Shown here piece by piece: positions 1 to 64,000 of a stretch of 64,000 nucleotides of DNA. Positions within the stretch are counted from its first letter, which is position 1, and each line of letters opens with the position of its first letter. The position numbers were made by a program, and so were the translations under genes. The DNA is from Sycon ciliatum (Eukaryota; Porifera; Calcarea; Leucosolenida; Sycettidae): contig NC_088654.1 of assembly GCF_964019385.1 (NCBI RefSeq), forward strand, positions 15,434,863 through 15,498,862, written 5' to 3'. The notes beneath the pieces are model-generated. The model saw only the letters and a program-made list of their open reading frames with translations, was not told where the DNA came from and did not search any database.

Positions 1-277
1 GAGCTGGGTACGTGAACATACAGTCATGTGCATGTACTAAAAATAGAAAGAAAAAAAGTGCCCAAGTGTTTTTCAGTGGGGATACAATCCTCTTCTACTG
101 AAACAATAAGCACACTCAAGTAAAGTCGGCGGAATAGCGCGAGCTCCGGTGTGGGGAGCAAACCCTTTCTTACACTCTTTTCTTGTTTATTTTTTATTTT
201 TTTATTTTTTTAGCTCTTTTCTTGTGGTGAAGGAACTACTCTGATAGGAGAGACTGTTGCTTAGTGCAGACACTTCC

Positions 278-339
278 TGTAGTGTCATGTGACTAGATGC
301 ATGAAGCCCATGCATACATGCATTCCGATATCATTCCCA
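278..339 (+). repeat. Truncated 5' LTR remnant
   Basis: These bases are identical to the start of the 3' LTR at 1237-1298, including the ATTCCCATC at which the two copies diverge. The rest of this LTR has been deleted. Confidence 0.9.
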
Positions 340-936
340 TCTGTTCGCACGGTCAAAAGTCTGTTCCGTCAGGGCACTGATTGGCACCTCGCACTACTCG
401 CGTACCGCAACACTCCCTTGGAGAATGGTAAGAGTCCAGCCCAGCTTCTGATGAACCGCCAGCTGCAGTCACTCTTACCTCTCTCTCCAACACAGCGACA
501 GTCGCATCCAGTCGATCAGAGCGACCTGCGTGCCGCGGATCAGCGCTTAAAGGATCGCCAAAGCACCAACCATGCCAGTCGCCATGCAGCCCGGACACTT
601 CCGTCTCTGTGTCCCCAACAGCCTGTGTATCTACCTGATCGTGAAGAGTCTGGCCACGTGATGAGCCAACCAGCCTTGCGCTCCTACATCGTAGCAACCC
701 CATCGGGCCAGTTCAGACGCAACCGGTGGCACATTGTCCCAATGCCAACGCCGCAACAGTTGCCGCCTGCTGGTCACTCTGCCGCTACTACCGATCCTGA
801 TCCCCCAGCCAGTCAACCTTCTACTCCGCCGTGTCCTGCAGTTCCCAACTTGCCATCGACCCCTCCAGCTCAAGACCAGCCTGATAAGTATGTCACGGCT
901 CGCGGCCGTGTTGTTCACGCTCCCGATCGCTTCTAA
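340..936 (+). pseudogene. Ty3/Gypsy integrase C-terminal fragment
   Basis: The open frame begins inside the LTR remnant (ATG at 289) but becomes integrase-like at about 343. It reads a segment with WHLALLAYRNTPLENGKSPA followed by QLLMNRQL, the conserved end of the Gypsy integrase core (AYR-T-H/P---SPA-LL-GR). A proline-, glutamine- and serine-rich tail follows, with a chromodomain-free C-terminus ending at a TAA at 934-936. The zinc-binding HHCC domain and the D,D part of the catalytic triad are missing, so no activity is expected. Part of the tail (about 800-930) overlaps other open frames that are shadows. Confidence 0.85.
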
Positions 937-1236
937 CTTTGGTCTCTCCAAACAAAATACTCCACTCTTCTGTCTCTCCCTCTCTTGCTCGTTCTCTTTT
1001 CTAATGGCTTGCATGTGCCTGTGTGTCCTCTGTACACCCTTAGGTCTTTTCTTTGTAAGAGGAGAGGATATACATGTACAATGCACTATACTAGAATACT
1101 CCCTCGGACAGACCAGTGCTGTCAGAACTCTGTAATGGATCCCTTCTGCAACGGTCTTAAGTTGCCCAGTTAGGTATCTTCTCCATCTTCTTAATCTACT
1201 GCCATATTTGCTCTTACAACCTCAAAGAAAGGGAGG

Positions 1237-1476
1237 TGTAGTGTCATGTGACTAGATGCATGAAGCCCATGCATACATGCATTCCGATATCATTCCCATC
1301 ATCATGATCCACTTACATGATCTAGCATTCCATTCCTCCTTCCCACTTTAGCCTGTATGTATATATCTAGTAGATTGCATGTGTTCTAGGTTCTTTGTCT
1401 TATCGTAGTACAACAGTTAGAACTAAGGTCTTGGCTCTCTGGTTGGTCTGGTTAGACTAAAGTACGAAACACTACA
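1237..1476 (+). repeat. 3' LTR, 240 bp
   Basis: It starts TGTAGTGT and ends ACACTACA, is preceded by a polypurine tract (AAAGAAAGGGAGG, 1224-1236), and is followed by the target duplication CTTCC. Its first 62 bases are repeated at 278-339. Confidence 0.9.
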
Positions 1477-1481
1477 CTTCC

Positions 1482-2553
1482 CGAAGCCCGAATGTATTGA
1501 TCAACACTGAAAGATACTGGGATAGGACTTAGCTGGGAGGATGCTAAGTTACCAATATGGGGGTACATCTCAGCAGAGTTCCACAATACTGGATCCGGGT
1601 CATACGTGTACATACTACTGTGCATGCTAGCTACATAATCATGATATTGATAACTATTTTGGTTTTGCCCGTACAAGAGGCTGTTGTTCGGGTCATACAT
1701 TCACATGTACCTGCATACATTGGGCATTACAGCATTGGGTATTACAGCATTGGGTATTACGCTCCTCGACATTCGTCTTGTTGAGCACTCTCGGTAAGCT
1801 GCTCTAGACTCTAGCTAGTGCTTCTGCATTACGCATTGCCCGCTACTTTTCGTAGTAAGACTAAGAGCACTCTGGCGCTAGAACGAAACAGCTCGCTGTC
1901 TACAGCACTGGGTGTACAATCATGGACCTACAACAATCCTCTACAATAGTCATCACGTACAAGCTGTGACAGCTTCCGAATGGAGAGCGAGACTGCCCGC
2001 ATCGGACGTTGCGTTTCCGTTGCATCCGTGCTAGGGTAGTTGGTAAGCTGAGTAGAAGCTATGGCTGTGGCCTGCGACTGTTGTGTCTACAAGGTGGTAA
2101 GGTTAAATGCACCATAGTCTTACTGTCAGGCATTCTGACCTCACGGCGTATGCAGACGAGATGAATAAGGAGAGTATCATTGCGTTTCGAGTAACAAACT
2201 CTCGACGCCACTGCCAACAGCGAGCATGTTCGCTTGAAGAAACTGTAATTGAAGAGAGTACGGTGATATCAAGGAGAGCGAAACGGCACGAGGAGAGGTT
2301 CTCGGATGTGCGAAAAGGGTTGACAACATAGCACCCGTTTGTGCAGCACAACGTTTCAGCACGACATTGAGATCGTCAGCAGAACCTAGAGCATGGTAGG
2401 AAATTTAGGTTAGTCTACGGCATAGTGAGTAAAGCCGTTTATACGTTGTATGTGTAAGGAATTTTCAGACAGGGCGAGCAATGTCAGTGAAAGATGGCCT
2501 AAAAACAACTGTAGGACGTGCCAACTAATTCTGGTGGATTCAAATCTAGCTTG
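1482..2553. other. Non-coding flank upstream of the phospholipase gene
   Basis: No coding region can be supported. The only structure seen is a three-unit 15-bp tandem repeat (CATTGGGYATTACAG) at 1718-1762. The promoter of the downstream gene should lie toward the right end of this stretch, but no clear TATA box was found. Confidence 0.5.
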
Positions 2554-4422
2554 ATGATGGAGCAAGCCCTTAAAGCCGCCCTGTTTCTCCTGACCCTGGT
2601 CGGTTTCTGGCTGGACATTCACACCACTACACGGACAGCCTCTCCGACCCCATGTAGATCAGACCAGCACGGACAGACTGATGACGAACTGGCTGCAGTG
2701 TATGGCATTCTTGATGAAATTGTCCCGCCATCAGCATACTCAATTCACGTCCTACGGAACCTCCAGCTCCACAGCCAGCTTGGTGATGCTCATGTAGCTG
2801 CTGCGTCTATTACACGAAGGAGTGATGGAAAGCTTCGCCTGGTCAGCAGATCTTTCTCAGGGGATAGGGTTGGATGGGCGGTGCTGAAAAGCACCGTGCA
2901 TTCGACCGGTTGGGCAACTCTAGAACTGCACACGAACGCATCATACGAGGACGGTGCCCAGGCGGAGGCTGCCGGCTTTCTGGAGGGCTATCTAACTTCG
3001 CGGCTTATCTGGGACTCCTACAGGAATCTCCTGAAGGATTACTGCAATGGAAGAGTCCAGTACTGTCAGCGCCTGTTCGGCTATCTTGCCCTCTCCTTGG
3101 ACTGGGCGGAGGGCAAAGTGAGGGCAGCCACGACTAAAGATGACGTCATCTACTGGCACCAGTATCGCCTGATTACGTCACAGCTTCGCGCCATGGTGGA
3201 GGGTTACAATGCAGCTGCACGGAAGCTGGGATTTCAGCGCCTGCGGTTCGCTCACTTTATGCTCATGTCCATGAACGGCGACCTGATCACGCTGGAGAAG
3301 GTGCTGCGAATGCCGCGCACGCCTTGTCAGACCAAACGGACGGCGCTAACATCCTGCTCGGCAATGGTGAAGATCGCGCCAGGCTTTGCGGACGTGCTGT
3401 TCGGTCACACGACGTGGGATTCGTACTCACGAATGCTTCGTATCTACAAGCAGTATGACTTGCGGTTCAAGCAGGACAAGCGTCGCGCCGCTGGCGTCAT
3501 TCCTGGACATCGCATCGCCTTCCCGTCATATCCGATGAACTTGCAGAGCAACGATGATTTCTACACGATCGGCACCGGGCTGGCCGTCATGGAAACAACG
3601 CTGCCGGATGACGACAGCCAGCTGCTGCTACGGGTTGAACCATCGACGCTTCTCTACTATTTTCGGGTGCAGATCGCGAATCGACTTGCTCGCAGCGGCG
3701 CTGACTGGGCTCGGCTCTTCTCACGCTTCAACAGCGGCACGTACAACAACCAGTGGATGGTGTTCGACTTCAGCAAGTTTGTGCGCGGCAGACCCCTGCG
3801 ACCAGGAGCACTGACCGTGCTTGAACAGCAACCAGGTATGGTGCACTCTCAGGATTTGACGGCACATTTGAACACGGAGCGATTCTGGGCCAGTTACAAT
3901 CGACCTTATTTCGGCGCCCTCATGGATAGCATGAAGTACCTGGACGATAGTGCAGGAGAGGACGAGCTCAAATTCGATTTGCAACAGTTCAATTACACCG
4001 CGTGCGTCCGTGGCAAGATCTTTGCTCGCGACCAACACAAAGCTGTGGATCTCCGGTCCGTGTTTGATCTGCTACGCTACAACGATTTTGAGAATGATCC
4101 CCTGGGGAAGTGTCGCGGAAAGCTAGGCCCAACCCGTTGCGGTACAAATGCTATCGCTGCCCGGGCTGACCTTACCCCATTCGACGTAAATGCCCCCGTT
4201 GTCCCGTTACGTCACGGGCGCATGTTCGGCGCCACGGACTGCAAGGTGACATCGGTGCAGATGATGACGAGGCAGGAGGCGTATGTTGTATCGGGGCCTA
4301 CACACCAACAGCAGCCCGTGTTCAACTGGCGTTTGTCGGGATTTGAAAAGCCCCACGGCCACCCGGACAAGTTTGACTTTAGACCTGGTCGCATGTCCTG
4401 GTCGGCAGAGGATCAGCACTAA
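2554..4422 (+). CDS. Phospholipase B-like (PLBD/lama family) lysosomal hydrolase
   Basis: A single open frame of 622 codons from the ATG at 2554; the frame runs upstream to 2518, but only through a GTG. The first about 25 residues are a signal peptide (a basic residue, then ALFLLTLVGFWL). The family nucleophile is visible: Ser267-Cys268 followed by SAMVKIAPGFADVLFGHTTW, matching the self-cleavage site that exposes an N-terminal cysteine in PLBD proteins (N-terminal nucleophile hydrolases). Other family blocks are NNQWMVFDFSKF, ASYNRPYF and RGKIFARD. Length matches animal PLBD1/PLBD2 (about 550-620 aa). NAS and NYT sequons fit a glycoprotein sorted to lysosomes or secreted. Expected role: amidase or phospholipase-type deacylation of lipids; the true substrate of the family is poorly settled. 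It appears to lack introns, unlike most animal homologues, so it could be an old retrocopy or an intron-poor host gene. No damage is seen. Confidence 0.93.
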   Translation: MMEQALKAALFLLTLVGFWLDIHTTTRTASPTPCRSDQHGQTDDELAAVYGILDEIVPPSAYSIHVLRNLQLHSQLGDAHVAAASITRRSDGKLRLVSRSFSGDRVGWAVLKSTVHSTGWATLELHTNASYEDGAQAEAAGFLEGYLTSRLIWDSYRNLLKDYCNGRVQYCQRLFGYLALSLDWAEGKVRAATTKDDVIYWHQYRLITSQLRAMVEGYNAAARKLGFQRLRFAHFMLMSMNGDLITLEKVLRMPRTPCQTKRTALTSCSAMVKIAPGFADVLFGHTTWDSYSRMLRIYKQYDLRFKQDKRRAAGVIPGHRIAFPSYPMNLQSNDDFYTIGTGLAVMETTLPDDDSQLLLRVEPSTLLYYFRVQIANRLARSGADWARLFSRFNSGTYNNQWMVFDFSKFVRGRPLRPGALTVLEQQPGMVHSQDLTAHLNTERFWASYNRPYFGALMDSMKYLDDSAGEDELKFDLQQFNYTACVRGKIFARDQHKAVDLRSVFDLLRYNDFENDPLGKCRGKLGPTRCGTNAIAARADLTPFDVNAPVVPLRHGRMFGATDCKVTSVQMMTRQEAYVVSGPTHQQQPVFNWRLSGFEKPHGHPDKFDFRPGRMSWSAEDQH

Positions 4423-4563
4423 AGTTGTAAGCCGTTATTAATGTTCTAGAGCCTCCAAAGAACATACAATACGGTTTGGTGTCGAGGACTAGGGGCTCAT
4501 ACACGTGGCATAGGTCGTTCTTATTTTTCTTCTTGAAATATCTGTAATTATAGCTGAGCAATA

Positions 4564-4784
4564 GGGTCCAGCGGATTCTGCTGGCAGAAAAATTGGCAGA
4601 ATTCTGTACTTTTTCTGGTGAGTTTCGTGCATGTTTGGTATGTGGATAAAAAATGGAGGAGAATTCGAGGAATTGCCCGCCTGCGGTTTGTGCCCTCGGA
4701 TAAAACTGTTCACCAGCTGAAGTACCAATTTCACTGCTTTTCGAGCAGAATCTGCCACCTTTTCGAGCAGAATCCACCGGTCCC
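4564..4784. mobile_element. TA-flanked MITE (GGGTCC...GGTCCC)
   Basis: Imperfect terminal inverted repeats (GGGTCCAGCGGATTCTGCT at left; right end reads GGGACCGGTGGATTCTGCT on the other strand) with a TA on each side (4562-4563, 4785-4786), as in Tc1/mariner-type MITEs. Related copies occur at 44607-44656 (fragment) and 56390-56570. The stretch TGCGGTTTGTGCCCTCGGAT inside it also occurs at 8825-8844, so this copy carries a second repeat. Confidence 0.7.
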
Positions 4785-4786
4785 TA

Positions 4787-6099
4787 CCAGTGAGCAACCA
4801 TGAACATGTGCGATATCCATGTACAGGTAGTTGTACATGTGCAAAAGGGTATCCTGGGTGTGGTAAAATTCTAGTCTGTTCGTTCTTCCGTGGCCAGCAG
4901 TTGTTGTTGTTGCTGTTGAAGTTTTATTTGTATCGCAGACCAAAAGGGCAATGATGCCTAATAATTATCATTACAAAGAGAAAGACCAAGGAGCTACAAG
5001 CTACGCTATACTGTCCACTAAAACCACCAGTTACTAAACAATCAGCTCATGCGATAACATTGCACGACACTGACCGACGGTACTGACGTTCTACAACTAA
5101 CTGGCTAACAGCTCTAGCACATCTTGGATGCGCACTGCAATGCGCCCTCCAACAGCCTTCCAATAATTATTATTATGATGGCGATAAAGTAACGGCCAAA
5201 AGCCAAGGATACAACAAGGAAGCCTCCACGAAAGAGAGAAAAACACAGACTTCAAAATACTCAAAAAGAAAAGAGAAAGGAAAAACAGTACAAGGGAAAA
5301 AGGAAAAAGAGCAAAAAACAAACAACACGAAGAAATAAAACAAAAAAACACAGTTGAGTCACTTTGCAGGACGACTCAAAGACGGTGTAAGTGATGTTGG
5401 TAAAAAGGATAGGGCACTCTTCACCATGCATCAGTTTGCTCATGTCCGACCGACGTTATCGAGTTCATGATGTTATCAGAAGTAATCAAGGGTTAGATGT
5501 TCATGAGTTCATGAACGACAATCGTCGTGTTCTCGTCGTTTGTTTTCGGATTGCCTTGATTGGAGTCATTCATCAACCACCAGACCATAACTGCGCTCTC
5601 CAGCCGACCTCGACACGTGGCCACAGCCCGGCATCAGCAAAACGAGACAACAAACGTGAAACCCATTGGTACTGAATTTCTTCATACAGCTGTTTCGAGT
5701 ACAAAATGCAGCTATTGTGTGGTGGTGGTGGTGGTTGAACATCTGTACAGAATAATAAAATATCCAAAGTCAGATGTACCTGAACGTCCTTCTGAATCTT
5801 GGTGATGCCGCAGGGCTGAAGCATTGGTTCATTATCTCTTTTCGCTAGTTTTCCTTTTCTGGCGGTTCAAAGCCCATCCTTCAACGGAGTGCCTGACTGT
5901 GATTAGCTGCAGTTTAGTCAGTTGACCCAGAAACACATGCACGTACACGTGTATGTACAGGTAATTACAGCAAGAGAAATATATTCAGTTTGGCAGGCTA
6001 TCACACGAAGACGAAAGCGTTTCTTTCCCTCGAGTGGGTCTATTGTTGTTAGGCAATTGTCTGTTATGGTCACCACTATAAATAAAATCCAATCCAATC
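4787..6099. other. Gene-free, low-complexity stretch
   Basis: No convincing coding region. It contains a (GTT)n-like run near 4900, an AT-rich TAATTATTATTATGATGG patch near 5162 and a long purine-rich tract at about 5219-5345. The small open frames here are composition artefacts. Confidence 0.5.
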
Positions 6100-6544
6100 C
6101 AAATCGTTCTCCAGGTTCCGTGCGTATTCACCACTGTCATCACGTCCCTATACAAGTTTAATCGGCTGTTGACGTCACCGTGATGACGATGGGTGAAGGC
6201 AGATTCAGAACGGGAAGCAAAAAAGCATTTATCTCGTGTTGCCTTCGAGACCAAGACGGACACAGAACGTGCAGGAATTTCGCCAGACACAATTCAACGG
6301 AGATGCTTTTACCATCAGCTATTGGGAGTGGTTATCGGAGCGGATTTGGTCTCCGAAGCCATCAGTCCCACATTTCAGAACGCGCGATGTTCTTCAGTTA
6401 TCGTACGGCCATCCTAGGTGTTTCTGCAGGCGCGTCCGTAACTGAATGACGCACATCGACTAATTATGACTAAGTGCAGGACGCTGCAACCTGTGTCCGA
6501 GCGTGTATTGGTGTGAACATTATCCAGCGAAACTCAGATAGTCA

Positions 6545-7275
6545 ATGCCCGGACGTTGTGGTAAAGTGCGATAGCACGCCGGTGCCAAGCGTCGCCAAGG
6601 CCCGCTACCTTGGCATCATCTTGGATGCCTACATGTCATGGCTGCCTCAGGTCGATGCGAGCATCTTGAAAGCCAATAAGAACATTGGAACCCTATGGCG
6701 GACACGAAAGTCACTACCACTTGCTATCCGAGTCCTGTTTTTCAAGGCAGCTATCATGCCGGACCTCCTGTATGGGTACGTTGCCATAACCCGATCAGCT
6801 CCAAGTAGCACCAAACCGTCGAGGGGGGGGGCAGTTTATGCCAGGTCAGGGTGCTCCCGTGCCAGTGATCTCTAGGAACGCATGGAGGTGTTCAGGATTG
6901 GAGAGGTACATCGGCGGAAGGTCCTGGTCTTCGTCTGGCGGTGTGTAGACACCATTGCGAGTCCATCCCTCCAGCATCTCTTCGTCTCTGCGCGGATCGC
7001 AGGACGTGCCTGAACCTCGCCCTGGAGCTACGTCTGCCCCTTACACGAACCCGCGCCGGACGATCTCTCCATGTCTCCCAAGGTAGTGCCACAGAACTGT
7101 CATTCGCTGGCTTTACTAGTTTTGATAACGCTTCGCTCTTCATTGATATATCTACCAATGTCATTTCTTTCTCATTATGTTCTCCCCTACCCACCTTCCC
7201 TGTAACATAATAACATATCCGTTGCCTTGTCATTTAGCATTTGTGCTCGTTTGGATTTGCGAATTCAAATAAACT
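6545..7275 (+). pseudogene. Non-LTR retrotransposon ORF2 fragment (RT C-terminal part)
   Basis: Reads KARYLGIILDAYMSW then KANKNIGTLWRTRK and FFKAAIMPDLLYGY, the familiar order after the reverse-transcriptase catalytic region in Jockey/CR1/L2-type LINEs (YLG--LD--LSW, LG-L-R, I-P-LLYG). A frame change near 6830 leads to a second segment (LELRLPLTRTRAGRS at about 7020-7065) resembling the usual LINE C-terminus. An AATAAA lies near 7268. The catalytic FADD block is absent. A dead 5'-truncated insertion in unit A. Confidence 0.75.
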
Positions 7276-7689
7276 ACCAAGTACATACCGGTACCGGTGC
7301 ACCCATCTTTGGACTGTACTTTTTATTATTTTTTTACTGGGAACACAGCCCTACGAAGAGACATGTGGAAACAAGCACAAAACAAGACTCAGGGGATGTA
7401 GGGACGACGTGCCGATGTACAGGGATAGACGTCGGCGGATAATGCTCAAAAATCCCACGGATTATGCTTTTCAGTATGCTGGCAATATGCTCTGAAAATC
7501 ACTAAATTATGCTCAAATTATGCTTCTTGACACTGTGCTCTTTCATGTTTATAATGCCATTAAAATGTATAGAATGTGTACTCGGGATCAAATGTGGACT
7601 TCCGGAGAAAACTGCATGGAAAATCTAGTCTCAGCTATGGATAAGAAACCAGGATACAGCTACTTCTATATAAAGGTTTTGTCCGACAC

Positions 7690-8160
7690 GCCCTGGAACA
7701 TGCCACCTCGGCCTGGTCCTATGCCATCACCAAAGCTGAGCTGGCGCGTTTAAATATTTTACAAGCCAGAGTAGCTAGGAAGTATTTGCTACGTAAAAAA
7801 GTCAATGTAGATAGATGCGAAACGAAATCCCAGTTAAACGCCCTTTGTGACTTAGAGTCCTTGCACTTTCGCAGACAAGATCAGCTCTTGTTACTCTATT
7901 TAAATTTATACATATATCTCCAGAACACATCCGACATTTTCACCTTTCATTGTCTTCAAGTCCAAGAAGACCAAACAAACTTCACATCAATTATCACGGT
8001 GGGCGTTTTTCTTCCCTCTTTTCCAACAAAGCTGCAATGCTATGGAATTGCCTACCGCCTTCTCTTACCTCTATAACCAGCCTCCTGGGATTCAAGCATT
8101 CTCTCTACCAGCATTTTCGCCGATATATTCATTACACTGACGGTATCCCAACTCCTTAAT
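7690..8160 (+). pseudogene. Second LINE ORF2 C-terminal fragment
   Basis: Reads ITKAELARLNILQARVARKY in one frame and, after a shift, SNKAAMLWNCLPPSL then LLGFKHSLYQHF. This is the canonical LINE tail (L--IQ-RA-R, WN-LP, FK--L---L). It has several frame breaks and lacks the catalytic domain. It lies inside the TIR element at 7432-8704. Confidence 0.7.
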
Positions 8161-8372
8161 CACCAGATTTTGTATGCTTCGATCTATTTCCTTAGCCTAT
8201 CCTCAATTAACTGCTCCCTCTACATAAAGTTGTCATTTCATTCTTCTTGCAGGAGATCCCCTCGACAGGCTCAAAGCCTTTGGGAAATCCTTAAAGTTAA
8301 ATATAGAAAAATACAAATACATGTAGCCACTGCAACATCAATACAAGCATAATTATGTATAGGAATAATAGA

Positions 8373-8594
8373 ACTCTGGAAGGTGAACTTTTGACCTTTG
8401 ACGCCCTAAACATTAGACATCTGTTACATTTACAGTGTAGATCAGGCCCTTTCACGGAGCCGTGCCAGATATATACCATGGTATGGTACGACTCCCTGCC
8501 GAGTCCCGGGTGTAGATCTATTTATAGGAGGATTCCCTTGCCCTTGTCACAAACAACGGACTCTGGACGGTGAACTTTTGACCTTTGAGGCCCT
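8373..8594. repeat. Direct repeat pair with TTGACCTTTGA core
   Basis: ACTCTGGAAGGTGAACTTTT at 8373 recurs, with minor changes, at 8560, each followed by GACCTTTGA and GCCCTA. The core resembles the AGGTCA-type motifs at the palindromic element ends, but here the two half-sites are not a clean pair. Confidence 0.6.
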
Positions 8595-8907
8595 AGCGGT
8601 TTTATGCAGCAGTTATGCTGAAGGATCAACTAAATTATGCTTGGCAATGCTATTTTTCAGAAAGCCGTGATTATGCTCAAAATTATGCCGGCATTATCCG
8701 CCGATGACTATACAGGGAGCAACTCGACCGGCCAGAGGTCTCGGCGTTAGCGTTGCAACCTGGCATCGAAAAAAGGCACTATCGGGATTGTCCTGTTCTT
8801 GTAGGACTTAAAAAAACCTCTTTCCTGCGGTTTGTGCCCTCGGATAAAACTGTTCACCAGCTGAAGTATCAGAATTGTGTGGGCAAAAAGAGAAGAAAAA
8901 AAGAAAG

Positions 8908-8980
8908 CGCCCAACGTGGGGCTCGAACCCACGACCCTGAGATTAAGAGTATCATGCTCTACCGACTGAGCTAGCCGGGC
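8908..8980 (-). tRNA. tRNA-Lys(CTT), copy in unit A
   Basis: A 73-base cloverleaf on the minus strand: acceptor GCCCGGC/GTTGGGC, D-arm GCTC/GAGC, anticodon loop CTCTTAA (anticodon CTT), T-arm GTGGG-TTCGAGC-CCCAC, discriminator G. Internal promoter boxes TAGCTCAGTCGG and GGTTCGAGCCC are intact, and a T-rich run follows as a polymerase III stop. The anticodon stem has one mismatch (TGATA against TCTCA) not present in the other two copies, so this one may be less functional. Confidence 0.85.
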
Positions 8981-10382
8981 TGCTGGAAACCTTGAGGCGG
9001 GCTTGGAGAACTTCTAAATACGTACGAGCACGAAACTTGAAAAGTCGTTCACACCGAAATCATGAACGGACATTGATCTACAGCACGTCAGTTTGCAGTA
9101 ATGACAGGCCACGAAGAAATATCTCCAGGCTCCTCACCATCCCCAATCGGCTTTCCGCAGACTGCTCAATGATTACTTCAAGAACATTGTATGTGTATAA
9201 ACACAGACAATAGTGCAGACAGGAAGATTTTATTTTATTACTTCGAAGTATTAATATTATTATTACATTTTTGATAGGGCAATCCCCGAAGACGAACGCG
9301 GAGTTAGTCGTGCCTCAGTGATGTACTCGGACATGTACTTGAATGAATTGTTTTTGTTTGTTTTTGTTTTACTTTGTTTTATTTCGCAAAATCCAAACGG
9401 GAATTTCTTCCCAATGACAAGGTAGCGAAGAGGGAAGAAAAAAAGATAGAGAAAATAGTGTGTATGCACTGGAAATGATAGTCAGCTGGAGATCAATAGT
9501 GCGGAATACTACGGATCCTTTGTCACACATGGCATTTGCTACTGTTGCATGTATTCAGCAAGGAATACATGTACATCAGGCACAATCAATGACCAATTGC
9601 GTAAGGTACTGCTGCATTGTGTTCCACTGCGGCTCTCTGGATTTCACTGAGGATTCACTGCTGCATGTGAACGCCTTGCATAGAACTGCAGTGAAGCAAA
9701 CGTCGGAGAACAGTGAAGCAAACGTCGGAGAGCAGTGTAGTTCGCGGATACATGTACATGTAGGTTCACACGCCGTAGGATTTATATCTAGCATAGATGC
9801 AGGCCAGTAACCTACAATGTACCGTCACAGACAGTGCATGCCGTTTACCCGTAGACCCATGAAGCAAGATGTTGGTAATGATAACGGAGATTCCGGAAGT
9901 CATGAGAATGGAAAACAAAGGTATTCTCACACCTCGGCCCTGACCTAGCGAACCACATATACATTGTATATGTGCATTGATCAAAGTCACGGATGTTGGC
10001 GCAGGAGAATTCGGAAGCCGAGCACATTAAAGCTGTGATCCGGTTCAGTCTCCATTTGGCTTTTAAATAGCTACGCAAGACTGTTCTGATACGTACCGGG
10101 ATTGTGTTTCGTGGGTCATTTGCCCTCTTGATTGTATTTGCTACATCTTGGTCTGATCGATTCTTTCAAGTTGCACTCATGAATTGCGACCTCGTGCAAT
10201 GCAGCGCCTTTCTGGAGCTCATGCCAATCCGATCTAGCTGATTTCGCAATTAATGTCGCTGCTCGCACATTGAACAGGTCCTGCTCGTCCTTGCAGTAAT
10301 CACGCGATGCTGCGGACGCAAATGCGCGTTCCCAAAACAATGTAAAAAATTGACAGCCAGCCATAATAACAGCTGCTTCACT
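8981..10382. other. Unit A, no recognisable gene
   Basis: Scattered homology to units B and C and AT-rich patches (about 9220-9275). A local direct repeat, AGTGAAGCAAACGTCGGAGA, at about 9690 and 9713. No coding region can be supported. Confidence 0.45.
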
Positions 10383-10525
10383 GGAGGATGCACCCAGTGT
10401 GCTGATAGTGCTCAACGTTGCGGAGGCAGAACGTAATACATGAACAACAAGGACAATCAGGGCTTGCTTGCTGCTACTTAAAGGCAAACAAGCCTTGATT
10501 GTCCTCGTTGTTTCTGTAACAGTTG
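10383..10525 (-). mobile_element. Hairpin SINE-like repeat, copy 1 (minus orientation)
   Basis: On the minus strand it carries the family core (AACAAGCCTTGATTGTCCT-type arms either side of a short loop), then TGTATTACG-CTGCCTCCG-TTGAGCAC-GTCAGCACACTGGGT. The same order occurs at 52393-52516 and 57123-57333. It is the shortest-hairpin version and no target duplication was identified for this copy. Confidence 0.65.
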
Positions 10526-12073
10526 GTTCATAAATTTATAGCATACAGCTGGCGTCCATTTCAGTGTCCCTTTCAATATCAAAGGTGAAATTTCACCAGC
10601 CATCCCACATTCTGAAGGCTAGCGGATTGGTATTATTGAAATGCATTGAAAATCCTGATCAAAATGAATGCAGCATCAGCATGCCCTCAGTCAAAGGAGA
10701 AACATGTACATGTACGTCAACATTTTCGACCGCCAAAGTGCCTCCTATTTAAAGTTGGCTTCATTCCATCAACCCTCTAGTTACAATACATACATTTACA
10801 TTTATTGGGGTGGGGTAGGGGGTAGGGGGGTGTTTGGCTGGATGAAAACTATAGTTTCCTGCCTCTTAGTGCCAGAACCATTACAATGTACATGAGAGGC
10901 CATTGTCGGTAGGGTTCTGACTGGTTTCAGTACCCCAAATCAGAACAATAGCTATATTGTCACGGTAGGTACAATGTACATGTATGCTCACCTATCAACC
11001 AGTCGTGTTCACAGTTTCAACCTGCGTGATACAAATAGCAAGCATGCGTTTCAATCAGTGGCGTCTAGCCTCATTCTATCATCCATATGCTCCTGTAGTA
11101 GCTCACACTGTACCCCATCGTAGCCCTCATCCCTCTGCAATGTGTTGGCTTCTTTACTGGCTGCACTGATTTTATAACAATTATGATTCTGAATTGAGTT
11201 GAATCATAATTATTATTATCTAATTTATCTAATTTATCTTCCTTATTGGCCATGGGCCATCGTGGAAATAATGAATACACGTAATAGTAATGCGCTGGTC
11301 TTTGCTCTGCTTCTACTACTAGGATTAGAATGCCCGGCCTTGGAGACAGGCGCTGCGATGATGTCACATCGCGAAAAAGTCCTGATCATAATGAAGATTC
11401 CATAAAACCTCATCTTCTGTGCCATGGTTCTATCCTCGTCCCCGGAATTCAGTTTAAAGGTTTTTTTATTTTATTATCCTGACATCGTGCTTTCTGAAAC
11501 ATGGCACTGATTGCTGGGATGGTGAAAACAGTAGGCGCTGCGTAAAGTATGGTAATTTGAAATGAACGAGGCATGAACAGAAAATGGATCATACAGTTCC
11601 ATGGAGACCAACCTAAACGCGCTGCACTCCTGGTGCGTTAATTATACATGTACCTGGACTTTCCAGGTTCTAAATCCTGAACAAATTCAAAGCTTGAAAC
11701 TTGGGTATTGAGCCAATAATAAATGTAGAAAGGAAAAGGACAAGTGGAAACGAGGTAAGAGTGACTCTCCACCACTGTATACAGTCAGAAAGTCTTGTCA
11801 TCGTCCAGTAACAATCGACATTCTTTGTTCCGTTGGGACTGTAGCTTGTGCTCATTTTCGTTGCGCTTACCTTCCCCTCTTTGTTCTCTCCATAACCTTG
11901 AGCCTTCCGAGTGGGAAGGCTGTTGGTTGGCGCTACGAAGATGTCGTGAAGCTACAACAGTAGATGTCAGTACGTCGAATGTCTCAGTACTTTGTCAGTT
12001 TTGTGCCTAGTTGTTGCACTTTCTGACTGTATAATTATAGTGTCTAGTTTTAGTGGCGGAGAGTCACTCTTAA

Positions 12074-13120
12074 GGGGGCACATCACCCAAAAATTCGCTG
12101 AAAAATCGAATTTGTAAATTCATATTGAGTGCTACGTCAGTTGAAAGAGCATGAATAGCTGCAAATTCTCTGAAAACTGTGTCCCTATCTGACCAGCTGT
12201 TCAAGAGTTATGGCCGAAAATGTGCCCCCTTGCAAGGAAAGATTTTTTTGTTGCATGCTGTCATTTGTTGGCAGCACTGTATTTGAATGTGAGCAGACCG
12301 TGCGCAACTTGTCGTATTATGGAAACACGCGAAAGTGTGCAGAATTTGGCCCCAAGTCCAAAAAAGTCCAAAAAATCACGTTAAAAAACCACGTATTGGG
12401 CTGCACGGCGGCGGGCGAAGCCCGCCGCCGTGCAGCAGGACTTTTGCCAGCACCCTCGTGACATTGCAGATATGTGGCTTGATTATTGTAGTTGACGTTG
12501 ATTTAGTGACTTTGGCAAGTTTGAGTCGTGTCAAGAAGTCAGGTAGGATTCAGTACTAGGCAGTAGTGAAACGTGAGTGGCAGTCTTTTCCGGTTTCTGA
12601 GGGAATCCTGGATTTGGTGTGCAGCGCTGTGGAAATGGCTTGCTGTGGAGGTCCCAGCACTGGATGTTGTATCAAAGGTACGACCTCGTAGCACGTGCTA
12701 AACCTAAAAAAATTCAAAAATTGACTTGGGTCTGTGGGAGTCCGTGAAAGAACGCCCACTCGTTCCGTTGTGACAGATTCCAGGGCCACGTTGAGGGGCC
12801 CTACCCCACCACCCATGGCTGCTTCTGGACTTGTTTTAGGTTTGGGTCCCGCGCACGGACAGAATGGGCACGAAAATGTGAAAAAAATGTAAATGCATTT
12901 GTTTGGCTCCTGGGTGGCTCGCACACCGTAGCACTATGCCGGAAATTTGAGTTTTTCCGGCCTGGAAAGCCTGTCAGTGAGGCGCAAGAACTTGTAAATC
13001 ATGTCCTGAGGGCCAGCATAGTGGCAGGAGTGTGTGGTCAAAATTTCACTCAAATCCACTGAGAAACACCAAAGTTACGTCAATTGAATGCCATATGAAA
13101 TTTTTGGGTGATGTGCCCCC
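12074..13120. mobile_element. Non-autonomous TTAA-inserting DNA transposon
   Basis: Flanked by TTAA at 12070-12073 and 13121-13124, with terminal inverted repeats GGGGGCACATCACCC (then AAAAATTC) at both ends, about 23 bp. TTAA duplication points to piggyBac or Kolobok; the GG-rich ends fit Kolobok somewhat better. The 1047-bp interior has no transposase frame. It sits inside the MITE at 11725-13159, so it is the younger insertion. Confidence 0.8.
12401..12435. other. GC-rich perfect hairpin
   Basis: A 15-bp perfect stem, CTGCACGGCGGCGGG and its complement, around a 5-nt loop (CGAAG), inside the TTAA element. It could be a structural or replication-pausing feature; no terminator T-run follows. 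Confidence 0.7.
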
Positions 13121-14328
13121 TTAAGTTAACTCGTTTCCACATGTCCTTTTTCCTTTCTAAATTCAAAGCTCTTTTGTTTTGTTGTTGTGAGCAAGCATGC
13201 GTTTTTTTGTTACATAATCTCCATGATGATCACCGACATGCATGCAGTATTTGCTACCGCCACCTTGTTCATGCAGTTCCTCTACGCGCGTGCTGGGATT
13301 AAGTATTATAAATTTATAATCTGCTTACACATCCTCTCATCACAATGACATTTGAAGTGCAGGTCTTGAATCACTTACAATGTATGTCCGAGCGACCTTT
13401 AATAGGTTTTAAGTGTGCTTTAGAGAGATCTGAGTATTGGATGTCATACACTACATGTACATAATTGTAGTTGTACGCTGGTGCAACAACAATCATACTG
13501 ATTCATAGTGCTAGTAATATCAAGCATGGCCTAGAGCGATCCCCTGGCATGACAGTGCAACTAGTGGGCAGCTCACAATCTCCTAGCAGCCACAAGAAGC
13601 AAGGGAAAACACGAAAGCCACGCAAGCACCTGCCCAAGTGATTGGCCCCTCAAATAGGGCTGCTTGCCCACGAGTTTGAAGCTACTGTGTACCCGCGCAC
13701 TACCCGCGCACTATCCCTGTACAAACAGAGCTCAGAGTAACAATGCCTACGCAACAATTTATGGAAAAAATCCCAACTTGGTTGATCAAGCAGGAATCTG
13801 TCAATACAGTTATCACTTTTGAAAACGTTTGTTGCCATGATAAAATAATAGTCACTCCCATTGTGCAAGATCAAGGCGTATTGACTATTGTGCTCGCCTC
13901 AGCTGCGTGGGCCAAAAATAGACAACAGCCCTCCTAGTCTTGTAGTAGTATGGTATTCTAGATCCAGTGGGAGTAGAATGAACTGAATTATCTAAGAAAT
14001 GGCGAAAAAGCTGTCAGTAAATAGTACGTAGGTAGTTGTGATTAGGAAAAGCTCGTCGCAGGATGTGGTGTTTGTTGGAGGGACACATCTCAACCCAAAA
14101 ATGTTGTTTGCTTCACCACAAAATCCACTGTCTGGAAAGTAGCGGTGTACTGCGAAAAGCCCACTTGGCCCTTCAGCACACAACAAGCTGCTATCAAGTC
14201 CCAGTGAACTGGTGGAGTAAATGAGACACACCACTTCCCGCCGACGCAGATTCTCGGCATCAGGGCGTGGAATGTGCATCTAGGAAGCATATTGTACATG
14301 TCGAAGGGATGAGAGCAGATAACTAAGG

Positions 14329-14330
<2 letters not shown>

Positions 14331-14364
<34 letters not shown>
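14331..14364. repeat. (GA)n microsatellite
   Basis: An uninterrupted GA tract of about 34 bases. Confidence 0.95.
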
Positions 14365-14368
<4 letters not shown>

Positions 14369-17285
14369 GAAAAGGTCGAGACTGTTACTCGGAGAGCAAG
14401 CAAGGTTGAAGATTATTCTTTTATTCCACGATGGCGTGACGCCAATAAGGATGATTGATACGTGCGATATAACTGGTACTAGCCAGAAACAGCTAGATGG
14501 AAATTAACCGGGGAGGCAAGAAGCAATGGATCATGAAAAACAAGCGGGGGAAATAACGTTAGCAGGGGTGATCGAGATAGCTAAGTACACGTTCGAAGAT
14601 GAAAAGAGGACGACACCATACTCCCTATTATATGTACATAATAATAAAGAAGCCTTGCTTGGTAGTTGAACATGTTAGTCAGGAGCACTATGCGTCCTGG
14701 CCTTGTAACATGCTGCATGTCCATTGTACGTACACATGTACATGTAGGTGATAAGCCCACTTGCAAAAACACGGGAGAGAAACGTACCGGGAAAGGCGCA
14801 AAGCTAGGTGCCACATTCACCAGGAATGGGGCAGACAGCTGCGCAAGACAGAAGCGACCCGTTGAGACGACAGAATTACAGTAGGGACCATTGGGGTAAC
14901 AGACAAGAGAGAACTGTAGAGCGAGCATGTATCTTTAGCACATTTAACGGCACAGTCTTCAGAGAAAACGAATGATACTAGTCTGTCGTACTTCTTTTTG
15001 AAGTACACCGTTGTTTGTATTCCTGGTGGCATTGGGGGCATGTTCAACGCCTATATCGTTCTAAGATAGTGCCAAACGACCATGGTGAAAACGGCAGCAG
15101 GAAATCGCAAGTAGGCACATAGCGATGGCAGCCGTGGCATTGGAGGTGGAGCACGAGCAGTGGAACCGACTAGGGGTGTCGGTCTCAACACTGCCCCTGC
15201 GTGCCCAACAAACAAATTACAGCTGTAATGAACACGTGAAATCTGGCGTGTCCTGTGCCAAAATTCAACGCCCTGGCCTCCTATTACAATCGTGTTGTTA
15301 GCTCCGGATGCGTATGAATCCAGAAGCTAGTGTTCAAGAATACGGGGCAAAGTGTCGAGCCACTTTTTAAAACAAATGTATTGTGCTCTCGGAAGTTACC
15401 AGATGGGGACAGCTGTGCCCCACAGGTAACCAAAGATGAGCATTTTCTTCGCATGGAACAAAATTGAACAAGCAAGGCTTCTATCGTACATAGGTATTAC
15501 TTCATTGCTCAATCACTGGACTTCGGAAGAAGATCTAGATTGGAAACCTTAATTGTATTTAGAACGGTGACGCCAATTCTAAAGTGCAATCATATACAAT
15601 TTTCACACATGTCTCTAACAGCGGGAGTAACGACCATGAACAACATTCAGGAACATCATGTGTGAAATAAAATAGTTGTAGGATATCCAACACATGCTAA
15701 TTGTGGATCGCAGTCACAGCTATCCTGGCTAGAAACAAAATTTGTCCACGGTTATGCATTGCCAGGTTGGATCCCAAACACACTCTTTACATGCAACTGA
15801 ACATCTGTGACTGCTTGAAACAATACTTATTGGAACACCACTGGAGTCGCCCATGGAACTATGACCTACATGTAGGATTTTACAAGCTAGAGCCCGGTTC
15901 GGTCCTTACTCGGGGGAATGTAAAATTTGGCTTATAACGGAATGTAACCAGTCGAGAACGGCACACCTTTTGAATTGTCATCGATTCGGGGATTCTCTGA
16001 ACCGAGGTCCTGAACATGTTAGAGTGTTGGGAAACTGTGCGTGAACTTCCTTGGGCGTTTCAGGTTCAGCTCATTCCTCTTCAAAAGAGGCAACAGTAGA
16101 TTTACCTACAAGTACATGTCCATCCTACGGCCTGAAGAGATGAAGGCCGGTGTGAAACGCAGTGATGATAGCTTTCACCAGGAACCTTTGCTCTACCACG
16201 TGGAGGCGAATCATCAATCAGATTTTTATTTGTTATCTTCAGTCTCTAAAATGATTATACATGTACATGTACATGTATATGATGTACATGTATATTGACT
16301 AGTCCCACTCCGACTCGCATGCGCATGAATCCAGATACCAAATTCGGACACATCGGGCCAGTTGAAAGTTCAACTTGGAGTGGCATAGGGCGGCACGTGC
16401 ACAGTGCGCACCAAGTAAATTAGTTGAGTGAACTGAGTTGGATAGCAAGCCTACGTGTTCGAACACGTGGTTTCATCTTGGATGTTAGACGAGTTATGAT
16501 TAGTGAGAATGGCGAAGGGAGTGGAGAATGGCGCGTTTCATTGCCGACACACCCAGGCGAGGTTCTTGCCCTTTGTGAACGTCTGGATGGAATTAGTTAC
16601 CAGTAGAGAACACGCTGCTACAGACCATTCACCCTTTTCCAGCAGAGGTTTCTGGAACAGAAAGGAACTCCCTTGCCATGCGAGCAGGACGGTGCAACTA
16701 AAAATAGCCTGTCCCCTTTTTTTAAAAAGTTGGGGGTTAAGTTTCAATCGGCAAGCTCTCCATTCCACGGGTAGATTCATTGAGTCTCCATGAGCACCGA
16801 GCAATGAAAACTTTGTACCAACGGCTGTTGCTGTAAGAATCAGTGTCTTTCGCTGCGTATTTTGCGATAACTCTCATCACATGCATGTACACATACATGT
16901 AATTCGATCTTGTCTGAACAAGTAGATGTGGGTCCGCACATACCGCACATGCGTTATGTAAACTTCCATGGAATCGATAGTATTGGTTCCATCGGAGTTC
17001 ACATAGCTTTTGTATTTGGTGTGCCTTTCGCAACTGGAGAACTGATAAAGTGAGATCGGGGTCCCAATCAGCACGACACTTCGCGGGACACCTTCCTGCT
17101 GCTCGAATCGAGGGGGGATAGAAATAGCAAAATCGCACTACCGTTTGGACGCAGCACACTGCACCTTATGTTTACCTGTTGTAGCTGCATGTAGTTGAAC
17201 AGGTCTCAGCTAACAGTCTGGAAGCGGTGAGAAAGTGTCACTCCAGGGAGGTACGCTAGGCAAATTCCTCGACCATATTGCACGC

Positions 17286-17291
17286 CATAAC
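17286..17291. repeat. Target-site duplication, left (CATAAC)
   Basis: CATAAC lies directly outside the left end (AGTAGTTAG) of the palindromic element and is repeated directly outside its right end at 32820-32825. Confidence 0.9.
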
Positions 17292-17326
17292 AGTAGTTAG
17301 TGCGGGGCAGGTTCTGGCTCACTTTT

Positions 17327-17492
17327 TGACCTTTGACCTTTGGGCCAAATAAGGCACACTGTGTCGGTCGTGCTTGGTCTGGCCCCAGGACTTCCCCAGG
17401 GTTTGACCTTTGACCTTTGGGTTAAATAAGGCACACTGCGTCGGGCGCGCTTGGTCTGGCCCCGGGACTCCCCAGAGTTTGACCTTTGACCC
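17327..17492. promoter_or_regulatory. Left terminal tandem repeats with three AGGTCA DR1 sites
   Basis: A tandem repeat of about 76-77 bp carries TGACCTTTGACCT at 17327-17339, 17404-17416 and (with a CCC end) 17480-17492. Read on the minus strand this is AGGTCAAAGGTCA, a direct repeat with one-base spacing, the classical site of RXR/HNF4-type nuclear receptors. CTTGGTCTGGCCCC is the other conserved part of the unit. Confidence 0.75.
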
Positions 17493-17533
17493 CTGGCATG
17501 CCATAAATGTGCCATAAAGGTTCTTTTCCGTGG

Positions 17534-17765
17534 CGAACGTGCACTTGTGCACGTTCGGTGCATTCGCACCGGGGAGTAGTAAAATACGTACTATTTCCTG
17601 ATTTGCACATCGTAGATGTGCAGTGACATATTGCGCATGCGTGCATACGCACGCGGAGCGTGTGACCTTCAGAGACCCTGCTTGCGGGAAAGACGCAGTA
17701 CAACACAAGGTGTACTAGTACACGTGTCATTATACTACTCCCTGATTCGCACTTCGTAGATGTGC
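17534..17765. repeat. Subterminal hairpin cluster, left arm
   Basis: Four perfect or near-perfect small palindromes: CGAACGTGCAC/GTGCACGTTCG at 17534-17557, GGTGC-ATTC-GCACC at 17557-17570, GCACAT-CGTAG-ATGTGC at 17605-17621, and GCACTT-CGTAG-ATGTGC at 17749-17765. The last two share the loop CGTAG and the flank CCTGATT. The mirror copies lie at 32346-32577. Confidence 0.7.
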
Positions 17766-17780
17766 AGCAAACAAGTGAGT

Positions 17781-17914
17781 TAGTAGTAGTAGTAGTATTT
17801 ATTTTATTTACCATCGGATGCCTCAACAGTGATACACACAACTCTTAAGAGGGCCGATAACGGGATAAGTGGAAAGGAAAGGAAAAGAAAAGAAAAAATA
17901 GAAAAAATTGGAAT
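17781..17914. mobile_element. 134-bp insertion present only in the left arm
   Basis: The right arm reads continuously where this segment lies (junction near 32331). The insert begins with five TAG triplets, then TATTTATTTTATTTA, and ends in a purine-rich AGGAAAGGAAAAG tract. A simple-repeat end suggests a short non-LTR/SINE-type insertion, but no target duplication longer than one base is seen. It postdates formation of the palindrome. Confidence 0.7.
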
Positions 17915-18489
17915 TCACGTGCCATGCACTCGTTGAGCTCCAAGATCAGAACTCGGCTCAACGTAGTACTTGAAGTCACCGTTCCCATTACGTCATGTAC
18001 ATTTACATACACTCTGTTGAAGCACTGAAACATCGGTTTTCGGGGAATTCAACATGCGAATTTTTGAACATTCGGCGAAAAGATGGGTAATTTCTTCAAA
18101 ACCACTGTTTTCGGCGAATTTTTCGCCCGGCCGATTTGGGAAATGCCAACTATCCATGCATGTACATTAGATGCATATTTCTATTTTGATCGGGATACAG
18201 TAAGAATCAACCGGCTACGCCCGGAGTATCATGCATTAAAACAATAATTGAAGGGGTGTCACAGTGAAGCAGTGTTGCTACGCACCACAAATCCCCTCTG
18301 CACTGTACCGAATCTATACTGGAGAATCCAGAGTGGCCAGCAAAGAGTCACAACCCGCGGGTATCCAGTCACACTAAGGCATGTCCACCATTCCCCACAT
18401 ATTCACCATAACAAAACACAATACTGTTTACTATAATACACTTTTATTTAAATAATTGACTTGGATGAGTCTGTAGAAGAGAACACAAT

Positions 18490-18545
18490 GCACGCACACG
18501 CACGCATGCGCGGACACACACACGCACACACGCACACACACACAT
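18490..18545. repeat. (CA)n/(CG CA) microsatellite, left arm
   Basis: An alternating CA tract with CGCA interruptions; its mirror GT tract is at 31700-31755. Confidence 0.85.
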
Positions 18546-18843
18546 CTAGGTTATAGTGCTATACACGTATCTAGGGTTTAGGAAGCACGAGAATATGTCG
18601 AAGCACCCACACATACCCCTTCATGCAGTGTACTTCAGTAGCCCAACACGTTACGACCGCTCAGGACCATCACAAAACACATTACGACCGCTCAGGACCA
18701 TCACAAAACACTACACACTGTTACTACACTGCATACACAGTTACTACACTACGCCTGTTACAAGTACTTACAAATAATTTTGAAAACAAATGGCACATCC
18801 CGAAGACGGCAGCTAGCTCCAGACCTTCATACATACGTCATCA

Positions 18844-19329
18844 TCATCTGTAAAACCAAGCATGAGCGCACACAAACACTATTAGTGTCACGAATACGGA
18901 AGCAGGGTAAGACAAGAGGATACGAAACAAGTAAGTATCGCTATAACGAGGGGGGTAAGTATACATGTAGACAGAGCAGTGCTTACTTACAGGGTCCGGA
19001 TACGCTCCATGGCGTCCCGGTAGTCGGACTGCAACAGCAGCCCGACTTGCCGGCCCTCCCAGTAACGGGCCCGATGGGCCGCACCCGCCAGGTGTGCGGC
19101 CACGGCCTGGCCTCCCACCAGCCTTTCTCCACTGTAAAAACGAAAGAAACCGCAGAAAGCACAGTGTCATAGAGCTCTTTTGTTGGGGGAGAGAGCTAGG
19201 AGCACTGCACACTTACCATTTGTCGCAATATATGATAAGAAAGAGGCGGCGCTTGACGCACCGCCTCAGGTGCTGGAACAGGGGTATTACCCCTGTCAGC
19301 TCCACACCGCAGTGGCAAGTGAATGCCAT
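18844..19329 (-). CDS. Spliced two-zinc-finger small protein, left-arm copy
   Basis: Mirror of the gene at 30916-31401. Coding exons on the minus strand are 19217-19329, 18991-19131 and 18844-18847 (including the stop), with GT-AG introns. All finger residues and splice sites are identical to the right-arm copy. See the right-arm entry for the domain description. Confidence 0.65.
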
Positions 19330-19461
19330 ACTGTAAATGTAATGATACTGAAGTGAAGGTGTGAACCGCAAAGCAAGGCCTTTACCTTCTTCCTGTCGAA
19401 TTCGCTCCCCAGCTGCATACCGACATCACCCGCTAAAATCCAATCATACCAAGTAATGCAA

Positions 19462-19478
19462 AGGTCATCAGTTGACCT
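19462..19478. promoter_or_regulatory. AGGTCA inverted repeat in divergent promoter, left arm
   Basis: AGGTCA-TCAGT-TGACCT, an inverted pair of nuclear-receptor half-sites with five-base spacing, within the 264-bp gap between the divergently transcribed zinc-finger and MORN-RING genes. The same half-site forms the terminal repeats. Mirror at 30767-30783. Confidence 0.55.
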
Positions 19479-19527
19479 TTTGGACTTTTCAACTCTTATC
19501 CAAAACCACCAAGAGGAAAAAACCAGG

Positions 19528-19587
19528 ATGAAGAAGACGTCAGTTGTAGAAGCGTTTGTGGAGGAGTTGTTACATTATTCTCAGTAA
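19528..19587 (+). promoter_or_regulatory. Upstream ORF of the MORN-RING gene, left arm
   Basis: An ATG-initiated 19-codon frame (stop TAA at 19585-19587) ends six bases before the main ATG at 19594. If transcribed as the leader it should lower or gate translation of the main frame by reinitiation. Mirror on the minus strand at 30658-30717. Confidence 0.5.
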
Positions 19588-19593
19588 ATAGAT

Positions 19594-20643
19594 ATGGCTG
19601 ATACATTCGGCGTAGACTTGGACGACCGGTCGTGGTCTCTCACCACGGGTCCTTTACTAATAGAAAGATGGACGCCAATAAGAACTGTTGTGGAGTTGGC
19701 AGATCAAAACGCGCAGCAAGAAATTTGGCACGTCGATGGTAGACTCCATCGGGAGGACGGACCAGCTCTTGTTGATAGTAGGGGAGTGTCCGCCTGGTGC
19801 TATGGAGGTCGCCTTCATCGCGTTAATGAACCGGCTTGGATAGGACGGGGTAGCATAGAGTACTACCTCAACGGCGCCCGTCATAGAGCCGGCGGTCCTG
19901 CAGTCAGTTATTATGACGCCACATGCGGTATTCTACGGTGGTATCACCCCGGAAGACTCCACAGGTATGATGGCCCTGCAGTGGAAACATTTTCAGACCT
20001 TGGTGAAGACTCTGAGGGGTTCTACCGACACCGCGAAGAGTGGTATTGGAATGGCGTCAGACAAAGGATCGGCGACGGCCCTGCTCTGACGGAGAGATTT
20101 GATGGCGCCTATTTGCTGGAAGCCTGGTATGTCCAAGGGCGTCTACACAGAGTAGACGGACCAGCCAGGATCACTCGGAGTGATGATGGTATCACCATCC
20201 AGTGGTATTATCACGACCGGCTCCACAGGGAGAATGCGCCAGCCGTGATACGCAGGGAAGGTAACAACCGTGTACGGGAGTGGTACCGATACAACCTTCG
20301 GCATAGGGAAGATGGGCCTGCTTTCATCTCTCAGGAGGAGGGTATCTATCAGTGGTACCTCAACGGGGTGTATTACGGTGACCACCATCAAGACCAGGCA
20401 ATACACCCCATGGAGCTGCAGTACATCAATGTAGTGCCTACTAAGGTAGACTCGTCAGCAATAAGTCATGAGCCCATTTGTGTGATTTGTCAGGATACCC
20501 TGGACCGTCCTCTATCCAAGTTGGAGTGTGGTCATGAATTTCACTTCCACTGTATCAAGGAGTGGATCAGTTCTGCCTCCAGCCCAACTTGCCCAACCTG
20601 CCGCTACTCCATGACTGCTGAGGACTTGGTTGAGTTCTTGTAG
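19594..20643 (+). CDS. MORN-like repeat/RING-H2 E3 ubiquitin ligase, left-arm copy
   Basis: A 349-aa protein. Residues about 40-270 are about nine degenerate repeats of the pattern W-Y--GRLHR-DGPA (for example WHVDGRLHREDGPA, WYVQGRLHRVDGPA, WYRYNLRHREDGPA), a MORN-like design common in giant viruses and some phages. Residues 296-336 form a RING-H2 finger: C296-x2-C299, C312-x1-H314, H317-x2-C320, C333-x2-C336. All eight zinc ligands are present, so ubiquitin-ligase activity is expected, with the repeats as the likely substrate-binding arm. No signal peptide or membrane segment. It is transcribed toward the element centre, unlike its neighbours, from a shared divergent promoter with the zinc-finger gene. 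The copy at 29602-30651 is identical in predicted protein. The repeat family assignment is by pattern only. Confidence 0.85.
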   Translation: MADTFGVDLDDRSWSLTTGPLLIERWTPIRTVVELADQNAQQEIWHVDGRLHREDGPALVDSRGVSAWCYGGRLHRVNEPAWIGRGSIEYYLNGARHRAGGPAVSYYDATCGILRWYHPGRLHRYDGPAVETFSDLGEDSEGFYRHREEWYWNGVRQRIGDGPALTERFDGAYLLEAWYVQGRLHRVDGPARITRSDDGITIQWYYHDRLHRENAPAVIRREGNNRVREWYRYNLRHREDGPAFISQEEGIYQWYLNGVYYGDHHQDQAIHPMELQYINVVPTKVDSSAISHEPICVICQDTLDRPLSKLECGHEFHFHCIKEWISSASSPTCPTCRYSMTAEDLVEFL

Positions 20644-20729
20644 TAATACATGACACCGCTGCGTGTAGGCGACTACGAATGACCAGTCATGTGCTACAGA
20701 TGGACACGGACACGCCACCCTAAGTAGCC

Positions 20730-20963
20730 ATGAGCGGCTATTTGGACAAGGACAACAAAGCACCTCGTGGGTGGCCAAGGTTGACACTAGCCACAAGTCT
20801 GGTCGCTCAGTTGAATAAGCTGGGTGTGCCCATGAAGACCATGCAGAGGACAAGACAGACTGGAAGAAACTGTGCAGCTCGACACTCGAGGACAAATCAG
20901 TATCAGCAGCTACTACACCTTGCTGATGATGCTCACAAGACAGAAGTGGGGAAAAAAAACTGA
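20730..20963 (+). pseudogene. LINE ORF2 C-terminal scrap inside the left arm
   Basis: Reads RGWPRLTLATSLVAQLNKLG and, one frame over, EDKTDWKKLCSSTLED, resembling the RGRP-TW---DL--LG and DR--W--L tail of many LINE ORF2 proteins. A frameshift separates the two parts. It lies just downstream of the MORN-RING gene and is present in both arms, so it was acquired before the palindrome formed. Confidence 0.5.
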
Positions 20964-21071
20964 ATTTCTTTATTTAGTGCTCAACTACGCGAAATGTGTT
21001 ATTATTATTATACATGTTCAACTGTAATCAGTCTGGCTGACTGCCATTCTCTACCACACATTACCGGACAC

Positions 21072-22322
21072 TGTTGTGGTTGTCGTCGTTATCGTCGTCG
21101 TTGTTGATGTTGTAGTCGGTTGTTGTCGTCGTTATCGTCGTCGTTGTTGATGTTGTTATTGGTTGTTGTTGTCGGTTGTTGCCGGTTGTTGTCGTCGTTT
21201 GTTGTTGGTTGTTGTTGGTTGTTGTTGATGTTGTAGTCGGTTGTTGTCGTCGTTATCGTCGTCGTTGTTGATGTTGTTATTGGTTGTTGTTGTCGGTTGT
21301 TGCCGGTTGTTGTCGTCGTTTGTTGTTGGTTGTTGTTGGTTGTTGTTGATGTTGTTGTCGGTTGTTGTCGTCGTTATCGTCGTCGTTGTAGATGTTGTTA
21401 TTGGTTGTTGTTGGTTGTTGTTGTGTGTTGTTGTCGGTTGTTGTTGGCTGTTGGATGTTGTTGTCGGTTGTTGCTGGTTATTGTTGGTTGTTGTTGGTTG
21501 TTGTTGTTGTCGGTTGTTGTCGGTTGTTGGGTGTTGTTGTCGGTTGTTGGGTGTTCTTGTTGGCTGGTGTTGGTTGTTGTTGGTTGTTGTCGGTTGTTGT
21601 CCGTTGTTGTCGGCTGTTGCTAGTTGTTGCTGGTTGTTGTTGTTGGCTGTTGTTGGTTGTTGTTGGATGTTGTTGTCGGTTGTTGTCGGTTGCTAGTTGT
21701 TGGTTGTAGTTGGTTGTTGTCGGTTGTTGTTGGTTGTTGTCGGTTGTTTTCGGCCGTTGTCGGTTGTTGTTGTTTATTGTTGGCTGTTGTTGGTTGTTGT
21801 TGGGTGTTGTTTGGTATTGTTGTCGGTTGTTGCCGGTTGTCGTTTGCTGTTGTTGGTTGTTGTTGCCGGTTGTTGTCGGTTGTTGGGTGTTGTTGTCGGT
21901 TGTTGGGTGTTGTTGTTGTCGGTTGTTGGGTGGTGTTGTTGGTTGTTGTTGGTTGTTGTTGGTTGTTGCCGGATGTTGTCGGTTGTTGTTGGTTGTTGTT
22001 GTCGGTTGTTGTCGGTTGTTGTCGGTTGTTGTTGGTTGTTGTTGGTTGTTGTTGGTTGTTGTTGGTTGTTGTTGGCTGTTGTTGGCTGTTGTTGTCGGTT
22101 GTTGTTGGTTGTTGTTGGTAGTTGTTGTCGGTTGCTGTCGGTTGTTGTCGGTTGTTGTCGGTTGTTGTTGTTTGTTGTTGGTTGTTGTTGGTTGTTGTTG
22201 GTTGTTGTTGGTTGTTGTTGGCTGTTGTTGTTTGTTGTTGGTTGTTGTTGTCGGTTGTTGTCGGTTGTTGGGTGTTGTTGTTGGTTATTGTCGGTTGTTG
22301 TCGGTTGTTGTCGGTTGTTGTG
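21072..22322. repeat. 1.25-kb GGTTGTTGTY array, left arm
   Basis: Degenerate 10-bp units (GGTTGTTGTT, GGTTGTTGTC) with almost no A and few C on this strand. The first 300 bases have a longer unit of about 120 bp containing GTTGTCGTCGTTATCGTCG. Because 10 is not a multiple of 3, every frame on the complementary strand reads the same low-complexity N/Q/T peptide; the several long frames here are composition artefacts. GG pairs every 10 bases could form two-tier G-quadruplexes. Confidence 0.9.
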
Positions 22323-22537
22323 TTTTAACCCTTTGCGGTGCATCAGTCATTAACGACTGATATTGTGTACATACCGTAAAACTGTCGTAACTCCATCGAT
22401 TTTAGTCCTGTTGCACATATCGAAATATGTAGATTAATCGTTATTTTGTTCATTATCCAGGAGGATGTTGCTATGATTCAGTACCATTTTTTCGCATAAT
22501 GAGACAAGTTTGTGTAACGTTAGTGTGACGTGGGTAT

Positions 22538-22575
22538 GCTGATTGGATGCGAGGTGGTGAGAGTATGCTGATTGG
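22538..22575. promoter_or_regulatory. Paired GCTGATTGG (CCAAT) boxes, left arm
   Basis: TATGCTGATTGG occurs twice 29 bp apart (GCTGATTGG at 22538-22546 and 22567-22575). The same word appears in the promoter repeats of the 256-aa gene. Inverted CCAAT boxes usually bind NF-Y. The gene served here is unclear. Confidence 0.5.
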
Positions 22576-22819
22576 CCGATAACAATTAGTGGAAGGGATA
22601 AAGTAATGCGCTGCTTGTGCAGCGTAACCAAACACATGGTCTGTGGGAAACACCCTAGTAAAATAAATAAAATAATAATAACACGAATTGCCACCGGCAC
22701 TTGAGAGACTCGAGCCCCGCCACCTTGTTCAAATCGGACTTGGTAGCTTCGTATTGGAACTTAATCTTCTTCTTTTTGAGGTATGACCGTACAAAACGCG
22801 CTTGGAGTTTTCATTTATT

Positions 22820-23188
22820 TTATTTTTTCATTGCAACTTTTTTAGCAGATGTCCACTCGTGAAACAACGGTGAATCTGGAACGAATAAATGGTCCATGCC
22901 AAAGGCATGACGAGTCTCGAAGTCTTCACATTCATGATGGAACCTTGTCATGATTGACGCATTCCTTGATGGTGCGCACATGAAATCAACCTGGCTCATC
23001 TTTTCCAATTCCATTCTTTTCACATCCTGCAACCCATACCCTACTAGTATCAGTGGGGACGCTAGAATCAGAAGAGGCAAGGCAGCACTCTTCCGTGGAT
23101 GTATTACTCGACACAACACCACCCATACTTGTTTTCTAGAAGTTTTGAATATAATGATATATTGCAGTAGGAAGTAGTATACAGTCAA
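22820..23188 (-). CDS. Possible small membrane protein, left-arm copy
   Basis: Mirror of 27057-27425; no base difference was noticed. See the right-arm entry. The start is uncertain. Confidence 0.3.
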   Translation of the reverse strand: MTVYYFLLQYIIIFKTSRKQVWVVLCRVIHPRKSAALPLLILASPLILVGYGLQDVKRMELEKMSQVDFMCAPSRNASIMTRFHHECEDFETRHAFGMDHLFVPDSPLFHEWTSAKKVAMKK

Positions 23189-23248
23189 ATAGGATAGGAT
23201 AAGAATGAATGATCAGCTGTCTGATAAAGAATGCAGTTCATTAAAGAC

Positions 23249-24019
23249 TTATTGGAAGCTCTCTACCAGCTGATCGTCTTGTTGAACGGCGACACTGCAT
23301 AATGATATGAAGCTCTCAGTTAGCTGTTTCAGTTCCGTGGTAGAAAGTGTCATGTGCGCGTCCAGAGCACGATGAAAACATCTGGGCTCCACGTGGATGC
23401 AGACGATTGGAGCAACAGTAAGACGTACCTTCAACGCCTGCTCGTCAATGTCGAGGGAGACTGCCCCGGGGTAGATGAAAACATCTTGTTCCACATCCAG
23501 TTCGAACGAGCTGGTCGGGACTAGCTTGCTTTCACCGTTGATGTACACCCGACATTGACCGTCGGACGAACGTGATGGGTAGAAGTTGGTCTTGATCTTC
23601 TCCACACGTCCTCTTCGGAGAGTGTCACGGAGCGATGGACAAGTCTTGATCAAGTTCGTAATGATGAACTCAGTGGACTCATTCAGGTCGATGTAAACCT
23701 GTCCTTGAGCATCTTTGCGAGCTGTTGCCGTACTACCACAGGCTGGTAGAGCTCCTGAAGGGAAGTACATCTTATAACCAGGCTTGTAGAAGGATCTACC
23801 TGATGACTTGTAGGACAGTTGCATGTCCTCCTGAAACCCATCCACCACAATCTCTTTGTGGAGCTTGGTAGGAGCAGGTGGCACATAGCGACGCTTAGCC
23901 GGTACTGCGTTCGAAGAGAGCACAACTTGAGGAGGGTCAGCAGGAAGAGCGGAATTCTTCCTCACCCGTCGCTCGTAAAGGGAATCCATCTTCCAGGAAG
24001 CGAAGGCAGAACAACTCAT
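23249..24019 (-). CDS. Conserved 256-aa protein of unknown function, left-arm copy
   Basis: Mirror of 26226-26996, with the same predicted protein. See the right-arm entry. Confidence 0.6.
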   Translation of the reverse strand: MSCSAFASWKMDSLYERRVRKNSALPADPPQVVLSSNAVPAKRRYVPPAPTKLHKEIVVDGFQEDMQLSYKSSGRSFYKPGYKMYFPSGALPACGSTATARKDAQGQVYIDLNESTEFIITNLIKTCPSLRDTLRRGRVEKIKTNFYPSRSSDGQCRVYINGESKLVPTSSFELDVEQDVFIYPGAVSLDIDEQALKVRLTVAPIVCIHVEPRCFHRALDAHMTLSTTELKQLTESFISLCSVAVQQDDQLVESFQ

Positions 24020-24068
24020 CAGCACTGTATTCGATGAACGAATGACTCAACTACAGGACAACCATCTG

Positions 24069-24250
24069 TATTTATACAAGTCAGAGACGGGGGCGGATTG
24101 AAATGTTAAAAATATGTGTCAGCTAGATCAACCAATCACCATCAAGCCCGACACAAACATTTGCCCAATCAGCATTGAGCCCGCCAAAAACATTTGACCA
24201 ACCAGCATCAAACTCACCAAAAACATTTTGTCCAGTCAGCGGCATGCCCA
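24069..24250 (-). promoter_or_regulatory. Promoter of the left 256-aa gene
   Basis: Mirror of 25995-26176: TATA box at 24069-24076 on the minus strand, and the CCAAT-type tandem repeats at about 24130-24250. Confidence 0.65.
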
Positions 24251-24263
24251 CCAAATAATTATC

Positions 24264-24992
24264 TCATCTTAAAGATTCCTTACATGATACAGCCACTTTA
24301 GTGAACTGATACAGTATGGAAATAAGATCAAAGTCAAACGTGTGCAAGTTCTGAATCACGTGATCAAGTGAATAGGTTTCCCAACAATAGGCATCAATCA
24401 ATGATGTCATAAGAGATGTATCAGATGGAGATAAAATCAGCAAATTCGTACGCAACGTGGACAGTTGAGATGATGACACCATCCTGGTCGACTCCATGAG
24501 ATGCAGTACATATAGGAGTGGAAAATGCTGAGGAAGAGGTTTCATGATTCGACTGAACCTCAACCACGATACATTGCTACGAGGTAAGTAGGAACGCAGT
24601 TTACGTAGTACATCCACATTCGTATCGTATACTATGCAGGATAATGCTATAGCATAGTTTAAACTCTTGTACAAACAGGATTTTTTCATCGCAAGTAACT
24701 GCTCCCGAAGAGGGTGTACGCAAAGCTGATCGGATAAGAGTTCAGTTTTCGAAAGAAAATGCAAAAGATGACGATCCACACCGCATAACCGCTCATGTAC
24801 AGCGTAACGCTTCTTCATCAAACTACATCTCCTATGCACATCATCTTCAGGGAAGTAAATCACCGCCATGACAAGTCCACACGAAGAACACACGTATCTT
24901 CCTTCATGTAAAACATGATCAAGATGTTGACACTGTTTTTCCTCCCCGTATTGCTCTTTTTCTTCTTCTTTCTTCTTAAATTCAGAATCCAT
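24264..24992 (-). CDS. TFIIB-like zinc-ribbon protein, left-arm copy
   Basis: Mirror of 25253-25981. One coding difference was seen: the residue after the CGLV of the zinc ribbon is Met here (T on the coding strand, position 24868) and Thr in the right arm (25377). Otherwise as the right-arm entry. Confidence 0.65.
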   Translation of the reverse strand: MDSEFKKKEEEKEQYGEEKQCQHLDHVLHEGRYVCSSCGLVMAVIYFPEDDVHRRCSLMKKRYAVHERLCGVDRHLLHFLSKTELLSDQLCVHPLREQLLAMKKSCLYKSLNYAIALSCIVYDTNVDVLRKLRSYLPRSNVSWLRFSRIMKPLPQHFPLLYVLHLMESTRMVSSSQLSTLRTNLLILSPSDTSLMTSLIDAYCWETYSLDHVIQNLHTFDFDLISILYQFTKVAVSCKESLR

Positions 24993-25045
24993 CTTCACTC
25001 CTCACCAACATCCTCATTATGACACTATATCCAGCATGATATCTA

Positions 25046-25060
25046 CTTTATATAACCAAT
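25046..25060 (-). promoter_or_regulatory. Promoter of the left TFIIB-like gene
   Basis: CTTTATATA at 25046-25054 (TATATAAAG on the minus strand) and ACCAAT at 25055-25060, about 60 bp before the ATG. Mirror of 25185-25199. Confidence 0.7.
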
Positions 25061-25115
25061 CCTATCCAGGGCAATTATCAGGTACAACCATGGGGGTAGA
25101 TGACCTCATACCCTC

Positions 25116-25129
25116 TCCGACGTGTTGGC
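25116..25129. other. Central spacer of the palindrome
   Basis: The 14 bases TCCGACGTGTTGGC are the only asymmetric sequence between the arms. Arm pairing starts at C25115/G25130 with CCTCATACCCTC against GAGGGTATGAGG. The spacer could be the loop of a former hairpin end or the scar of a head-to-head joining event. Two identical TATA promoters fire outward from it. Confidence 0.9.
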
Positions 25130-25184
25130 GAGGGTATGAGGTCATCTACCCCCATGGTTGTACCTGATAATTGCCCCGGATAGG

Positions 25185-25199
25185 ATTGGTTATATAAAG
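25185..25199 (+). promoter_or_regulatory. Promoter of the right TFIIB-like gene
   Basis: ATTGGT (inverted CCAAT) at 25185-25190 directly abuts TATATAAAG at 25191-25199; the ATG is at 25253, leaving room for a short leader. Confidence 0.7.
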
Positions 25200-25252
25200 T
25201 AGATATCATGCTGGATATAGTGTCATAATGAGGATGTTGGTGAGGAGTGAAG

Positions 25253-25981
25253 ATGGATTCTGAATTTAAGAAGAAAGAAGAAGAAAAAGAGCAATACGGG
25301 GAGGAAAAACAGTGTCAACATCTTGATCATGTTTTACATGAAGGAAGATACGTGTGTTCTTCGTGTGGACTTGTCACGGCGGTGATTTACTTCCCTGAAG
25401 ATGATGTGCATAGGAGATGTAGTTTGATGAAGAAGCGTTACGCTGTACATGAGCGGTTATGCGGTGTGGATCGTCATCTTTTGCATTTTCTTTCGAAAAC
25501 TGAACTCTTATCCGATCAGCTTTGCGTACACCCTCTTCGGGAGCAGTTACTTGCGATGAAAAAATCCTGTTTGTACAAGAGTTTAAACTATGCTATAGCA
25601 TTATCCTGCATAGTATACGATACGAATGTGGATGTACTACGTAAACTGCGTTCCTACTTACCTCGTAGCAATGTATCGTGGTTGAGGTTCAGTCGAATCA
25701 TGAAACCTCTTCCTCAGCATTTTCCACTCCTATATGTACTGCATCTCATGGAGTCGACCAGGATGGTGTCATCATCTCAACTGTCCACGTTGCGTACGAA
25801 TTTGCTGATTTTATCTCCATCTGATACATCTCTTATGACATCATTGATTGATGCCTATTGTTGGGAAACCTATTCACTTGATCACGTGATTCAGAACTTG
25901 CACACGTTTGACTTTGATCTTATTTCCATACTGTATCAGTTCACTAAAGTGGCTGTATCATGTAAGGAATCTTTAAGATGA
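25253..25981 (+). CDS. TFIIB-like zinc-ribbon protein, right-arm copy
   Basis: A 242-aa protein from the ATG at 25253 in good context (AGGAGTGAAGATGG); the frame extends two codons upstream only through GTG. After a lysine/glutamate-rich start comes a zinc ribbon: C21-x1-H23, then EGRYVCSSCGLV with C35-x2-C38. A short C/H pair, EG-x3-C-x2-CGLV, is the signature of TFIIB/Brf-type ribbons, including divergent viral ones. The rest (about 60-240) is leucine-rich and looks helical, which would suit degenerate cyclin folds, but I cannot demonstrate them. Length is below cellular TFIIB (about 310-350 aa). Likely role: recruiting RNA polymerase II to element promoters in the nucleus. It is the first gene outward from the centre, behind its own TATA box. 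Alternative: an unrelated zinc-ribbon regulator. Confidence 0.65.
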   Translation: MDSEFKKKEEEKEQYGEEKQCQHLDHVLHEGRYVCSSCGLVTAVIYFPEDDVHRRCSLMKKRYAVHERLCGVDRHLLHFLSKTELLSDQLCVHPLREQLLAMKKSCLYKSLNYAIALSCIVYDTNVDVLRKLRSYLPRSNVSWLRFSRIMKPLPQHFPLLYVLHLMESTRMVSSSQLSTLRTNLLILSPSDTSLMTSLIDAYCWETYSLDHVIQNLHTFDFDLISILYQFTKVAVSCKESLR

Positions 25982-25994
25982 GATAATTATTTGG

Positions 25995-26176
25995 TGGGCA
26001 TGCCGCTGACTGGACAAAATGTTTTTGGTGAGTTTGATGCTGGTTGGTCAAATGTTTTTGGCGGGCTCAATGCTGATTGGGCAAATGTTTGTGTCGGGCT
26101 TGATGGTGATTGGTTGATCTAGCTGACACATATTTTTAACATTTCAATCCGCCCCCGTCTCTGACTTGTATAAATA
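25995..26176 (+). promoter_or_regulatory. Promoter and CCAAT repeats of the right 256-aa gene
   Basis: Three to four imperfect repeats of about 34 bp at 25995-26115 each carry a G-TG-TTGG box followed by CAAATGTTT (clearest GCTGATTGG at 26072-26080 and GGTGATTGG at 26105-26113). A CCGCCCCCG box lies near 26148 and TATAAATA at 26169-26176, 50 bp before the ATG at 26226. Confidence 0.7.
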
Positions 26177-26225
26177 CAGATGGTTGTCCTGTAGTTGAGT
26201 CATTCGTTCATCGAATACAGTGCTG

Positions 26226-26996
26226 ATGAGTTGTTCTGCCTTCGCTTCCTGGAAGATGGATTCCCTTTACGAGCGACGGGTGAGGAAGAATTCCGCTCTT
26301 CCTGCTGACCCTCCTCAAGTTGTGCTCTCTTCGAACGCAGTACCGGCTAAGCGTCGCTATGTGCCACCTGCTCCTACCAAGCTCCACAAAGAGATTGTGG
26401 TGGATGGGTTTCAGGAGGACATGCAACTGTCCTACAAGTCATCAGGTAGATCCTTCTACAAGCCTGGTTATAAGATGTACTTCCCTTCAGGAGCTCTACC
26501 AGCCTGTGGTAGTACGGCAACAGCTCGCAAAGATGCTCAAGGACAGGTTTACATCGACCTGAATGAGTCCACTGAGTTCATCATTACGAACTTGATCAAG
26601 ACTTGTCCATCGCTCCGTGACACTCTCCGAAGAGGACGTGTGGAGAAGATCAAGACCAACTTCTACCCATCACGTTCGTCCGACGGTCAATGTCGGGTGT
26701 ACATCAACGGTGAAAGCAAGCTAGTCCCGACCAGCTCGTTCGAACTGGATGTGGAACAAGATGTTTTCATCTACCCCGGGGCAGTCTCCCTCGACATTGA
26801 CGAGCAGGCGTTGAAGGTACGTCTTACTGTTGCTCCAATCGTCTGCATCCACGTGGAGCCCAGATGTTTTCATCGTGCTCTGGACGCGCACATGACACTT
26901 TCTACCACGGAACTGAAACAGCTAACTGAGAGCTTCATATCATTATGCAGTGTCGCCGTTCAACAAGACGATCAGCTGGTAGAGAGCTTCCAATAA
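26226..26996 (+). CDS. Conserved 256-aa protein of unknown function, right-arm copy
   Basis: Not recognised. The ATG at 26226 is chosen because the frame otherwise begins at GTG; a second ATG nine codons later (MDSLYERRVRKN) is also possible. The N-terminus is basic and proline-rich to about residue 50 (KRRYVPPAPTKLHKE). The remainder has alternating hydrophobic residues typical of a beta-rich fold (YKPGYKMYFPSG, VYIDLNESTEFIITNLI, DVFIYPGAVSLDID, KVRLTVAPIVCIHV), followed by a helical C-terminus. No signal peptide, membrane segment or catalytic motif is seen. It has a strong TATA/CCAAT promoter, and both arms preserve the frame. A structural protein or a DNA-binding beta-barrel protein are possibilities, not conclusions. 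Confidence 0.6.
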   Translation: MSCSAFASWKMDSLYERRVRKNSALPADPPQVVLSSNAVPAKRRYVPPAPTKLHKEIVVDGFQEDMQLSYKSSGRSFYKPGYKMYFPSGALPACGSTATARKDAQGQVYIDLNESTEFIITNLIKTCPSLRDTLRRGRVEKIKTNFYPSRSSDGQCRVYINGESKLVPTSSFELDVEQDVFIYPGAVSLDIDEQALKVRLTVAPIVCIHVEPRCFHRALDAHMTLSTTELKQLTESFISLCSVAVQQDDQLVESFQ

Positions 26997-27056
26997 GTCT
27001 TTAATGAACTGCATTCTTTATCAGACAGCTGATCATTCATTCTTATCCTATCCTAT

Positions 27057-27425
27057 TTGACTGTATACTACTTCCTACTGCAATATATCATTATATTCAA
27101 AACTTCTAGAAAACAAGTATGGGTGGTGTTGTGTCGAGTAATACATCCACGGAAGAGTGCTGCCTTGCCTCTTCTGATTCTAGCGTCCCCACTGATACTA
27201 GTAGGGTATGGGTTGCAGGATGTGAAAAGAATGGAATTGGAAAAGATGAGCCAGGTTGATTTCATGTGCGCACCATCAAGGAATGCGTCAATCATGACAA
27301 GGTTCCATCATGAATGTGAAGACTTCGAGACTCGTCATGCCTTTGGCATGGACCATTTATTCGTTCCAGATTCACCGTTGTTTCACGAGTGGACATCTGC
27401 TAAAAAAGTTGCAATGAAAAAATAA
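27057..27425 (+). CDS. Possible small membrane protein, right-arm copy
   Basis: A 122-codon open frame with a hydrophobic stretch LPLLILASPLILVGYGL (about residues 37-53) and a charged C-terminal half ending in KKVAMKK. It is followed at once by AATAAA signals (about 27422-27432). It has no upstream ATG: the frame opens at TTG (27057), and the first ATG (27231) would remove the hydrophobic part. Either the start is in an unseen upstream exon or only the last 65 residues are made. An overlapping ATG frame at 27119-27259 begins MGGVVSS. It follows the 256-aa gene by 60 bp and could be its 3' partner. Confidence 0.3.
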   Translation: MTVYYFLLQYIIIFKTSRKQVWVVLCRVIHPRKSAALPLLILASPLILVGYGLQDVKRMELEKMSQVDFMCAPSRNASIMTRFHHECEDFETRHAFGMDHLFVPDSPLFHEWTSAKKVAMKK

Positions 27426-27669
27426 AATAAATGAAAACTCCAAGCGCGTTTTGTACGGTCATACCTCAAAAAGAAGAAGATTAAGTTCCAATACGAAGCT
27501 ACCAAGTCCGATTTGAACAAGGTGGCGGGGCTCGAGTCTCTCAAGTGCCGGTGGCAATTCGTGTTATTATTATTTTATTTATTTTACTAGGGTGTTTCCC
27601 ACAGACCATGTGTTTGGTTACGCTGCACAAGCAGCGCATTACTTTATCCCTTCCACTAATTGTTATCGG

Positions 27670-27707
27670 CCAATCAGCATACTCTCACCACCTCGCATCC
27701 AATCAGC
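27670..27707. promoter_or_regulatory. Paired CCAAT boxes, right arm
   Basis: Mirror of 22538-22575: CCAATCAGC at 27670-27678 and 27699-27707. Confidence 0.5.
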
Positions 27708-27922
27708 ATACCCACGTCACACTAACGTTACACAAACTTGTCTCATTATGCGAAAAAATGGTACTGAATCATAGCAACATCCTCCTGGATAATGAACAAA
27801 ATAACGATTAATCTACATATTTCGATATGTGCAACAGGACTAAAATCGATGGAGTTACGACAGTTTTACGGTATGTACACAATATCAGTCGTTAATGACT
27901 GATGCACCGCAAAGGGTTAAAA

Positions 27923-29173
27923 CACAACAACCGACAACAACCGACAACAACCGACAATAACCAACAACAACACCCAACAACCGACAACAACCGACAACAA
28001 CAACCAACAACAAACAACAACAGCCAACAACAACCAACAACAACCAACAACAACCAACAACAACCAACAACAAACAACAACAACCGACAACAACCGACAA
28101 CAACCGACAGCAACCGACAACAACTACCAACAACAACCAACAACAACCGACAACAACAGCCAACAACAGCCAACAACAACCAACAACAACCAACAACAAC
28201 CAACAACAACCAACAACAACCGACAACAACCGACAACAACCGACAACAACAACCAACAACAACCGACAACATCCGGCAACAACCAACAACAACCAACAAC
28301 AACCAACAACACCACCCAACAACCGACAACAACAACACCCAACAACCGACAACAACACCCAACAACCGACAACAACCGGCAACAACAACCAACAACAGCA
28401 AACGACAACCGGCAACAACCGACAACAATACCAAACAACACCCAACAACAACCAACAACAGCCAACAATAAACAACAACAACCGACAACGGCCGAAAACA
28501 ACCGACAACAACCAACAACAACCGACAACAACCAACTACAACCAACAACTAGCAACCGACAACAACCGACAACAACATCCAACAACAACCAACAACAGCC
28601 AACAACAACAACCAGCAACAACTAGCAACAGCCGACAACAACGGACAACAACCGACAACAACCAACAACAACCAACACCAGCCAACAAGAACACCCAACA
28701 ACCGACAACAACACCCAACAACCGACAACAACCGACAACAACAACAACCAACAACAACCAACAATAACCAGCAACAACCGACAACAACATCCAACAGCCA
28801 ACAACAACCGACAACAACACACAACAACAACCAACAACAACCAATAACAACATCTACAACGACGACGATAACGACGACAACAACCGACAACAACATCAAC
28901 AACAACCAACAACAACCAACAACAAACGACGACAACAACCGGCAACAACCGACAACAACAACCAATAACAACATCAACAACGACGACGATAACGACGACA
29001 ACAACCGACTACAACATCAACAACAACCAACAACAACCAACAACAAACGACGACAACAACCGGCAACAACCGACAACAACAACCAATAACAACATCAACA
29101 ACGACGACGATAACGACGACAACAACCGACTACAACATCAACAACGACGACGATAACGACGACAACCACAACA
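27923..29173. repeat. 1.25-kb AC-only array, right arm
   Basis: Mirror of 21072-22322, seen here as ACAACAACCR units. The arms appear to have kept the same unit order despite the array's inherent instability, which implies recent formation or active correction. Confidence 0.9.
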
Positions 29174-29281
29174 GTGTCCGGTAATGTGTGGTAGAGAATG
29201 GCAGTCAGCCAGACTGATTACAGTTGAACATGTATAATAATAATAACACATTTCGCGTAGTTGAGCACTAAATAAAGAAAT

Positions 29282-29515
29282 TCAGTTTTTTTTCCCCACT
29301 TCTGTCTTGTGAGCATCATCAGCAAGGTGTAGTAGCTGCTGATACTGATTTGTCCTCGAGTGTCGAGCTGCACAGTTTCTTCCAGTCTGTCTTGTCCTCT
29401 GCATGGTCTTCATGGGCACACCCAGCTTATTCAACTGAGCGACCAGACTTGTGGCTAGTGTCAACCTTGGCCACCCACGAGGTGCTTTGTTGTCCTTGTC
29501 CAAATAGCCGCTCAT
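29282..29515 (-). pseudogene. LINE ORF2 scrap inside the right arm
   Basis: Mirror of 20730-20963. Confidence 0.5.
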
Positions 29516-29601
29516 GGCTACTTAGGGTGGCGTGTCCGTGTCCATCTGTAGCACATGACTGGTCATTCGTAGTCGCCTACACGCAGCGGTGTCATGTATT
29601 A

Positions 29602-30651
29602 CTACAAGAACTCAACCAAGTCCTCAGCAGTCATGGAGTAGCGGCAGGTTGGGCAAGTTGGGCTGGAGGCAGAACTGATCCACTCCTTGATACAGTGGAA
29701 GTGAAATTCATGACCACACTCCAACTTGGATAGAGGACGGTCCAGGGTATCCTGACAAATCACACAAATGGGCTCATGACTTATTGCTGACGAGTCTACC
29801 TTAGTAGGCACTACATTGATGTACTGCAGCTCCATGGGGTGTATTGCCTGGTCTTGATGGTGGTCACCGTAATACACCCCGTTGAGGTACCACTGATAGA
29901 TACCCTCCTCCTGAGAGATGAAAGCAGGCCCATCTTCCCTATGCCGAAGGTTGTATCGGTACCACTCCCGTACACGGTTGTTACCTTCCCTGCGTATCAC
30001 GGCTGGCGCATTCTCCCTGTGGAGCCGGTCGTGATAATACCACTGGATGGTGATACCATCATCACTCCGAGTGATCCTGGCTGGTCCGTCTACTCTGTGT
30101 AGACGCCCTTGGACATACCAGGCTTCCAGCAAATAGGCGCCATCAAATCTCTCCGTCAGAGCAGGGCCGTCGCCGATCCTTTGTCTGACGCCATTCCAAT
30201 ACCACTCTTCGCGGTGTCGGTAGAACCCCTCAGAGTCTTCACCAAGGTCTGAAAATGTTTCCACTGCAGGGCCATCATACCTGTGGAGTCTTCCGGGGTG
30301 ATACCACCGTAGAATACCGCATGTGGCGTCATAATAACTGACTGCAGGACCGCCGGCTCTATGACGGGCGCCGTTGAGGTAGTACTCTATGCTACCCCGT
30401 CCTATCCAAGCCGGTTCATTAACGCGATGAAGGCGACCTCCATAGCACCAGGCGGACACTCCCCTACTATCAACAAGAGCTGGTCCGTCCTCCCGATGGA
30501 GTCTACCATCGACGTGCCAAATTTCTTGCTGCGCGTTTTGATCTGCCAACTCCACAACAGTTCTTATTGGCGTCCATCTTTCTATTAGTAAAGGACCCGT
30601 GGTGAGAGACCACGACCGGTCGTCCAAGTCTACGCCGAATGTATCAGCCAT
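29602..30651 (-). CDS. MORN-like repeat/RING-H2 E3 ubiquitin ligase, right-arm copy
   Basis: Mirror of 19594-20643 with the same 349-aa product; all RING ligands and repeat units are retained. Having two identical intact copies argues that the frame is recent or maintained. Confidence 0.85.
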   Translation of the reverse strand: MADTFGVDLDDRSWSLTTGPLLIERWTPIRTVVELADQNAQQEIWHVDGRLHREDGPALVDSRGVSAWCYGGRLHRVNEPAWIGRGSIEYYLNGARHRAGGPAVSYYDATCGILRWYHPGRLHRYDGPAVETFSDLGEDSEGFYRHREEWYWNGVRQRIGDGPALTERFDGAYLLEAWYVQGRLHRVDGPARITRSDDGITIQWYYHDRLHRENAPAVIRREGNNRVREWYRYNLRHREDGPAFISQEEGIYQWYLNGVYYGDHHQDQAIHPMELQYINVVPTKVDSSAISHEPICVICQDTLDRPLSKLECGHEFHFHCIKEWISSASSPTCPTCRYSMTAEDLVEFL

Positions 30652-30657
30652 ATCTAT

Positions 30658-30717
30658 TTACTGAGAATAATGTAACAACTCCTCCACAAACGCTTCTACA
30701 ACTGACGTCTTCTTCAT
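30658..30717 (-). promoter_or_regulatory. Upstream ORF of the MORN-RING gene, right arm
   Basis: Mirror of 19528-19587; a 19-codon frame ending six bases before the main start. Confidence 0.5.
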
Positions 30718-30766
30718 CCTGGTTTTTTCCTCTTGGTGGTTTTGGATAAGAGTTGAAAAGTCCAAA

Positions 30767-30783
30767 AGGTCAACTGATGACCT
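30767..30783. promoter_or_regulatory. AGGTCA inverted repeat in divergent promoter, right arm
   Basis: Mirror of 19462-19478, between the MORN-RING and zinc-finger genes. Confidence 0.55.
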
Positions 30784-30915
30784 TTGCATTACTTGGTATG
30801 ATTGGATTTTAGCGGGTGATGTCGGTATGCAGCTGGGGAGCGAATTCGACAGGAAGAAGGTAAAGGCCTTGCTTTGCGGTTCACACCTTCACTTCAGTAT
30901 CATTACATTTACAGT

Positions 30916-31401
30916 ATGGCATTCACTTGCCACTGCGGTGTGGAGCTGACAGGGGTAATACCCCTGTTCCAGCACCTGAGGCGGTGCGTCAAGCGCCGCC
31001 TCTTTCTTATCATATATTGCGACAAATGGTAAGTGTGCAGTGCTCCTAGCTCTCTCCCCCAACAAAAGAGCTCTATGACACTGTGCTTTCTGCGGTTTCT
31101 TTCGTTTTTACAGTGGAGAAAGGCTGGTGGGAGGCCAGGCCGTGGCCGCACACCTGGCGGGTGCGGCCCATCGGGCCCGTTACTGGGAGGGCCGGCAAGT
31201 CGGGCTGCTGTTGCAGTCCGACTACCGGGACGCCATGGAGCGTATCCGGACCCTGTAAGTAAGCACTGCTCTGTCTACATGTATACTTACCCCCCTCGTT
31301 ATAGCGATACTTACTTGTTTCGTATCCTCTTGTCTTACCCTGCTTCCGTATTCGTGACACTAATAGTGTTTGTGTGCGCTCATGCTTGGTTTTACAGATG
31401 A
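30916..31401 (+). CDS. Spliced two-zinc-finger small protein, right-arm copy
   Basis: Three coding exons: 30916-31028, 31114-31254 and 31398-31401 (last base of a Leu codon plus TGA). Donors are GTAAGT (31029, 31255); acceptors are TTTTTACAG and TTTTACAG. The joined frame is 85 codons. It makes two finger-like modules that only become clear after splicing: Cys5-x1-Cys7-x12-His20-x3-Cys24, and Cys35-x2-Cys38-x12-His51-x5-His57, the second crossing the first exon junction. The C-terminal 28 residues are rich in Arg and acidic residues (YWEGRQ, SDYRDAMERIR). A non-coding fourth exon is likely: donor GTAAGT at 31474, acceptor CTTCTACAG ending 31774, AATAAA at 31797-31802. Likely a nuclear nucleic-acid-binding regulator; family not identified. 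It is the outermost gene of the arm. Confidence 0.7.
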
Positions 31402-31699
31402 TGATGACGTATGTATGAAGGTCTGGAGCTAGCTGCCGTCTTCGGGATGTGCCATTTGTTTTCAAAATTATTTGTAAGTACTTGTAACAGGCGTAGTGTA
31501 GTAACTGTGTATGCAGTGTAGTAACAGTGTGTAGTGTTTTGTGATGGTCCTGAGCGGTCGTAATGTGTTTTGTGATGGTCCTGAGCGGTCGTAACGTGTT
31601 GGGCTACTGAAGTACACTGCATGAAGGGGTATGTGTGGGTGCTTCGACATATTCTCGTGCTTCCTAAACCCTAGATACGTGTATAGCACTATAACCTAG

Positions 31700-31755
31700 A
31701 TGTGTGTGTGTGCGTGTGTGCGTGTGTGTGTCCGCGCATGCGTGCGTGTGCGTGC
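31700..31755. repeat. (GT)n microsatellite, right arm
   Basis: Mirror of 18490-18545, lying in the predicted last intron of the zinc-finger gene. Confidence 0.85.
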
Positions 31756-31796
31756 ATTGTGTTCTCTTCTACAGACTCATCCAAGTCAATTATTTA

Positions 31797-31802
31797 AATA
31801 AA
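31797..31802 (+). terminator. AATAAA polyadenylation signal of the zinc-finger gene
   Basis: AATAAA 23 bases after a well-formed acceptor (31774). The mirror signal is at 18443-18448 on the minus strand. Confidence 0.5.
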
Positions 31803-32345
31803 AGTGTATTATAGTAAACAGTATTGTGTTTTGTTATGGTGAATATGTGGGGAATGGTGGACATGCCTTAGTGTGACTGGATACCCGCGGGTTGTGACTC
31901 TTTGCTGGCCACTCTGGATTCTCCAGTATAGATTCGGTACAGTGCAGAGGGGATTTGTGGTGCGTAGCAACACTGCTTCACTGTGACACCCCTTCAATAA
32001 TTGTTTTAATGCATGATACTCCGGGCGTAGCCGGTTGATTCTTACTGTATCCCGATCAAAATAGAAATATGCATCTAATGTACATGCATGGATAGTTGGC
32101 ATTTCCCAAATCGGCCGGGCGAAAAATTCGCCGAAAACAGTGGTTTTGAAGAAATTACCCATCTTTTCGCCGAATGTTCAAAAATTCGCATGTTGAATTC
32201 CCCGAAAACCGATGTTTCAGTGCTTCAACAGAGTGTATGTAAATGTACATGACGTAATGGGAACGGTGACTTCAAGTACTACGTTGAGCCGAGTTCTGAT
32301 CTTGGAGCTCAACGAGTGCATGGCACGTGAACTCACTTGTTTGCT

Positions 32346-32577
32346 GCACATCTACGAAGTGCGAATCAGGGAGTAGTATAATGACACGTGTACTAGTACA
32401 CCTTGTGTTGTACTGCGTCTTTCCCGCAAGCAGGGTCTCTGAAGGTCACACGCTCCGCGTGCGTATGCACGCATGCGCAATATGTCACTGCACATCTACG
32501 ATGTGCAAATCAGGAAATAGTACGTATTTTACTACTCCCCGGTGCGAATGCACCGAACGTGCACAAGTGCACGTTCG
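32346..32577. repeat. Subterminal hairpin cluster, right arm
   Basis: Mirror of 17534-17765, with the same four small palindromes. This arm lacks the 134-bp insertion next to it. Confidence 0.7.
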
Positions 32578-32618
32578 CCACGGAAAAGAACCTTTATGGC
32601 ACATTTATGGCATGCCAG

Positions 32619-32784
32619 GGGTCAAAGGTCAAACTCTGGGGAGTCCCGGGGCCAGACCAAGCGCGCCCGACGCAGTGTGCCTTATTTAACCCAAAGGTCA
32701 AAGGTCAAACCCTGGGGAAGTCCTGGGGCCAGACCAAGCACGACCGACACAGTGTGCCTTATTTGGCCCAAAGGTCAAAGGTCA
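32619..32784. promoter_or_regulatory. Right terminal tandem repeats with three AGGTCA DR1 sites
   Basis: AGGTCAAAGGTCA at 32695-32707 and 32772-32784, and GGGTCAAAGGTCA at 32619-32631, spaced 76-77 bp. Mirror of the left end. Confidence 0.75.
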
Positions 32785-32819
32785 AAAAGTGAGCCAGAAC
32801 CTGCCCCGCACTAACTACT

Positions 32820-32825
32820 CATAAC
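32820..32825. repeat. Target-site duplication, right (CATAAC)
   Basis: Second copy of CATAAC, directly outside CTAACTACT. Unit A homology resumes immediately after it (CGGATTTTATTGTGTAGCCC). Confidence 0.9.
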
Positions 32826-33154
32826 CGGATTTTATTGTGTAGCCCACGATAAAACTACCAGTAACGACGGTGTGGAATGCGATTCATATAGATAGTTCAC
32901 AAGGAAAACACCGGGCCACTTGAAAGGTCATATTTTAGTCCCTTTCTACTGTCCATTCTATCTACGATAACCAAAGAGACCACGAATCCTACGCACACAA
33001 ACATATACCTGGCGGCCTACTCACCTTTCCACCTTTCTCCTAGGTAAATATCAGCAAGTATTGGTTAAATCGAGTGTGATCGGGACACAATAGGGCGGAC
33101 TGCTCAAGCTGTCCCGCCTAATATTCGCAGGTCCATTGCAAAAGGTTTCGGAGA

Positions 33155-33202
<48 letters not shown>

Positions 33203-33261
33203 TAGAGAGAGTGTGAGAGAGAGCGTATGTGTGAGAGAGATAGCGTGTGTGTGTGAGAGAG

Positions 33262-33322
<61 letters not shown>

Positions 33323-34089
33323 GATAGATTGACAGAGAGGCTCTTAATTTAAAAGGCCGTCAGAGCAAAGCGCACTCGTCCTCTCGGGTTCGATAGGCTG
33401 TCCGGCCGCGTGCTCAAGCGTGTGTGTGGTTGTCAAATGGCTGATAGTGGAATAGCGACCAATTACATGTACTTGTATTTTACAATCCGGTGAGAGAGTG
33501 ATGTCGTGTTTTGTTCCAGACAGGAATCACTGACATGTGAAAAGCTGCAATAGTACTATGGAGACTGACACGGTGACGTGCGGCGCGTACATGTACAGTA
33601 GAAAGAAGCTACTGAGTAGTAGTGAGTGACAGAACAAGTGGCTTTGCGATTCGGCTAACTGCACGTAGTGTTCGTTTTTCTGGGCACCTCGTATAGTCTC
33701 CCAAGAGCATGACCGTGGTATCGTGTAGCAGGGCACGCCACACCTCTAACATGTGAACTAAACCGGAGAGCATTCCAGTGGTCTAACTACCATAAACAAT
33801 ACATATCGGCACATGTAATAGGCCATGCCACTCAGGTAAAATTGACGTGCTCCAATTCGTCTGATCGGGACTGGCAGCGCAACATTAACTTATTTTAAAA
33901 TTTCTTTCATCAATACGTGGACACATGAACCCGCAGTTCCAATCACCAGGGCTACTGGCGCATGAGCCCCCTGACGTTCTTGTCGTTTGTTCTTGGATCT
34001 TCCGGCCTGGGAGATTCGACAGAACATCACACAAAACGGGCATTTGTGGCAGGCGTCTTAGCTTCACAGCTCAACTCAAATTATTATCT
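32826..34089. other. Unit A remainder and spacer, no gene
   Basis: The first about 40 bases continue the unit A island interrupted by the palindrome. The rest has no supported coding region. A long imperfect (GA)n microsatellite with GATA and GTGTGT patches fills about 33160-33330. Confidence 0.5.
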
Positions 34090-34870
34090 TTTCCACGTGT
34101 ACGGGGTTCAACGATTTGCTGTTTCCTGCCCTCTGAGGGGATTTCGAATGCATGTATATGTATTCAATTTTTAAGTAAAAGTAAATCGCGAGGCAACCTT
34201 CGCTATAGGTTTGCGCCCAAACCAATATGTTCAAGCTGAGCCTCTGAAGAAAGATAATGGCTGTGATGTTCGACCGCGTTCCCTACTGTTGACGTCAATG
34301 CGGTCAATCCAGATGTTTAGGCAGGACCAAAACAGTGCTTAAAACCTTGTATCATCTCCGAGGACGACACAAAACGTGCACGAACCTACGAAATCCCTCA
34401 AGGTAGAATCATCTCCTTTATCTACAATGACTTTATCAGTCGAAACTGTTATGCCATGTTTCAGGACGGTTCTGGTATGTAGCGATTTTCTGCCACTCTA
34501 CTGCATGTATGTGTTTTCTGTGAAGCTTGCTCATCACTGAGTGACGCAAATTGCCTAATTTGATGAAGTGCTAGCTGCTGTAACCTGTACCCCGGCGTGA
34601 TTCGGAGTGCGCTCTCTTCAACGAAACTCAGAAAGTCGAGTCAGCTCGCTCTTCAACGTTGAGTGTGTGCCGAAGTTGCCAGAAGTGTCCTTCACGTGTC
34701 CAGGTGCATTGACATACAAGTACAACGGGATGTCAGTTGCTCAGCCTGAAGTGGAGAACTAAAACTCTCATTTGATGGGGATTGCATCATCAACCAGTGA
34801 CCATGTGACCGCGGCTGGTGATCACGTACACATTTTATTTACATACCACCAAGAGTACATAACCGGTTTA

Positions 34871-35250
34871 TCTACTCAATCTGCGGACAGAACTGTTTCG
34901 TCCTTTGTGGACTCGTCAGCGCAGCACAGAGGAAATGAGGCCGAACCTGACAGCAATGGAAATAAAAATTTCCAATCAGGCCCGAACGTACCTTGCCAGA
35001 GTGCTCAAACTGACAAGTCAGTGAGCTCTGCATAACGCAAACAGCAAAGGCACTACCCCACGCAAGAGTGCTCAACTGCTACAAGAGCAGGAGCGAAATA
35101 CTCAATCTGCGGACAGAACTGTTTCGTCCTTTGTGGACTCGTCAGCGCAGCACAGAGGAAATGAGGCCGAACCTGACAGCAATGGAAATAAAAATTTCCA
35201 ATCAGGCCCGAACGTACCTTGCCAGAGTTCTCAAACTGACAAGTCAGTAG
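34871..35250. repeat. Near-identical direct repeat, two copies
   Basis: About 150 bases from CTCAATCTGCGGACAGAACT to CAAACTGACAAGTCAGT occur at 34871-35025 and again at 35101-35247 with almost no change. Diverged inverted-orientation relatives lie at 42160-42345, 53570-53740 and 54470-54620, so this belongs to a local repeat family. Confidence 0.8.
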
Positions 35251-35374
35251 TAACCGGTTTATCTATGTACTCTTGATACCACACATGGGGTTTGAGTATC
35301 ACACGGTTTCATTAGACACATTGTAGTTCTCCAATGTAACCAACGAGCAAAAAAAGAGAAGAAAAAAAAGAAAG

Positions 35375-35447
35375 CGCCCAACGTGGGGCTCGAACCCACG
35401 ACCCTGAGATTAAGAGTCTCATGCTCTACCGACTGAGCTAGCCGGGC
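35375..35447 (-). tRNA. tRNA-Lys(CTT), copy in unit B
   Basis: A 73-base perfect cloverleaf: acceptor GCCCGGC/GTTGGGC, anticodon stem TGAGA/TCTCA with loop CTCTTAA, T-arm GTGGG/CCCAC. Intact A and B boxes, and a T-rich run downstream on the minus strand. The CCAGCAG upstream and GCTTTCTTTTTT downstream are shared with the other copies. This is the cleanest of the three and most likely to be active. Confidence 0.93.
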
Positions 35448-35522
35448 TGCTGGAAACCGACACACAATGTACATAATTTATACAGAAGCCTTGCTTGGTA
35501 GTTTAACATGTTTTTCGATTTT

Positions 35523-35855
35523 GACAGCATGTTACAAGGCGAGGACGCGTAGTGCTCCTGACTACAACCATAACCCGGTTGGCAGAGTCTCGGTCTTGCG
35601 ACCATTTGAATCGTATTGGGAAAACCCAGGTTCGGACCCTCGTTACTCTAGGGGTTGGTAGGATTTTTATAATTTTCGTTTTTTGTGTTGTAAAAGTCGT
35701 CGTGTTGCCGCCGTGGTATTGTTCACGTTGTCGCGTTGCTGCCGCTGCAGGGATCACGTCTGGAAAGGATTTTGTGATGTTATTTTCTTGTCTGCCAACC
35801 GGGTTATGGTTGTAGTCAGGAGCACTACGCGTCCTCGCCTTGTAACATGCTGTCA
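35523..35855. mobile_element. MITE with perfect 63-bp terminal inverted repeats
   Basis: GACAGCATGTTACAAGGCGA begins at 35523 and its complement ends at 35855; the arms (to CCGGTTGGCAG near 35586 and from 35793) pair without visible mismatch, implying a young copy. A partial relative lies at about 14670-14715. Both copies sit beside CTTGCTTGGTAGTT. The central 200 bp has no coding capacity. Confidence 0.85.
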
Positions 35856-36473
35856 ACATGGAAAAAAATGTACATGATTGTATGTTCCTGAGCAAACCCC
35901 AATAATGGCAGCCAATAATGCATGAATGAAGAGGCACAATTTTCGATTGATCGGAGAGGATTCACGGAAAACCCCTTTTACTTAACGTTAGGGGTGAATC
36001 CCCCGAAACACTATGATTGTATTGAACAGGGAGTTGTGGTTTTCCTGCAGGTTTGCCGAGTGGACGGTTCGATGGACTTCTCGTGTGCTCTGGATGGCAG
36101 TCGTGAGTCAGTCAAGTGAAAATTCAAGTCGGCGGGAAAAGCACGAGCTCCCATGTAGGAAGCAACACACAATTCCATTAGACCAAAGGACGAGCAATTA
36201 TTCAGCCAGAATCGCATGTATACCCACATGGAATATGGATACTATCTCAAGGATACAGAAATGCACGGATTCTCCAGAGGTGAATGGATACCTATCATGG
36301 AGATCTCTCCAAATCAATAGAATAATGAAAAAAGAAGTGTGTGAGGAGTGGATATAAACTCAAAATATGAGAATTTAAGTCACAGGAGAGGAAGAACCTC
36401 AACAGATTGAGAACCAGGGATGCTAGTAGAACACTGGAAAGACACTAAAACAAGAGTAACTGCAATAGCAGAT

Positions 36474-37110
36474 TTAGGCTATATTGTCCAATGCATAGGT
36501 AGGTATGCCGGAAACAGAGAAGCAGTAAACTTCATAAAGCTTCCTTACCTGGCGATTAAATAGCGTGGGACTATCGAGTGAACGTACATGTATATGTATA
36601 TCAGCAGGACGTCTATTCCAAGCAACAGCGATAAGGAAAAGGAAGGATTTAGCGAAGTCATTGCCAGTTGGTACAGAAGGGAAAGAAGAGTAGACAATGT
36701 GGTGAAAATAGCACAATGAAAGGATTTTTAATCGCCATTGTACAGCTTCCCAGCCTGCACGCAGGTTAATAATTATTGTCTTTTGGAGTCGTCCAATCTG
36801 GCTGTCGCCCTAATTTGGCAGCAAGATATCCTCTGGCTGCAGATGCTTGCAGCCTACTCCCACAATCCACGTCTTGGACCGACAGAGAGGAAAACCAGAC
36901 AGGGATAGAGTACTCTAGGGTAGGGAGAACGTATGACTTATGCACAGATAGAAATGACCGATGAAGGAGGGGGAAGAGTCATACGACTAAGCGAGAACAC
37001 TCTACTACGCAATTTAGAGATACCAGTAATGGATCGGATGTGCGCACGGAAGTCCAGGGTAAATATCCAGCATGGCTTGTGATAGTATCCGTCAGTGTGT
37101 CTTCAGAGAT
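36474..37110 (-). pseudogene. LINE ORF2 fragment, minus strand
   Basis: On the minus strand, in order: TLDFRAHIRSITGISKLRSR, then YVLPTLEYSIPVW and SRLQASAARGYL, then AVAWNRRPADIH and LFNRQVRKLYE. These match the usual C-terminal layout of LINE reverse transcriptases (LD--L-W--HI, Y---V-P-LEYA-PVW, L--IQ--A-R, WN-LP, F---L). At least two frame shifts. No catalytic region. Absent from unit C. Confidence 0.75.
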
Positions 37111-37832
37111 GATATTTTACTGAAGAAACAACTGACTTGTAAGAAGAGATGAGAGACATAGCAGGAAAATACAACAAAGAGAGCAGTAGTGAGTGACTCC
37201 CCGCAGGAAGCTGTGCTGGTGAAGTATATCTTTTGAGGCCGTACATGGACATGTGGGTTTAACGTTCAACAGTTGCATAATTTAAACTCTGATAATCTGG
37301 AATGGAGCAGATACATGAAACTTAAGCGTATGGAATAGCTGCAGCCAACTTTGTCCATTTCCATGGAGAAATTAAAACAACAATGACGGGGTCGTTCCGT
37401 GAGAAACCAGCTACGGAGGAAAGTTGCTTTCCTTGAACAAGTCACAACGACCGAGATCAGGGCATACGTTTCTGAAAAACTAGGTTTTCTTTGAAGAGCA
37501 CATGGAGGAGAAGGGTAGAGGACGTAAACTGCAGTGCTCTCTCTCGCGTTGTTTTCCAACGCACGATATATACATACATACATGTATGCACGTACGCGTT
37601 CCTGGGACCCCCATTGGATGGAGGTTGCCCAGGTTCGCATGTGCCAAACTGATTATGCCAACGCCTCATGACGAAAACATACAGAGAGAAACAAATCGTG
37701 GGGAAACGAAACAAGAACAGTATTCGTACAAGCAAAAAGGAAGCTAAACGATAACAAACAAAAAACAAAAACAAAACAAAACAAACAAACAAATTCCAAG
37801 TTGGATTCGGATGGTGAGCCAATATTAGTTAT

Positions 37833-38180
37833 GATGAAGAAAGGAAAAGAACAAAATGTTACGAGCTATGACAAACTGTCCACCAACGTAACCAGATCAT
37901 AATTATACAGTCATTGTTGCCGTGATGCGTAGCTCGTGCTCTTCTTCGTTGCGCTTTCCTTCCCCTCTTGGACCTTTCCGAACCTGAGCCTTCCAAGTTG
38001 GAAGGTTGTTGGTTTGGGCCTTGGAGAAGTGTTGGAGCTAGGTATCAGGTCGCCGAATGTCTCAGTACTCCTTGTCAGTTTTGTGCCATTTTGTCGCACT
38101 CGCTGGCTGTACCAGATCTGGTTACGTTGGTGGACAGTTTGTCATAACTCGTAACATTTTGTCCTTTTCCTTTCTTCATC
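37833..38180. mobile_element. MITE with 66-bp inverted ends (intact relative of 11725-13159)
   Basis: GATGAAGAAAGGAAAAGAAC at 37833 pairs with the sequence ending at 38180; the arms extend to GTAACCAGATC (37898) with only two differences. The interior shares GTTGCGCTTTCCTTCCCCTC and CGAATGTCTCAGTACTC with the element at 11725-13159. Confidence 0.85.
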
Positions 38181-40984
38181 AAAACAAATTCAACGAAGGA
38201 GAAATGGAACGGCGGACAGACTACTTGGTACATGAAATTAAAAACACAAGAGCATGGACAGAGTCGAAGGGAGGACGTGCGAGGAGAGGACTAGGGGAAG
38301 GGTACACTTAGGTAGAATGAGAAGTGAATGGGAGGTGAACAAAAGCGAAACTTGAAAAGAACCAGCATATACGCATGACAAATCGCGAACGAAGAAGAAA
38401 CAGAGGAAACAAAACAGCGAGGAAATGGCAAGCTGACCTGCGGGGAATTCGGTGATGGTGTGGGAGCTGGGTGGTGGTGGTCCAGACTCCTTGGCCTGCT
38501 CCACTGGCTCTGATGGAAAGTCAACCTTCAGCAACGATTCCAGGTTCTCCATGACGAATCCGCGTCAGTGTCCACATCCACCCGCGTCAAATCGCATCAG
38601 TGTTGTCCACCCGCGTCAAATCATCCGTGGAAGCCAGCCTGGAATGGAGCATGGAGGCGCTGGAGCTAGCTGCAGTCCATTCCTCGGCGATGGTCTACCA
38701 GTTTGATAAAAACTGTCTCTCTCCGAAGAGAGAGAGAGAGAGGAAAAGCGTTACCTTCTCCAACGGAACAACACGATATATACTTGTATTATAACGCAGG
38801 CAAAACTTTCATGCAGCTAAATTAACCTTCCTAATGAAAGGGGGAATGGCACCGCTCACCACGTTAGAGAAACGCAATCTTTCCAAGGCATTGTGAAAGA
38901 AAGGACGTGGCAGGAAAGAAAAGAGAATAGACAGTTAATGGAAGGGCTCTCACAAGGTGGCTGTGCCAATGGGGCAGACCAAGCGCAGCCAACAGCCCTT
39001 GTCGCGTCATTGCAAAAAAACTAATCACAGAGAACCAGATATGGTGTGTAGGTAATGCTGAATACCAGGTGCTGAGCCACCAAGCGTCGGCATGATCAGC
39101 ATTGAAAGCACGTGATATAGAACCATAGAACGGGAGACAGCCTCTTGCTACACATTGTGGGTATCCACTGATGAGATAACACAGCTGAGAATGCCGACTC
39201 TTTAGAGGAACTGGTGACTGAACGTACATTGTACATCTACATGTTTTGGGAAACTTTGTACTGTGCAACTGTCGCCAGACAGTAACGCCCATGCCAACAG
39301 CATGGTCCAGCTTCCATCTTCCCGCTTCCAAGCATTGTAGCTTTCACTCTGGCTCTTGAGGCCTAGACGCCGAACTATAATCGCCAACTCACTGGCACAC
39401 GCAACATAGACACGATTGGGTGTGGAGTTAGAGGTTGCTGTACTTCTTTCAAATAGCGTGGTAATGCTTACAATGCCGCAGGAAAGTCCAAGCGAGGAGC
39501 CCGCGATCAACCCTCATTACGTGGTATTCATCATTCTGCTTGTGTAGGTCAAGTCCAAGATGGAATTTACTTGTACATTTCGCACATGCACCTGTTTGCC
39601 CAGTCACGCAGTGTGTCACAGAAAGAGCGTTTTTACTGAACACCGGGTTTCCAAAACTCCTCGCCATGTGTTATCGACCCCATAATAGATCTACCAGGAC
39701 GTCGCGCGCCACACGCCGATAGACCTCTCCCTGGCTGGATATTCATTTGAACTACTGAAGTACAATCGATTTGAATCCGAACTTGTAAAGTCGCGCACAA
39801 TCGCAGGCTTCAAACATGTTGCCTTTTGCGAATGCATGAACGTCACCAGAGCCGGAGCCAAAGACCATCTGAAGAAGGACGACACATTATACCTGTTCTC
39901 TGTCTCAAACCACGGCTCCACACTATTCACCTACAATCTGCATGTACCTGTACATGTATACACAAACACCGGATGCGAAGGGCTGTGGAGCTGCAATTTC
40001 AGGTTTCACGCATAGGATCATCAGACAGTATCATTAATTTTACTACTGACGTGTTTGTTGCGAGTGGGTCTAGATAGAGCTTCCTCGAATAGTCCTGTTT
40101 GTACATGTACGTGTACTGCATACATATAAGTATATTCGTGAGCAGCTCTGTACGTGTTTTCCAGCGTCGTCTTGCGACATCTCCGCCTGACCAGCTTGTT
40201 GAAAGAGGATACATGTAGCTGGAGATGTGGCAAGAATAGTGTCTCTCAACAGGCCAAGGTGCGATGTTGTCACGTGACCTCCCACAAACCAGTCCTCGTC
40301 TTCAAATCGCGTCCTTACCCCACCATTGAATTAATTAAAGCTATCAAATTTGACCTCCGCGCTCACCCTCCACCCCGCAATACGCGTACAGTGGTACGGG
40401 CACGCATGTAGATATGCATATAAGATGTCCAAAACGGAGGACAATTCGCATATAACTTGCGCAATGTGTCCGGCGTCCATTTCAATGTCTTCTCTATATC
40501 TGGGAGCAAATTAAATCCTCCATTCGTCTTCTGTATTCTCGCTGATTGGTGTTATTGATAATGCTTTGATGCGCATGAAACTCAAGAGACTATGTCAACA
40601 TCCATAATCCGTTAAATAATTCGTTAATCGTCTGCAGCAGAAACCTGGACATGTACGTCAGCCTTTATGACGTTTCAAGCACCTCTTTTAGCTACAATGT
40701 TCAATGTAGGCCTGATTGATTGCGCTGTGCACTGCTCTACCTGAGCGGTACTAGCATGCGCTTCTCTTGTACATGAAGCTGGGGCGTTGGACACGCTGGT
40801 CGTGCTTCCTGAAAACACCCGACCACGGTATCTTCGCTGCAAAAATCAAGGTTCGCGTGAGACTCGGCTGGATGCCGGGTTTTTCAGCATCCGTATGAAC
40901 ACCACCGCCCTCAAGGATCAAGGCGTAGATGCAGCTACTGAAGCGGTGGGAGATGAGTAGATCAGACTCACAGCAAAGTGGTCA

Positions 40985-41115
40985 ACCGCCCAAATTCCCA
41001 TTCCCTGCCTCCATGCGTCCCTCCTGCCAGACTTGAACCTGGTACCCTCTGTTTCTCAATTATGGTCTCAGACCATCCCACTATGCCTGCATGTCTCTTC
41101 GCTGAAAATACCACT
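40985..41115 (-). mobile_element. Possible tRNA-derived SINE head
   Basis: The minus strand reads GCATAGTGGGATGGTCTGAG, later GGTTCAAGTCTGGC, resembling polymerase III A and B boxes of a tRNA-derived SINE. The cloverleaf is not complete. Immediately right, 41123-41240, is an imperfect inverted repeat (AAAAAGGTTC...GTGAACCTTTT). Confidence 0.35.
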
Positions 41116-42159
41116 AGAAAAAAAGGTTCGCCCAATTTTCGTGCCTGGCCAGGGTCAAAACAGTAAACGATAAACAAATTTTACTGGTTTACACTGATGA
41201 TGGGCCAGGCCCGAAATTGCTGTGAACCTTTTCTATTCTTGGACCGAGATCGAGTGTTTAACCCCAAAGGAGTCCTGCTATGTTTTTTTGCTAGAAATTT
41301 AGATATAATTTAGATAAGGACCCTATTAGTGATGGCTCACCATTCCTAAAGTACGTGTATCTCCAGATGGCGCTACTACAGCCTGAGATAGCTGGGGCCT
41401 CTCTTTCTTCTGGGCTCGCTGATGGCCGCTGAATCATGAATGGCAACTGATGCTGTGTATCTAGCCAGCAGACGAATTTTCTTCTGTGTGGAAGAAAAAG
41501 AAAGACAGCTCATGCATGTCAGATGATACTAGTGATACGACGCGTGGATACATTTTCTGTATGGCAAAAATGGCCCACACTCCGCTACACGGCTACTTCA
41601 CACAATCAGTCTGAGGTCTTGCTCAACAATGTATGTTTCGGTCACTCTGACCATCATCAGGATGAAGCTGGCAAGGAAGAAAGTCAGACTTTACAGACAA
41701 AAAGCCGCTTTAATAGGTGGGTGCGGAATAATGCAGGTAAAAGAACGTTACGTGCAAACGTCACATGCCACGTGATCACGGTGGTGGGGATAACCCACAC
41801 AAACCTACTACTAGTATGCGAAAGTTGACTTCGGTGATACATGCACACGTACACTATACATGTACATGTATAGTGTACAAGCTGTGAGTGCTAAGGTTTC
41901 ACAAACATAACTGCCCCACCATTACCTACATGTACTTACAAATCAAGAGACAATATTCTCAACAATATCAGGTTGGAGATATGGAGATACATGTGCATGT
42001 ACATGTACATGTACACTTTGCGGGAGCATTTTTCTGATTTCTTCTCCCGTGTATGATTTATTGCATTTTTAAACCATTGTGTTAATGTAGATACATGTTC
42101 ATGATTGTATACATTGTACATGTACATGTAGATCTATGCTATTTGCGTTACGCAGAGCT

Positions 42160-42345
42160 AACTGACTTGTCAGTTTGAGCACTCTGGCAAGGTACGTTCG
42201 GGCCTGGTTCAATTCAATATTATGGCGTTGGACAATTTATTTTTCATTCGTGTCAGGTTTGGCCTCATTTTCGCTCTGCTGCTCTAATGAGTCCGCAAGG
42301 ACGAAACAGTTCTGTCCGCAGGTTGAGTAGATGTAGATCGATAAC
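42160..42345. repeat. Inverted-orientation copy of the 34871 repeat family (unit B)
   Basis: ACTGACTTGTCAGTTTGAGC, then GGTACGTTCGGGCCTG and GACGAAACAGTTCTGTCCGC, in the same order as the reverse complement of 34871-35025, more diverged in the middle. Confidence 0.7.
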
Positions 42346-44606
42346 TTCTACAGTACCGTTCTACCGTTCTCCGGTCCTACCAGCAGTGGCTCATTTTGCA
42401 AATGAACCACCGAAGTCATGTATTGGTTCATGCGTGGAGGATTACCTTCTCATGTTGAACCTGTCGGTGAAATCCTGTTTTCCTTCGCCACCCGGGACAA
42501 TCACCCTCCCATTGCCTTCCCACCGTCCAGTGAACGTACATGTATTTGAGAAGTTGAAAAGTGTAGGTCCGATGTAGGTTTAGTGGAGCTGTTGGCTGTG
42601 TAATTGAACATGTAACATGTACATTTTTAGAGAGCTTTTTCAAGGACGGGGTGCCACTGGCGCTCACCCCGAGATTGTGGTGAACAGGTCGCATGTCAAA
42701 ACGCATTAAAAAAATATACCAAAAGACAAAGTGACAGGGGTTCGTCTCGCCCAGCGCTTGGAGCGATTCTGAAGCTTGTGCTCTTCCACCCATGCCATGG
42801 TTGAACTTCCTGGCAACTGTTCTGACTCAACACGAACGTCGGACATTCTAGTGCTTCGTACTATGGATCCATTCCCAAACGAGGTAAACGTGAACCGGGC
42901 TTTGCCTGTTCACCAGCGATTCATAACTTTATCCCACGTGACCCCAAAACGTGATCGTTGGTCCAACCATGAAAAAGCTCTTACTGTATTTTATTACTTT
43001 GCTTGGGCATTCCCATGTGTGTCACGCGGAACTGGGATAGAGAACAACCAGTACATGTACTGGGCTGGATGGCTCGGCACGTCAGTGGCTAGAAATTTGC
43101 TGTTTTCGTTTCATTCTTTCATGAAATCCTTGATCAGATCAGGAATTATGTGAAGAAGAGGTTGGTGCGACTTCGACGATAGTAGGGGAAGAGTGTGTTG
43201 CTCCCTACATGGGAGCTCGCGGTTTTCCTGCCGACTTGACTGACTCACGACTGCCATCCAGTGCACACGAGAAGTCCATCGAACCGTCCACTCGGCAAAC
43301 CTGCAAGAAAGCACCACTCCCTGCCCAATACACAGTGTTTCGAGGAATTCACCCCTCATCAGTTCAGGAATTGTCCCGAGTATTGTCATCAACTTAAACC
43401 GTGTGGCCTGCCCGTACTGGTACGCATACTATTGAAGGCGAATCCAAGCACTTTTGCCTGATTTATAGCATCACCCACCTCGTGCCCAGTAGAGTCTTGG
43501 TGGATACATTGCGTGAGGCAAATACGACGCCCTCAAGAATCAATCCTTGTTGTTGAGTACCGAACGCAACCCTTGAAAAGTCATTCAGGTACTTGAGCAG
43601 CTGAGAGCCTGTTTTGATGTGGCTGTTGTTGTTCCCTAGCTGAACACACTGCATGCAAAATACACAATGGACTGCTGAAGACTAATCTCACATTCTTTGT
43701 CCCAGGCTCATACATATACTTGTACATGTGCAATGTACATGTACATACTCGTCATAGGCATAGTAACAATTTCACAGTGTGGGTAAAGGTCGTAATTTAC
43801 TAACTGGCAGCAGTGACCATGACTGTATATGTTGACATCTGAGCTGTGCTGAGGAGCTCTAACAGAGCGAAACAGCTGCTGTCCACAGATTTGAGTATTG
43901 ACATCTACATTGTACATGTATGAATAAAACTTTTAATTAACACATTGGGGTTAAAGTATGATAGTGATGATATGCTGCGCTTTGATGTACATGTTATGTA
44001 CATGTACATGTGTGCTGCGCTTTGGATTTGCATGGTTGTGTAAAAAGGATGAATTTCCATGTTTGGGGAGGGAGTGCAAAATACATGTAGGAGGACATCA
44101 CGCAAGTCCGTGTGAAGTTGAATGACGGAATTACGAAGAGACCGGATGGATGAGTAACTGAACAATACTGGCAAGGAGAATGGTATGCTTCCAAGCTCCT
44201 GCGCCATCGAGATTTATGCTTCCAAGTACATTGTAAGTTCATGCGACATCGAACCTGCGACATCATCGAACATGTCCGTAAACGAATCTCCCTGTCAATG
44301 AACTTTTCACAGAGGCCCGTGCGCCTTAACCTGCAATAGTGCTCAAATGCCCGGAATGGGCAGAGCGTAGCACGCAAGAGGTACACAAAAGGAAGCAAAA
44401 ATAGGGCTGTTTCGTTGTTACTCAGAGTTCCATGGTAAAATCAATTATCAGACAACAATGCTCCTTGTCAATGAACCTTTCTTAATGTGTCTGTGAACAG
44501 TCTGTGATACATGTACATGTACACTGCAAGTCTGTCTTCTGTAGTCAGTTCCTTCCGTGTCAAGTCTTGCCCATAGATGGCACATTGTTCTTGGTGTTCA
44601 TGTTAG

Positions 44607-44656
44607 GGTCCGGCGGATTCTGCCGGCAGAAAAATTGGCAGAATTCGGTACTCAAG
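44607..44656. mobile_element. Fragment of the GGGTCC MITE family
   Basis: GGGTCCGGCGGATTCTGCCG followed by GCAGAAAAATTGGCAGAATT matches the left end of 4564-4784; the right end is missing. Confidence 0.65.
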
Positions 44657-44794
44657 GATGTACATGTACATGTAGTTGTTCATGGACACTAGCTAACAAA
44701 TATTGCATGTACACATCTGGAGACTGCACATGCCAGTAATCCAAATATCAATTCCAAAACAACATTCCTGGATGTAAGCAATGGCAGTATAAGC

Positions 44795-44942
44795 ACAGTG
44801 CTGGCAACTGAAATCCTACCCCTGAGCGGTGCGCTCATATCGCAAAGAGAAAGACCCAGCACATGATTGAAACACTACGAAATAGAGACCGCTAGAATGT
44901 GAGCGCACCGCTCAGGGGTCGGATTTCAGTTGCCAGCACTGT
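44795..44942. mobile_element. 148-bp inverted-repeat MITE
   Basis: ACAGTGCTGGCAACTGAAAT at 44795 pairs with the sequence ending at 44942; stem arms of about 45 bp include CCCCTGAGCGGTGCGCTCA. The matching place in unit C (about 57555) has no such insert, so it arrived after duplication. Confidence 0.75.
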
Positions 44943-46327
44943 ATACAATGTACATATACATGTACATGATTGTACAGTCATGTATGTGCATTGTATAATG
45001 TATGTTGCACTTGTAGTGCCCCTCGGCTACTCTTCTACTGCTGTCGCTCTCAATAATCTGCCGACATCTGTTTTCCGTGCCGGCAGCATAATTATAATTA
45101 TATCGCCGAGTTGAATGTTCATGTTTGCATGCTGCCTTTTCTATGCAGATAGCTGCGACTAGGAAGTCGCCTTCGTATACAGTACAGTCTTGTAAACTTC
45201 CGGGATCCGGGCGTGTGATCCGGAAGTGTAGGGTGTAGGATCGGTGATGTTGCGTCCTCCATCAGCACCGACACCGTATGCTTGAGGCAGCATTTATGCA
45301 AAAATCCATGGCATGGGTGATATCTTCAGGATTTAGTTGACAATCATGTACTTTGGTTGGTTGGTTACCGGTAGCTGTTGCTGCTGTTGTTCTTAGGAGA
45401 TGTCCTGTCGTCAGAACAATGCGTACTGCGTAATTAATTTGGATCGACAATCCACCAGTCCTATATCGCCAGGATGACGGGAGACTACACTCCAGATTAG
45501 TCTAGCCTCGAACGAGCGCCTCTCCGACACTCTGCTGTACTCTAAGTCTAACGTAATTAATTGATTCCAACTCCATTCAAGGCAATGGCAATTTAAAGTG
45601 GGGGTATCGATCCACCCGTGTCAGGCAGATGCAAACTCTAGTGGGCTATCAAAGACTGAAGGGTCCGTCCAACACGGATCGAGCACTGGGCAACAACTTA
45701 AGGAACGCGAAGGAGGCATGCGCGCCGTTAAGTTAACGCGTTGACGGACACTCGAAACGCATACATGTACAATGTACTGAGTACATAGCAGCTCGTGAGT
45801 AACAAGAGAAAACACGAAAGTCACTTGGGACATCTGCGTAAGTGCCAGGCCCTTCGCATAGAACTGCTTGCCTGCGGTACACAGACAGACAATCGAAGCA
45901 TCACAGTCCGCAGCACGAGGCATGCATCCAAAACGCCTACGCACTCTTTCATGAACTCAGTCAAACAGCAATATCAATGATGTTTGGAAATACATCTCCT
46001 CAAAAAACACTGACACCCTTGGTACAAGGTAGAAACTTATTGTTTTCACCTCAGCCGTGTGTGCCAAAAATAAACCAACGGCCTCAGAGAATAACCCACT
46101 CTCAATCCGGGGGGAGTAGGTTGAGCGGATTAGTGCGACAACTCACAATACCTCGGCAAGAATGTTACTGGTACATGGTGCCTAGTGCTGGCTGGGTGCG
46201 AGCTGTGAGTTTGGTGATAGGCAAACATGTCAACACTCGTGCAAAGCAGAACCACTATTTCATTTCGAAAAGACCTTCCTGACATACTCTTGAGAGGAAA
46301 GTCAAAGTTTTAATCGGATGGATACAT

Positions 46328-46534
46328 GAGTGTATGGTTGTTGCCTACTGGTGCGATCCTGAGACCACTGTCAGGATCATCTGCCCCGTTCCCACCCTGT
46401 CTTACGTTACGGGCAGCCGTTTGTGGACAGTGTTTCTTTTCGACTTGCGCACAAACACCGTGCTCCTCTCCTTTGAAGCAACGAGCTATTGCGCACGATT
46501 ATCAATGGTGTATGCAAGTAGAGTAAAACCTTGA
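46328..46534 (+). other. Coding-like island conserved with unit C
   Basis: An open frame containing VVAYWCDPETTVRIICPVPT and VTGSRLWTVFLFDL. The unit C match (58999-59160) keeps the first about 35 codons almost unchanged but then diverges and stops. The composition looks beta-rich. It may be an exon of the unit's unknown gene; family not recognised. Confidence 0.35.
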
Positions 46535-48599
46535 GAATAACAACCTCGGATATACATGTAGCAACCTTGGATAAAACAAATTTGGATAAAACAAACTTGG
46601 ATATACATGTACCTGTTGTTTGCAAGTACATAAATAACACGAACATAAGAACAAGAACACTATTCACACAAAGTAACAACTTGAGTCGAAAGCATCATTT
46701 TTAACCTCGAGAATGAGGGCAATTCACCAATAACAACACTTCTCTCATGGCCGATCCAGGGTTGTTATGACGTGTACACGAAACTGGGTAGCACTAAATT
46801 GTTACTGTATTACCGCATTGTTCCTCTCGGCCACTTCTAAATGAGGACACCTGTGAACGGCAGGCAAACGGAGATCGGTATCGCGTCTGGTGGAACCCAT
46901 CAGGAAGTAGTACAACACAGGGGGTATTGTACTACTCCCTGGAACCCATTGAAACAGGAATTGCTTACATGTATTTCCTGAATTCATGTATTGTAGTATA
47001 GTGTACTCTATAACAAAGATGTGACCAGTACCTCCAGGGAAAGTAGTTCATTTGTTCTCGAACTTCTATCAGAAACATTGCCTCCAAGCAGACTTGTCTC
47101 CAACATGTAAAATGTATGCGAGGTTCGATCGCGAGCGAAAACCAACGAACATGACCACCATGCGAGTAAACAAGGGGGTGAAGTGTGATATCATGGCCAT
47201 GGTCAGGTTGATGACGAAGCTACCAGGAAACCATTTCCTCCTGGTGGAGACAGACAGCAATCCAATGATTGGAACTTGGAACATCTCTGGAGTCGCCCAT
47301 GGAACATTCTCCTCGGTGGCCACTGGATATCATCGAAACCTTCACAATGCCCTTACTGGTTGGAGGGAACAGAGTACTGCATGCACATGTACATTCATAT
47401 TGTATGCAGAATCCAGTTTCTCGTGGCATATCTGTCTCCATGAATTCAGCTTGTCTAACCAAAGTAGATGTTAGCTGTGCGCGTAGGGCGTTTCGGGGTC
47501 AGCGTCGTCAGCTGCTGCGTGGTAAAGCAGCACAAACATAGATGTACATGGTAGGTACAATTATTTACATTTATACTCAAAGCTGCAAGACCAGAAGCCC
47601 GGTTTGGAACACAGTGATGATAACGTTCACCAGAAACCTACATAACAATCATTCATGTCATTGTATTAAAGCTTTACCACGTGTAGTCATTCGGAATCAT
47701 CAACCTTCAGATTCTAAGTGATTATTGACAAGCCCCCAGTCCTCACCATGCATTTTCCAAATACGGCCCGGCCCGACTGGGCTAGTTGAAAGTTCACCGT
47801 GAAGTGCGCGTCAAACGCACGTACACACTGAGTTCGATAGCAAGCCGACACGTTGGGACACGTGGTTTCACCTTCAAAGGCGGCGATATTCTGGTTATAG
47901 TGACTGGCGGAGGGCGTTGGGGGAAGACGTTATTCATGGCTGACACTCCCTGGAGACTCCCGTCTAGTTTTCTGGGGATACAAGTGCAGGACCTGTAGAG
48001 AACCTGATTTCCAATGCCATACTGCCTCTTGGAAAAGGGATTTCAAAATACGACAGCCATCCACAACGGCGGGGAAAATAAATTAAATTCCCGTGAATTT
48101 GAGGGTTCTATTTACAATACATGTTGGTATCAATTAGCATTTCCTTTTCCAGCAGTCGTTGCATCCAGTTTCAATGAGTGCGGAGAACTAGGTCCTAAAT
48201 CTATTGCACCAATGGCTGGTGTTGCAAGAATGCGTGTCTGTCTCTGCTTTTAATGTAATTGATCTGAACACGTATACATGTACATGTACATGTACAATGC
48301 GATACAATCATGTCTTTTGCGTGCTACAAAGATTATGGAGTGCATCAAAGCACAAAATGTCCATTTGTGAACTGTTATGGAATCTACAAGTACATGTATA
48401 TGACATGTTCATGTAGAGGGCCAGATGTTCATGAACTGAGAACTGAAAAATGTGAGATGGGGTTCAACCTTTCTCGGACCAATACATGTGCAATATAGAC
48501 AATCCCCATCCAGCTCATCGCGTGAGAGCAATAGTGGCAGGCCTTACTTCCCGTTCGAGGTGGGGTTTTGCTATATTGGACAGCTTTCAGCTCACGGCC

Positions 48600-48720
48600 A
48601 GGAAACCTTGAGAAGGTGTCGTTCTGGGGTGGTACAATTGGCAAAGTAATCGACAATATTGCGCGCTGTAACCGCATGGTATTGTCCTGGGCGATATCTC
48701 GCTTAGGCACAGATGACGAG
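48600..48720 (+). other. Coding-like island matching the palindrome's target site
   Basis: An open frame reading GNLEKVSFWGGTIGKVIDNI then ARCNRMVLSW. Unit C (61285-61380) has the same frame with one stop; unit A has GSGEKVSLQGGTLGKFLDHI then ARHNR, interrupted after ARHN by the palindromic element. TGTAAC at 48667-48672 corresponds to the CATAAC target. Confidence 0.45.
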
Positions 48721-50109
48721 AACACAATAATTATACATGTACAACGTGTACGTGTATGTCAATAATATGTTGGAGGTGGAAACTGGAGGAAGAGCGAACC
48801 CTGGTCCCAAATATTATCGTGCCGCATTCCTAGCGTGTGTTGTCTCAGGCCCAATAACCACCGTGCAAAGTGACATACAATGTAGATCCTGCTGACACTG
48901 ACCGCATCAAACGTACATGTACATGTATGCCGCTGGTCAACAACTGAACAAACGCAAAATCCTCGCGTGAACACTCTCCGGAAACGTCACGGACATGTAC
49001 ATGTAGGTCACGTTTTCGTTCAAAGATTTGCTGTTTCCGGCGCTCTTAGGAGATTTCGAATGAGTGAACATGTATTTACTTTGAAGGAAATCGTGAGGTA
49101 GATTTTGGTAGGTTTGCACCAGAACCAAAATGCTCAAGTTGGGCCTCTGAAGAAAGATAATGGCTGTGGTGTTCGACCCACAATCCCACATTCTTAATCC
49201 TACTGTTGACGTCAATGCGGTGAATCCAGATGTTTAGGCAGCACCAAAACAGTGCTTAAAACCTTGTATCACCTCCGAGGACGGCAGAAAACGTGCACGA
49301 AGCTAAGAATTCTCCAAGGTAAAAACATCTCCTTTATCTACAACCACTTTATCACTCAAAGCTGACATATTTCAGCACGGTTGTGGTATGCAGCGAATTT
49401 CAGTTACCCTACATGTATGTGGTTTCGGTGAAGCTTGCTCGTCATTGCGTGACGCAAATTGCCTGATTTGCTGAAGTGCTGGATGCATGTAACCTGTGCC
49501 GCGGCGTGATTCGGAGTGCGGTCTCTTCAACGAAACTCAGAAAGTCGCATCAGCTCTCTCTTCAGCGTTAAGTGGGTGGCTAAGTTGCTAGAAGTGTCCT
49601 TCACGTGTCCAAGTGCATTAAACTACAAGTAGAACGGGATATCCGGATGTCATTTGCTCAGCGTGACGTTAAGTTAAGCACTTTTCAGTGACAAAAGGTG
49701 TTCGGGAGGCGAAGGTTTGAAAGCCATTTACAGTATCGATATAATGTATTCATTGACGCGGATTGTATCATCAACCAGTGACCATGTGACCGCGTGGCTG
49801 GTGATCACGTACAAGTAATTTCAAATATCATAACGTTGTCGTTCTCGCTATTTTATTGATTTCGTATTTTCAAGGATTCTCCGGAGGCAAATGGATGCCT
49901 ATCAACGGGAGTCAGTCTCCTGGGGAAAGGAAGTGAAGGTGGCTGCTATACATGTACATGTACATGTAAGAGAGGGAGGAAGGGACGTGACAAGGTGAAA
50001 TATAAAGATAATGTAAAGAGGAAAATGCATGTACAGGAAACAAGAGTTTGTCCTCAATCGGCATTAATTTTTAACCCACCAGGAAAAAAACAGGAGAAGA
50101 AAAAGAGAG

Positions 50110-50182
50110 CGCCCAACGTGGGGCTCGAACCCACGACCCCGAGATTAAGAGTCTCATGCTCTACCGACTGAGCTAGCCGGGC
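50110..50182 (-). tRNA. tRNA-Lys(CTT), copy in unit C
   Basis: The same 73-base cloverleaf; the only change from the unit B copy is one anticodon-stem pair (TCTCG, giving a T-G pair). A T-rich stretch follows on the minus strand. Probably functional. Confidence 0.9.
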
Positions 50183-51388
50183 TGCTGGAGACACACAGGG
50201 CAGTACTAGGTGCATGTACCTGAGCGCGCTGCAATAACAAGTCATGTCTACCATGAATGGAGGAAAAGGAGAATTTTAGAAATAACGAGGATTTCCGGAG
50301 AAACACATAGAAGTTGGAACAGAGCTTTACGAAACATTTGAAAAAATTACGAGCACCTTTCCAGGCAGTATAGGGTAGATGTCTACATACACAACAGGAA
50401 TATACGGATGGTATATTAACATGTATAACAAGGGTACAGTTGTTGTTGTTGACTTCTATTATTTTTACTTCTACAATTCCACAGTACATGTATACAGTTG
50501 AATAATTATCGGGTAAGGTGGAATGAAGCAGACACTTGGAACTTACATGTGCATGTACATGCACGTGCATGGCTTGTCTACGGGCAACGTTTTTCATGCT
50601 CATGACGAAAAGACTGACCAACCTGCGATTGAAACCACAATGACTTTATCTATCCGTGATAAACAAGTGACAGATGAAAGTTGCTTTCCTCGAGCAAGTC
50701 ACCGCAACCAAGAGCTGGACACACGTGTCTGAAATCTGAGGTTTTCTCATTATTAACGTCAAACACACTACGATGATAGTAGCTTGTCCGTTGAAGAGCG
50801 TATGGTGGCGAGGAGTAGAGGAACATTGAATTATCAGAGAGGTTCAGCTGCGAATGCTATTAATGTTTTGACGTGACGCGCAATTTCACGTCAAATGGGT
50901 CGAAATGTGGGGTGATACGTTAAATTTCGACGTGAAATGCTGCTCTCTCGCGTTGTTTTCATTGCGCGAAGCAAATACTATAGTAATGCGAGCAGGACTT
51001 TTGCATCACGTTGTCGCGTCATGTCAAAATAACATGATTTCTAATGAAAGGAGGAATGAGTGCCCCTCATCACTTTATAGAAACACAATCCTACCTGGGC
51101 GTTATGGAAGAAAAGAAGCAGGAGAGGGAAAAAGGAAGTTCAGTTAACGGTAGGGGCCATGAATGGTGGCCGAGCCGGTGTACCATACATGTACATGAAC
51201 ATTGTAGATGGTGAGTTCGCAATTCTGCATACCAGATACTGAGTCACCAAGAGTAGATATGATCAGCGTTGAAATCACGTGATATTGAACCATAGAACGG
51301 AGGACGGCCTATTGCCTTAGGCATCCACTGATGAGATGACACAGCTGAGAATGCCGACTCTTTAGAGGAACTAGTGACTGATTGTACA

Positions 51389-51422
51389 TTGTACATGTAC
51401 ATGTACATGTACATGTACATGT
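51389..51422. repeat. (TACATG)n microsatellite
   Basis: An uninterrupted ACATGT/TACATG run of about 34 bases; the same self-complementary hexamer is scattered through all host DNA in the window. Confidence 0.9.
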
Positions 51423-52392
51423 TTGGGAACTTTGTACTGTACAACTGTCGCCAAACATTTAACGCCGATCGCATCAGCCATTGTCCAGCTTTCATCTCCC
51501 CGTTTCCTAGCCCTGTACGTATGTAGTTTTCCACTGCGGCATTGGAGGCCCAGAGAACGAACAATTGTCGGCCAACTCATAGGCACATGCGACACAGGCA
51601 TGACTTGGTCGAGCAACAACAGCCTCTTTCCACATGATTTGCCACTGTGAGTACGATTTTGATGCACTTTCTTCAAACAGAGTAGAAGTGCTTAACCCAG
51701 AGTGGTAAGAAATTCCAAGTGAGAGATACGAGATTAACCCCCATCACGTGGTAGTGATCATTCTGCTTGTGTGGGTCGAGTTCAAGGTGGGATTTACTTG
51801 TACAGTGTACATTTTGCACTTGCACATGTTTGGCACGTTACGCTATGTTCCACAGAAAGAGCGTTTTAAACTCAACAATGGGTTTCCAAACCTCCTCATC
51901 GCTCGTTAACGACCCCATGCACATGTAAATCTTGCACGACATCAGGCACCACCTACAAATAGACCCCTCCCTCGCTCGTCATTCCGATTTGAACTAAAAT
52001 AGATCTGAATCCGAACGTGTAAAGACACGGCCACAACCGCAGACTTCGAACATGTTGTGAATGCATGAACGTCACCAGAGCCGGAGCCAAAGTTCATCTG
52101 AAGCACGACACATTATACCTGTTCTCTGGTTCGAGCCGTTTTCTGCTTCCGATCACCAACCGATACTATTCACCTTCGTGTACACATGCAAACACTGGAG
52201 GTGAAGAGCGGTGTAGCTGTAACTTAATTTCACGCCTTTCATGGATCATCAGACCGTGGCATTTACTAGTATTAGTGACGTTTTTGTTGCCTTAGATAGA
52301 GCTTCGTCGAAATCGAATGTACATGTACGTACCTATTATCCAACGTCGTCTTGCGACATCGCCGCCTGACCGGTTTGTTGAAGGAGTATACA

Positions 52393-52516
52393 CAACAGAA
52401 CAACATGAAACTTAAAGTAGCAGCAAACAAGCCTTGATTGTCCTTGTTGTTCTGTTGTGTATTACGCTCTGCCTTTGTGGTGTTGAGCACTGTCAGCACT
52501 CTGGGTACATCCTTCG
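52393..52516 (+). mobile_element. Hairpin SINE-like retroposon with 16-bp target duplication
   Basis: GTTGAAGGAGTATACA occurs at 52377-52392 and 52517-52532, flanking 124 bp. Unit B has a single related copy (GTTGAAAGAGGATACA near 40199) with nothing between, which is the empty site. Internally: AACAAGCCTTGATTGTCCTT, then TGTATTACGCTCTGCC and GAGCACTGTCAGCAC. Long, variable target duplications are typical of LINE-mobilised elements. Confidence 0.75.
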
Positions 52517-53569
52517 GTTGAAGGAGTATACATGTACATGTACATGTAGCTGTTGCAAGAATGGTGTCTCTCAACAGGCGATGTTGTCACGTGATCTCCC
52601 ACAAACCAGTCCCTTTCTTCAGATCCTGTCCGTATCCTATCATTGAATTAATTAAAGCTATCCGATTTGAATCGTTCACCCTCTACCCCGCAATACGCTT
52701 ACAGTCATCCGGCCATGCATACATGTATACATGTACATGTACAAGTAGATGTGTGCATAAAAATGTACCAAACGGAGGACTAGTCACATACAACTTGTGT
52801 CAATGTGTCCCGCGACCTTTTCAATGTCTTTTCAATATCTGAGAGCAAATTAAATCCTCCATTCGTCTGCTGTATTCACGCTGATTGGTGTTATTGATAT
52901 TGTTTTGATACGCATAAAACTCAAGAGGCTATGTCAACATCCATAGTCCGTTAATCGTCTGCAGCAGAAACCTGGACATGTACGTCAGTCTGTATGACGT
53001 TTCAAGCACCTGTTCTAGCTACAATGCAGAATGTAGAATGTACATTGTACATGTACAATATATACATGTACATGTACAATGTACAGTAGGTCTGATTGAT
53101 GTCGCTGTGCAGTGCTCTACTTGAGAACTAATATGCGCCGCTCTTGTACATGTAGCTGGGGAGTTGGACACACTCTGGTCATGTCGCTATTGACCGTGCC
53201 AACGATGCACTTCATTATTACTGGCACCCATTTCTCTTGACGAAATGTTTGGCTCCAGTTTTTGATTTAGTGGATGAGGTCCCAGAATTGGAACCGATTG
53301 AGCTCTTCTTGTGACAATTATTGCATTGCTGATATTAGAAAGACAATATCTAAATAGAGCCTCGTTGAAAATTAAGCTCCGAAAAAGTGAGAGGTACATG
53401 TACATGTACATGTACATTATTATTATTATACGCATTTCCGCGGCAGCGTCAACCAAGCAGTTATGCTTGATCCACACGTTGGCTTATGCTGGACATTGAA
53501 ACAGAGCAGATGTGGATATCTCCTAGACACTACATATGAATACTAATTTTAAAGCAGTTATTATGCAGA

Positions 53570-53740
53570 GCGCTCTGGCAAGGTACATGTACATTGTACA
53601 TGTACGTTCGGGCCTGGTTTAAATCTGCCTTTGGAATATTAATATTATTTTTCATTGCTATCCTGTTCTCCCTCATTTTCTCCGTGCTGCGCTGATGAGT
53701 TCACAAAGGACGAAACAGTTCTGTCCGCAGATTGAGTAAT
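53570..53740. repeat. Repeat-family copy (34871 type), unit C
   Basis: GAGCGCTCTGGCAAGGTACA and GGACGAAACAGTTCTGTCCG in the same order as 42160-42345. A second diverged copy follows at 54470-54620 and part of another near 54900-54960. Confidence 0.65.
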
Positions 53741-53760
53741 AATAATAATTATTATTATTA

Positions 53761-54377
53761 TTTTAGAATTGCGATCAACAGAACGAGCTGAACCGACATT
53801 TTCACAAAGGCTTTTATTGTATTCAAAAAACGAGTGGATACGAAGGCAGTGAAGAACATGGAAGAAAGAAAAAAATGTGATATGGAAGAAATGATGAACA
53901 AAAAATTGTACTTCGAACTAGTTTTCGCACAACACTCCTCAGGAAGCTACGTTGTACTAATGAAAAACAATCCAGAAAGATACTAATAAAGAGAAATGGA
54001 GTGAGAAGAAACAACACCTATGAAAATGATAATCCTAGCACTAAGGTAACAACAGGAAAAACTGCGAAAGCACTTAACGAACTTGTAAGGACTACTAGTA
54101 TACTGTGACACAAGATATGACACCATGGCCAACCAGAGCCAAACAGACAGAACAAGTTGCTACTAAAACAATTTCAAACGAATAATGCTGTCCTTCTGGA
54201 CACACAGATTAGGCTTATGAATACGTTGACAAACTTTTTGTTCATCATTTCTTCCATATCACATTTTTTCTTTCTTCCATGTTCTTCACTGCCTTCGTAT
54301 CCACTCGTTTTTTGAATACAATAAAAGCCTTTGTGAAAATGTCGGTTCAGCTCGTTCTGTTGATCGCAATTCTAAAA
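53761..54377. mobile_element. Fold-back element with 144-bp inverted arms
   Basis: TTTTAGAATTGCGATCAACA at 53761 and its complement ending at 54377 start arms that pair without visible mismatch to about 53904/54234. The 330-bp interior is AT-rich with no transposase. Target duplication not certain. Confidence 0.85.
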
Positions 54378-54676
54378 CTATTGTCGCCTCGACGCCTATT
54401 TACATAATTATTATTATGTATGATTTCTTTGTTGAGTCGGCGAGTATCCAGATGAATGTACAGAGTCCACAAAGAATGAAACAGTTCTGTCTGCAGATTG
54501 AGTATTTCCCTGCTGCATTTGAAGTAGTTGAGCGCTCTCGTGCGGGGCAGTGCCTTTGCTGTTTGCGTTATGCAGAGCTCACAGGCTTCTCAGTTTGAGC
54601 ACTCTGGCAGAGTACATGCACTTTTGGGTCTGGTCTAAATCTGGCTTTGGAGAATGGAGTTTTCATTGCTACATTA

Positions 54677-54883
54677 CCGTATTTCCCAGATTATAAGTCG
54701 CACCTTGTTACACTAAACTTCATTCTCAACAAACGGGGGGGGGGGGGGTGGGGTGCGACTTACAATCGAGCATGACTTACTACTGAAGTGAATCTATTGA
54801 AACGATGTGACAAGATGTGACAAGGACCTGAAGATAGGGGTGCGACTTACAATCGATTGCGACTTACAATCGGGGAAATACGG
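54677..54883. mobile_element. 207-bp MITE with CCGTATTTCCC ends
   Basis: CCGTATTTCCCAGATTATAA at left and, on the other strand from the right, CCGTATTTCCCCGATTGTAA; AAGTCGCACC is repeated inside. It contains a run of 12 or more G near 54737 followed by TGGGG. Confidence 0.75.
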
Positions 54884-55589
54884 TCGGTTCTATCTCATTT
54901 TCTCTGTGCTGCACTAACGACTCCACAGAGGACGGGACAGGTGGGTCCGCCGATCGAGTAGATGAATGTACAATGTAGAAAACATGAACTACATGTAGTT
55001 CATGGAAGCTGCAGGTTCTTGCTTATATTTGGGATGTGCGTTCCTTTGGCAGTCTTGTTTGTGACTCGAAACAAGCACTATGTTTTATCGTTTGTCCTTT
55101 CAAAGCTACTGTACAATGCTGAATTTGGCATGCATGTACATGTACATATGCAATGTACATTTACATGTAGATTGTGCGATTGAGAGACATGGTATGAAAG
55201 TTCATCCCCATAAATAACAGTAGTCTGACTGCAGGGCAGAGGTAGTGCAGGTCAGGCTACTCCAAACGCAAAACACAATGTACATGAACAAGTGTACCTT
55301 GTTGATCAGTGGCTTCTAGCTCACCAGTTTCTTCAGTCCTACCAGAACATGTACATGTAGTGGCTCATTCCGCAAATAAACTCACAAAATCATGTATTGG
55401 TTCCTGCTTGGTCCACTGGAGGAATGCCTAACCATGTTGAACCGGTAGGTGGACTCCTATTTGCATTCGCCACACGGGACAAGCATCCTCCCATTGTCTT
55501 CCCATTGTTCAGTGAAAACTCGCACACCTGGCTGCTACCCCATAAATACACTGTACATGAACATGTAAAAATTTAGTGTATTCAGGTGA

Positions 55590-55690
55590 ATGTACATGTA
55601 CATGTACATGTACATGTACATGTACATGTACATGTACATGTACATTCACATGTACATTCACATGTACATTCACATGTACATTCACTGTAA
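55590..55690. repeat. Longest TACATG array with ACATGTACATTC higher-order end
   Basis: About 55 bases of pure ACATGT repeats, followed by four 12-bp ACATGTACATTC-type units. Confidence 0.9.
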
Positions 55691-56389
55691 AATTAACTAT
55701 GCATGTGTACAATGCACAGGTACATGTATATGCATGCAGAACAAGTGAGTGCGAGCATTTAAAAAGGATCGCCCGTGCAACAAACAATTTCTACAACATG
55801 CACATAATCATTATACCCTGTAGATTTTTCAGCCATATGACCATGTACATGTACATGTACATGTACATGTACTTCGAAGTAGTTTCAATGTGTGAAAGAT
55901 TGAAACGGTGCACGAATGGAGCTGTTAGCTGTGTGGTGTTATTCATGTACTGTATATGCACATGTACATGTACATGCATCACACCGAGTTTAGGGAAAGA
56001 AGCACCAGTACTAGTACTAGGCTGGACGGCTCGGCACGTCAGGGATTAGCGTTGCTGTTCTCCGTGTGATTGTTTCATGAAAATCCTTGATCAGGTCAGG
56101 AAATGTCCCTCGAGAGCATTGTAGGTTCTACCAGTACTGCTATGTACATGTACTGAAGGAAGGAAAGATCCAAGCAAATTGGCCTGATTCATAGGATCAC
56201 CCACCTCTTGGGCAATACATTGATTGCACGACACCCTCAAAAATCAATCCTTCAAATCGAGTACTGAACGCGTTTACGGACCCTTGAAAAATCATTCAGG
56301 CACTTGAGCAGCTGAGAGCCTGTTTTGATGTGGCTGTTGTTTTTCCCTAGCTGAACACACTGCATGCACAATGTACAATGTTCTGCTGC

Positions 56390-56570
56390 TAGGGAAAAAT
56401 TGGCAGAATTCGGTTCTTTTTCTGGTAAGTTTCATACATGTTCGGTATGTGAGTAAAGAAATGGAGCAGAATTCGAGGAATTGCCCGCCATAAGGTTTGT
56501 ATGGTTCTGCCAATTTCACTGCTTTTCGAGTAGAATCTGCCACCTTTTCGAGCAAAATCCGCCGGTCCCT
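56390..56570. mobile_element. GGGTCC MITE family, 5'-truncated copy
   Basis: Shares TTGGCAGAATTCGGT, GAATTCGAGGAATTGCCCGC and the right end CCGGTCCC with 4564-4784 but lacks its left terminus and the extra internal repeat. Confidence 0.65.
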
Positions 56571-57122
56571 ATCTGGTGCAGATCAATCCTACATGTACAC
56601 TTTCTTTCTCGTACAATGTACATTGTACATAGTCACAGTAACAATTTGTTCTACATGTACATGTAGGCATGTACATGTACATGTACATGGTTGGGCAGAA
56701 TGGGTGAATTTCCATGTTTGGTAAGTGAGTGCACAATCAGCAGACATCACCCAAGTCATTGTGAGGTTGAATGACGGGAGTATCGAGAGATGGCATGGAT
56801 GGGGGAATTGAACAATACTGGCAAGGAGAATGGTCTGCTTCCAAGTTTGTTCCTGCTGCATCGAACCTGCGACATCGAACTTGTCCGCAAACGAATCTCC
56901 CTGCCTAGGCCCGCCAGAACCTAGACAGGCTGAGGAGAGCTTATATTTATGTCCTCACCATTATTATCATTAGTCCTCACCATATCATACACAAGGTATG
57001 AAAGACGATGGTATGACCGGATCAATTGAAAACTGTTTCTGGCGGTCCTGCTGTCAATATGCTTCTCTAAATGTACCTCTGAACAGTCTCAGATACATGT
57101 ACATGTACATGTACATTGTACA

Positions 57123-57333
57123 GAACAGAACAACAAGGACAATCAAGGCTTGTTTGCTGCGACTTGAAGTTTCATGCTCTAGCAATCATCCGGTTGCCTG
57201 CAGATTGCTAGAGCATGGAACTTCAAGTCGCAGCAAACAAGCCTTGATTGTCCTTGTTGTTCTGTTCTGTATTACGCTCTGCCTCCGCGGTGGTGTTGAG
57301 CACTGTCAGCACACTGGGTACACCCTCCGCGGT
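57123..57333 (+). mobile_element. Hairpin SINE-like retroposon, long-stem copy
   Basis: Flanked by GTACATTGTACA at 57111-57122 and 57334-57345. Its first part is a near-perfect inverted repeat (57121-57269): arms of about 65 bp including GACAATCAAGGCTTGTTTGC and the stem end ACTTCAAGTCGC. It ends TTACGCTCTGCCTCCGCGG... GTCAGCACACTGGGTACACC. Same family as 10383-10525 and 52393-52516; because the flank is made of the common TACATG-type repeat, the duplication call is weaker here. Confidence 0.65.
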
Positions 57334-59999
57334 GTACATTGTACATGTAGGTCTGTCTTCAGTCGACAAGTTACATTAGTTGGTTCCTTTTGTATCACGT
57401 CTCAGCCACAGATGGCAAACGTATTGTTCTTGGCGTTCCTGGACATGGATGTGGTAGGTCACGGGCACTAGAAAACAAACATTTATCATGCATGCAGTTA
57501 GAGGCTGCACACGCCACTAATCCAAATGCCAAAATAACAGTCCTAGATGTAAACAATGATTGTTTTGTGTGTGTGTGTGTTGTGTGTGTGTGTGTCTACT
57601 GTTGTCGCTCTCATTATTATTGAATTTTGTCGACATCTGTTTTCCGCGCCGCCAGCATAGTGCTGAGATGATTATTTTCATTTTTTGCATCCTGACCTTT
57701 TCTACACAGATAACTGCGACTGCATGGGTGGGAAATAGCCTTCGTACGCAGTACAATGGCATGTGCATTGTACATGTACATGTGCATGATATGGTAAACT
57801 CCTACTCCTAGTGTGTGATCCGGAAGTGTTGAGTGTTGGATCTAGGATATTGCCACCCCCTCCATCATCACCGTCTGCTTGAGATAACATTTTAATCCAT
57901 GATCGATATCTTTGGGATAGAGTGGTACTTTGGTTTTGTTGTTGCTGTTGTTGTTACGAGCTAACCTGTCATCACTGACATTAGAATAATGAGTGCTGTG
58001 TTTGGAGCGACAGTCCACCAGTCCACCAGTCCCACCCTAGGATGAAGGCTAGTCTAGCCTCCAATGAGCGCCTCACTCCGATCGACACTATAGCGTACTA
58101 GTACTGGAATGACTGTAATGTGCTAAATCGATTCCAATTCTATTCAAGACAATGGCACTCTGAAGTGCGGGTATCGAGCCACCCGTGTCAGGCCGATGCA
58201 AACTCAAGTGGGCTATTAAAGACTGAAGAGTGAAGGGTCCGTCCAACACGGCCGGGTCGAGCACTAGGCAACAACCTAGAAACGCGAAGGACCCATGCGA
58301 GCCATACGTACAGTTGAAACGCGAAGATGTAGTACTAGTACCTGACTGTGTGTATTGTACAATCATGTACATCAAATCATGTACAATGACTATGTACATG
58401 ATTTGATGTACATGATTTGATGTACTAGTGGCGCTATAGTACATGAATGTATTATCAACAAGGGAAAACACGAAAGTCACTCGACACGTCTGCGCAAGCG
58501 CCAGGCCCTTCTATTAGAACTGCATGCCCGCGACACTCGTACTCTACTTCTGATATCAAAGCTCCACAATCCACAGCAGTCCAAGCGTGAGGCATACATG
58601 TACGTCAAAAACGCCTACGCACTCTTTCATAAACTCAGTCGAACAGCGATGTTTGGAAAAACAACTCCTCATAAATACTGACACCCGCGGTACAAAGTAG
58701 AAACGTATTGTTTTCCCCTCAGCTGTGTGTGCCAAAAATAGATCAACGACCTCTGAGAATAACCCACTCTCAATCCGGGGGAGTAGGTCTAGCGCATTAG
58801 TGCGAGAACTCACAAAACCTCGGCAAGAATGTAATTGTTCCTGGTGTAGTAAATAGTGCTGGCTGGTTGCAAGCTGTGAGTTTGGTACTAATAGGCAAAC
58901 ATGTCAACACTCGCGCAAAGCAGAACCACTATTTCATTCCGAAAAGACCTTCCTGATATACTCTTGAGAGGAAAGTCAATGATTTAATCAGATGGATACA
59001 TGAGTGTACGGTTGTTGCCTACTGGTGCGATCCTGAGACCACTGTCAGGATCATCTGCCCCGTTCCCACCCTGTCTTACGTTACGGGCAGCTGTTTGTGG
59101 AAGACGTATCTTTTCAACGTGTGCCCATGCTCTGTGTCCTGTCCTGTGAAGCGATGAGCTATTGCGCACGATTGTCAGTTCAACAATGGGGCATTACAAA
59201 ATTTAAGACAGTAAACCTTGAGAAAACAACCTTGGATACAACACCAACTCGCGAATGACAACACTACAATGTATATTCAGACCAGGTAACAGCTGGAGCG
59301 CATACTTTTAACTTCGCGACTGACGGCACTTCACGCATAACAGCACTTTTCTCTTGGCCGATCCAGGGTCGTTATGGCTTGTACACGAAACAGGGTTTAC
59401 AAATGCAAGTAACTAAAACTACATTAATTTTTTATAGCCGCATTGTTCCTTTCGGCCACTGCTACATGTCAATGAGGACACCTGTGGACGGCAGGCAATC
59501 CGAGATCAGTGTTGCGTTGGGCAGCGCCCAGTGAAACAGAAACCGCTCCTTTCCTGTAGTCAATAACAAAGACTATGGCCAGCATCTGAACAGAAGCAGT
59601 TTACTTGTTCCAGAACTTCTAATAGAGACACTGCCTCCTAGCAGACTTGTCTCCAACATGTAGAATGTATGCGAGGTTCGATCGCGAGCGAAAACCAACT
59701 AACATGAACACCATGCGAGTAAACAAGGGGGCGAAGTGTGATATCATGGTCATGGTCAGGTTGATGACGAAGCTACCAGGAAACCATTTCCTCCTGCTGG
59801 TGGAGACAGCAATCCAATGATTGGAACTATTACTTGGAACATCGCTGGAGTCGCCCATGGAACTTTCTCCTCAGTGGCTAGTAGGGGAAAACTTCACAAC
59901 GGCCTTACCCGTTTGGAATGAACAAGGTATATACATGTATACATATACATGTACATATACATACATGTATACATGTACATGAAACACACACGTAGACGT

Positions 60000-60050
60000 A
60001 CATGTACATGTACATGTACATGTACATGTACATGTACATGTACATGTACG
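60000..60050. repeat. (TACATG)n microsatellite
   Basis: About 50 bases of uninterrupted ACATGT repeats. Confidence 0.9.
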
Positions 60051-61740
60051 TGTATATTACTTTGTACAATGTACAGTATAATTGTATACAGACGCCAATT
60101 TCTCTTGGCATATATTTGTCGTCATGAATTCAGCTTGCCTAACCAGACTAGATGTTAGCTGTACGCATTGGGCGTTTCGGGGTCAGCGCTTTCAGCTGCT
60201 GCGTGGTAAGCAACACAAAGACACAATACATGTACAATGTACATCGTATACAATTGGATACACTTCGATTTATGCTCAAAGCCGCATGGCCAGAAGAGCG
60301 ATATGAAGCGCAGTGATAATAGGTTTCACCAGGAACTTACATTGTATGCTCTGCCACGTGGAGGCGAATCATCATAGACATCAATCTTCAGTTTCTAAGT
60401 GAGTATTGACAAGCCCCCAGTCCTCACTATGCATTTTCCAAATACGGGCCGAACCGACTACTACTGTTGAAAGTTCACCGTGGAGTGCGCGTCAAACGCA
60501 CGCACACTATACGCTGCATGGTGACTGAACTGAGTTCGATAGCAAGCCGTTGGGACACGTGGTTTCACCTTCAAAGGCGGCGATGTTCTGTTTACTGGCT
60601 GGCGGAGGGGGACAGGAGAGGACGGTATTCATCACGGACACTCCCTGGAGACTCCCATTTTGTTTTCTGGGGAAGCAAATCCAGGATCTGTAGAGAACGT
60701 GATTTCGAATGCCATGTTGCCTCTCAGAAAAGGGATTTCAGGGATTTCAAGGAGTTGAGGAGCATGACAGCCGTCCACATGGGCGAGGCAAATAAATTGA
60801 TCTTCTGTGAATTTGGGAGTTTCATGTACAGTACGTGTTGGTATTACTTGGCAAGTTCCCTTTTCCAGCGGTCGATGCATCCAGTTTCAATGCGTACGGA
60901 GAACTGCGTCCTAGATCTATTGCTCCAACGGCTGTTACTGCAAAAATCCGTGCCTGTGTGACATGATAGAACCATGTCTTTAGCGCACTACAAGCATATG
61001 GAGTGCATGAAAGCACAAATGTCCATTTCTGAAATGTTGCGCATTTACATGATTGTACATTGCACATGTAGTGGGCAAGATGTTCATGAACTAAGAGCTG
61101 AAAAATGTGAGATGGGATTTCGAAACTTCTCGGACGAATACATATACATGTGTACATGTGCAGTGTTGATCCAGCTCGACAGTGAGAGCAACAGTGGCAG
61201 GTTCTAGCCTTCCTTCGCGTTCGATGTCGGATATTACTGTACATATACAATGTGTACTGCACAGCTTTCAGCTCACGGCCAGGAAACCTTGAGAAGGTGT
61301 GATTCTGGGGTTGTACAATTGGCAAAGTCCTCGACGATATTGCACGCACTAACCGCACGGTTTCGTATTGTGTTGGGCGATATCTTCAGTTAAAGTATCT
61401 TGCTGCGGAGCGGATGAGAAGAACACAATGCGAGTATGCACTGGTACAAGTATGTCACGTACATGTACAATGGACGTGTACGTGTGTCGTGCAGAATAGT
61501 AATATACATGTAGAGTATGATAGGAGACAAAAGAACGAAACCTGGTCCCAAACACTTTCGTGTCGCATTCCTAGCGTGTGTTGTCTCAGGACCAATATCC
61601 GCCGTGCAATGTATCCCAACTGAAGGTAACACTACCCACATCAAACGCATACCGCCGGTCAACAAATGAACAAACGCCAAATCCTGGCGTGATGACTCTC
61701 CGAAAACGTCACGTTTGTAACATGCATAAACTGACGAGCA

Positions 61741-64000
61741 ATTCGTTATGTGCGTAGTAGTCATGTCGAAGTATATCCGTGCCCATCAATGGGCGACAGT
61801 CGTCTACGATTGTGCAAGTGCATGGCTGTATTCAGATAAGATTCTGTGATACGGTTGAAGAGTAGCGCGCAAAGCCCCTGAACACTGGCGAATTACTTTA
61901 GAGTCTCACCTTGTTACATTTACGGCGCTAAACACAAAGAAAATGCCTTGGAGAACTCTGCCTGGAGTAAAGATGCGGTACTTTACTTTTTCACCTTTTC
62001 CCAGTGCAGATAACAACGAATCGATTCTGTGCTCCTTCGAAAGATAGTGCAGAATACATGTACTTGCCGAGCTGTTTCGTCTGATACATGTACACGCGCG
62101 TGTGTGTTAGTGGAGGGTCACCTGCTAATGGCACTCTTGGGTTTTTCTACTGTGGGATTCCTCATGATCTGGGGTTGCCGTCGATCTTGATAATCTTGTT
62201 GGCGACCTTCACAAAGGTATAAACGATTGTAAAATTGCTGATGACGAAATTGCGACAAGGAATGCTCCCCAGTTTCCTGTAAACTGACAAGAGTTGTGCC
62301 GAGTATTGTGCCACGCTGGTATCGGTGACACGCCGAGAGCGCTAGCGGTGGTCAAACTCACTCTGACACGTTGACGTACACAGACCCTCAAACCATGGCG
62401 AAGTTACACGTACGTTGTAGTTTTGTTACAGAAGTGCCTTTCTGATTCTAATTTTAACCACTAACGCTAGAACTTCAGAAGAGTCTTGGTTCAGTCTTGG
62501 ATTGCTGGGCAGGCAACGCTGACACCTGCAATTCGTGTGTTGCGATTCTGATCGCCACTGTCTGGAGAGCATTGTGGAACTCCCAGGACGGTCATTTCGT
62601 GCGGATACTTGGCGACGACACTGTTTTTGTGCCGATAGCGATCCTGCGATCGTGATACTTCAGTCATTAATTTTGCATGCTACTCAGTAACTGTCTGTTC
62701 GCTGCACAGCGGCATGAAACTATAGCAGCAAAGCGAACTCTTCCGTAGTTCCAGCCATGCGCTGTCACTACATGGCCACTGTCCACATCCACTTGATCAC
62801 TGCGAATGGCGTTGCGACTGCATGCCTGTGCTGCATGTTACTGTTAGTGCAGTGTGTCGGCACTCGGGTTCGTTGCTCTTGGCGATCGTGCACGAAATGC
62901 CTTAAAATTAATGTACATGTACTTCATGTACTTCACAACTACATTGTACAAACCTGTCCCACGCGATAGCTGGAGGAAGAGGGTCGCCACTTAGAGATGC
63001 ACACCGTAAAGTGGTGATCTGTACTCTTGATATCAGACCATCCCCCAATATTAGCAGGGACGAAGTGCTGCCAAATACTATAGTGCCCGTACACGAGCTG
63101 CATCAGATATCCGTATTCAATCAGATTGTCACGTAGTAAGTAATAATTATTAGTTTCGGTACATGCACGCCTCATGCATGCAAGTCCGCGACCAGTCAGG
63201 ACAAGATCTACAGAGACTACTAGTACTACTACTGTTCGCGCGTTGCACGTGATTTTGTCATAGTTCTGGGCATGGTGTGTGTGTGTGTGCATAATCAGTG
63301 CCAAGTAAGTACAAGAAACAGGTAGTTGTCCGAAACAGGCCTGACGACAGCTGTTCGCTGCTCCGATCATGAATCGTCCCAGGAGAGGTTTGTGTCGGAG
63401 CAGCATCTCAAGTACGCTCGGCTACCGACGTCATCAATCTAAGAGGCGATGAACGAAGGTGGCCAGCCGCTTCCCAAAGGACTGACAAAGGAAAAAAACA
63501 GCAGCCAGCTGATAGGTTTACCTCCTCCTCTTCTATGTTTGCGCCTTATCCAACACAGACCTTGCATGAGTCGTATTACGAGTACCATCGCGACATGTTC
63601 CCGTGCGCGTGCCGCCATTCACGATCGTAATAAATAATTATTGAATCTGAATCTATAGAACCTGCGCGAAAATATTCAGGGCCACCGGTCTGGTGGCTGC
63701 AGTGCATGCGCGCTCGCACGTACGACCCCGGCCCGGGCCAGAAGCGTGTATTTTTTTGTCGGCTCGCGGGTGATGAGCGGTCTGCGACGGTTCGGCTGTT
63801 CCGCCAAAATTCCACCTGGATTCCTTACAATATCCTAACTGACATGTAGATCCCTCCCTGAAGGGTATAAATACCGTTCGTGTTGAAGGTCAGCAGTAGA
63901 CCATTTCTTGATCACCTAAGGTCAGGTGGTAATTGGAATTGACGTGTTTAGGAGATAAGGCACTAGTAGTCGCAATTGAATAAATACAAAATGTCCATTC
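61741..64000. other. Right flank, no recognisable gene
   Basis: Beyond the tandem units. A short ATG frame at 62757-62969 starts with a hydrophobic stretch (CLCCMLLLVQCV) and could be a first exon, but nothing confirms it. A (GT)n patch lies near 63283, and TATAAATA at 63866-63873 could be the promoter of a gene lying beyond the window. Confidence 0.4.

What the first reader, a model, noticed from the sequence alone, without database searches (positions are those of the whole stretch)
17292..32819. A whole 15.5-kb mobile element that is one near-perfect palindrome
Seen: complementarity of x and 50245-x across both arms, sharp ends AGTAGTTAG/CTAACTACT, and an exact 6-bp duplication outside them. 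Known: Polintons have 6-bp duplications and short-to-medium inverted ends, not ends that make up the entire element. Inference: a palindromic, gene-bearing element in which every gene is diploid in cis. I know of no described transposon or endogenous virus with this layout.
Basis: partly seen in the sequence, partly recalled or inferred. Interest (0 to 1): 0.96.

Follow-up and report, generated by a model that had tools for sequence, protein, structure and literature searches.

The report
Palindromic Polinton-like elements in a sponge
A sponge genome carries many copies of a roughly 15-kb mobile element that is one long palindrome, each half holding the same genes; the palindrome itself seems to be the form that jumps, which hints at an unusual way for a virus-like element to copy itself.

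Summary
The palindrome is real: 17292-32819, arms of 7,831 and 7,697 bp, ends AGTAGT/ACTACT, exact CATAAC duplication, no inverted homology outside. The arms differ by six mismatches, three of them at the very centre, and by about 134 bp present only in the left arm.

It is not a one-off. In the same 538-Mb assembly the end sequence occurs 346 times. At 28 window-type insertions checked, 25 have exact and mutually different 6-bp duplications (window; 14 of 17; 10 of 10). In 28 of 40 centre regions found with an arm query the palindrome is unbroken over 3.6 kb or more. Centre variants and some one-arm differences are shared by copies at different sites, so the palindromic form itself is what transposes.

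Ends and duplication are those of Polintons/Mavericks. The window's arms carry a RING/repeat protein, an unknown protein and a TFIIB-like protein; no polymerase, integrase or capsid gene was recognised. A palindromic element elsewhere in the genome carries PolB and a related TFIIB-like gene in each arm.

Most likely: a palindromic branch of Polinton-type elements, the window copy helper-dependent, replicating through a full-length hairpin. Architecture shown; replication route inferred.

The parts
17286..17291 (.). target-site duplication CATAAC, left copy
   Evidence: empty-site alignment
32820..32825 (.). target-site duplication CATAAC, right copy
17292..25122 (+). left arm, 7,831 bp, outer end AGTAGTTAG
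25123..32819 (-). right arm, 7,697 bp, outer end CTAACTACT
17782..17915 (.). about 134 bp present in the left arm only; no second copy in the window
25113..25132 (.). centre, imperfect 20-nt form; other copies have a 28-nt perfect palindrome here
17325..17491 (.). 77-bp terminal direct repeats (2.2 copies) with AGGTCAAAGGTCA motifs, left
32620..32786 (.). 77-bp terminal direct repeats with AGGTCAAAGGTCA motifs, right
19594..20643 (+). 349-aa protein: H-x-x-D-G-P-A-type repeats (read by eye) plus C-terminal RING finger (left arm copy)
29602..30651 (-). same RING protein, right arm copy
21073..22321 (.). array of about 10-bp repeats, left arm
27924..29173 (.). array of about 10-bp repeats, right arm
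23249..24019 (-). 256-aa conserved protein of unknown function (left arm)
26226..26996 (+). 256-aa conserved protein of unknown function (right arm)
24264..24992 (-). 242-aa TFIIB-like protein: zinc ribbon plus helical core (left arm)
25253..25981 (+). TFIIB-like protein (right arm)

Best explanation
The element is one of many copies of a palindromic, Polinton-type mobile element in a calcareous sponge (Sycon ciliatum or a close relative). The palindrome is the form that is copied and inserted. SHOWN: whole-element palindrome; Polinton-type ends (AGTAGT//ACTACT); different 6-bp duplications at independent sites; centre variants and one-arm differences shared between insertions at different sites; a PolB-bearing palindromic relative with a related TFIIB-like gene in each arm. 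INFERRED: the window copy lacks its own PolB and integrase and is mobilised in trans by Polinton machinery. In protein-primed strand-displacement replication, the displaced strand of a palindromic genome would fold into a full-length 7.7-kb hairpin whose blunt end recreates the double-stranded origin; copying would unfold it into a new 15.5-kb palindrome. Mismatch correction while the arms are paired, or gene conversion, would keep the arms nearly identical, and small central deletions would relieve the perfect centre.
For: Ends and duplication match the Maverick motif (AGT)2//(ACT)2 plus 6-bp duplication (PMC8097293 passages). 17 other paired loci from the end search: 14 with exact 6-bp duplications; 10 of 10 further window-type pairs exact, 0 of 90 mismatched pairings equal. 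346 end matches, 0 in the reversed-pattern control. 28 of 40 centre loci unbroken palindromes over 3.6 kb or more. Within-element arm differences sum to 68 against a shuffled mean of 657; 0 of 2000 shuffles as low. One-arm differences are shared by the elements L080 and L081, which have different duplications. The window's derived centre is found in eleven other elements, in both orientations. PolB palindrome C1:6022135-6039787 with duplication GTCGAT, read from the printed ends; its TFIIB-like protein is 46% identical to the window's. Frames open in 46 of 51 full-length TFIIB-like and 66 of 67 full-length unknown-protein copies in the fetched pieces.
Against: No PolB, rve or capsid family in 17 frames of the window's left arm (6 of them also in PHROGs). 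None of 52 PolB matches falls inside the 74 listed end pairs (the list is partial). 3 of 17 pairs lack a matching duplication, and at a fourth (C9) the duplication matches only the inner of two left ends found. The 40 centre loci were found with the window's arm as query and are not a random sample. Of 10 midpoints of listed end pairs, only 4 fell on a palindromic centre; 4 showed neither a centre nor similarity to the arm, so elements with these ends need not all be palindromic. Of 4 pairs probed at 3 kb depth, 2 were complementary. The PolB-type and window-type ends differ beyond AGTAG. Hairpin replication was not observed. Shared one-arm differences show that homogenisation is not complete in each cycle.
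Confidence: 0.66

Rival explanations
1. A non-Polinton DNA transposon: a transposase encoded in the arm (for example the unknown 256-aa protein) cuts the AGT ends and makes 6-bp duplications; the likeness to Polintons is convergent.
For: No PolB or integrase recognised in 17 frames of the left arm; 0 of 52 PolB matches inside the 74 listed pairs of window-type ends; the 256-aa protein is conserved and its frame open in 66 of 67 full-length copies.
Against: Ends and duplication length are those of Mavericks; a palindromic PolB element in the same genome shares the AGTAG start, a 6-bp duplication and a homologous TFIIB-like gene. The model of the 256-aa protein was too poor (pLDDT 35) to show any fold, for or against.
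Confidence: 0.18
2. Each palindrome arises anew: a conventional Polinton forms a snap-back or defective palindromic genome during replication, which integrates once and is a dead end.
For: AAV snapback genomes are a precedent for self-complementary defective genomes (PMC8235507, start of abstract seen in the listing; symmetric adenovirus genomes recalled). PolB and TFIIB-like genes in a different, unpaired arrangement exist in the genome.
Against: Centres are not scattered: the same 28-nt palindrome or its derivatives recur, and one-arm differences are shared by independent insertions. The founder may still have formed this way.
Confidence: 0.1
3. Assembly or sequencing artefact (fold-back read, missed adapter, collapsed centre).
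For: Inverted chimaeras are a known artefact (recalled); raw reads could not be seen.
Against: Different flanks with exact duplications at both ends; about 134 bp in one arm only; recurrence at many sites with site-specific arm differences.
Confidence: 0.02
4. A foldback-type element, or two conventional elements inserted head to head.
For: Long inverted arms and local repeat arrays; foldback-like families exist (Tm1, PMC3169594, listing seen).
Against: The printed centre holds no pair of element ends; the arms hold open gene frames and repeats are local; the duplication is 6 bp; the same centre is found at many sites.
Confidence: 0.04

Closest known systems
Polinton/Maverick elements
   Same: 6-bp duplications; (AGT)2//(ACT)2 ends; total size within the 12.7-24.6 kb given for intact vertebrate elements (PMC8097293 passages); a palindromic relative in this genome carries a PolB_2-family polymerase
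   Different: Vertebrate inverted repeats are 46-1,447 bp, here the whole element; no PolB, integrase or capsid gene recognised in the window arms
Polinton-like viruses
   Same: Inverted terminal repeats of hundreds to thousands of bp, sometimes with 4-6 bp duplications (PMC12220804 passages)
   Different: Here there is no unique interior; that survey kept insert sizes of 6-80 kb with repeats of 0.1-8 kb, so elements of this kind may have been filtered out (my inference)
Self-complementary or snapback defective genomes (AAV, listing; symmetric adenovirus genomes recalled)
   Same: A self-complementary genome that can fold into a hairpin
   Different: Those are described as defective by-products; here the palindromic form is inherited through many insertions and carries open genes
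Foldback elements (FB, Galileo recalled; Tm1 from the listing)
   Same: Very long inverted arms
   Different: Gene content, 6-bp duplication, AGT ends, repeats only local in the arms

Membership tests
Polinton/Maverick | 6-bp target-site duplication | tested here: met
   window CATAAC; 14 of 17; 10 of 10
Polinton/Maverick | AGT-repeat ends with complementary ACT ends | tested here: met
   AGTAGT//ACTACT; motif from PMC8097293 passages
Polinton/Maverick | terminal inverted repeats | tested here: met
   extreme: they make up the whole element
[quoted passage not shown]
   no match in 17 frames of the window's left arm; 0 of 52 PF03175 matches inside 74 listed pairs. Present in a palindromic relative
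Polinton/Maverick | rve-type integrase in the element | tested here: not met
   no match in the same 17 frames; a genome search returned 150 scored matches of 3,665 candidates, many in open frames of about 1,300-1,400 aa, taken as retrotransposons, and does not settle the helper
Polinton/Maverick | capsid, packaging ATPase and protease genes | tested here: inconclusive
   none recognised in the window by Pfam (17 frames) or PHROGs (6 frames); divergent capsids may be missed; one Peptidase_C5 match in the genome, about 2 kb from a PolB match
Foldback elements | long, internally repetitive inverted arms without genes (definition recalled) | tested here: not met
   arms carry open frames and only local repeat arrays
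TFIIB family (protein 24264-24992) | zinc ribbon plus cyclin-like core | tested here: inconclusive

The most novel reading that the evidence does not exclude
A multipartite, self-complementary virus-like system: palindromic segments, one with PolB and others with accessory genes, each carrying a related TFIIB-like gene, replicate as full-length hairpins (7.7-8.8 kb duplex, one closed end, one protein-linked end) and are inserted and inherited as palindromes, so that arm pairing gives built-in repair and concerted evolution.
Probability: 0.25. Interest if true: 0.96.

Novelty: new variant of a known kind. Interest (0 to 1): 0.88.

Why it matters
Perfect palindromes of this length are expected to be unstable in chromosomes (general knowledge), yet at least 28 copies examined in one sponge genome are unbroken around their centres and have spread as palindromes. 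That offers a natural system for how giant palindromes survive and for how protein-primed linear replicons handle their displaced strand. It also suggests that surveys requiring a unique interior may have missed such elements. It gives a concrete test of an open question in Polinton biology: which replicative form is inserted.

Tried and rejected
My first reading of the asymmetric centre as the original snap-back loop (3 of 6 mismatches in the last 7 bp) was dropped: nine other copies have a 28-nt perfect palindrome there, and the window's centre reads as a derivative with an 8-nt deletion and one base change. Scans of the viral and prokaryote collections gave no relatives. The 256-aa protein gave no confident fold and no PDB relative. 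Structure searches for the TFIIB-like protein are weak. The rve genome search was swamped by what look like retrotransposons. Two wishes did not complete because the machine was busy: mapping TFIIB-like loci with the window protein, and listing ends of the PolB-type element.

Dropped or partial rows: 27 of 40 centre loci had both arm pieces, 11 had one, 2 had none; only the 27 were used for within-element counts. One search used the first 100 listed places of each end search (346 and 211 matches in all). The deep-probe, duplication and midpoint samples were chosen by me from the list: the seven new duplication pairs are the first listed whose loci had not been fetched in any form; the ten midpoints are pairs of about 14.7-15.5 kb and skip some rows. 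In one search the C9 locus has two left ends; I counted the inner one, which matches.
Full report
OBSERVATION. The palindrome at 17292-32819 is real. In register 50245 the match is 94% against 25-35% in 20 neighbouring registers. The inner arms differ at six pairs only, three of them in the last seven pairs at the centre. The outer 490 bp match perfectly in register 50111, because about 134 bp at 17782-17915 are in the left arm only. The ends and the CATAAC duplication are exact, and inverted homology stops there. The 134-bp stretch has no second copy in the window.

INSERTION SITE. Joining the flanks at one CATAAC gives a sequence that aligns across the join to two tandem paralogues in the window, at 48576-48685 and 61258-61373 (about 74%), reaching 13-15 bp past the join. 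By eye the aligned stretch keeps an open frame, so the element may sit in an exon of a tandem gene family; no gene model was tested. The support from the right side is short.

HOST. A relative of the 256-aa protein bears a name of the scpid type (P0003), as does a relative of the TFIIB-like protein (P0022). In print that label is used for Sycon ciliatum (PMC6526912 passages). The window lies in a 538-Mb assembly of 313 contigs. That the assembly is Sycon or a close relative is my inference.

GENES PER ARM. (1) A 349-aa protein with H-x-x-D-G-P-A-type repeats (by eye) and a C-terminal RING finger (zf-RING_2 E 6e-10). (2) A 256-aa conserved protein of unknown function; the protein search listed six matches. 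(3) A TFIIB-like protein; the profile search listed 48 proteins at E 0.1 or better, nine of them those used to build the profile. Its zinc ribbon resembles TFIIB's in sequence (5 of 10 members, weak), and TFIIB and Brf1 lead the structure comparison without reaching significance. (4) A 10-bp repeat array. No polymerase, integrase or protease family was matched in the 17 left-arm frames scanned with Pfam; 6 of them were also scanned with PHROGs.

COPIES IN THE GENOME. The first 2 kb of the left arm finds 17 other places where two inverted copies face each other, most about 15 kb apart, one about 8 kb and one about 17 kb, besides the window; four matches were listed singly, and only 40 of 2,110 candidates were scored. 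Anchored on the end motif, 14 of the 17 have exact 6-bp duplications, counting at C9 the inner of two left ends; C2:3740k, C12:8865k and C13:2659k do not. Seven further pairs taken in list order and three elements chosen for their arm differences gave 10 of 10 exact duplications, all different, against 0 of 90 mismatched pairings. The 17-base end occurs 346 times with at most one mismatch, 0 in the reversed control; a variant occurs 211 times exactly, control 0. Among the first 100 listed places of each there are 42 and 31 facing pairs under 30 kb (84 and 62 of 100 places), with median lengths of 15.2 and 15.4 kb, against one back-to-back pair in each list.

IS THE PALINDROME GENERAL? Of 40 centre regions (window plus 39 others), 28 are unbroken inverted repeats over 3.6 kb or more, 10 are interrupted or partial, and 2 (L077, L083) show no opposite arm within the piece fetched. 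These were found with the window's arm as query, so they are not a random sample. Less biased probes are mixed: 2 of 4 pairs are complementary at 3 kb depth, one of them over 78 bp only, and 4 of 10 midpoints fall on a palindromic centre, three of these without similarity to the window's arm; 2 of 10 fall in window-like arm and 4 of 10 show neither. Length changes in one arm would move the centre away from the midpoint, so the misses do not show asymmetry, but they do not show palindromes either.

THE PALINDROME IS INHERITED. Nine loci have a perfect 28-nt centre; five have the same centre less 8 nt, and the window and eleven more have a further base change, in both orientations. So the asymmetric centre is derived and has been carried to many sites. 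In 27 elements with both arm pieces, the arms of one element differ by 0-7 in 2 kb (median 2); 344 of 390 non-majority states are in both arms. The summed within-element difference is 68, against a shuffled mean of 657 and minimum of 358 in 2000 shuffles. Yet 11 of 50 one-arm substitution columns, one of them the centre itself, are shared by two or more elements. L080 and L081 share four and sit at different sites with different duplications. So arms are largely homogenised, but whole palindromes with their arm differences have also been copied to new sites.

A POLYMERASE-BEARING PALINDROME. PF03175 has 52 listed matches in the genome, several in open frames of 1,189 aa, some in inverted pairs. 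Between one pair the 5.1 kb is a 99.2% palindrome carrying a TFIIB-like gene (46% identical to the window's protein) on both sides. The palindrome continues outward to ends beginning AGTAG, with a GTCGAT duplication that I read from the printed ends: C1:6022135-6039787, 17,653 bp. Other copies of its TFIIB-like gene are inverted pairs at C3 and C13 and a pair about 17 kb apart at C2; several are listed singly, among them one at C13 beside a PolB in the arm-like order. A 92-93% identical group sits singly, 9.5-9.7 kb from a PolB and facing it (C12 twice, C1, C14, C11), which looks like an ordinary asymmetric relative. The ends of those were not examined.

MECHANISM. Polintons are defined by protein-primed PolB, an rve integrase and inverted repeats (PMC12220804 passage). 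Inferred here: trans-mobilisation of the window family, and a hairpin intermediate. The hairpin explains the near-identity of the arms, the divergence concentrated at the centre, and why a whole-length inverted repeat would be tolerated or favoured: the displaced strand recreates a double-stranded origin at once. It is not shown.

COMPARISON. Intact vertebrate Mavericks have inverted repeats of 46-1,447 bp. The word stem palindrom does not occur in the main text of PMC8097293 or PMC12220804. Searches for Polinton or Maverick with palindrome, duplication or sponge terms and for Sycon with transposable elements listed no title or abstract start describing a palindromic Polinton; apart from passages of the two papers named, only listings were seen, and most subscription papers and all preprints are missing from the library.

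VERDICT. Architecture and repeated transposition as a palindrome: strongly supported. Polinton-type mobilisation: likely. Hairpin replication: plausible and testable.

Noticed in passing
17327-17492 and 32619-32784: Six AGGTCAAAGGTCA motifs (at most one mismatch) in the terminal repeats of both ends and none elsewhere in the window, 0.08 expected; this is the DR1 form of nuclear-receptor sites (recalled).
   Followed up: partly
21478-22284, minus strand, and mirror: The 10-bp repeat array is open in several frames, one of 268 aa rich in Q, T and N.
   Followed up: no
34-63 kb: The right flank holds direct repeats 12-15 kb apart, about 80-93% identical, apparently tandem copies of a gene family.
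   Followed up: partly
2518-4422: A long open frame matches Phospholipase B (E 1.7e-143).
   Followed up: no
G000:C7:14315879-14346707 and C9:33287679-33302887: Copies nested inside end sequences of other copies, with 6-bp duplications inside the older end.
   Followed up: partly
G000:C10:25643942-25652262: An 8.3-kb element of the same kind with a different centre and its own duplication AACTAC.
   Followed up: partly
L119, L127, L128: Palindromic centres inside elements with the same ends but no BLAST similarity to the window's arm: perhaps other families.
   Followed up: no
G000:C2:9349260-9373916: Inverted PolB and TFIIB-like arms with about 17 kb between them: a large insert or a unique interior.
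   Followed up: no
G000:C8:35219072-35456850 and C7:29545339-29576900: Arrays of same-strand fragments of the PolB-element TFIIB-like gene at intervals of a few to tens of kb.
   Followed up: no
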